Below are positions 1-38,069 of a stretch of 38,069 bases of DNA, in pieces; within the stretch, counting starts at the first letter, position 1, and the number at the start of each line of letters is the position of its first letter. The notes below the pieces were generated by a model. That model was not told the DNA's origin, searched no databases, and saw only the letters and a list, made by a program, of their open reading frames with translations. The position numbers and the translations under genes were made by a program. The DNA comes from Rubrivivax sp. (GTDB taxonomy: Bacteria > Pseudomonadota > Gammaproteobacteria > Burkholderiales > Burkholderiaceae_C): NCBI GenBank assembly GCA_027483705.1, contig JAIXTY010000193.1:1-38069 (forward strand), given 5' to 3'.

Positions 1-1
1 C

Positions 2-1489
<1,488 letters not shown>

Positions 1490-1681
1490 GTCTCGCCGCC
1501 CGGCCCCTCGTGGCGCCAGCCCGGCGCGGCGCCCGGCGCGCCTGGAAACGCAACACCCGGTAACGCCGGGGCCCTCTGCGGCACATGTCGCTAAAGCCGG
1601 CGGGTGGTGCTGCCGACAATGTCGCGGTACACGCGAGCCGTGCCCATCCTGGCCATCGCGGGGCCTGTCGGAGAACCCCAC

Positions 1682-3436
1682 GTGACCTTTTCCTTCCTGT
1701 CCGTGCCGCGACGGCACGTCCTGTCGGCGCTCGCCGCGCTGGCGCTGGCCGCCTGCGGTGGCGGTGGCGGCGGCGGTGACAGCGGCACTTCGCCGCCGCC
1801 GCCGGTGGTCGAGACGCCGCCCACGCGCACCGAGGCCGCCCGCTTCCTGGCCCAGGCCAGCATGGGGCCCACCGAAGCCGCTGTCGACCGCGTCGTGGCC
1901 CTGGGCTACCGCGGCTGGATCGACGAGCAGCTGGCGCGCCCGGCCGTCTCGCACCGTGCCCACTGGGAAGCGCGCGACGCCGAGATCCGCGCCGCCACGC
2001 CCACCAGCGCCGCCGGCGCCGACCAGGTGTTCGAGAGCTTCTGGAAGCAGGCCGTCACCGGCGAGGACCAGCTGCGCCAGCGCGTCGTGTGGGCGCTGTC
2101 GCAGATCTTCGTCATCTCGATGGCCGACGACGCGGTGGGCAACAACCCGCGCGCCGTCGCTGCCTGGCTGGACATGCTCGGCGACAAGGGCTTCACGAAC
2201 TACCGCGAGCTGCTGGAGAGCGTGTCGCGCCATCCGATGATGGGCACCTACCTCTCGCACCTGCGCAACCAGAAGGCCAGTGCCCGCACGGGCCGCGTGC
2301 CCGACGAGAACTATGCGCGCGAGGTGATGCAGCTGTTCTCCATCGGCCTGGTGGCGCTCAACGAGGACGGCACGCCGCGCCTGTCGGGCGGCAGCGCCGT
2401 CGAGACCTACGACAGCGCCGACATCAGCGGCATGGCGCGCGTGTTCACCGGCTGGAGCTGGGCCTGCCCCGAGTGGCCGGCCGACGCCTGCTTCAGCCAG
2501 GGCAGCTCCAGCGGTCTGTCCGACCCCGACCGCATCTTCAAGCCGATGCTGGCCTACCCGCAGTTCCACGCCACCGAGGAGAAGACCTTCCTCGGCACCA
2601 CGATCCCCGCGCAGACCGCGCGCAGCGACCCGGAGACCAGCCTGCGCATCGCGCTGGACACGCTGGCCAACCACCCGAACGTCGGCCCGTTCATCGGCCG
2701 CCAGCTGATCCAGCGCCTGGTCACCAGCAACCCGAGCCCGGCCTATGTGCGCGACATCGCCCGCGTCTGGGCCAACAACGGCAGCGGCGTGCGCGGCGAC
2801 CTGAAGGCCGTCGTGCGCGCGATCCTGCTGCACCCCGAGGCGCGCGCGGCGGCCACCGACACCAGCGGCAAGCTGCGCGAGCCGGTGCTGCGGCTGGCCG
2901 CCTTCCTGCGGGCCTACGGCTTCCGCAGCGACACCGGCTGGTGGCGCGTGGGCAACACCGACAACCCGGGCACCTCGCTGGGCCAGACGCCGATGCGCTC
3001 GCCCTCGGTGTTCAACTTCTACCGCCCCGGCTACGTGGCGCCGGGCACCGCCAGCGCGGCGCGCGGCCTGTCCGCGCCCGAGATGCAGATCGCGCACGAG
3101 ACCAGCGCCGCCGGCTACGTGAACTTCATGCGCGACGCCGTGTCGCAGGGCGTGGGCGCCAGCAACACCATCGGCGGCGTCGCGCGGCGCGACATCCAGG
3201 CCGACTGGACCGCCGAGCTGGCCGTGGCCACCGACGCCGGCGCGCTGGTGGACCGCGTATTCGCGCGGCTGCTGCCGCACACGACGCCGATGCCCGAGCT
3301 GCGCGCCGATGTCGTCGCGGCCGTCGGCGCCATCGCCATCCCCACCAGCGGCAGCACGGCCACGGCGCTGCGCAACCGCCTCAACGCGGCCCTCCTGCTG
3401 ACGCTCGTCAGCGCCGAATTCCAGGTGCAGCGATGA
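1682..3436 (+). CDS. DUF1800 family exported lipoprotein
   Basis: A 584-residue protein of the DUF1800 family, whose molecular function is not established. I chose the GTG at 1682 because GGAGAA lies 8 nt upstream and because it opens directly into a lipoprotein signal: Arg10-Arg11, a hydrophobic stretch, and the lipobox LAAC with Cys25. A glycine run and a proline run follow the cysteine as a linker. Longer starts exist (ATG 1619, GTG 1604) but would bury the signal peptide. Family-type blocks include FLAQASMGPTE near the mature N-terminus, NYAREVMQLFSIGL in the middle, IGRQLIQRLV, and SVFNFYRPGY near the C-terminus. Its stop overlaps the next start as ATGA, so translation of the two is coupled. 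DUF1800 and DUF1501 genes commonly occur side by side; the pair is probably one envelope-associated unit. Confidence 0.93.
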   Translation: MTFSFLSVPRRHVLSALAALALAACGGGGGGGDSGTSPPPPVVETPPTRTEAARFLAQASMGPTEAAVDRVVALGYRGWIDEQLARPAVSHRAHWEARDAEIRAATPTSAAGADQVFESFWKQAVTGEDQLRQRVVWALSQIFVISMADDAVGNNPRAVAAWLDMLGDKGFTNYRELLESVSRHPMMGTYLSHLRNQKASARTGRVPDENYAREVMQLFSIGLVALNEDGTPRLSGGSAVETYDSADISGMARVFTGWSWACPEWPADACFSQGSSSGLSDPDRIFKPMLAYPQFHATEEKTFLGTTIPAQTARSDPETSLRIALDTLANHPNVGPFIGRQLIQRLVTSNPSPAYVRDIARVWANNGSGVRGDLKAVVRAILLHPEARAAATDTSGKLREPVLRLAAFLRAYGFRSDTGWWRVGNTDNPGTSLGQTPMRSPSVFNFYRPGYVAPGTASAARGLSAPEMQIAHETSAAGYVNFMRDAVSQGVGASNTIGGVARRDIQADWTAELAVATDAGALVDRVFARLLPHTTPMPELRADVVAAVGAIAIPTSGSTATALRNRLNAALLLTLVSAEFQVQR

Positions 3437-5025
3437 AACCGTCCGACAAGATCCACCCCGTGCCCGTGCTCGACGCCACGCTGCGCGGCGGCCGCCGCGT
3501 CTTCCTGCGCCAGGCCGGCGCGATGGGCCTGCTGGCCGGCGCCGGCGCGCCGCTGGCGCTGAACCTGCTGGCCGCCAGCGAGGCCGCGGCGCAGACCGCC
3601 GGCGACTACCGCGCCATCGTCTGCCTGTTCCTGTTCGGCGGCAACGACAGCTTCAACATGGTGCTGGCCACCGACACCAGCAGCTGGAACGCCTACAGCA
3701 CCACGCGCAACCAGGCGCCCGACTCGATCGCGCTGCTGGCGCCGGGCACGGCGCCGGTGGCCACGGCCGCGGCCGGCTCGCCGGCGCGGCTGGGCGGCGT
3801 GCTGCCGATCGCGCCCATCGACGCGCAGGGCCGCAGCTTCGCGCTGCACCCGCTGCTGTCGGCCCTGGTGCCGCTGTTCGACACCGAGCGCCGGCTGGCC
3901 ATCCTGCCCAACATCGGCCCGCTGGTGCGCCCCACCACGAAGGCGCAGTTCGTGCTGCCCAGCCACCCGCGGCCGGCCAGCCTGTTCTCGCACAACGACC
4001 AGCAGAACACCTGGCAGGCCCTGGGCCCCGAAGGCTCGACGCTGGGCTGGGGCGGCCGCATCGGCGACGTGCTGGCCTCGGGCAACACGCGGGCGGCGTT
4101 CACCACGATCTCGGCCTCGGGCAATGCCGTGTTCCTGGCCGGCAACAGCGTGCGCCAGTACCAGCTGGGCACGAACGGCGCCACGCGGCTGGCCGCCGAC
4201 ACCGCCGGCCGCACCTTCGGCTCGGCCGAGGTCACCACGGCGCTGGAGCGCATCGTCTCGCGCAGCCGCGGCACGCACGTGTTCGAGGCCGACCTGGCGG
4301 CCGTCTCGCAGCGGGCCATCGAGGCCGAGGCCCTGCTGCGCTCGACGCTGCCCGCCGCCGGCATCGCACCCTTCGGCACGCCGCCCGCCAGCGGCAGCTA
4401 CAACCCCTCGAACGACCCGCTGCTGCGCTACACCAGCCCGATCACGGGCACGGTCGGCGTCAACAACCTGGCGCAGCAGCTGCAGGTCGTGGCGCGCATG
4501 ATCGACGCCGGCCGCCGCGGCCTGACGGGCGTGCGCCGCCAGGTGTTCTTCGTCAGCATGGGCGGCTTCGACACGCACGACCTGCAGAACCGCAACCACA
4601 GCGACCTGATGGCGCGCCTGGGCCACGCGCTCAACTACTTCGACGGCGTGCTCGGCGGGCTGGGGGCACGCGGCAGCGTCACCACCTTCACGGCCAGCGA
4701 CTTCGGCCGCACCTTCACGAGCAACGGCGACGGCACCGACCACGGTTGGGGCTCGCACCACTTCGTGATGGGCGGTGCGGTGCGCGGCGGCAACCTCTAC
4801 GGGCGCTTCCCGGTGCTGGCCACGAAGAACGCCACGAACAACAACTTCGACGGCAGCGCCGACCAGCTGGGCAACGGCAGCCTGCTGCCCGGCACCAGCG
4901 TCGACCAGCTCGGCGCCACGCTGGCGCGCTGGATGGGCCTGTCCGACAGCCAGGCGGCGGAGATCTTCCCGAACCTCGCCAACTGGGACGCCGCCAGCCG
5001 CAACCTGGGCTTCCTCACCGCCTGA
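3433..5025 (+). CDS. DUF1501 family protein, Tat-exported
   Basis: A 530-residue protein of the DUF1501 family, which is related in fold to alkaline phosphatases and sulfatases; its substrate is unknown. The ATG at 3433 overlaps the stop of the DUF1800 gene by four bases (ATGA). The N-terminus carries a twin-arginine-like signal (GRRVFLRQ, then a hydrophobic stretch ending in EAAAQT), so a folded or metal-loaded protein probably crosses the membrane. Family blocks are FLFGGNDSFNM just after the signal, GGFDTHDLQNRNH around residue 380, and FTASDFGRTFTSNG with GTDHGWGSHHF soon after. The Asp and His residues in these blocks are the plausible metal ligands. The gene ends 6 nt before the convergent AraC-type gene, with no clear terminator between them. 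Confidence 0.94.
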   Translation: MKPSDKIHPVPVLDATLRGGRRVFLRQAGAMGLLAGAGAPLALNLLAASEAAAQTAGDYRAIVCLFLFGGNDSFNMVLATDTSSWNAYSTTRNQAPDSIALLAPGTAPVATAAAGSPARLGGVLPIAPIDAQGRSFALHPLLSALVPLFDTERRLAILPNIGPLVRPTTKAQFVLPSHPRPASLFSHNDQQNTWQALGPEGSTLGWGGRIGDVLASGNTRAAFTTISASGNAVFLAGNSVRQYQLGTNGATRLAADTAGRTFGSAEVTTALERIVSRSRGTHVFEADLAAVSQRAIEAEALLRSTLPAAGIAPFGTPPASGSYNPSNDPLLRYTSPITGTVGVNNLAQQLQVVARMIDAGRRGLTGVRRQVFFVSMGGFDTHDLQNRNHSDLMARLGHALNYFDGVLGGLGARGSVTTFTASDFGRTFTSNGDGTDHGWGSHHFVMGGAVRGGNLYGRFPVLATKNATNNNFDGSADQLGNGSLLPGTSVDQLGATLARWMGLSDSQAAEIFPNLANWDAASRNLGFLTA

Positions 5026-5031
5026 CGCGGC

Positions 5032-5886
5032 TCAGCCCAGCCCCGCGCGCCGCCAGGCGCGCGGCGTCATGCCGAAGCGGGCGCGGAACACGCGGTTGAA
5101 GTGGCTCTGCGTGCGCCAGCCGCAGTCGACCGCGATCTCGGCCACCGGCCGCGTGTCGTGGCGCAGTCGGCGCGCCGCCTCGCTGCAGCGCAGCTCGTTG
5201 ACGGCCTCGGTCCAGGTGCGGCCGGTCTCGCGCCGGAAGAAGCGGCTGAAGGCCGCCGGGCTGACGTGCGCCCGGCGCGCCGCCTCGGCCAGCGGCAGCT
5301 CGGTGTGCAGCTGGCGGTGCATCCACTCCAGCACGCGGTCGATGCGGCGCAGCGGCTCGCCGGCGCCACGCGGCCGCGGCACGCCCTGCGCGGCCAGCGG
5401 GCGCAGCTCGGCCGCGTCGGCCTCGATCAGCGCCGCGAACACCTGCATCAGCAGCGCCAGCCGGGCGGCGGCGCCGGCACCGTCCATGGCCGCCAGCGCC
5501 GCCGTCAGGCGCCCGTGCGTGCGCCCACCGATGGCCAGGCCGCGGCCGGCGCGGGCCAGCACGGCCTGCAGCGGGGTGAGTTCCGGCAGCAGGCCGGCCT
5601 CGGCCAGCGCGGGCGGAAACTGCACCACACGCGCCCGGTAGGCCGGCTCGCCGCGCGCGGCGCGGCCGCTCCAGTGGTGCGGCAGCCATGGGCCGACGAG
5701 CACCAGGTCGCCGTCGGCGAAGGGCTCGACGTGGTCGCCCACGAAGCGCAGCCCCTGGCCACGCTCGACCCAGGTGAGCTCGGCCTGTGCATGGCGGTGG
5801 CGCCCGCCGCCGAAGGCCCGCAGCTCCAGCGCCAGGAAGCGGAAGCTGCCGCCCGGGTGGTGAACTGGCTCTTCGATGACCTTCAT
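5032..5886 (-). CDS. AraC family transcriptional regulator
   Basis: A 284-residue one-component regulator. The N-terminal half looks like a cupin-type sensor: a His-rich block (GGGRHRHAQAELTW) followed by FADGDLVLVGPWLPHHW, which is typical of AraC sensor barrels. The C-terminal 100 residues form the double helix-turn-helix DNA-binding domain, with EAARRAHVSPAAFSRFFRR as the first helix pair and the AEIAVDCGWRTQSHFNRVF signature followed by GMTPRAWR. I chose ATG 5886 because upstream codons in this frame are noncoding in style and extend into the leader of the divergent gene. The gene is divergent from an esterase/GH92 pair across 128 nt, so it probably controls that pair and perhaps itself. 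The inducer cannot be read from the sequence; a sugar or aromatic ester is plausible. Confidence 0.92.
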   Translation of the reverse strand: MKVIEEPVHHPGGSFRFLALELRAFGGGRHRHAQAELTWVERGQGLRFVGDHVEPFADGDLVLVGPWLPHHWSGRAARGEPAYRARVVQFPPALAEAGLLPELTPLQAVLARAGRGLAIGGRTHGRLTAALAAMDGAGAAARLALLMQVFAALIEADAAELRPLAAQGVPRPRGAGEPLRRIDRVLEWMHRQLHTELPLAEAARRAHVSPAAFSRFFRRETGRTWTEAVNELRCSEAARRLRHDTRPVAEIAVDCGWRTQSHFNRVFRARFGMTPRAWRRAGLG

Positions 5887-6014
5887 CGGGGCATTGTGCT
5901 GCGCATAGAGGCCGCTGCAGAGCTGATCCGGGTCATCCACGGCTCGCCAGCGCGGGGCGGCGCGCCGACACTGCACGCCCGGGGCCCGCACCGAGATGCC
6001 CCGAAGGACCACCC

Positions 6015-6956
6015 ATGCCTCTCGACGACGTCAACCGCCGCCGCCTGCTGGCCGCCGGTGCCCTGCCCCTGCTGGGCCTCGCCGGCGGCGGCTGCGCCAG
6101 CACGCCCGCCCCGCTGCCGCGCGTGGCGCAGGGGCGGATCGAACGCATCGCCGACATGCCGTCGCGCCACGTCGCGCCGCGCCACGTGGACGTGTGGCTG
6201 CCCGCCGGCTACGACGGCACGCGGCCGCACGCCGTGCTGTACATGCACGACGGCCAGATGCTGTTCGACGCCGCCACCACCTGGAACAAACAGTCATGGG
6301 AGGTCGCGCCGACGGCGCAGCGGCTGATCGACGCGCAGGCGCTGCCGGATCTCATTGTCGTCGGCGTGTGGAACACCGGGCCGACCCGCTTCAACGAGTA
6401 CTTCCCGCAGGGCTTCATCGAGCACGTGCCCGAGGGCCCGGCGCGGCAGGTGCTGATGACCCGCGGCTTTGCCACGCGCCCACCGCTGGCCGATGCGTAC
6501 CTGCGTTTCCTGGTCGAGGAGCTGAAGCCCGCCATCGACGCACGCTTCCGCACGCGGCCCGGGCGCGAGCACACGGCCATCGCCGGCAGCAGCATGGGCG
6601 GGCTGATCTCGCTGTACGCGCTGTGCGAACACCCGCAGGTGTTCGGCGGCGCGGCCTGCCTGTCGACGCACTGGATCGGCGGCTTCGAGCGCAACGCCGA
6701 GATTCCGGCCGCCGGCCGCGCCTACCTGCGCCGCAAGCTGCCGCCGCCAGGGCAGCACCGCCTGTACCTGGACCGCGGGACGACCGAGCTCGATGCGCTG
6801 TACGACGAGGCTCAGGCCCAGGTCGACACGCTGATGCGCGAGCGCGGCTTCGGGCCGCCCACCTTCGTGTCGCGTGTGTTCGAGGGCGAGGGCCACAACG
6901 AGCGGGCCTGGGCGAAGCGGCTGGAGCTGCCGCTGCGCCACGTGCTGGGCCGCTGA
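6015..6956 (+). CDS. Esterase D/CE1-like alpha/beta-hydrolase, putative lipoprotein
   Basis: A 313-residue hydrolase of the putative esterase family that includes esterase D, Fes and CE1 carbohydrate esterases. The nucleophile is Ser193 in GSSMGG; the GEGHNERAW block near residue 294 supplies the likely catalytic His. LYMHDGQMLFD near residue 75 is a typical core block of these enzymes. The N-terminus has an NRRRLL stretch, a hydrophobic core and Cys27 in a weak lipobox (AGGGC), so it is probably an exported lipoprotein, possibly Tat-dependent. AAGGA lies 7 nt before the ATG. One base separates its stop from the GH92 mannosidase start, so the two are co-translated. This context suggests removal of acyl groups from a glycan that the mannosidase then trims; this is inference. 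The substrate is not identifiable from sequence. Confidence 0.88.
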   Translation: MPLDDVNRRRLLAAGALPLLGLAGGGCASTPAPLPRVAQGRIERIADMPSRHVAPRHVDVWLPAGYDGTRPHAVLYMHDGQMLFDAATTWNKQSWEVAPTAQRLIDAQALPDLIVVGVWNTGPTRFNEYFPQGFIEHVPEGPARQVLMTRGFATRPPLADAYLRFLVEELKPAIDARFRTRPGREHTAIAGSSMGGLISLYALCEHPQVFGGAACLSTHWIGGFERNAEIPAAGRAYLRRKLPPPGQHRLYLDRGTTELDALYDEAQAQVDTLMRERGFGPPTFVSRVFEGEGHNERAWAKRLELPLRHVLGR

Positions 6957-6957
6957 G

Positions 6958-9138
6958 ATGCAGCGCGTGCTCACCCGGCTGCTGGCCGGCCTGCTGCTGC
7001 TGGCGCTCGGCGCCCCGGCTGCGCACGCGGCGGCCGACCGCGACCCGGCACGCTGGGTCAACCCCTTCATCGGCACCGACGGCACCGGCCACGTCACGCC
7101 GGCCGCGGCCGTGCCCTTCGGCATGCTGATGCCGGGCCCCGACCACGCTGATCGCGGCTGGAGCTACAGCAGCGGCTACCAGTGGCGCGCGCCGCAGGTG
7201 CTGGGCTTCTCGAACACGCACATCAGCGGCGCCGGCATTCCCGAGCTGGGCGATGTGCTGCTGATGCCGGCGCAGGGCCGGCCGTGGGGGCCGGCCACGA
7301 CCACGTTCGCCACCGCACCCGACAAGCGCAGCGAACGCGCCTCACCCGGCTTCTACACGGTGCGGCTGCCCGCGCACGGCGTGACGGTGTCGCTGACCAC
7401 CACGCCCAAGGTGGCGCTGCACCGCTACCGCTTCGACCGAGGCGGCCCGGTGCAGGTGCTGGTGGACCTGCAGCACGGCCTGCACTTCGTCGAAGGCCCG
7501 CGTGTCGTGCGGGCCGAGTGGCAGTTCGACGAACGAACGGGCGAATTGAGCGGCACGGTCTGGAGCCGCAACTGGGTCGAGCGCGAGGCCAGCTTCGTGC
7601 TGCGTTTCGACCGCCCGGTGCGCCGCGTGCAGCGGCTCGACGCGCGCGCGGGCGAGCACGCACCGCGCCTGCTGCTGGACTTCGACCTCGGCACCGCGCG
7701 CGAGCTGCACGCCCGCGTGGCGATGTCCACGGTGGACGTGCCCGGCGCCCGCGCCAACCTGGCCACCGCCGACGGCCTGGGCTTCGAGCCGGCGCGGCAA
7801 CGCGCCCGCGCCGACTGGAACGCGCTGCTCGGCCGCCTGCAGCTGGACGCGCCGCCGCGCGAGAAGCGCATCCTCTACTCGGCCCTGTACCGCAGCCTGG
7901 TGCACCCGAGCGAGATCGCCGACGCCGACGGCCGCGTGCGCGGCCCCACCGGGCAGGTGGTCGCCGCGCCGGGCGGCCGCTACTACAGCACGCTGAGCCT
8001 GTGGGACACCTTCCGCGGCGTGCACCCGCTGCACACGCTGCTGGTGCCCGAGCGCGTGCCGGGCTTCGTGCAGACGCTGCTGGCCCACCACCGCGCGATG
8101 GGCTACCTGCCGCTGTGGACGGCCTGGGGCCGCGAGACCCACACGATGATCGGCAACCCCGCGCTGCCGGTGATCGCCGACGCGCTGGCCAAGGGCCTGG
8201 ATGCCGGCGTCGACCACGCCGACGCGCTGCGTGCGATGATCGAGACCTCGACCCGCGAGCGTCCGCAGGCACCGCCCTGGGCGCAGCGCGGCTGGGCCGA
8301 GCTCGATCAGTTCGGCTACCTGCCCTTCGACCGCGTGCCGGGCGAATCGGTGAGCCTGACGCTGGAGCTGGGCATCGGCGACGACGCCGTGGCGCGCGTG
8401 GCCCGGCAGCTGGGCGACGAGGCCACGGCGCGCCGCTTCGCGCAGCGCGCCGCCGGCTGGCGCCACCTGTGGGACGCCCAGACGCAGCAGATGCGCGGCA
8501 AGGACAGCGCCGGCCGCTGGCGCGAGCCCTTCGACCCCCTGGTGCCCACCAGCCCGATGAACAACCCGGGCGACTACACCGAGGCCAACGCCTGGCAGTA
8601 CACGTCGACGCCGGCGCTGCACGACGTGGCCGGCTTCGTGCAGGCCCTGGGCGGCGAGGCCGCGCTCGAGGCCTGGCTGGACCGCTTCTTCTCGACGGCC
8701 TCGCTCGGCGACAACAAGCACCTCGGGCAGGAGGCCATGATCGGCCAGTACGCGCACGGCAACGAGCCCAGCCACCACATCGCGTGGCTCTACAGCTTCA
8801 CGGCGCGGCCCGACAAGGGCCACGCGCTCGTGCGCCGCATCGCCCGCGAGTTCTACGGCGACGGCCCCGACGGCCTGATCGGCAACGACGACTGCGGCCA
8901 GATGGGCGCCTGGCGTGTGCTGGCCGCGCTGGGTCTGTACCCGGTGATGCCGTCCCGCGGCGAATGGGTGCTGGCGCCGCCGCTGCTGCGCGAGGCGCGG
9001 CTCAAGGTGCCGGGGCGGCCAGCGCTCGTCATCCGCGGCGGCACGGGCACGGCGCCGCAGCTCGACGGCCGCGCACTCGCCGTGCGCGGCACGCCGCACG
9101 CCGAGCTGCTGCGCGGCGGCGTGCTGCAATGGCGCTGA
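6958..9138 (+). CDS. GH92 family alpha-mannosidase, exported
   Basis: A 726-residue glycoside hydrolase of family GH92, a group of calcium-dependent inverting exo-alpha-mannosidases, mostly alpha-1,2. An ordinary Sec signal peptide ([11 protein letters not shown], cleavage near AHA-A at residue 24) places it in the periplasm or outside. The mature protein starts with the family block [15 protein letters not shown]. Further blocks are [46 protein letters not shown] (Glu603, the candidate acid) and [18 protein letters not shown] (Asp644/Asp645, the candidate base region). The length is normal, so the gene looks intact. It follows the esterase by one base and precedes the nitroreductase-fold gene by 34 nt. 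The likely role is trimming of mannose from glycans or glycoproteins in the environment, under the divergent AraC regulator. Confidence 0.95.
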
Positions 9139-9139
9139 G

Positions 9140-9153
9140 GCCCCTGCAGGGGC
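9140..9153. repeat. 14-bp perfect palindrome after the GH92 gene
   Basis: GCCCCTGCAGGGGC is a perfect inverted repeat with no loop, one base after the GH92 stop and 20 nt before the next ATG. It could be a protein-binding site or a chance result of GC-rich sequence. There is no T-tract, so it is not an intrinsic terminator. Confidence 0.3.
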
Positions 9154-9172
9154 GCACACGGCCGCCCGGAAC

Positions 9173-9856
9173 ATGACCCTGACACCGCCCCCCGAGATGC
9201 AGCCCCTGGCGGGCTGGCTCGAGCGCCCCGACGCCGAGTTGCTGGCGCGCGCCCAGGCCTTCCGCGCCCAGATGGCGCTGCGCCGCACGGTGCGCGAGTT
9301 CTCCCCACGCCCGGTGTCGCGCGAGCTGATCGAGCAGTGCCTGCTCGCCGCCGGCAGCGCGCCTTCGGGCGCCAACCAGCAGCCCTGGTTCTTTGCCGTG
9401 ATCACGCAGCCCGAGCACAAGCGCCGCGTGCGCGAGGCCGCCGAGGCCGAGGAACGCGCCTTCTACGCCGGCCGCGCGCCGGGCGAATGGCTCGAGGCGC
9501 TGGCGCCGCTGGGCACCGACGCCAGCAAGCCCTTCCTCGAGACGGCGCCGGTGCTCATCGCCGTGTTCGCGCAGAAGTACGGCCTGCGCGCCGACGGCAC
9601 GCGCTTCAGCCACTACTACGTGCCCGAGAGCGTGGGCATCGCCATCGGCTTTCTCGTGGCGGCGCTGCACCAGGCCGGGCTCGCGACGCTCACGCACACG
9701 CCCAGCCCGATGGGCTTTCTCACCACGCTGTGCGGCCGGCCCGACAACGAGCGGCCCGTGGTGCTGCTGGTGGCCGGGCACCCGGCACCGGGCTGCCAGG
9801 TGCCGGTGGCCGGCGGCATCAAGAAGCCGCTGGAGGCGATCGCGCAGTGGCTCTAG
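9173..9856 (+). CDS. Nitroreductase-fold flavoprotein, similar in layout to iodotyrosine dehalogenases
   Basis: A 227-residue FMN-dependent oxidoreductase of the nitroreductase fold. The N-terminal block [13 protein letters not shown] holds the Arg residues that bind the FMN phosphate, and [13 protein letters not shown] is the second FMN-contact motif. The central segment ([23 protein letters not shown]) and the end block [19 protein letters not shown] resemble the iodotyrosine-deiodinase/BluB-like branch more than NfsA/NfsB. The substrate cannot be assigned. ATG 9173 is the only start that keeps the whole domain. No signal peptide is seen, so it acts in the cytoplasm. It may be read through from the GH92 gene, 34 nt upstream. 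Its stop overlaps a short hairpin shared with the convergent caspase-like gene. Confidence 0.88.
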
Positions 9857-9869
9857 CCGGGGCCCGGCT
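9855..9869. terminator. Short hairpin between convergent genes
   Basis: AGCCGG and CCGGCT flank a 3-nt loop and overlap the last bases of both the nitroreductase-fold gene and the caspase-like gene. There is no T-tract on either side, so intrinsic termination is doubtful. Confidence 0.3.
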
Positions 9870-10792
9870 CAGGGCCGGAAGGCCGGCGCCGCCGCCAGCG
9901 CCGCGGCCTCGGCCGGCGGGCCCAGCACGAAGAGGTTGGGGCTCTGGCTGGCCGGCATCGCGGCGCGCACCTGCGCGTGCAGCTGCGCCCAGCTGCCGGC
10001 AAAGCGGCCGTGGTTCCAGGTGCGCAGCACCTGCTCGGTGAAGGCGCCGTTGTGCTCGCCGTCCATCGAGAACTGGTTGTCCTGGCAGCCCGAGATCAGC
10101 AGCACCGCCGGCTTGAAGGGCCCGGTGAGCGTGAGCGCCTGTGCCGCCGGGCCGCTGACGGCCACCTGCGCCAGCGCGGCGTCGGGGTCGTCGGTGCGCG
10201 CGGCCGCGGCGGCCTTGAACACGGCCGACTGCAGCGCGTCGTACTGCGCCTGGTGGGCGCCGTAGACGCGCATCGCCACGGCGTCGGGCATCAGGCGCAC
10301 GCGCTGGCCCGGCGGCGGGGGCGGCGGCAGGCGGGCGCGCGTGACGCTGCCGCTGTGGCAGCTGTCGGACAGCACCACCACGCGCACACCGCGCGCGAAG
10401 CGGCTGAGCTCGAGGTAGAGCTCGTCGTCGATGAGCTGCCCGTCCCACAGGCACCAGGTCTCGTCCTTGCGGTCGGGTTCGTCGCGGTTGGTGTCGGGCA
10501 CCTGGCCGCCGTGGCCCGAGAAGGTGAGCAGGAAACGGTCGCCGGCCTTCAGCGCCTTGGCGGCGGCCCGCATCGCCTTGAGCAAGGCCGCCCGCGTGCC
10601 CTTCTTGGTGAGCAGCACGGTGGGCGCGAAGCCCTGCTTCTTCGCCAGCGCGGCGAGGTCGCGCGCGTCGTTCTCGCAGGCGGCCAGCGGGCCGTCCCAG
10701 CCCTCGTAGTGCGCCGCGCTGACGCTGTTCAGGCCCACGTGCATCGACAGCGCGCGGGGCTTCGGGGCGGAGGTCTTCTTCGCGGTGGCCAT
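9869..10792 (-). CDS. Caspase-like (C14, metacaspase-type) cysteine peptidase
   Basis: A 307-residue protein of the caspase/metacaspase superfamily. The catalytic dyad is intact: His94 in LTFSGHGGQ and Cys145 in LSDSCHSGS. The N-terminal block ([12 protein letters not shown], then [20 protein letters not shown]) is the usual start of a bacterial p20 domain. The acidic stretch [14 protein letters not shown] after the His would lie in the substrate pocket, as expected for peptidases that cut after Arg or Lys; this specificity is inference. A proline run (six residues) follows the Cys region and separates a less conserved C-terminal part. I chose ATG 10792 because AAGGA lies 8 nt upstream; the longer frame has no better site. 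No signal peptide, membrane segment or fused sensor domain is seen. It is divergent from the MATE gene (116 nt) and has no defence-type neighbours. Confidence 0.92.
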
Positions 10793-10908
10793 CGGGTGGT
10801 CCTTCGGGGTGTCGTCGGGGGCTGCGATCATGCGCCTCGGGCCCCGTGGTGCGCATCCCTAGCGGCCGGCTCCGTCTCGATCCGATCTGCCGCCCGTTCC
10901 ACCGCCCG

Positions 10909-12282
10909 ATGACCCGCCCGCCACCGCCGCCCTCGCCGCGCCTGGTCTCGCTGGCCGCGCCGCTGCTGCTGGAGCTGCTGCTGGCCATGCTCGTGGGCAT
11001 CGCCGGCACGGCAATGGCGGCACGGCTGTCCGACGCCGCGGGCGCCGGCTTCGCGCTGGCGCACCATGTGTTCGGCGCGCTGTTCCTGCTGTTCCGCATC
11101 GTCGGCGCCGGCGCCGGCGTGGTGCTGACGCAGGCCCTCGGCGCCGGCCGCCGCGAGGAGGCCGACCGCGTGGCCCGCGCGCTGCTGGGCGCGAGCACCT
11201 GGATCGGCCTGGCCGTGGCCGTGCCCGCGGCGCTGGCCGCCACGCCGCTGCTGCGGCTGATGAACGCGCCGCCCGAGGTGCTGCCGCTGGCCGCGCCGCT
11301 GCTGGTGGCCCTGGCACCGGTGCTGGTGCTCGACGCCTGGACGAGCAGCCTCACCAGCGTGCTGCGCAGCCACCTGCGCGCGCGCGACACGCTGGCCGTG
11401 ATGGCCGCGATGCAGACGCTGCAGCTGCTGCTGATGGGGCCGCTGATGCTGGGCTGGGGGCCGATGCCGGACGGCTGGGCTTTGGGCCTGCCGGGCTTTG
11501 CGCTGGCGGCGTTACTGTCGCGCGTGCTGGCCATCGCGCTGATGCTGGCGCTCTGGCGGGCGCGGCTCGGGCTGGTGCCGGGCGCCGGGGACTGGTGGCG
11601 CTGGCGCGGGCGCGAGCTGGCCGCGGTGGTGCGCATCGGGCTGCCGGGTGCGGCCGAGAACCTGACCTACCGGCTGTCGTTCATGGTCAGCGTGGCCGTG
11701 GTGGGCCAGTTCGGCGCCGCGTCGCTGGCCACGCACGCCTACGCCCAGCAGGTGATCATGGTCGTGCTGCTGTTCGGGCTGGCCACGGGTCTGTCGGTGG
11801 AGGTGGTGGTGGGCCACCAGGTGGGCGCGGGGCGGCTGCACGAGGCGCATGCGCTGGTCAAGCGCGCCCTGGCGCGAGGCCTCGCGGTGAGCGTGGCGGT
11901 GGCCACCGTGGCGGCACTGGCCGGGCCCTGGCTGATGCGCCTCTTCACGAAGGACGCCGCCATCGCCGCGGCGGCCGTGACGCTGCTGTGGTGGACCGTG
12001 CTGCTGGAGCCGGGCCGCACCTTCAACCTCGTCGTCATCAACGCGCTGCGCGCTGCGGGTGACGCGCGCTACCCGGTGCAGGTGGGCGCGCTGAGCATGG
12101 TCGTGGTGCTGGCCGGCGGCAGCTGGCTGCTGGGCAGTGTGCTGGGCCTGGGCCTCGTGGGCGTGTGGATCGCGTATGCGGCCGACGAGTGGCTGCGCGG
12201 CCTGCTCATGTGGCGGCGCTGGGTGCGGCTGCAGTGGGTGCCGATGGCCCGCGCCAGCCGAAGGCGGCTGGCGCATCGGTAG
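10909..12282 (+). CDS. MATE family efflux transporter
   Basis: A 457-residue inner-membrane protein of the MATE (multidrug and toxic compound extrusion) family, which exports organic cations or other small molecules using a Na+ or H+ gradient. Twelve hydrophobic segments can be traced from residue 14 to about 445. The two halves repeat: GAGAGVVLTQALGAGRREEA in the first half mirrors LATGLSVEVVVGHQVGAGRL in the second, the usual internal pseudo-symmetry. ATG 10909 is chosen since it starts just before the first membrane segment. The last ten codons lie within a 34-bp tandem repeat (described separately), so the very C-terminus (ASRRRLAHR) may be a recent addition. Substrate unknown. It shares a 116-nt divergent region with the caspase-like gene, but no functional link is evident. 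Confidence 0.93.
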   Translation: MTRPPPPPSPRLVSLAAPLLLELLLAMLVGIAGTAMAARLSDAAGAGFALAHHVFGALFLLFRIVGAGAGVVLTQALGAGRREEADRVARALLGASTWIGLAVAVPAALAATPLLRLMNAPPEVLPLAAPLLVALAPVLVLDAWTSSLTSVLRSHLRARDTLAVMAAMQTLQLLLMGPLMLGWGPMPDGWALGLPGFALAALLSRVLAIALMLALWRARLGLVPGAGDWWRWRGRELAAVVRIGLPGAAENLTYRLSFMVSVAVVGQFGAASLATHAYAQQVIMVVLLFGLATGLSVEVVVGHQVGAGRLHEAHALVKRALARGLAVSVAVATVAALAGPWLMRLFTKDAAIAAAAVTLLWWTVLLEPGRTFNLVVINALRAAGDARYPVQVGALSMVVVLAGGSWLLGSVLGLGLVGVWIAYAADEWLRGLLMWRRWVRLQWVPMARASRRRLAHR

Positions 12283-12316
12283 GGACGCCAGCCGAAGGCG
12301 GCTGGCGCATCGGTAG
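12252..12316. repeat. Two tandem copies of a 34-bp hairpin repeat at the MATE 3' end
   Basis: Two copies (12252-12282 and 12286-12316, period 34) are identical over 31 bp. Each contains CGCCAGCCG and CGGCTGGCG around an AAGG loop, a 9-bp perfect stem. The first copy encodes the last residues of the MATE protein and supplies its TAG stop; the second is noncoding. A partial copy (14 bp, opposite strand) occurs at 26323-26336. Lying between convergent genes, the hairpins could also end transcription from both sides, though no T-tract is seen. Confidence 0.85.
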
Positions 12317-12331
12317 CGACGCGAGGCGCCC

Positions 12332-14326
12332 CTAGGCCGCTGGCATGTGCCGCGCCAGGAACTTCTCGACGCGCGTCCAGAACTCGACGCGGTTCTCGGG
12401 CTTGCGCAGGCCGTGGCCCTCCTCGGGGAAGCGCAGCACCTCGACCTGCTTGTTGTGCCCGCGCAGCGCGCGCTCCATGCGCTCGGCATGCACGCGCGAG
12501 ACACGCCGGTCGCGCTCGCCCCAGGCCAGCAGCACCGGCGCGGTGATGCGCTCGGCCTGGTGCAGCGGCGAGGCCGCGCGCAGCTTGTCGCGGTCTTTCT
12601 CCGGATCGCCGATCAGGCGCTTCAGGCCCAGCTCGGCTGTCTCGCGGGAGATGTCCGTCCACGCCTCGTCAAACAGCAGCAGCGGGTCGGTCACGCCCAC
12701 CAGGCTGACGGCACAGCGGAACTGCTCGGGGTGGCGCACCAGCGCCATCAGCGCCGCGTAACCGCCGTAGGACGCGCCGATGGCGGCCACTCGCCGGCCG
12801 TCACCACCGCCCTGCGCCACGGCCCAGGCCGCGGCATCGGCGATGTCGTCCTGCATCGCCAGGCCCCACTGGCCGAAGCCGGCCTCCTCGTGCTGCTGGC
12901 CGAAGCCGGTGGAGCCCCGGAACTCCGGCGCCACGACGAGATAGCCCCGCGAGGCGAGGAACTGCCACTCCGGGTTCCAGCGCCAGTGCCCACCGCGCAC
13001 CCAGGGGCCGCCGTGGATGTCGATCACCACCGGCAGCTTCGCGTTGCCGCCGGCGCCGGGCGGGCGCGTCACGTAGGCCGGGATCTCCAGGCCGTCGCGC
13101 GCCTTGAAGCGCACGAAGTCGGTCTGCGCCATGCGCGCCGGCGGCACCTGCGGGCGCTCGGCACCCACGAGCACGAGCTTGCGTTCGACGCGGTTCCACA
13201 CGAGCCAGCGCGAAGGCTGCTGGTCTGCATAACTCTCGACCAGCACGAACGGGCTGTTGCCCCGGCGCGGCGGCACAAGGCGGTTGATGCCCGTGCTCAG
13301 GCGGGCGTCCACGTCGGCCTGCACGGCCTTCATGCCCTCGTCCCACCACTGCGTGACCTCCGCGTCGGCCTGCACCCGGACGCCGAGCGCGCGGTCGTCG
13401 CGCGCCACGATCTCGGGGCTGGCATCGAAGCCGGCGAGGGCCAGCAGCGGCTTGGCCGACAGCTCGCCGGAGTCGCGGTCGAGCGTGTACAGCGACTGCA
13501 GGCCGCGGCTGTCGGGTGCCGCGACGTACAGCGTGCCGTCGCGGGCGGCGTGCAGCGGCCGGACGCCGGTGCTGCTGCGGAAGCGGTCGAAGCGGACGCT
13601 GTCGCGCCAGGCGCCGTTGCGCTGGCGCACGCGCAGCACGGCCTGCGCGCCGTCGGTCCTCACCACCACGGCCGGCTCGCCGTCGGCGCCGATGAGGAAC
13701 CCCGCGGCGCGGCGCGGCAGGTCGGGATGGCTCACCTCGAGCGTGGCCGTGTCGATGACCGACAGCCGCCAGCTCGTCACCGGGTCGCCGCGCGGCGGCA
13801 CCGGGTCGGGCTCGACCATGTACAGCTTCGAGTCGCGCTGCGCGCCCTCGGTCAGCGGCCAGGCCCACGGGTGCACGTTCAGGCTGTCGACGCTCATGCT
13901 CGAGCCCTGTTCGCGCCAGAACGGCCGCAGGACCTTGTAGCGGCTGCCGTCGCGGTCGACGGCGAACAGGCCGCCGGTGTAGCGGTTGTTGTAGCCGTCG
14001 AGCTCCAGGCGCGCCCCGAAGAGCAGGCGCTGGTCGCTGAGCCAGTGCATCCAGGCGACGTCGCCGTCGGGGAAGCTGGCCACCGTCCTGGCGGCCATGG
14101 TCGCCAGCTCGACCACCACCAGCTGCTGCCGCCCGCTCGCGCCGATGGCGAGCAGGGCCAGGGCCTCGCCCGAGGGCGCGAGGACCACGTCGTCGACCTT
14201 CGGGTCGCCGAAGAACAGCTCGGGGGCCAGCGGGCCGGGCCGGTCGGCCTGCGCCAGGGCCAGCGGGGTGGCCAGCATGGCCAGGCCAGAGGCCAGCGCC
14301 TGCCGGCGATCGGGCGTCCAGGTCAT
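12332..14326 (-). CDS. S9 family prolyl-oligopeptidase-type serine peptidase, exported
   Basis: A 664-residue alpha/beta-hydrolase of peptidase family S9. The N-terminal signal (DRRQALASGLAMLATPLALAQA) suggests export, possibly by Tat. Residues 35-400 form a beta-propeller-like region; residues 400-664 are the catalytic domain with Ser519 in GASYGGY, Asp606 in WGERDRRV and His638 in EEGHGL. The HGGPW block at 438-442 is the usual oxyanion-side motif. These enzymes typically remove short peptides or dipeptides, sometimes acylaminoacyl groups; the specificity here is unknown. The start is supported by GGGAGA 6 nt upstream of ATG 14326. It follows the halogenase-family gene by 28 nt on the same strand, so the two are likely co-transcribed and linked to the TonB receptor further upstream. 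Confidence 0.93.
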   Translation of the reverse strand: MTWTPDRRQALASGLAMLATPLALAQADRPGPLAPELFFGDPKVDDVVLAPSGEALALLAIGASGRQQLVVVELATMAARTVASFPDGDVAWMHWLSDQRLLFGARLELDGYNNRYTGGLFAVDRDGSRYKVLRPFWREQGSSMSVDSLNVHPWAWPLTEGAQRDSKLYMVEPDPVPPRGDPVTSWRLSVIDTATLEVSHPDLPRRAAGFLIGADGEPAVVVRTDGAQAVLRVRQRNGAWRDSVRFDRFRSSTGVRPLHAARDGTLYVAAPDSRGLQSLYTLDRDSGELSAKPLLALAGFDASPEIVARDDRALGVRVQADAEVTQWWDEGMKAVQADVDARLSTGINRLVPPRRGNSPFVLVESYADQQPSRWLVWNRVERKLVLVGAERPQVPPARMAQTDFVRFKARDGLEIPAYVTRPPGAGGNAKLPVVIDIHGGPWVRGGHWRWNPEWQFLASRGYLVVAPEFRGSTGFGQQHEEAGFGQWGLAMQDDIADAAAWAVAQGGGDGRRVAAIGASYGGYAALMALVRHPEQFRCAVSLVGVTDPLLLFDEAWTDISRETAELGLKRLIGDPEKDRDKLRAASPLHQAERITAPVLLAWGERDRRVSRVHAERMERALRGHNKQVEVLRFPEEGHGLRKPENRVEFWTRVEKFLARHMPAA

Positions 14327-14354
14327 CGTCTTTCTCTCCCTTGGCGCGCCGCCC

Positions 14355-15893
14355 TCAGCGGGGCGGCGTCGGTGCCTTGCAGTGTTGCGCGATGTAGGCC
14401 TCGTGCGTGGGCATCACGTCCACGCACTTGGCGATGACGCCCTCGATGCTGCGCAGGTAGGCCGCGGTCTCGTCGTCGTCGATCAGGTCGGCCAGCGGGT
14501 GGTGGCGCTCGGGCTTCAGGCCCTGGCCCTCGAAGACCTGCAGCCACGCCACCTCGGCAAACAGCTCGCCGGCCTCGCGGAACACGCGGCCGCGGCTGCG
14601 GTAGAGGTTCATGCGCCGCGTCAGCGAGGCCGGCACCTCCATCGTGCGCACGTGGTTCCAGAACGGCGTGTCGCTGCGCTCGGTGAGGTGGTAGTGCAGG
14701 ATCAGGAAGTCGCGGATGGTCTCGAACTCCATCCGGTTCTGGCGGTTGAACTCGTCGATGTCGGCCTGCGCGAAGGCGCGGTCGGGCCAGAAGCTGATGA
14801 GCCGAGCGATGCTGGCCTGGATGAGGTGGATGCTGGTGCTTTCCAGCGGCTCCATGAAGCCCGAGCTCAGGCCCACGGCCACGACGTTGCGGTTCCAGCC
14901 GAGCCGGCGCATGCCGGTGGTGAAGCGCAGCGGCCGCGGCCCGGCCAGCGCCTCGCCGGGCAGGTTGGCCATCAGCATCGCGGTGGCCTCGTCGTCGCTG
15001 ATGAAGCGGCTGCAGTAGACGTGGCCGTTGCCGATGCGGTGCTGCAGCGGGATGCGCCACTGCCAGCCCGCGGTGCGCGCGGTGGCGCGCGTGTACGGCG
15101 TGATCGGCTGCACCGAGGCGCAGGGCACGGCGACGGCGCGGTCGCAGGGCAGCCAGTGCGTCCAGTCCTCGTAGCCGGTCTTCAGCGTCTGCTCGATCAG
15201 CAGGCCGCGGAAGCCCGAGCAGTCGATGAACAGCTCGCCCTGCACGCGCTGGCCGTTGTCCAGTTGCACGGCGTCGACGTGGCCGTTGCTGCCGCGCAGC
15301 AGCACGTCGACGATCCTGCCCTCGATGCGCTCGACGCCGGCGCGCTCGGCCAGCTTGCGCAGGTACTTCGCGTACAGGCTGGCATCGAAGTGGAAGGCGT
15401 GCGCGATCTCCGCCAGCGGCGAGTGGCCCACCGACGGATCGGCGCGCATGAACTTGCCGGCCTTGGCCGCGGCTCGCGTGATCGAGTAGCGCTCCAGCGC
15501 GCTGGCGCGGCCGGCGGCGCGCATCTTGTTCCAGTACTGGTCGAAGCCGACGGTCCAGAGGTCCTGGCCGAAGCGGCCGAAGCCGTGCATGTAGGTGTCG
15601 CCCAGGCGGCCCCAGTCGACGAACTCGATGCCGAGCTTGAAGGTGCCCTGCGTCTCGCGCAGGAACTCGTCCTCGTCGATGCCCAGCACGGCGTTGAAGC
15701 GCTGGATCATCGGGATCGTGGCCTCGCCGACGCCGACGATGCCGATCTCGTCGCTCTCGACGAGGCGGATGCGCACCGGGTTGGCGGCCTCGCCCAGGCG
15801 CAGCACCTTGGCCAGCGCGGCCGCGGTCATCCAGCCGGCGGTGCCGCCGCCGACGATGACGACGTCTCGGATCAGGGAATCGGTTCGGTCCAT
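14355..15893 (-). CDS. Flavin-dependent tryptophan-halogenase family protein
   Basis: A 512-residue FAD protein of the tryptophan halogenase family. The signatures are all present: the FAD-binding GGGTAGWM (15-22), the candidate catalytic Lys86 in TFKLGIEF, the WxWxIP motif as GWQWRIP (276-282), and Glu348 in GFMEPLEST. This argues for a working halogenase chemistry rather than a monooxygenase, since WxWxIP is thought to block the monooxygenase reaction. ATG 15893 is preferred; a GTG at 15917 would begin against the upstream terminator. No signal peptide is present, so it acts in the cytoplasm, unlike its exported neighbours. Members of this family often sit beside TonB-dependent receptors in carbohydrate loci of Xanthomonas and Caulobacter relatives, where their substrate is not established. 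A flavin reductase partner is not seen nearby. Confidence 0.93.
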
Positions 15894-15921
15894 GGCTCGG
15901 GATCGTAGAGCGGTCACCTCG

Positions 15922-15958
15922 AAAAAAGGCCCCGACCGCTCGAGCGGCCGGGGCCTTT
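15922..15958 (-). terminator. Intrinsic terminator after the TonB receptor gene
   Basis: AAAGGCCCCG and CGGGGCCTTT form a 10-bp stem; the enclosed part contains the self-complementary CCGCTCGAGCGG, extending the hairpin. Read on the minus strand it ends in six T residues, so it terminates transcription coming from the receptor. It lies between the receptor stop and the halogenase start, so the halogenase depends on read-through or a promoter within this short gap. Confidence 0.88.
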
Positions 15959-15975
15959 CGGCGTCAGCGCCGCGG

Positions 15976-18765
15976 TCAGAACTTGTAGTTCAGACCGATC
16001 TGGTAGAACTTGCCGTCCTTCTTGTTCTCGACCTCGTTGTCCGGCGTGGTGCGGTAGCGGATGTACGGCTCGTTGCCGGAGTTGCTGACCTCGCCGCGGA
16101 TGGCCAGGCCCTTCAGGAAGCCGCTCTGGAACTCGTAGCCGATCTGCGCGTCCATGATCGACTCGCCCTTGATGTAGGTGAGGCGGCGGTCGCCGGCGAA
16201 GTCGGCCACCTCGCCGACGAAGTCGGAGCGGTCACGCACCGCCACGCGCGCCGAGAAGCCGAAGCGCTCGTAGTACACGGCGTAGTTCGTCACCTTCTTC
16301 GACAGGCCCGGCAACGGGATCGAGGCCGTCGACACCGAGTCCGTCCGCACGCCCGAGGTCGGCAGCGTCAGGCTGCTGCTGGTGTCGGAGTAGCTGGCGA
16401 AGACGCCGAAGCCGTTCAGCCACGAGCTCACCATCTCGAGCGGGAAGTTCACCGCCAGCTCCACACCCGACACGCGGCCGCCGTTGCCGTTCACGGGCTG
16501 CGTGAACTTGCCGATCTGCGGGCTCGGGCGCACCGGCAGCACCGTCGACGGCGTGAGGTACGGCGTGAAGTCGAAGGCCGGGTTCGTGACGTTGACGATG
16601 TAGCTCGACAGGTCCTTGTAGAAGCCCGCCACCGAGACATAGGCCTTGGTGCCGAAGTACTTCTCGTAGGCCAGGTCGATGGCGTTGCCGCGGAAGGGCT
16701 TGAGCTTGGGGTTGCCGCCGCTGCCGTCGAGGATGTTGTCGGTCGTGTTCAGGCTGAAGCCGAAGCTGGCGCGCATGTCGTCGACCTTGGGGCGCGCCAT
16801 CACGCGCGACAGGCCCATGCGCAGGATGCCGGCGTTGCCGAAGTCCCAGTTCAGGTTCAGGCTGGGCAGCACGTCGGTGTACTTGTCGCCGGCCGTGTTG
16901 GTGCGGGCCGGGCAGACGGTGTCGCTCGTGCACAGGCCGCGGTCCACGTTGTAGGCCGTGGAGCTCTGGTCGGTGGCCACCAGCTGCAGACCGACGTTGC
17001 CGCGCACCGGCACGCCGAACCACTCGGTGTCGAGATCGGACTTCGCGTAGAAGGTGTTGACCTTCTCCTCGACACGCCAGTCCTTGTTGAAGATGTCCGG
17101 GTTCAGCTTGCTGGCGACGCGGTAGATCGAGCCCACCGAGTCGGACGAGTCGAACGAGGGCACGCTGATCGTGCCGCCGCCGGGCATCGAGATGGCCGTG
17201 ACGCCGCTGCCGGGCACCGGGGCCGAGCCCAGGCCGGTGGTGTCGCCCAGCAGCACCAGGCGGCCTTCGACGAACTCGCGACGCTTCTCGCGCGACGAGG
17301 CATGCACGCCGCCCTCGACGCTGACCAGCGGGCCCCAGGACACGTCGGACTTCAGCGACAGGCGCACCGCGGTGATCTCGTCCTCGACCGTCGGCAGCTT
17401 GCTGTAGCCGGCCTGCGGCTGCGAGGTGCCGCCGCCCCAGCCCTGCACGTCGGTCAGACGGATGATGCTGCGGTCGGTGTAGTTGATGCCCGGCGTGAAG
17501 CGGCCGTTGTTGACGAAGCGGATGGTGTCCAGCTGCGCCGTGCCGAGCGTGCTCTGCGCGGTGCCGGCGGTCGTCTCGACGATGCCGCCGCGGCGCTCGG
17601 CCTTGCTGTTGCTCAGGTCGGCCGTGGCGGTGAGGCCGCCGATCTTGAACTGCGTGTTCCAGCCGATCGAGGTGTTCTCGTCCTTCGTGCTCTCGCTGTC
17701 GTTGCGGACGACGGCGCGCACGTTGTTGAAGGCACCCGCGGTGACGTTGGAGCCGCTGGTGGTGGCCTCGGTCAGCACGCCGGCGAGGTCGTAGTTGAAG
17801 GTGCCGTTCCAGCTGTCGTTCAGCGGCGCCTGGAAGCCGGTGGTCGTCTTGACCTTGTCGAAGGTGCTGTGGAAAACGTCCAGCGTGGTGCTGAAGTCCT
17901 TGCTCGGCTTGTACTGGATCGTCGCGGCGACGCCGTCGCGCTTGCGCTTTTCCTGGTCGGCGAAGAGACCGAAGCCGTTGTACGGCACGCTCAGGTCGGG
18001 GCCGGTGCCGTTGAGCTTGGCCGTGCCGCCGCCCCAGTTGTCGAAGCGCGTCGTCACGCCGCCGGTCTCATCCAGCCGCGCAAAGCCGACCGCGATGCCG
18101 AGCTTGCGATCGAGGAACTGGTCGACGTAGAGCACGCTGTAGCGGTCGCCGTCGCCTTCCTGGCCGCCGCCGCCCACGTTGAGCTTGTTCTTGCGGTACG
18201 ACAGCGCCACGGTGCGCGCCGGGAAGTCCAGCGGGCGGGCCGTCGAGAGGTCGATGGTGGCCGACAGGCCCTGGCCCACCAGCGCGCCGTCGGGCGACTT
18301 GATCACCTTGACGCCGGCCACGAGCTCCGACGGGTACTGGTCGAACTCGACGCTGCGGCTGTCGCCGGTGCTGGCCTGTTCGCGGCCGTTGAGCAGGTTG
18401 GTCGAGAAGTCCGGCGCGAAGCCCCGCACCGCGATCTGGCTGGCCCGGCCGGCCGTGCGCTGCGCCGCAACGCCCGGCAGCCGCGCGATGCTCTCGGCGA
18501 TGGAGGTGTCGGGCAGCTTGCCCAGGTCTTCGGCGGAGATCGCCTCGACGATCTGGTCGGCGTTCTTCTTGACGCTGATCGCGCTCTCGATGCCGCGGCG
18601 GATGCCGGTGATGGTGACCACCGAGCCGCCGGCAGAGGCCGCCGGAGCGGCGGCCTGCTGGGCGTAGGCGAGGCCACTGCTGGCGAGCACGGCGGCGACG
18701 GCGGCCGCCACCGGGGTGGCGCGCATCAGCACGGTGTGTGCGCGCACGGGCTGGTACTTCTTCAT
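15976..18765 (-). CDS. TonB-dependent outer-membrane receptor (Xanthomonas/Caulobacter type)
   Basis: A 929-residue outer-membrane receptor that imports a ligand with energy from TonB. The Sec signal runs to about residue 35 (GLAYAQ). The plug domain starts with [19 protein letters not shown] and [20 protein letters not shown], characteristic of the large Xanthomonas/Caulobacter-type subfamily often tied to carbohydrate uptake. [17 protein letters not shown] and [19 protein letters not shown] follow. The rest is beta-barrel, ending in GLNYKF with the terminal aromatic residue required for membrane insertion. ATG 18765 has AGGAGA 6 nt upstream. It is divergent from a secreted GH13 amylase and followed by the halogenase and S9 peptidase genes, suggesting a maltodextrin or other glycan ligand; the ligand assignment is inference from neighbours. 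Confidence 0.94.
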
Positions 18766-18870
18766 GGTGTCTCCTGAGACTCTGGAGGGGGTCTGTGGGG
18801 GCTGCCGATCCAACCTGCCCCACAGGCGCGGATCGGTGCCGAAAGAATCGAAACAAGGACCGGGGACCCG

Positions 18871-18887
18871 AACTTTGTATCAAAACT
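18871..18887. promoter_or_regulatory. Operator-like palindrome 1
   Basis: The core TTTG-TAT-CAAA (18874-18884) is an inverted repeat with a 3-nt centre, located 106 nt upstream of the receptor start. It shares TTTGTA...CAAA with the second palindrome, as expected for two sites of one dimeric repressor. No regulator gene of LacI type is in the window. Confidence 0.45.
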
Positions 18888-19034
18888 AGATCATCCGTAC
18901 CCCTGCGGAAACCCTAGATCGGTGCGCCCGCAGGGCCGCTACGGTGCGATCCTGCGCCGTTCGACCCCGTGAGTCGGGGCTGATGGCCGCCAAACGGCGC
19001 ACCGAGATGGGGAATGTCCAAGCCATGACCAGCC

Positions 19035-19050
19035 AGTTTGTAGCCAAACT
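19035..19050. promoter_or_regulatory. Operator-like palindrome 2
   Basis: AGTTTG-TAGC-CAAACT is a 6-bp perfect inverted repeat with a 4-nt centre, about 85 nt upstream of the preferred amylase start at 19136. It resembles palindrome 1. If the amylase began at ATG 19025 instead, this site would fall inside the coding region. Confidence 0.45.
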
Positions 19051-19135
19051 ACAGCACCACGCCACAACGCCGGCCAACGGCCAGGGTGCCCGCGAGAGCG
19101 CCCGGCCAGCCCGGACTGTTGCGTTTTGGCGTCAA

Positions 19136-21754
19136 ATGGCCGGCGCGATGGCGCTGCTGGGCGCCGCCGCGCCGGCCCTGGCGCAGCCGAAGCTGCACGT
19201 GCCCTCGCCCGACTGGCGCGACCAGGTCATCTACTTCGTGATGACCGACCGCTTCGCCAACGGCAACCCCGCCAACGACGACCAGGGTGCCGGCGAGTTC
19301 AAGCCCGGTGATCGCAGCCGCTACCAGGGCGGCGACTTCCAGGGCCTGATCGACCGGCTGGACTACATCCGCGGCCTGGGTGCCACGGCGCTGTGGATCA
19401 CGCCGCCGGTGGCCAACCAGTGGCTCGGCCCCGATGGCGCGTACAGCAGCTACCACGGCTACTGGGCGCAGCACTTCAGGCAGGTCGACCCGCACCTGGG
19501 CACGCTGGCCGACTACCAGCGCCTGAGCGACGCGCTGCACCGCCAGGGTCTGTACCTGGTGCAGGACATCGTGGTCAACCACACCGGCAACTACTTCGGC
19601 TACGGCGCGTGGCGCGCCGACGACCCCGAGCGCGCCTGGCGCGGCTTCGAGGCCTACACGCGCACGCCGCCGGTGGCGCGGCCCACGCAGCCGCCCTTCG
19701 ACCAGAACGACCCGCGCGACCCCGCGCAGCGCGCCGCCGGCATCTACCACTGGACGCCGATGGTCGCCGACTACAAGGACCCGGTGCAGGAGGCCACCTT
19801 CCAGATGGGCGGCCTCGACGACCTGGCCACCGGCAACCCCGTGGTGCGCCGCGCGCTGCGCGACAGCTACGGCTTCTGGGTGCGCGAGGTCGGCGTGGAC
19901 GCGTTCCGCGTCGACACCGCGTTCTACGTGCCGCCCGAGTTCTTCCGCGATTTCCTGCGCTCGCAAGACCTCGCCGCACCGGGCATCGAACGCGTGGCCA
20001 GGGCCACCGGCCGCGACGGCTTCTTCACCTTCGGCGAGGGCTTCGGCATCGACAGGCCCTACCGCGACGAGATGGCGCGCAAGGTCGAGCGCTGGGCCAC
20101 CGACGCCCAGGGCCCGCTGATGCCGGGCATGCTGAACTTCCCGCTGTACGGCGCGCTGAACGACGCCTTCGCGCGCGGCCGGCCGCCGGCGGAGCTGGCC
20201 CACCGCATCCGCCAGACGATGGCGCTGCATGCGCGCCCGCACCTGATGCCCACCTTCGTGGACAACCACGACGTCGACCGCTTCCTGCAGGGCGGCAGCG
20301 TGCCGGGGCTGCGGCAGGCGCTGCTGGCGATGTTCACGCTGCCCGGCATCCCCGTCGTCTACTACGGCACCGAGCAGGGCTTCAACGAGCCGCGCGCCAG
20401 CATGTTCGCGGCCGGCTGGGGCTCGGGCGGGCGCGACCGCTACGACACCACGGCCCCGCTGTACCGCGACATCGCGGCGATGGCCGCGTTGCGCCGCGGC
20501 GACCGCGTCTTCACGCGCGGCACGCCGCGTGTGCTGCACGCGGCCGGCGCCACGCCGGGCGCCATCGCCTGGGCCATGGAGTACCGGGCCACGCCGCAGG
20601 CGCCGAGGCAGCGCGCGCTGGTGGTGATGAACACCGCCGAGCAACCGGCACTGCTGCCGGCCGTGGCCACCGGCTGGCCCGCGGGCACGGTGCTGGAGGG
20701 CGTGTACGGGCTCGACGGCACGCCGGGCCGCGTGGTGGTGGGCGCGGGCGGGCGGCTGACGCTCGCGCTGGCGCCGCGCAGCGGGCAGGTGTGGCGCGTC
20801 GCGGCGGTGGGCCAGGTTGCCGGCCAGGCCACCGCCGCAGCGCCGGCACCCACGATCGAGGCCCTGCCGTCGGCGCGCGTGCGCGGCGACTTCGAGGTCC
20901 GCGGCCGCGTGCCGCCGCGGCCCGGCGCGGCGTGGCGGCTGGTGGTCGACGGCCAGCTGGCGCAGGCCCAGCCGGTCGTGCCCGACGCGCAGGGCCGCTT
21001 CAGCGCCCGCGTCGACACCTCGACGATGGTCGACCCCGGCGTCGAGCACGAGCTCAGCGTGTGGGCCGACGGCGAGGCCGCGGCGCCGGTGCGCCGCTTC
21101 CGCGTCGACCGCGCCTGGGCACTGGCAGCACGCGCCGACGACCCCGCCGGCGATGACACCGGCGCACTCGGCCCGCAGGCCGGCCGCTACGCCTACCCCA
21201 CCGACAGCAGCTGGGGCGCCAACCGCCAGATGGACCTGCGCCACGTCGCCGCCTTCACCGCCGGCGGCGCGCTGCGCCTGGAGCTGGGCCTGCACCGCCT
21301 GACGACCTACTGGAGCCCGCCCAACGGCTTCGACCATGTGCACCTGACGGTGTTCATCGAGCTGCCCGGCGAAGGCCCCGGCGCCACGGCGATGCCGATG
21401 CAGGACGGCACGCTGCCCGCGGGCATGACCTGGCACCGCCGGCTGCGCGTGGGCGGCTGGAGCAACGCCCTGTTCTCGCACGAGGGCGCCAGCGCCAGCG
21501 GCGAGGGCACGCCGGTGGCGCCCGGCGCTTCGCTGCAGGTCGACGCCGCGCGCCACACCATCACGCTCACGCTGCCGGCGGCCGCGCTCGGCCGCAGGGC
21601 CACGCTGGCCGGGGTGCGCGTCTGGGTCACGACCTGGGACTACGACGCCGGCTACCGCGCGCTGGGCCTCGAGCCCGCGGCCTACGCGATGAGCGGCGCA
21701 CCGCCGGGCTCGCCCAAGGTGATGGACGCCTCGGCGGTGCTGGTTTTGCCGTAG
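19136..21754 (+). CDS. GH13 alpha-amylase family enzyme with C-terminal accessory domain, exported
   Basis: An 872-residue alpha-glucan hydrolase or transglycosylase of family GH13. The catalytic triad is visible: nucleophile Asp260 in VDAFRVDTAF, acid/base Glu301 in FTFGEGFG, and Asp379 in FVDNHDVDRF. DIVVNHTG is the first conserved region. The barrel starts at DWRDQVIYFVMTDRF. After a short beta domain (to about residue 555) and a linker, the last 220 residues resemble the glucodextranase-type C-terminal domain (DDPAGDDTG, then RYAYPTDSSWG), probably a carbohydrate-binding or surface module. Start choice is uncertain: 19136 fits codon use and opens into a hydrophobic leader ending ALAQP, but its n-region has no positive charge; ATGs at 18983, 19007 and 19025 are alternatives. 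Divergent from the TonB receptor. Confidence 0.93.
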   Translation: MAGAMALLGAAAPALAQPKLHVPSPDWRDQVIYFVMTDRFANGNPANDDQGAGEFKPGDRSRYQGGDFQGLIDRLDYIRGLGATALWITPPVANQWLGPDGAYSSYHGYWAQHFRQVDPHLGTLADYQRLSDALHRQGLYLVQDIVVNHTGNYFGYGAWRADDPERAWRGFEAYTRTPPVARPTQPPFDQNDPRDPAQRAAGIYHWTPMVADYKDPVQEATFQMGGLDDLATGNPVVRRALRDSYGFWVREVGVDAFRVDTAFYVPPEFFRDFLRSQDLAAPGIERVARATGRDGFFTFGEGFGIDRPYRDEMARKVERWATDAQGPLMPGMLNFPLYGALNDAFARGRPPAELAHRIRQTMALHARPHLMPTFVDNHDVDRFLQGGSVPGLRQALLAMFTLPGIPVVYYGTEQGFNEPRASMFAAGWGSGGRDRYDTTAPLYRDIAAMAALRRGDRVFTRGTPRVLHAAGATPGAIAWAMEYRATPQAPRQRALVVMNTAEQPALLPAVATGWPAGTVLEGVYGLDGTPGRVVVGAGGRLTLALAPRSGQVWRVAAVGQVAGQATAAAPAPTIEALPSARVRGDFEVRGRVPPRPGAAWRLVVDGQLAQAQPVVPDAQGRFSARVDTSTMVDPGVEHELSVWADGEAAAPVRRFRVDRAWALAARADDPAGDDTGALGPQAGRYAYPTDSSWGANRQMDLRHVAAFTAGGALRLELGLHRLTTYWSPPNGFDHVHLTVFIELPGEGPGATAMPMQDGTLPAGMTWHRRLRVGGWSNALFSHEGASASGEGTPVAPGASLQVDAARHTITLTLPAAALGRRATLAGVRVWVTTWDYDAGYRALGLEPAAYAMSGAPPGSPKVMDASAVLVLP

Positions 21755-21827
21755 CCGCGGGCGGCGGCGTCGGCGTCGTCGCGCGAGAGGGTTCCACGGC
21801 GGGGCCGGCTGGCCACAATCCGGCGCC

Positions 21828-24800
21828 ATGACCGAGCCCGCCGTCACGCTGTCGCTGCAGGGCGCCGCCACCGCGCAGCAGGCCGGGCGCACGCTGCCGC
21901 TGGCCGCGCCCGACGCGCTGCTGCTGGCCTGGCTGGCGCTGCAGGGCCCGACGCCGCGCGAACGCCTGGCCGCGCTGCTGTGGCCCGGCAGCGATGCCGA
22001 CGCCTCGCGCAACGCGCTGCGCCAGCGGCTCTTCAGGCTGCGCCGGCAAGTCGGCGCCGAGCTCGTCGAGGGCAGCACGGTGCTGGCGCTGGCCGCGGGC
22101 GTCGCGCACGACCTCTCGCCGGCGGCGCCGCTGCTGGGCCAGCTGGGCGCGCCCGAGCAGCCCGAGCTCGACGCCTGGCTGGCGCGCCACCGCGCCGGCC
22201 GCGCCGCCGCCGAGCGCCAGGCGCTGGCCGCGCGCATCCAGGCGCTGGAGGACGCCGGCGATGCCGGCGCGGCGCTGCCGCTGGCACTGGAGCTGCTGGC
22301 TGCCGACCCGCTGTCGGAAGACGCGCACCGCCGCGTGATGCGGCTGCACTACCTGCGCGGCGACCGCGCCGCGGCCATGCTGGCCTTCGACCGCTGCGAG
22401 CACACGCTCAAGCACGAGGTCGGCGCGGCACCCTCGGCCGAGACGCTGGCGCTGCTGGCCACCATCGAGCGCGCGGCGCCGCTGTCGGGCGCGGCGGCGC
22501 AGCGCCAGCCGGTGCCGGCGGCGCTGCTGCGGCCGCCCCGCCTGGTGGGCCGCGACACCGAGCGCACGCAGCTGCTGCAGGGCCTGGCGGCCGGGCCGGT
22601 GGCGGTGCTGGTGGGCGAGGCCGGCATGGGCAAGTCGCGGCTGTTGCAATCACTGGCGGCCGACGACCCGCGGCGCCTGCACGTCAGCGGCCGCCCCGGC
22701 GATGCGCTCGTGCCCTACGCGACGCTGGCCCGCGTGCTGCGCGCCGTGATCGAGCGCGACCCGGGCGCCGTCGCCGAGCCCGCCGTCGCCGCGCTGGCCC
22801 CGCTGCTGCCCGAGCTGGCCACCCGTGCGCCGGCGCTCGCCCCGGGCCGCGCGGGGCCGTCGCAGACACCGCTGCTGCGCCCGGTGCAGGCGTTGCTGCA
22901 GCACGCCGCGGCGGCGCTGGACGCGCTGCTGCTCGACGATCTGCACTTCGCCGACACCGCCACGCTGGAGCTGCTGCAGGCGCTGCTGGCCGCGCCGCGC
23001 ACTGACGACCCCGGCGCCGCCGGCCCGGCGACGCGCTGTGTGCTCGGCCTGCGCCCGCCGGCCGCGGGCACGCCGCCGGCGCTGCTGCTCGACGCACTGG
23101 CCGCCGCCGGGCCGCTGGTGCGCGTGGTGCTGCAGCCGCTGTCGCCGGCGGCCCTGGCCGAGCTGGTCGACGCGCTGGCCCTGCCCGGCGTGGCCGGCGC
23201 CGACATCGCCGGCCGGCTGCACGCGCGCACCGGTGGCAACCCGCTGTTCGCGCTGGAGACGCTGAAGCTGCTGTGGGCCGAGGGCGGCGCCTCACCCGAG
23301 GCCCTGGCCGCCGGCGACGCGCTGCCGCGGCCGCAGACGCTGGCGCAGCTGATCGGCCAGCAGCTGGCGCGGCTGTCGCCACCGGCGCTGCAGCTGGCGC
23401 GCGTGGCCGCGGTGGCCGGCGTCGACTTCTCGCTCGAGCTCGCCGAGGTGCTGCTCGGCCGCCCTGCGCTCGACCTGGCCGACCCCTGGGCCGAGCTCGA
23501 GGCGCAGCAGGTCATGCGTGGCACCGCGTTTTCGCACGACCTCGTGCACGACGCGGTGCTGCAGGGCCTGCCGGAGGTCATCGCACGGCACCTGCACGGC
23601 CGCGCGGCCGCGTGGCTCGAGTCGCAAGGCGCCGCCGACCCCGCCCCCGACCCCGCGCGCATCGCCGCCCACTGGGAGGCCGCCGGCCAGCACGCGCGGG
23701 CGCTGCCGGCGCTGCGCGCCGCGGCCGAACGCGCGCGGCGGGCGCTGCGCGAGGGCGAGCGCATCGAGCTGCTGCTGCACGCCGCCGACATCGCCGAGGC
23801 CGACGGCCGCACGGCCGAGGCCTTCGACCTCGTGCACGCCGCGCTCGACGGCCACATGAACACGCTGCGCCAGCACCACGGCCTGCCGCTGCTGGAGCGC
23901 CACGCGCGGCTGGCGCGAACGCCGTGGCAGCACGCGCGCGTGGCCGCCAACCGCGCCTGGTACGCCGCGGTGCTGGGCGACTGGGCGCAGGCACTGGCCG
24001 CCGGGCGCGAGGCGCTGGCGCTGGCGCTGCCGGTGGGCGACGCCGAACTCACGGCTTCGGTGCAGCAGCGCCTAGGCGCGGCCATGGGCATGGCCGGTCA
24101 CTTCGACGAGGCGCTGCGGCACCTGCAGGCGGCCGCGCCCTGGATGCGCGAGCACGCCGCGCCGCCCGACGCGGTGGAGTTCGAGGGCAACCTCGCCGCC
24201 GTGCTCGACAACCTCGGCCGCCACGCCGAGGCGCGCGAGCACCACGCGCGCGCCATCGCCGCATCGGCACTGCACTCCGAGCCGCCCAACCGCGCCACGC
24301 TGCTGGCCAACGACGCGCTCAGCCGCCTCGACGCCGGCGACGCCGCCGGCGCGCTGGAGCAGGCGCAGCTGGCACAGCGCATCGTGCAGAACTTCGAGTC
24401 GACGGCCGGCAGCGACGGCTTCATCGCCGTGCTGCTGGCCCAGGCCGAACGCGCGCTGGGCCGCCCGGCGGCCGCGCTGGCCTGGTGCGACCGTGCCGAG
24501 GCCATCCTGGCCGACACCCTGCCTTCGCGGGTGCCGGTGGCGCGCATGCACCGCGCCCATGTCTGGCTCGACCTGGCCCAGCACGCGCGCGCGCAGCAGG
24601 TGCTGGCCGGCGACGGCCTGGCCCTGGCGCGCCGCATGCCGCCGCGTTACGGCGTGCGCTGGCGCGTGCTGCTGGCGCGGCTGGCGCGCCGGCTGGGGCA
24701 GCACGCCGAGGCCGACGAGATGCTGGCCGAGGCCGCGGCGGCGGTGCCGGCCCAGGGCTGGCCCGAGCTGGGGCTGCTGGTGCGCACCGAACAGGCGCTG

Positions 24801-25193
24801 GGTCGCCCAGCCGACGAAGCCGCCGCCACGCTGGCCGGCATCGCCCAGGACGCCGCCGCCGGCGGCCTGGGCGGTGCCGAGCTGGGCGCCCTGCTGCACC
24901 GGGCCTGGCTGGCGCCCGACGCTGACCAGGCTGTCCTGGCCGCGGAGCGTGCGCTCACCTTGATGGCGCGGGCCGAGGCCCTGCACACCGACCGCGCCTG
25001 GCGCTGGCTGGCCCCGGCCCGGGCACTGGCGCGGGCCGGCCGCGCCGCCGAGGCCGAGGTGCTGGCGGAGACCGGCCGCGAGTGGCTGCGCCGCACCGTG
25101 GCCACGCAGGTGCCGCCGGCCTTTGCCGACAGCTTCCTGCACCAGCACCCGGTGCACCGCTGGCTGCAGGCCGAACGCCCCGGCCGCGCGTGA
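21828..25193 (+). CDS. SARP/BTAD-type regulator with AAA ATPase and TPR-like repeats
   Basis: An 1121-residue cytoplasmic regulator. Residues 1-95 look like the winged-helix DNA-binding unit of SARP proteins (RERLAALLWPGSDADASRNALRQ is cut here to its key part: LWPGSDADASRNALRQ). Residues 105-225 form the bacterial transcriptional activation domain, with ELLAADPLSEDAHRRVM. The ATPase domain follows, with Walker A GEAGMGKS at about 263-270 and Walker B LLLDDLHFAD at about 365-375. From about residue 560 to the end there are alanine-rich helical pairs of TPR type. The layout resembles LuxR/MalT-type STAND regulators but with the DNA-binding part at the front. It lies 73 nt downstream of the amylase on the same strand, so it may regulate the amylase/receptor locus; this is inference. 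The inducer is unknown. Confidence 0.88.
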   Translation: MTEPAVTLSLQGAATAQQAGRTLPLAAPDALLLAWLALQGPTPRERLAALLWPGSDADASRNALRQRLFRLRRQVGAELVEGSTVLALAAGVAHDLSPAAPLLGQLGAPEQPELDAWLARHRAGRAAAERQALAARIQALEDAGDAGAALPLALELLAADPLSEDAHRRVMRLHYLRGDRAAAMLAFDRCEHTLKHEVGAAPSAETLALLATIERAAPLSGAAAQRQPVPAALLRPPRLVGRDTERTQLLQGLAAGPVAVLVGEAGMGKSRLLQSLAADDPRRLHVSGRPGDALVPYATLARVLRAVIERDPGAVAEPAVAALAPLLPELATRAPALAPGRAGPSQTPLLRPVQALLQHAAAALDALLLDDLHFADTATLELLQALLAAPRTDDPGAAGPATRCVLGLRPPAAGTPPALLLDALAAAGPLVRVVLQPLSPAALAELVDALALPGVAGADIAGRLHARTGGNPLFALETLKLLWAEGGASPEALAAGDALPRPQTLAQLIGQQLARLSPPALQLARVAAVAGVDFSLELAEVLLGRPALDLADPWAELEAQQVMRGTAFSHDLVHDAVLQGLPEVIARHLHGRAAAWLESQGAADPAPDPARIAAHWEAAGQHARALPALRAAAERARRALREGERIELLLHAADIAEADGRTAEAFDLVHAALDGHMNTLRQHHGLPLLERHARLARTPWQHARVAANRAWYAAVLGDWAQALAAGREALALALPVGDAELTASVQQRLGAAMGMAGHFDEALRHLQAAAPWMREHAAPPDAVEFEGNLAAVLDNLGRHAEAREHHARAIAASALHSEPPNRATLLANDALSRLDAGDAAGALEQAQLAQRIVQNFESTAGSDGFIAVLLAQAERALGRPAAALAWCDRAEAILADTLPSRVPVARMHRAHVWLDLAQHARAQQVLAGDGLALARRMPPRYGVRWRVLLARLARRLGQHAEADEMLAEAAAAVPAQGWPELGLLVRTEQALGRPADEAAATLAGIAQDAAAGGLGGAELGALLHRAWLAPDADQAVLAAERALTLMARAEALHTDRAWRWLAPARALARAGRAAEAEVLAETGREWLRRTVATQVPPAFADSFLHQHPVHRWLQAERPGRA

Positions 25194-25194
25194 C

Positions 25195-25221
25195 GCGGCG
25201 CGGGGCCCACGCCCGCGCCGC
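25195..25221 (+). terminator. Strong hairpin directly after the SARP/BTAD gene
   Basis: GCGGCGCGGG and CCCGCGCCGC form a 10-bp perfect stem around a 7-nt loop, one base after the stop codon. There is no T-tract, so this is either a weak intrinsic terminator or an mRNA 3'-end stabiliser. Confidence 0.45.
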
Positions 25222-25223
25222 CA

Positions 25224-25261
25224 TAACGCCGCTGTAACGCGCGTCTTCCTACAACCTCGTC
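25224..25261 (+). promoter_or_regulatory. Possible ECF-type promoter upstream of the small-gene/sigma unit
   Basis: Two TAACG boxes lie 11 nt apart (25224-25228 and 25235-25239), and a CGTC box follows at 25258-25261, 18 nt after the second. A TGTAAC/CGTC arrangement resembles ECF sigma promoters, and an ECF sigma gene lies 1.1 kb downstream in the same direction, so autoregulation is possible. The spacing is not an exact match to a known class. Confidence 0.3.
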
Positions 25262-25316
25262 CATGGCAGGCCGCAAGGGCAGCCCGCCGCACCGAGAGAA
25301 GCCAGGGAGAACCACC

Positions 25317-25616
25317 ATGATCGTCCGCGCCACCGCCCACCCCGCCTACCTCACGCACGCGCCGCTGCTGCTGCGGCCGCGCCCGGGGCTGGCGCCGCTG
25401 ACGCCGGCCATGCCGGAGCCGGCGCCCCAGCCGCCCGCGGCCGCCGGGCTGCGCAGCTTCGACGAGAACCGCTGGGCCGACCTGGACGACGACGACGCCG
25501 AGGCCCTGGGCCGCGAGGCCGATGCCGCCGATGCGGCGCTGCTGCGCTGCGTGGGCTGCGCGGCCTTCGCGACGCTGGTGCTGGCGCTGGTCAGCAGCAT
25601 CCAGTCGATCGCCTGA
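25317..25616 (+). CDS. Small hypothetical membrane protein (99 aa)
   Basis: I do not recognise this 99-residue protein. ATG 25317 is well supported by AGGGAGA about 6 nt upstream. The first half is rich in Ala and Pro. Residues 49-71 contain an acidic stretch (DLDDDDAEALGREADAAD). The last 22 residues (CVGCAAFATLVLALVSSIQ and following) are a single hydrophobic helix at the extreme C-terminus, so the protein looks tail-anchored in the inner membrane with its acidic part in the cytoplasm. Third codon positions are G/C as in real genes. It is followed 42 nt later by another unknown gene and then by an ECF sigma factor, all on the same strand; it may take part in controlling that sigma factor, but nothing in the sequence shows this directly. 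Confidence 0.7.
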   Translation: MIVRATAHPAYLTHAPLLLRPRPGLAPLTPAMPEPAPQPPAAAGLRSFDENRWADLDDDDAEALGREADAADAALLRCVGCAAFATLVLALVSSIQSIA

Positions 25617-25658
25617 CACCACCGGGAACCCGGCAGCCCCGGGCGTCCACCCACCGCC

Positions 25659-26261
25659 GTGAATACTGCCGAACCCACCCGCTTGGCCCCACAACCGCCA
25701 TCTGGCCCACCCTCCGGCGCACCCCCCGGCACCGGGCTGGCGGCCGGGCCGTTGGCCAACTTCGCCGACGTCGCACGGGCGGCGCCGCGCGTGTGGGCGT
25801 GGATCGACGCCGCCACGGGCGCGCTGCGCGTCTCGGGCCGGCCGCCGGCCTCGGGCACGACCACCGACACCGCCGCCGTGCTGGCGCACCAGCTGGTGCT
25901 GGCCCACGACATGGCCTGCCTGCCCGGCGTGGCCGAAAGCCTGCGGCGCGTGCAGCGGCCCGACGGCAGCCTGCCCGCCGCGGCCGTGCTGCGCGCGCTC
26001 GACGACGCCGAGGCCGTGGCCGCGCTGCTGCGCGGCGTCGACGACGGCCTGCGGCTGCACCACTCGGCCCAGGCGCGCGGCCCGGGCTTCGTGCAGGTCT
26101 GCCACGAGCTCGGCATCGACCCCGACACGCTGCCGCCGGCCCGCTGCGAGGACATCGACCAGCGCTTCCAGGCCGCCTGGGCGGCCCGCCCGCCCGGGCC
26201 GCCGCACGAGAGCGTGGCCCGCGAGACGCTGCGCGCGCTGCTGCTGCAACCGTTGCACTGA
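25659..26261 (+). CDS. Hypothetical protein (200 aa) upstream of an ECF sigma factor
   Basis: I do not recognise the family. The 200-residue protein starts with a GTG preceded by no strong ribosome site. After a Pro/Gly-rich first 30 residues it seems soluble and mostly helical, with LAHQLVLAHDMACLPGVAE and a run DDAEAVAALLRGVDDG. Neither a signal peptide nor a membrane segment is visible. Two Cys residues (in ACLPG and QVCHELG, the latter next to a His) and a third near the end (ARCEDID) could bind a metal or form a redox pair, as in some sigma-linked sensors; this is speculation. It sits between the 99-aa membrane protein (42 nt) and the ECF sigma gene (128 nt leader with two hairpins). Codon use supports it as real. 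Confidence 0.65.
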   Translation: MNTAEPTRLAPQPPSGPPSGAPPGTGLAAGPLANFADVARAAPRVWAWIDAATGALRVSGRPPASGTTTDTAAVLAHQLVLAHDMACLPGVAESLRRVQRPDGSLPAAAVLRALDDAEAVAALLRGVDDGLRLHHSAQARGPGFVQVCHELGIDPDTLPPARCEDIDQRFQAAWAARPPGPPHESVARETLRALLLQPLH

Positions 26262-26280
26262 ACCGCCGCTGAAGGCCCAT

Positions 26281-26304
26281 CGCCCCCCCGGTTCGCGGGG
26301 GGCG
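26281..26304 (+). terminator. GC hairpin 1 in the sigma-factor leader
   Basis: CGCCCCCC and GGGGGGCG form an 8-bp stem with an 8-nt loop, 19 nt after the stop of the 200-aa gene. No T-tract follows. It may attenuate read-through into the sigma gene. Confidence 0.4.
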
Positions 26305-26346
26305 GCCGCTGTCGTGCGCCCGCTTCGGCTGGCGTCTTCCCCATCA

Positions 26347-26370
26347 GAGCCCGCGCCGTCTGGCGGGCTC
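26347..26370 (+). promoter_or_regulatory. GC hairpin 2 in the sigma-factor leader
   Basis: GAGCCCGC and GCGGGCTC form a perfect 8-bp stem with an 8-nt loop, ending 19 nt before the sigma ATG and 9 nt before its GGAGGA ribosome site. Its closeness to the ribosome site suggests a role in translation or mRNA processing. Confidence 0.4.
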
Positions 26371-26389
26371 CCCGATGCCGGAGGACCCC

Positions 26390-26983
26390 ATGCACGCCAC
26401 CGCGACCGCCATCACCACCGAAGCCGCGCTCCGGCCCCCGAGGCCGTGCACCCGGGCCCCGGTGGAGCAGGTGTTCCGCGACCTCGTGGCCCAGCACCGC
26501 GAGCGCCTGTACCGCTTCGTGCTGCGCCACATCGGGCACGCCAGCGACGCCGAAGACCTGGCGCAGCAGGCCTTCGTCGAGGCCGCGCGCACCTACGCGG
26601 CGTTCCGCGGCGAGTCGCAGCTGTCGACCTGGCTGTACGGCATCGCGATGAACCTGGTGCGCCACCACCTGACGCGCTCGCCGGCCTCGCGCCAGCGCCA
26701 CCTGGACGGCGACGAGGCGCTGGCCGATCTGGTGGCCGAGGACGCAGCGCCCGAGGTGCGCTGCGACCACGCCGAGCTGGTGCGCCACCTCGAGGCCGAC
26801 CTGCAGGAGCTGATGCCCGAGATGCGCGAGGTGCTGCTGCTGGTGGCGCTGGACGACCTGAGCTACGAGGAAGCGGCGGCGATGCTGTCGGTGCCGGTGG
26901 GCACGGTGCGCAGCCGCGTCTCGCGCGCCCGCACGCAGCTGCGCCGGCGCATGCAGGCGCGGGGCGCCGTGCTGCCGTTCTGA
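26390..26983 (+). CDS. ECF (group 4) sigma-70 factor
   Basis: A 197-residue RNA polymerase sigma factor with only regions 2 and 4. Region 2 spans about residues 30-95: RLYRFVLRHIGHASDAEDLAQQAF contains the acidic, canonical region 2.2 (shown here by HASDAEDLAQQAF), followed by RGESQLSTWLYGIAMN. Region 4 covers about 135-190, with LSYEEAAAMLSVPVGTVRSR as the helix-turn-helix. ATG 26390 has GGAGGA 5 nt upstream; an in-frame ATG at 26375 has no such site. The last codons run to within 30 nt of the convergent kinase gene. No anti-sigma gene with a zinc or membrane domain is adjacent, so control may come from the two unknown genes just upstream. The acidic region 2.2 sets it apart from the second sigma factor at 29943-30566. 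Confidence 0.93.
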   Translation: MHATATAITTEAALRPPRPCTRAPVEQVFRDLVAQHRERLYRFVLRHIGHASDAEDLAQQAFVEAARTYAAFRGESQLSTWLYGIAMNLVRHHLTRSPASRQRHLDGDEALADLVAEDAAPEVRCDHAELVRHLEADLQELMPEMREVLLLVALDDLSYEEAAAMLSVPVGTVRSRVSRARTQLRRRMQARGAVLPF

Positions 26984-27013
26984 TGCTCTGACGTTGCGAA
27001 GCCGCGCAGACGC

Positions 27014-29926
27014 CTAGGAAACGAACACGCCCCGCAACGAGCCCCGCCCGGCCCGCGCCGCGGCGCCCGGCGGGCGGCCCTGCGCGGCGGCCAGCGCGCG
27101 CAGCGCCTGCTGCACCGGCGCGGCGTTTTCATCGCCGTGCTGCAGCAGGGCCTCGAGGTAGTCGGCCACCGCGTCCAGCGGGTGGTTGGGCGGCATGCCG
27201 GGCGGGCGCTGCGCGCGGGCGCGCGCCAGCGTCTCGGCGGCGGCAGGGTCGCGCATCAGCACCAGTGAGTAGCTCACGTCGAGCAGCGCCGACCAGTGCC
27301 ACGCGATGCGCGGCTCGCTGTCGCGCTCGAACACCGCCACGCGCTTGCGCAGCAGCGGCACGCTGGCCGCGAAGTCGCCCTTCAGGCGCGCCAGCTGGCC
27401 CTGCACACGCGCCCAGCGGCTGGCCGCGGTGGCACCCGGCGGCATCAACGACGACGTCGCCAGCACCTCGTCGGCGAAGGCCGCGTCGTCGAACATCAGC
27501 GCCAGCTCGGCCAGCGCGACGACGCCGTCGATCACCGTCACCGGCAGCGGCTGCGGCTGGGTTCGGAACTCAGCCAGCAGGGCGCGCGCCTCGGCCAGCA
27601 GCGCGCGAGGGTCGTCGCCGGCGCGACCGCGCTGCAGCAGCGCCTCGGCGCGCGGGCGCAGCATCGTCGCCCCGGCCACGCCAGCGCGCGCCGCGCTGCC
27701 CAGCAGCAGCGCGTACTCGTCGGCGGCGCGCCGGTGCTGCGCGGTCTGCGTGAAGTAGCGCGCCAGCATGCGGTGCTGCAGCAGCGCCTGCTCGTTGCCG
27801 GGGCCCATCAACCGCTCCAGGTCGACGATCAGCTCGCGCGAGCGCTCCTCGATGCGGTCGTAGCGCGCCAGGTCGATCAGCGTGTCGACGACGTTGCGGC
27901 GCATGAAGAGGATGCTGCGGGCGTGCGCGGGGTCGGTGCTGGTCCACAGCGACTCGCCCTGCTGCAGCACGGCCAGCGCCTCGGGCGCGCGGCCCTGCCG
28001 GTTGCGCAGCACATGCAAGCCGTTCAGGTAGCTGATGCGTTCGGCGATGAGGTCGCCGCCGAGCTGCTGCGCCAGCTGCCAGCCGAGCTCCAGCGAGCGC
28101 TCGGCCTTGTCGAACTGGTCGGTGTGCATGTAGCTCATCGCCAGCGCGCCTTGCAGCTGGCGCACGGGCTCGGACACCGCGCCGAAGGCCGGCGGCAGCA
28201 GCGCCTGCAGCGGCTCCAGCCGCGCCAGCGCGAGGTTGTGGTCCTGCAGCGACTGCAGCGCGCGGCCCTGCGCCAGCTGCGCCAGCAGCGCCTCGGGCGA
28301 GCCGGCGCCGTGCTCGGCCACCGTGCGTTCCACCAGCCGCTCCAGCAGGGGCAGCGCGCGGTCGAAGCGGTTCAGGCGCGTGTAGGTGTCGGCCATCACG
28401 CCCATCAGCCGCAGCTCGGTGGCGGGGTCGTCGCGCAGGCGCTGCGGCAGCTCCTGCACGCTGGTCTCCAGCAGCTGCAGCACGGTGGGCCACTGGCCGC
28501 CATGGCGGTCGGGGCTGGCCGAGCTGAGCACGTCGGCCAGGTAGCTCGTCACGCGGTCGGACTGCCGCGCCGAGGCCTGGGCGCGCTGCCACTGCCAGGT
28601 GGCGGCGGCCAGGCCCGCGCTGAGTGCCAGCACGACCACGGACGTGGCCACCGCCACGCCGGCATGGCGGCGCAGCCACAGCCGCGTGTTGTGCTGCCAG
28701 TGCTCGCGCCGCACGCTCACCGGCCGGTGCGACAGCCAGCGCTCGAGATCGGCGATCAGCTCGCGCACGCTGCCGTAGCGCTCGGCCGGGTGCTTGCGCA
28801 GCGCCTTCGCGACCACCGCCTCCAGGTCGCCGAGCGCGCGCTCGGCGTCCAGCGGGCGGCCGGGGCCGTCGTCGGGCACCGGCGCCTGCGCGGCGCGGCG
28901 CTGCAGCTCGCGCAGCGGCGAGGCCGTCTCGTGCAGCAGCGCGTGCTCCACGGCCACGCGCGAGCGCTCGCGGCCGCCGAAGGGCCGCTCGCCGCCGAGC
29001 AGCTCATACAGCATCACGCCCAGCGAGAACACGTCGGTGGCGGTGCCGATGGGCTCGCCGGTCAGCTGCTCGGGCGCGGCGTAGGCCACGGTGACGCGGC
29101 GGCCGGCCAGCCGCGTGAGCTCGCCGGAGGCGCTGTCCTGCTGCGGGTCCAGCATCCCGGCGATGCCGAAGTCCAGCAGCTTGGGCTCGCCCTGCTCGTT
29201 GACGACCACGTTGCCGGGCTTGAGGTCGCGGTGCACGACGAGCCGGGCGTGCGCGTGGTCCACCGCGCGCGCCACCGCCAGCAAGAGGCGCACGCGGCCG
29301 GCCACCGTGGGCACGGCCTCGCGCACGTGGGCCGAGAGCGTGCGCCCACGCACCAGCTCCAGCACCAGGAAGGCCTGCCGCTGCCCGTCGACCACGTCCT
29401 GCCCGGCGTCGAGCAGCCGCGCGATCGACGGATGCTCCAGCCGCGCCAGCACGGCGCGCTCGCGCGCGAAGCGGGCGTCCAGGCCGGCCGTGCCGCCACC
29501 ACCGCCGCCCACCAGGCCCGAGCGCAGCAGCTTGATCGCCGCCTCGGCCTCGTACAGCCCGTCGGCGCGGCGGGCGCGCCAGACCTCGCCCATGCCGCCC
29601 TGGCCGATCTTCTCGATCAGCTCCCAGGCGCCCAGGCGCTGCCCGGCGCGGTGCGCGGGCTCGAGCGCGTCGTCGTCGGCGTCAGCCGACAGCGCGGCGG
29701 CGTCATCGGCCACCGGGGCGGTGAGCGCCTGCGCAAGCCGCAGGCCGAAGTCCGGCAGCAGCGGCCGGCCGGCACCGGCATGCGCGGCCAGCAGCCGCTG
29801 CAGCGGCGCGGCCAGCTCGACGTCGGCGCGCGCCAGCCGCTCGACGTGCCCGGCGCGCGCCGGCTCGTCGAGTTCGAGCACCTCGTCGAGTTCGCCGGAC
29901 AGGCGTTGCCAGAGTTCGCGGTCCAT
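27014..29926 (-). CDS. Transmembrane serine/threonine protein kinase with TPR-like C-terminal region
   Basis: A 970-residue Hanks-type kinase. Residues 100-395 form the kinase domain: the Gly loop IGQGGMGEVW, Lys132 in AAIKLL, the catalytic loop VHRDLKPGN with Asp234, and DFG at 252-254. All key residues are present, so it should be active. Residues 421-443 form one membrane helix; the C-terminal 520 residues (helical, TPR-like) would then lie in the periplasm and act as sensor. The first 95 residues are a helical cap typical of kinases paired with this sigma type. ATG 29926 is preceded by 16 nt from the stop of the ECF43-like sigma gene, and both are on the minus strand, so they form one operon. 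Its likely substrate is that sigma factor. Confidence 0.95.
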   Translation of the reverse strand: MDRELWQRLSGELDEVLELDEPARAGHVERLARADVELAAPLQRLLAAHAGAGRPLLPDFGLRLAQALTAPVADDAAALSADADDDALEPAHRAGQRLGAWELIEKIGQGGMGEVWRARRADGLYEAEAAIKLLRSGLVGGGGGGTAGLDARFARERAVLARLEHPSIARLLDAGQDVVDGQRQAFLVLELVRGRTLSAHVREAVPTVAGRVRLLLAVARAVDHAHARLVVHRDLKPGNVVVNEQGEPKLLDFGIAGMLDPQQDSASGELTRLAGRRVTVAYAAPEQLTGEPIGTATDVFSLGVMLYELLGGERPFGGRERSRVAVEHALLHETASPLRELQRRAAQAPVPDDGPGRPLDAERALGDLEAVVAKALRKHPAERYGSVRELIADLERWLSHRPVSVRREHWQHNTRLWLRRHAGVAVATSVVVLALSAGLAAATWQWQRAQASARQSDRVTSYLADVLSSASPDRHGGQWPTVLQLLETSVQELPQRLRDDPATELRLMGVMADTYTRLNRFDRALPLLERLVERTVAEHGAGSPEALLAQLAQGRALQSLQDHNLALARLEPLQALLPPAFGAVSEPVRQLQGALAMSYMHTDQFDKAERSLELGWQLAQQLGGDLIAERISYLNGLHVLRNRQGRAPEALAVLQQGESLWTSTDPAHARSILFMRRNVVDTLIDLARYDRIEERSRELIVDLERLMGPGNEQALLQHRMLARYFTQTAQHRRAADEYALLLGSAARAGVAGATMLRPRAEALLQRGRAGDDPRALLAEARALLAEFRTQPQPLPVTVIDGVVALAELALMFDDAAFADEVLATSSLMPPGATAASRWARVQGQLARLKGDFAASVPLLRKRVAVFERDSEPRIAWHWSALLDVSYSLVLMRDPAAAETLARARAQRPPGMPPNHPLDAVADYLEALLQHGDENAAPVQQALRALAAAQGRPPGAAARAGRGSLRGVFVS

Positions 29927-29942
29927 GCGGCGACCGGCGCGA

Positions 29943-30566
29943 TCACTCCAGGAGCGTCTGCAGCAGCAGCCGCGCCTTGACGAGGTCGCGGTCGACGGTG
30001 CGCGTGGCCACGCCGCGCAGCGCCGCGATGTCGGCGATGGGCACGCCGGCGAAGGCATGCATCTCCAGCAGTTCGTACAAGGGGGCGTCGATCTCGCGCA
30101 TGCGCTTGAGTGCCCGGTCGAGCGCCATCAGTTCCACCACGTCGGTGCCGGCGCCGGGCACGTCGGCCGCGGCCGACAGCGTGAACATGAGCTGCGCGCC
30201 GCCGCGCTTGTCGCGGCCCTCGGCGCGCAGGTGGTCGATGACCACCGAGCGCAGCACCTGCCCGACGTAGGCGAAGAACTGCCCGCGCGAGCCGCCTCTC
30301 AGGCCGGCCTGGTCGGCGATGCGCAGGAAGCCTTCGTGCACCAGCGCGGTGGTGTTGAGCCCGGTCACGCCGCCGGCCTGCGCCAGGCGGGCGCGCGCCA
30401 CGCGCTTGATCTCGGGGTACAGGCGCGCATACAGCTGCTGCAGCGCCCCGGATTCGCCGTCACTGGAGCGGTGCAGCAGCTCGGTGATGGTGTCCACCGG
30501 CGACGCGGCCGGATCGGGGCTTGCAGGGTTCGCAGGGGGGCCGGGTCGGGGGCCAGGTCCAGTCAT
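29943..30566 (-). CDS. ECF sigma factor of the kinase-paired (ECF43-like) type
   Basis: A 207-residue sigma factor. Region 2 has LYARLYPEIKRVARARL, LNTTALVHEGFLRIAD and FFAYVGQVLRSVVIDHLR; region 4 has YELLEMHAFAGVPIADIAAL and VATRTVDRDLVKARLLL. In place of the acidic region 2.2 that contacts the polymerase coiled coil, it has LNTTALVHE. In characterised relatives (Vibrio EcfP with PknT, Xanthomonas EcfK with PknS) the missing charge is restored by threonine phosphorylation by the neighbouring kinase. The Thr pair in LNTTALVHE is a candidate target here; this is inference. ATG 30566 is preferred; a TTG at 30584 would add six residues. The kinase gene follows 16 nt downstream, and the CYTH gene ends 84 nt upstream on the same strand. 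Confidence 0.93.
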   Translation of the reverse strand: MTGPGPRPGPPANPASPDPAASPVDTITELLHRSSDGESGALQQLYARLYPEIKRVARARLAQAGGVTGLNTTALVHEGFLRIADQAGLRGGSRGQFFAYVGQVLRSVVIDHLRAEGRDKRGGAQLMFTLSAAADVPGAGTDVVELMALDRALKRMREIDAPLYELLEMHAFAGVPIADIAALRGVATRTVDRDLVKARLLLQTLLE

Positions 30567-30636
30567 CGGACCATTCTGTCGCAAGGGCCTGGGAGCCCCG
30601 GCGCCGAAGGGCTGTTCAGGCTGGGGGTGGCGGGGC

Positions 30637-30660
30637 GTTCAGCGGGCCGTTCAGCGGGCC
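30637..30660. repeat. 12-bp tandem duplication across the CYTH stop codon
   Basis: GTTCAGCGGGCC occurs twice in tandem (30637-30648, 30649-30660). On the coding (minus) strand it duplicates the last codons and stop of the CYTH gene, giving a second in-frame TGA 12 nt later. Confidence 0.7.
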
Positions 30661-31169
30661 TGCAGCAGGTCGAGGTAGGCACCGGCCACGCGCGGCGCGT
30701 CGGCCAGGCCCAGAGCCTGCATCAGCGCCTCGGCCTCGGCGGCGCCGTCAGCGTCGGCCTCGCCGTCGCGCAGCACGACCTCCAGCTCCATGAAGTCGCC
30801 CAGGCCCTCAACCGCATCGAGGTGGATGCGCGTGCGGCCGGCCATCAACAGCAGCCGCCGCTTGCGCACGCGGCCCAGCAGGCCGAGGCCGCGCTGCAGC
30901 GCCTCGCGGCAGGCATCGCCGTCGCCCACCGGCACGCGCACGTAGTCGCTGGCCTTGGCCTCGGCGTGGTCGGCGCGGTGGTAGTGGATGAGCTCGGCGC
31001 TGCCGTCGGCAAACTGCCGCAGCTTCAGCCGGCCCCGGCCGGCGGGCAGCACGAAGAAGCTGTCGTCCTGCACGATCAGCTGCTCAGGTGCCGTGGCGAT
31101 TGCACGGGCGCGCTCGCGCAGCGCCGCGGCATCGGCCACGAGGGCCTTGATCTCGATGTTGCGCGCCAC
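30651..31169 (-). CDS. CYTH domain protein (class IV adenylate cyclase-like)
   Basis: A 172-residue soluble protein of the CYTH superfamily (CyaB-type adenylate cyclases and thiamine triphosphatases), whose members act on triphosphate substrates in a beta-tunnel. The GTG at 31169 opens with ARNIEIKALV, matching the N-terminal acidic-Lys strand of class IV cyclase-like proteins. Later strands include QDDSFFVLPAGRGRLKLRQF, shown here by GRLKLRQF, the Arg/Lys block VRKRRLLLMAGRTRIHLD, and FMELEVVL with the second acidic pair. Whether it makes cAMP, cleaves triphosphates or binds another ligand cannot be told. It starts 4 nt after the stop of the FrnE-like gene, so it is the third gene of an operon with it, and the ECF43-like sigma gene follows 84 nt downstream on the same strand. 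Confidence 0.88.
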   Translation of the reverse strand: MARNIEIKALVADAAALRERARAIATAPEQLIVQDDSFFVLPAGRGRLKLRQFADGSAELIHYHRADHAEAKASDYVRVPVGDGDACREALQRGLGLLGRVRKRRLLLMAGRTRIHLDAVEGLGDFMELEVVLRDGEADADGAAEAEALMQALGLADAPRVAGAYLDLLQAR

Positions 31170-31173
31170 GGGC

Positions 31174-31818
31174 TCAGTCGCCCGCCGCCAGCCGCTCGCG
31201 CAGCACCTGCTCGAACACCTCCGGCGGCTGCCCGCCCTGGATGAGGAAGCGGCGGTCGATGACGATGGACGGCACGCTGCGGATGCCGGCCTGCTGCCAC
31301 TCGGCTTCGGCCTCGCGCACCTCGTCGGCGAAGCAGGCGCTGTCGTCGATGACGGCGGCGGCCTCGCCGCCATCCAGGCCCGCGGCGGCGGCGGCCTCCA
31401 GCAGCACCTCGCGCGCGGCCGGGTTGCGGCCCTCGCCGTGGTAGGCCTGCAGCAGCGCGCGCTTCATCGCCTTCTGCGCCGCCGGGCTCTGCAGGCCGGC
31501 CCAGTGCAGCAGCCGGTGCGCATCGAAGGTGTTCCACACGTGCGCGCGCTCGCCGAAGGTGAAGCCCAGCGCCGCACCGCGCGCGGCGATGTTGGCGCGG
31601 TTGGCGGCCAGCTGCTCGTCGCTCATGCCGTACTTGGCCTTCAGGTACTGCGCTGCGTCGGCGCCCTCGGGCGCCATGCCGGGGTTCAGCTCGAAGGGCT
31701 GGAAGTGCAGCTCGACGGCCGCGGCGTCGGGGCCGAGCGCGCCGAGCGCGCGGTCCAGGCTGGCCAGGCCGATGGCGCACCAGGGGCAGGCCACGTCGGA
31801 GACGAAGTCGATTCGCAT
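31174..31818 (-). CDS. FrnE/DsbA family thioredoxin-fold oxidoreductase
   Basis: A 214-residue DsbA-superfamily protein of the FrnE type. The active-site pair is CPWC (Cys11-Cys14), directly after the first strand (MRIDFVSDVA), and the cis-Pro motif appears as IRSVPSIVID near residue 180. FQPFELNPGM and KAKYGMS are typical of the family. There is no signal peptide, so it acts in the cytoplasm, where relatives serve as disulfide isomerases or in polyketide-type redox steps. It lies 14 nt after the NAD(P)-binding protein gene and 4 nt before the CYTH gene, all on the minus strand, which points to one transcript. The ATG at 31818 is the natural start of the thioredoxin fold. Confidence 0.93.
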   Translation of the reverse strand: MRIDFVSDVACPWCAIGLASLDRALGALGPDAAAVELHFQPFELNPGMAPEGADAAQYLKAKYGMSDEQLAANRANIAARGAALGFTFGERAHVWNTFDAHRLLHWAGLQSPAAQKAMKRALLQAYHGEGRNPAAREVLLEAAAAAGLDGGEAAAVIDDSACFADEVREAEAEWQQAGIRSVPSIVIDRRFLIQGGQPPEVFEQVLRERLAAGD

Positions 31819-31832
31819 GGGGTGTGTCCGTT

Positions 31833-32852
31833 TCAGGCCGCCTTCGCGGCCTGGGTCTTGATGAACTGTTCGGCGGTGGTGAGCGCCACGCCCAGGCGGG
31901 CGGCCGCCGCCGGGGATTCGAGCTCGCGCGGCTGCGCCGCAAACCAGTTGAGCGCCATGATGTTGGCGGCGGCCTCCGAGAATGGCCGCATCAGCACGCG
32001 CTGCAGCGCAAACACCGCCGCCGGCGTGCCCACCACCTGCACCGGGCGCTTCAGCACGGCGGCGGCCCGCTCGGCCACGTCGTGCCAGCTCAGCGCCTCG
32101 GGGCCGCCCAGCGCCAACGTGGCGTTAAGAGCCGCCTCGTGCCGGGTGGCCGCGATGCAGCAGCGCGCGACGTCGTCGATGGCGATGAAGGCCTGGCGGT
32201 TGTCGGCCCGGCCGGGCACGATGAGCAGGCCGCGCCGCTCCGCCAGACCGCCGACCACGCCCATGAAGCGCTGCAGAAAGGGCCAGGGCCTCGCCGTCAG
32301 CGGCGCCGCGTCGCCGCGCGTGGCCAGCGCCAGGCCGGCAAGCGCGAACCAGTCGTCCATGAACGGTGCGAAGCGCAGCACCGCGTGCGGCAGGCCCGAG
32401 GCGGCCAGGCGCTGCTCGGCCTGGCGGCGCAGCCGGAACAGCGGGATGCGCTCGTCGAACGGCGTCTGCGGCACCGACACCAGCACCAAGCGCTCGCAGC
32501 GGTGCTTCTGGCAGGCCGCGAACAGCGCGGCATAACCGGCATCGTCCACGGTGGCGAAGCGGCTGCCGTTCAGCGGCGCCACCGCGGTGGCGCTGGCGAT
32601 GACCGCGCCCACGCCCTGGCAGGCGGCGTCGAGGCTGGCGGGGTCGGCGAGATCGGCGTGCACGATGTCCACGTGCGGCAGCCGCAGGTGCTGCTGGCGC
32701 GAGCTGGGCCGCACCAGCGCCCGCACCGGCCGCCGCGCCGCCGACAGCTGCTGCACCAGCCGCGTGCCCAGCTGGCCGCTGGCGCCGACCACGAGCGTGG
32801 GGCGGTGGTGAGATGGCGGCGGGGGCGGCGGGGGTGGGGTGCGCGTCTTCAT
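31833..32852 (-). CDS. NmrA-like NAD(P)-binding epimerase/dehydratase-fold protein
   Basis: A 339-residue protein of the atypical short-chain dehydrogenase (NmrA/NAD-dependent epimerase-like) family. The dinucleotide-binding motif is VVGASGQLGTRLV, starting at about residue 19, followed by VRALVRPSSRQ, in which the Arg residues would favour NADPH. DIVHADLADPASLDAA and GVGAVIASATAV are typical subsequent blocks. The catalytic Tyr-Lys pair of true dehydrogenases is not evident, so it may be a redox sensor or a quinone-type reductase. The first 18 residues include a run of eight prolines. ATG 32852 is preferred; the frame stays open far upstream only as an antisense shadow of the next gene. It leads the operon with the FrnE and CYTH genes, and is divergent (80 nt) from the DUF3857 gene. 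Confidence 0.87.
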   Translation of the reverse strand: MKTRTPPPPPPPPSHHRPTLVVGASGQLGTRLVQQLSAARRPVRALVRPSSRQQHLRLPHVDIVHADLADPASLDAACQGVGAVIASATAVAPLNGSRFATVDDAGYAALFAACQKHRCERLVLVSVPQTPFDERIPLFRLRRQAEQRLAASGLPHAVLRFAPFMDDWFALAGLALATRGDAAPLTARPWPFLQRFMGVVGGLAERRGLLIVPGRADNRQAFIAIDDVARCCIAATRHEAALNATLALGGPEALSWHDVAERAAAVLKRPVQVVGTPAAVFALQRVLMRPFSEAAANIMALNWFAAQPRELESPAAAARLGVALTTAEQFIKTQAAKAA

Positions 32853-32932
32853 CGGGGACAGGCCCAGTGCACGGCAGTGTAGGGGCCGTCTACAGTCAGC
32901 GCGACACGACGACCTGGCCAGGGAGGCACGGC

Positions 32933-35863
32933 ATGGTGGGACTTGAATCGCGCGGGCCGGGGCAGGCCCTGCGCCGCATCGTGGCCGGCCTGGCCCTGTG
33001 CCTCCTGGCGACGGCGGGCTGGGCACAACGGCCGCCGGCCGTGAAGCCGGTGCCCGCGGCCAAACCGACGAACGCGGCCAAACCGACGAACGCGGCCAAG
33101 GCGGCGAACGCGGCCGCCGCGACGAAGGCGACCCTGGCCGCCGCGTCGCCCGCCAAGCCCGCCAAGCCCGCAGAAGCCGAACGCCCCTACCGCATCGGCC
33201 CGGCACCGGCCTGGGTGGTGGACACGCCCGTGCCCGAGCGGCTGCCGCCGCAGGCGGCGCCGATGGCGTACCGGCTGGTCGAGGACCAGATCCACGTCGA
33301 CGGCCAGGGCTGGTCGGAGTTCTCACGCGTCGTCCGCGTGGCGCGCGAGGCCTCGGGCCTGGCCGCCGCCGCGCAATGGGAGCTGCGCTTCGACCCCAGC
33401 TACCAGACCATGACGGTGCACCGCCTCGACGTCATCCGCGGCGGCGTGCGCCAGTCGCGCCTGGCGCAGCAGCGCATCGAGGTGCTGCAGCGCGAGGAAC
33501 GCCTGGAGCAGCGCCTCTACGACGGCCAGCTGACACTGTCGATCGTGCTTGACGACGTGCGCGTCGGCGACGAGATCGACGTCGCCTACACCGTGAGCGG
33601 CGCCAACCCGGTGTTCGGCGGCCGCTTCGTGCACCTGGCGTGGATGGGCACCGACCGCGGCCCGGTGGCGCGCTGGCAGACGCGGCTGCTGGCCCCGGCG
33701 GCGCGCACCATCCACACGCGACAGGGGCCGGCCGATGCCCGCATGACGCAGACGCAGCGCGGCGAGCTGCGCGACACGGTCTGGGTGCGCGACGACGTGC
33801 CCGCGCACACCGGCGAGCCGGGCATGCCCTGGTCGGCGATGACGCCGGAGCTGCTGCAGTTCAGCGAGTTCCGCGACTGGGCCGAGGTCGCGGCCTGGGG
33901 CGAGCAGCTCTTTGCCGAATCCACGCCCTCGCCCGGCGTGGCCGCGCGGGCCGACGACATCCGCGCCGCCCACGCCACCCCGGCGGCGCGGCTGGGCGAG
34001 GCGCTGCGCTTCGTGCAGCAGGAGGTGCGGTACTTCGGTGTCTTCATCGGTCCCGGCTCGCACCGCCCCAACCCGCCGCAACGCGTGCTGGAGCAGCGCT
34101 TCGGCGACTGCAAGGACAAGGTCAGCCTGCTGGGTGCCCTGCTGCGGCGGCTGGACGTGCCGGTGCGCCCGGTGCTGGTGTCGACGCGGCTGCGCGGCCG
34201 CGTCGACGAGATGCTGCCCAGCCCGCTGGCCTTCGACCACGTCATCGTGCGCGTCGAACTCGACGGGCAACCGCTGTGGCTCGACCCGACGCGCGCGCAG
34301 CAGTCCGGGCCCCTGCCGGCGCGCCAGGCCGTGTTCTCGCGCGGGCTCGACCTCGCCGCCGGCACGCAGGCGCTGGCCACGCTGCCCGAGCCCTTCGGCC
34401 GCACGGTGATGCAGGTCGACGACCTGCTGAAGGTGACCGAGTTCGCCAGCGGCGCCGAGCTGCACTCGCGCATCACCTGGCATGGCGAGCTCGCCGAGGG
34501 CGTGCGCGCGGCCGTGGCCGAGCGCGGCGCCGCCGCCATGGCCGATGCCGTGAGCATCCACTACGTGCGCGTGTACCCGGGGCTGCGCCGGCTCGACCCG
34601 CCGCGCACCGAGGACGCGGCCGACGCCGACGCCGTGACCCTGGTGCAGCGCTTTGCGCTGCCCGATCCCTGGCGCTACGTCGACAAGCGCGCACTGCAGG
34701 CCGACGTGCTGCTGTGGGTGGGCGTGGAGGCGCTGCTGCCGCCCAAGACCGAAAGCCGGCGCTTCCCGCTGGCCTTCGACCACCCGGGGCATTACCGCCA
34801 CCGCGTGCGCGTGGCCTTCCCCGAGACGGTCTACCGCGACAGCGGTTCGCGGCAGCTGGACGAACGCGACCGCCACTTCACGCTGGCCGTCGACATGGAA
34901 GGCGCGCCGGCGCATCTGGAGTACCGCGCCGACGTGCGCGTGCTGCTGGATCGCGTCGAGCCGGCGAACTGGGCCTCCTACCAGCAGGCGGTGCAGCGGG
35001 CCTTGCCGAAGCTGGGCCTGAGCTTCGGCGTGCCGGCGATGACGCTGGCGCGATCCGACGAGCTGACGCGCGAGTTGCGCAGCCTGCAGGAGACGGCCAG
35101 CCGCAGCCGCCGCGATCCCACCGAGGTGCAGATCCGCGCCGAGGTCGACAGCCGCGCCATCAGCGCGCAGCTCGACAGCGGCCGCCTGCCGGCCACGGCG
35201 CGCGCGCAGGCCCTGGTGAGCCGCGGCATCGCCTGGGACTTCCTGGGCCGGCTCGACCGCGGCCGCGCCGACTTCGAGGCCGCGCTGGCGCTGCAGCCCG
35301 AGTCGCTGCCAGCGCTGAACGCCGCCGCCACCAACGCGCAGTCGCGCGGCGACACAGCGCAGGCGCTGGACTACGTGGCTCGCGTGCTGAAGCAGCAGCC
35401 GCGTGACACCGCGGCCCTGGCCACGCGGGGGCGGACGCTGTACCTGGCAGGCCGCTACGACGACGCGCGCAGCGACTTCGAGCAGATGCTCGGCCAGCAG
35501 AGCGAGCGGCGGACCGGCTACCCGCTGATGTGGCTGGCCCTGGCCACCGCGCGCAGCGGCGGCGACCCGAAGTCGCTGCGCCAGCGTTTCCCGACCTCCG
35601 AGTGGCCGACCGAGTGGCCGCGGCCGCTGCTGGACGTGCTGGTGGCCGATGGCGCCGCCGCCGCGGCGCTGAAGGCGGCCCGCGCCAACCGCTCGCCGCG
35701 CGAGGCCCAGACCGAGGCCCACTTCTTCCTGGCCGAACGCGAGGCGGCGGCCGGCAACCTGCCGGCGGCCATCGACGGCTGGAAGCGCGCCGTGGACCTG
35801 GGCGTGACCGAGTTCCTGGAGCACAGCGCCGCCAGCCAGCAGCTGGCGCGCCAGCGGCGCTGA
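32933..35863 (+). CDS. DUF3857/transglutaminase-like/TPR protein, exported
   Basis: A 976-residue exported protein. A signal peptide (RRIVAGLALCLLATAGWAQ) is followed by a Lys/Ala/Pro-rich linker built of four short repeats. From about residue 90 to 310 lies a DUF3857 domain, then a transglutaminase-like domain with Cys393 in GDCKDK, His436 in FDHVIV and Asp451 in LDPT, an intact papain-like triad. The last 230 residues contain TPR repeats (ALVSRGIAWDFLGRLDRG, ALDYVARVLKQQPRDTAALAT in part). The function of the family is not known; the triad suggests a peptidase or cross-linking role in the envelope. ATG 32933 is well supported by GGGAGG 6 nt upstream. It is divergent from the epimerase-fold gene and convergent with the permease gene (27 nt). 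Confidence 0.92.
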   Translation: MVGLESRGPGQALRRIVAGLALCLLATAGWAQRPPAVKPVPAAKPTNAAKPTNAAKAANAAAATKATLAAASPAKPAKPAEAERPYRIGPAPAWVVDTPVPERLPPQAAPMAYRLVEDQIHVDGQGWSEFSRVVRVAREASGLAAAAQWELRFDPSYQTMTVHRLDVIRGGVRQSRLAQQRIEVLQREERLEQRLYDGQLTLSIVLDDVRVGDEIDVAYTVSGANPVFGGRFVHLAWMGTDRGPVARWQTRLLAPAARTIHTRQGPADARMTQTQRGELRDTVWVRDDVPAHTGEPGMPWSAMTPELLQFSEFRDWAEVAAWGEQLFAESTPSPGVAARADDIRAAHATPAARLGEALRFVQQEVRYFGVFIGPGSHRPNPPQRVLEQRFGDCKDKVSLLGALLRRLDVPVRPVLVSTRLRGRVDEMLPSPLAFDHVIVRVELDGQPLWLDPTRAQQSGPLPARQAVFSRGLDLAAGTQALATLPEPFGRTVMQVDDLLKVTEFASGAELHSRITWHGELAEGVRAAVAERGAAAMADAVSIHYVRVYPGLRRLDPPRTEDAADADAVTLVQRFALPDPWRYVDKRALQADVLLWVGVEALLPPKTESRRFPLAFDHPGHYRHRVRVAFPETVYRDSGSRQLDERDRHFTLAVDMEGAPAHLEYRADVRVLLDRVEPANWASYQQAVQRALPKLGLSFGVPAMTLARSDELTRELRSLQETASRSRRDPTEVQIRAEVDSRAISAQLDSGRLPATARAQALVSRGIAWDFLGRLDRGRADFEAALALQPESLPALNAAATNAQSRGDTAQALDYVARVLKQQPRDTAALATRGRTLYLAGRYDDARSDFEQMLGQQSERRTGYPLMWLALATARSGGDPKSLRQRFPTSEWPTEWPRPLLDVLVADGAAAAALKAARANRSPREAQTEAHFFLAEREAAAGNLPAAIDGWKRAVDLGVTEFLEHSAASQQLARQRR
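33056..33127 (+). repeat. 18-bp minisatellite encoding Ala-Ala-Lys-Pro-Thr-Asn
   Basis: Four tandem 18-bp units lie in the linker of the DUF3857 gene. Units 1 and 2 (33056-33073, 33074-33091) are identical and encode AAKPTN; unit 3 has a few changes (AAKAAN) and unit 4 is more diverged (AAAATK). The length keeps the frame, so copy number could vary without breaking the protein. Confidence 0.85.
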
Positions 35864-35890
35864 GCGGCGATCAGCACCGCCCGGCCCGGT

Positions 35891-36772
<882 letters not shown>

Positions 36773-36820
36773 GGCCGCGAGTGTAGGGACGCCGGTGCGG
36801 GCGGCCGCGGCACCGGGTGT

Positions 36821-37455
36821 TCAGCGCCGCAGCAGCGCGCTGTCCTGCAGCGTGCGCAGGAGCCCCTGCGCGAAGGCCTCGTAGCCGGCCGCGTTGGCGT
36901 GGATGGCGTCGCTCTTCAGGCGCTCGTCGGCCAGCACGGCGCTCCAGCCGCCGGCGTGCAGCGGCACGGCGGCTTCAGACGCGATCTCGGCGTACAGCGG
37001 GTGGTCGTCGAGCGAGCCCGTCACGCGCGCCGCCAGCGTGGGCCGCGGCACCGCCACCAGCAGCACCTGCGCACCGGCCCCGCGCACGGCGGCCAGCGTG
37101 CGGCGCAGGTTGTCGCGCAGCGCGTTTTCGTCCTGCCGGCGCAACAGGTCGTTGCCGCCGATGGAGACGAGCACCAGCACCGGCTGGTGCTCAGCCAGCA
37201 GGCCCGGCAGCCGCTCCAGCGCCTGCGCCGACGTGTGGCCCGGCACGCCGGCGTTGACCACGTTCCAGCCGCTCAGCCGCGCCAGCACGGTGGGGTAGGC
37301 CGTCTCGGGCGTGGCGCCGGTGCCGAAGGTGAGCGAGTCGCCCACGGCCAGCACGGTGGCGCCGGGTGGCACGGCCGTGCCGGTGGTGACCGGGGCCTTC
37401 TTGCCGCACGCAGCCAGCGCAGCGGCCGCGGCCAGCGCCAGCCACGCGCGCCGCT

Positions 37456-37459
<4 letters not shown>
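36821..37459 (-). CDS. TesA-like GDSL esterase/lysophospholipase, lipoprotein
   Basis: A 212-residue SGNH-type hydrolase. Block I is [11 protein letters not shown] (the nucleophile Ser), block II the Gly in NAGVPGHTS, block [13 protein letters not shown] with the oxyanion Asn, and block [12 protein letters not shown] with the Asp-His pair, so the enzyme is intact. The signal peptide ends in a lipobox, LAAC, near residue 18, placing it as a lipoprotein in the envelope. Relatives hydrolyse aryl esters, acyl-CoA or lysophospholipids. The GTG at 37459 overlaps the uvrA stop as GTGA, so it is translated by coupling to uvrA; no better start is available. The permease gene follows 48 nt downstream on the same strand. 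Confidence 0.93.

Positions 37460-38069
<610 letters not shown>

Follow-up and report, generated by a model that had tools for sequence, protein, structure and literature searches.

A TonB-dependent receptor, a flavin halogenase and an S9 hydrolase at a probable starch utilization locus of a Burkholderiales bacterium

Genes of the locus and their conservation

The window, i.e. the whole 38,069-nucleotide stretch of DNA analysed here, is one complete contig (C338) of a 4.8 Mb draft genome and has a G+C content of 74%. Its minus strand encodes, in the order of transcription, a TonB-dependent receptor, a flavin-dependent halogenase and an S9 hydrolase, and a GH13 amylase gene is divergent from the receptor gene. 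The receptor (15976..18765, minus strand) is a TonB-Xanth-Caul family member of a distant MalA type, which matches TIGR01782 with 559.8 bits over residues 66-945 of the longest frame, above the curated cut-off of 310 bits. The halogenase (14355..15893, minus strand; PF04820, 647.8 bits) is of the BrvH/Xcc4156 type, and the S9 hydrolase (12332..14326, minus strand) matches PF00326 with 151.9 bits. The amylase (19136..21754, plus strand; PF00128, 158.3 bits) carries a Glucodextran_C module (PF09985, 71.4 bits), and its nearest solved chain is the 43wj alpha-amylase (E 1.4e-138). These coordinates and family scores bear out the four genes, and their orientations, as given in a preliminary description of this DNA.

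Our comparison set comprises 80 named halogenase loci with up to 10 kb on each side, the best 80 of 500 confirmed halogenase relatives and mostly from Burkholderiales, which together with the window gives 81 loci. The nearest named relatives by halogenase are Rubrivivax-like Burkholderiales, and an even draw of 80 genomes of the order, the window genome included, contained four with a halogenase at E 1e-50. Within the set (best 80 of 500 relatives plus the window), a TonB receptor lies directly 5' of the halogenase and co-directional with it in 76 of the 81 loci. Among the exceptions, L011 and L056 have a GH13 gene in between, L027 has a fragment of the GH13 cluster at a contig end before the halogenase, L062 has a different gene order, and L063 has no sequence covered 5' of the halogenase. 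In the window genome itself, a halogenase gene follows immediately after each of the three full-length TIGR01782 receptor genes, and the fourth match is a fragment located at the end of a contig. The complete set of divergent GH13, receptor, halogenase and S9 genes is found again in L010, L150 and L232, and smaller sets are widespread. Because the receptor is directly 5' and co-directional in 76 of 81 loci, the grouping goes beyond chance, and the four genes form a conserved unit. The earlier proposal of a single uptake and processing locus, which had named conservation of the neighbourhood in relatives as its check and lack of conservation as its refutation, is supported by this recurrence. 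Halogenase genes in Xanthomonas CUT loci are mentioned in the literature. Within the open-licence literature searched, including sections of PMC11337851, we found no paper tying a halogenase to a TonB maltodextrin locus.

Several further genes surround these four. A MATE-family exporter gene (10909-12282) is convergent with the S9 gene, and MATE genes with 45-75% identity lie near L010, L027, L081, L227, L228, L229, L240 and L241. A caspase-like peptidase (9869-10831; PF00656, 77.5 bits) has relatives near the receptor-halogenase loci L008, L027, L046 and L227, in the last three of which they adjoin a 231-residue ParA-like protein. An esterase, a GH92 alpha-mannosidase-family enzyme and a nitroreductase lie in a row at 6015-9856, with an AraC-type regulator divergent upstream, and at 26375-30497 a Ser/Thr kinase with TPR repeats is flanked by two ECF sigma factor genes on opposite strands.

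Operator box, promoter element and terminator

The intergenic region between receptor and amylase contains the palindrome TGTAGCCAAACTACA (19039..19053), which occurred on average 0.00 times in 100 shuffles of the window. The amylase gene probably starts at 19136; a start further 5' would place this conserved operator inside the gene. In the window genome the exact box has five sites, each between divergent glucose or alpha-glucan genes: glucokinase and a glucokinase-RpiR fusion (site 1), alpha-glucan phosphorylase (glgP) and glgC (site 2), a MalK-like ATPase and glgX (site 3), a GH13 gene and pullulanase (site 4), and the receptor and amylase (site 5). Several of the box-flanking proteins are cut by a sequence boundary and therefore score under the equivalog cut-offs. 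Genome-wide, the box is not commoner than a reversed control pattern (five sites versus seven); what counts is the placement of the sites, and all seven control sites fall inside genes. In five relatives, 17 of 18 box sites lie beside phosphorylase, amylase, pullulanase, glucokinase, glgC, MalK-like or receptor genes, the single miss being inside an unrelated gene of G640. All five box-flanking gene pairs were found again in a same-genus genome, and the receptor loci of G021 (L150) and G544 (L232) have the box with one mismatch only.

The box also recurs upstream of halogenase-linked receptors, for which we compared 71 upstream regions, skipping the receptors of L008, L009, L025, L051, L058, L062, L070 and L072 (near a contig end or not linked). 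The exact box is present in 47 of the 71 regions and in none of ten shuffles. At up to one mismatch, and with promoter-like matches dropped, it is present in 60 regions (0-3 in shuffles); the count rises to 67 of 71 if such matches are kept, some of them being the promoter element itself. This element, ATCTAGTTTTGATACAAA in the window (18874..18891, minus strand), is conserved before the receptor genes: its consensus ATCTAGTTTT[AG]nTACA, which ends 109 bp before the receptor start, is found at up to one mismatch in 65 of the 71 regions (0 or 1 in shuffles).

The box has the form of an operator of the RccR/HexR type, TGTAG-N5-CTACA, in front of target genes. RccR of Pseudomonas, an RpiR-family sensor of KDPG, binds TGTAGT-N3-ACTACA (PMC5489143, in part). 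Given this likeness, and the presence of the box at its own gene, the glucokinase-RpiR fusion would be the likeliest regulator of the box. Against a regulon for starch in particular stands the fact that RpiR-type boxes govern other sugars too. A 1121-residue SARP-like regulator with BTAD, AAA and TPR parts is encoded behind the amylase (21828-25193). As a candidate for the locus regulator it was rejected: it has no match in the 80 loci at E 1e-8 and so cannot explain the conserved elements.

Between receptor and halogenase lies an intrinsic terminator (15922..15955, minus strand), a hairpin of -27.5 kcal/mol with a 12-bp stem and six T, about 28 bases from the halogenase start. Terminators of this kind are present in 72 of 76 receptor-halogenase gaps, compared with 19-28 in ten mononucleotide shuffles. 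The simplest reading is that read-through would yield much receptor and little halogenase; alternatively, the terminator could insulate the halogenase, whose promoter would then lie inside the receptor gene.

Cargo of the receptor and its companion enzymes

Genes for alpha-glucan use accompany the receptor and halogenase in many relatives. L232, L234 and L026 share the gene order receptor, halogenase, S9, malE, malF, malG and GH13, and in the same-genus locus L227 malE, malF and malG follow directly behind the halogenase. These gene labels are BLAST clusters named by eye, with MalE, MalF, MalG and GH13 checked by family for L232, where a solute-binding protein, a MalF P2 domain, a permease and an amylase domain were matched. 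A tblastn match to the window GH13 lies in the flanks of 69 of the 80 halogenase loci (best 80 of 500). In the window itself malEFG were not found, and among the called and scanned window genes near the receptor there is neither an inner-membrane maltose transporter nor a LacI-type MalI, for which reason we do not file the locus as a Caulobacter-type mal locus. A MalK-like gene on contig C356 reaches the UgpC cut-off and not the MalK one. The divergent GH13 amylase, conserved in L010, L150, L232 and L227, gives the locus the gene content of a carbohydrate utilization (CUT) locus; that the carbohydrate would also induce the locus and be taken up through it has indirect support from the shared operator.

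There are also receptor loci without a halogenase. In the family of G150, another family of the class, a divergent amylase 55-63% identical to that of the window is present in 11 of 30 receptor loci, and a halogenase stands directly behind the receptor (within 1.5 kb) in none of the 30; L134 likewise combines a receptor with a divergent amylase and has no halogenase. In the window's own family the halogenase is adjacent in 14 of 29 receptor loci and follows an intervening GH13 gene in three more; L204, L211 and L212 have this latter arrangement. The halogenase-free loci imply that the core consists of receptor and amylase, that the halogenase was added in particular lineages, and that maltodextrin uptake in general does not depend on it. 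The operator, the malEFG, GH13 and glucokinase neighbours in relatives, and those loci of another family that have the same amylase and no halogenase together make starch or maltodextrin the most likely cargo, rather than peptide, and the receptor would import maltodextrin. The same evidence does not support the nutrient suggested in the preliminary description, a glycosylated or tryptophan-containing peptide.

The halogenase is complete, as had been claimed before: with numbering from the ATG at 15893, K86, the WxWxIP motif (W277xW279xIP) and E348 are all present. K86, W277, W279, I281 and E348 do not vary across 91 aligned homologues, and 90 of these retain P282. The protein shows the features of the BrvH group, namely the catalytic lysine and glutamate, WxWxIP and the FAD motif, together with short substrate loops and no tryptophan lid; the alignment with BrvH shows a single gap, of one residue, in loop region 1 and is gap-free in region 2 (regions defined after PMC7336383, in part). 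Median identity to the window is 66% for the halogenase versus 47% for the receptor over the 80 loci, a set chosen by halogenase similarity and hence biased towards the halogenase, and 14 loci chosen by receptor similarity follow the same trend (63-70% versus 44-55%). The halogenase is far more conserved than the receptor and is the most conserved protein of the locus; judged from these sequences, it has accompanied the outer-membrane receptor for a long time.

The natural substrate of BrvH and of the Xanthomonas halogenases is given as unknown in the consulted part of PMC7336383, these enzymes halogenate indole in vitro (PMC5945002 and PMC7336383, each in part), and indole as the substrate is doubted in the BrvH/Xcc4156 literature. 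Their activity on indole would fit a halogenase that makes a secreted halogenated small molecule, e.g. a haloindole, during growth on starch; this product could act as a weapon or signal and might leave the cell through the MATE pump, whose gene recurs near the eight loci named above. We regard this as unlikely: no protein of the locus is more conserved than the halogenase, which does not fit a changing secondary metabolite, MATE genes also occur at the halogenase-free L240 and L241, and no biosynthetic partner genes were seen beside the halogenase.

Another candidate acceptor is the receptor itself, or its precursor, for example at tryptophan 443. This residue is present in 96 of 99 halogenase-linked receptors versus 9 of 54 others, and the independent receptor pairs that differ at this position all go in the same direction. 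On the tree, however, the comparison comprises just five independent pairs (median p 0.5), and the tryptophan is kept in halogenase-free receptors such as L171 and L174 and missing in the linked receptors of L118, L119 and L210, so that we give this target little credence.

Additional halogenase genes were noted on other contigs of the window genome. L119 (3636-13566; contig C98), a second receptor locus, contains, with a GH5 gene upstream, in this order a receptor, a halogenase, SapC, a Cupin_8 protein, a halogenase-DUF6445 fusion of 740 residues and a transporter; that a halogenase and putative oxygenases occur together at a single receptor may point to modification of a protein or peptide. 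In L118 (1614-9680; contig C267), two halogenase genes lie around the gene of a 619-residue Ig-like lipoprotein, beside a receptor, and in L120 (928-3263; contig C344) a halogenase gene that has no receptor with it precedes a short-chain dehydrogenase gene.

The S9 hydrolase combines an alpha/beta-hydrolase domain, a Ser-Asp-His triad (S519, D606, H638) and an N-terminal beta-propeller, and its structural model matches the fold of the acylaminoacyl peptidase 5l8s (TM 0.72/0.78). It is probably exported, as is the amylase, on the basis of hydrophobic N-termini, which a twin arginine precedes in some S9 relatives. An S9 gene follows the halogenase in 14 of the 81 loci (best 80 of 500 relatives plus the window), directly in 13 and after a second halogenase in L010, and 67 loci have none within the sequence covered (up to 10 kb of flank). 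Conversely, L240 and L241 have a receptor and S9 without a halogenase. The two enzymes are therefore separable and need not share one substrate. S9 presence mapped on the halogenase tree requires eight changes, which indicates that the gene was gained, lost or moved repeatedly.

In a tree of 51 S9 rows, the 20 rows found behind a receptor or halogenase (18 distinct genes, as L218 and L222 repeat L240 and L241) form one clade with an SH-aLRT of 99, against 31 unlinked rows, i.e. those not behind a TIGR01782-type receptor within 900 bp, two of which are copies of one gene; none of 500 shuffles was as low as observed. Pieces below 450 residues, among them the split S9 of L027, were excluded. The placement in the tree identifies these S9 proteins as a dedicated subfamily; they are an optional companion at such loci. 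The nucleophilic serine is replaced by glycine in L017, L029 and L042 and is serine in the other 15 full columns. In the same three loci a 192-residue gene adjoins S9, with an HxE...H pattern, read by eye, that resembles a 2-oxoglutarate oxygenase.

Developed in full, the earlier reading would be a system, for nutrition or signalling, for a glycosylated or tryptophan-containing peptide that the S9 enzyme cuts and the halogenase marks. It could draw on the 14 of 81 loci in which a peptidase-family gene and a halogenase of a possibly peptide-accepting class occur together, peptide acceptance having been suggested for Xcc4156 (PMC7336383, in part). We consider it very improbable, as the operator, malEFG and GH13 neighbours indicate alpha-glucan, most halogenase loci show no S9 within the sequence covered, two S9 loci lack the halogenase, and the S9 nucleophile is lost in three loci. 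A lasso-peptide locus was also considered and rejected: the S9 protein scores 63.7 bits with NF033523 versus a curated cut-off of 400, and the receptor-halogenase gap of 82 bp, which holds the terminator, and the halogenase-S9 gap of 28 bp are too short to hold a precursor gene of the usual size.

Proposed mechanism and relation to known systems

The best overall explanation, which we hold with good confidence, is a starch/maltodextrin utilization locus of a Burkholderiales bacterium; its gene set, conservation, operator, terminator and catalytic residues can be read from the DNA itself, and from these we infer the sugar, the regulator and the read-through. The exported GH13 amylase would cut starch, and the TonB-powered receptor would move maltodextrins across the outer membrane. 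A MalK-like/MalE-like ABC importer (contig C356) would then bring them into the cell for use by GlgP, GlgX and glucokinase. Control would lie with an RpiR-type regulator, most likely the glucokinase-RpiR fusion with the same box at its own gene: bound to TGTAG-N5-CTACA, it would let go of the regulon once a sugar-phosphate effector, for example KDPG, accumulates. Transcripts reading through the terminator that follows the receptor gene would supply the halogenase in smaller amounts, and the enzyme would use FADH2, oxygen and halide to form hypohalous acid, passed over K86 to an acceptor. For the acceptors of both companion enzymes we can offer guesses: that of the halogenase is probably not free tryptophan but may be a peptide, a protein or a compound resembling indole that is connected with the function of the receptor, and the S9 protein, an exported hydrolase that is dedicated yet optional, might act by trimming peptides or acyl groups that arrive with the glucan.

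A further-reaching and more tentative idea, which we put forward as possible but doubtful, is that in Burkholderiales the flavin halogenase has a function within TonB-dependent maltodextrin uptake itself: it would be regulated together with starch metabolism and kept at a lower dose than the receptor by the conserved terminator, and its acceptor would be a conserved one within the uptake system, with receptor tryptophan 443 as one candidate. If true, a chemistry based on halogenation or hypohalous acid would be put to use in primary nutrition, and a physiological role could be assigned to the orphan BrvH/Xcc4156 class. The ties of the halogenase to a sugar regulon, to one receptor and to a dosage-setting terminator suggest a growth condition to use, a partner expressed along with it and candidates for the acceptor, which makes its role testable. 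Our analysis also points out a likely RpiR-type alpha-glucan regulon and an S9 group dedicated to these receptors. The preliminary description had spoken of an undescribed nutrient or signal system. This is too strong for the locus, which is of a carbohydrate-uptake kind already known, with the conserved halogenase and the optional dedicated S9 hydrolase as its variant part; it does hold for the role of these two enzymes.

The closest published counterparts of the locus are the CUT loci of Xanthomonas XCC2469, a MalA orthologue, and Caulobacter malA, both of which are maltose-induced and likewise place a TonB receptor of the same broad family beside alpha-glucan enzymes (PMC1790865 for XCC2469 and PMC3917699, each in part). 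The window differs in having no neighbouring transporter or LacI-type regulator and in carrying an RpiR-type box, and the portions consulted of these published gene lists name no halogenase or S9 (PMC1790865, PMC3917699). With the RccR/HexR regulons of Pseudomonas (PMC5489143, in part) it shares the 15-bp palindrome of the RccR site and an RpiR domain encoded beside one box. In the window genome, however, the box marks genes of starch, glycogen and glucose metabolism, the RpiR domain forms a fusion with glucokinase, and binding is predicted. The S9 hydrolase is similar in fold and catalytic triad to acylaminoacyl peptidases and Atxe2-type lasso isopeptidases, but is far under the cut-off of the latter and belongs to a separate, receptor-linked clade. 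Finally, the halogenase is like BrvH (PDB 6frl) and Xcc4156 (6y1w) in fold, in the catalytic lysine and glutamate and in its short substrate loops, with 46-48% identity, and differs from them in being known here from its sequence and in being tied to an apparent alpha-glucan regulon.
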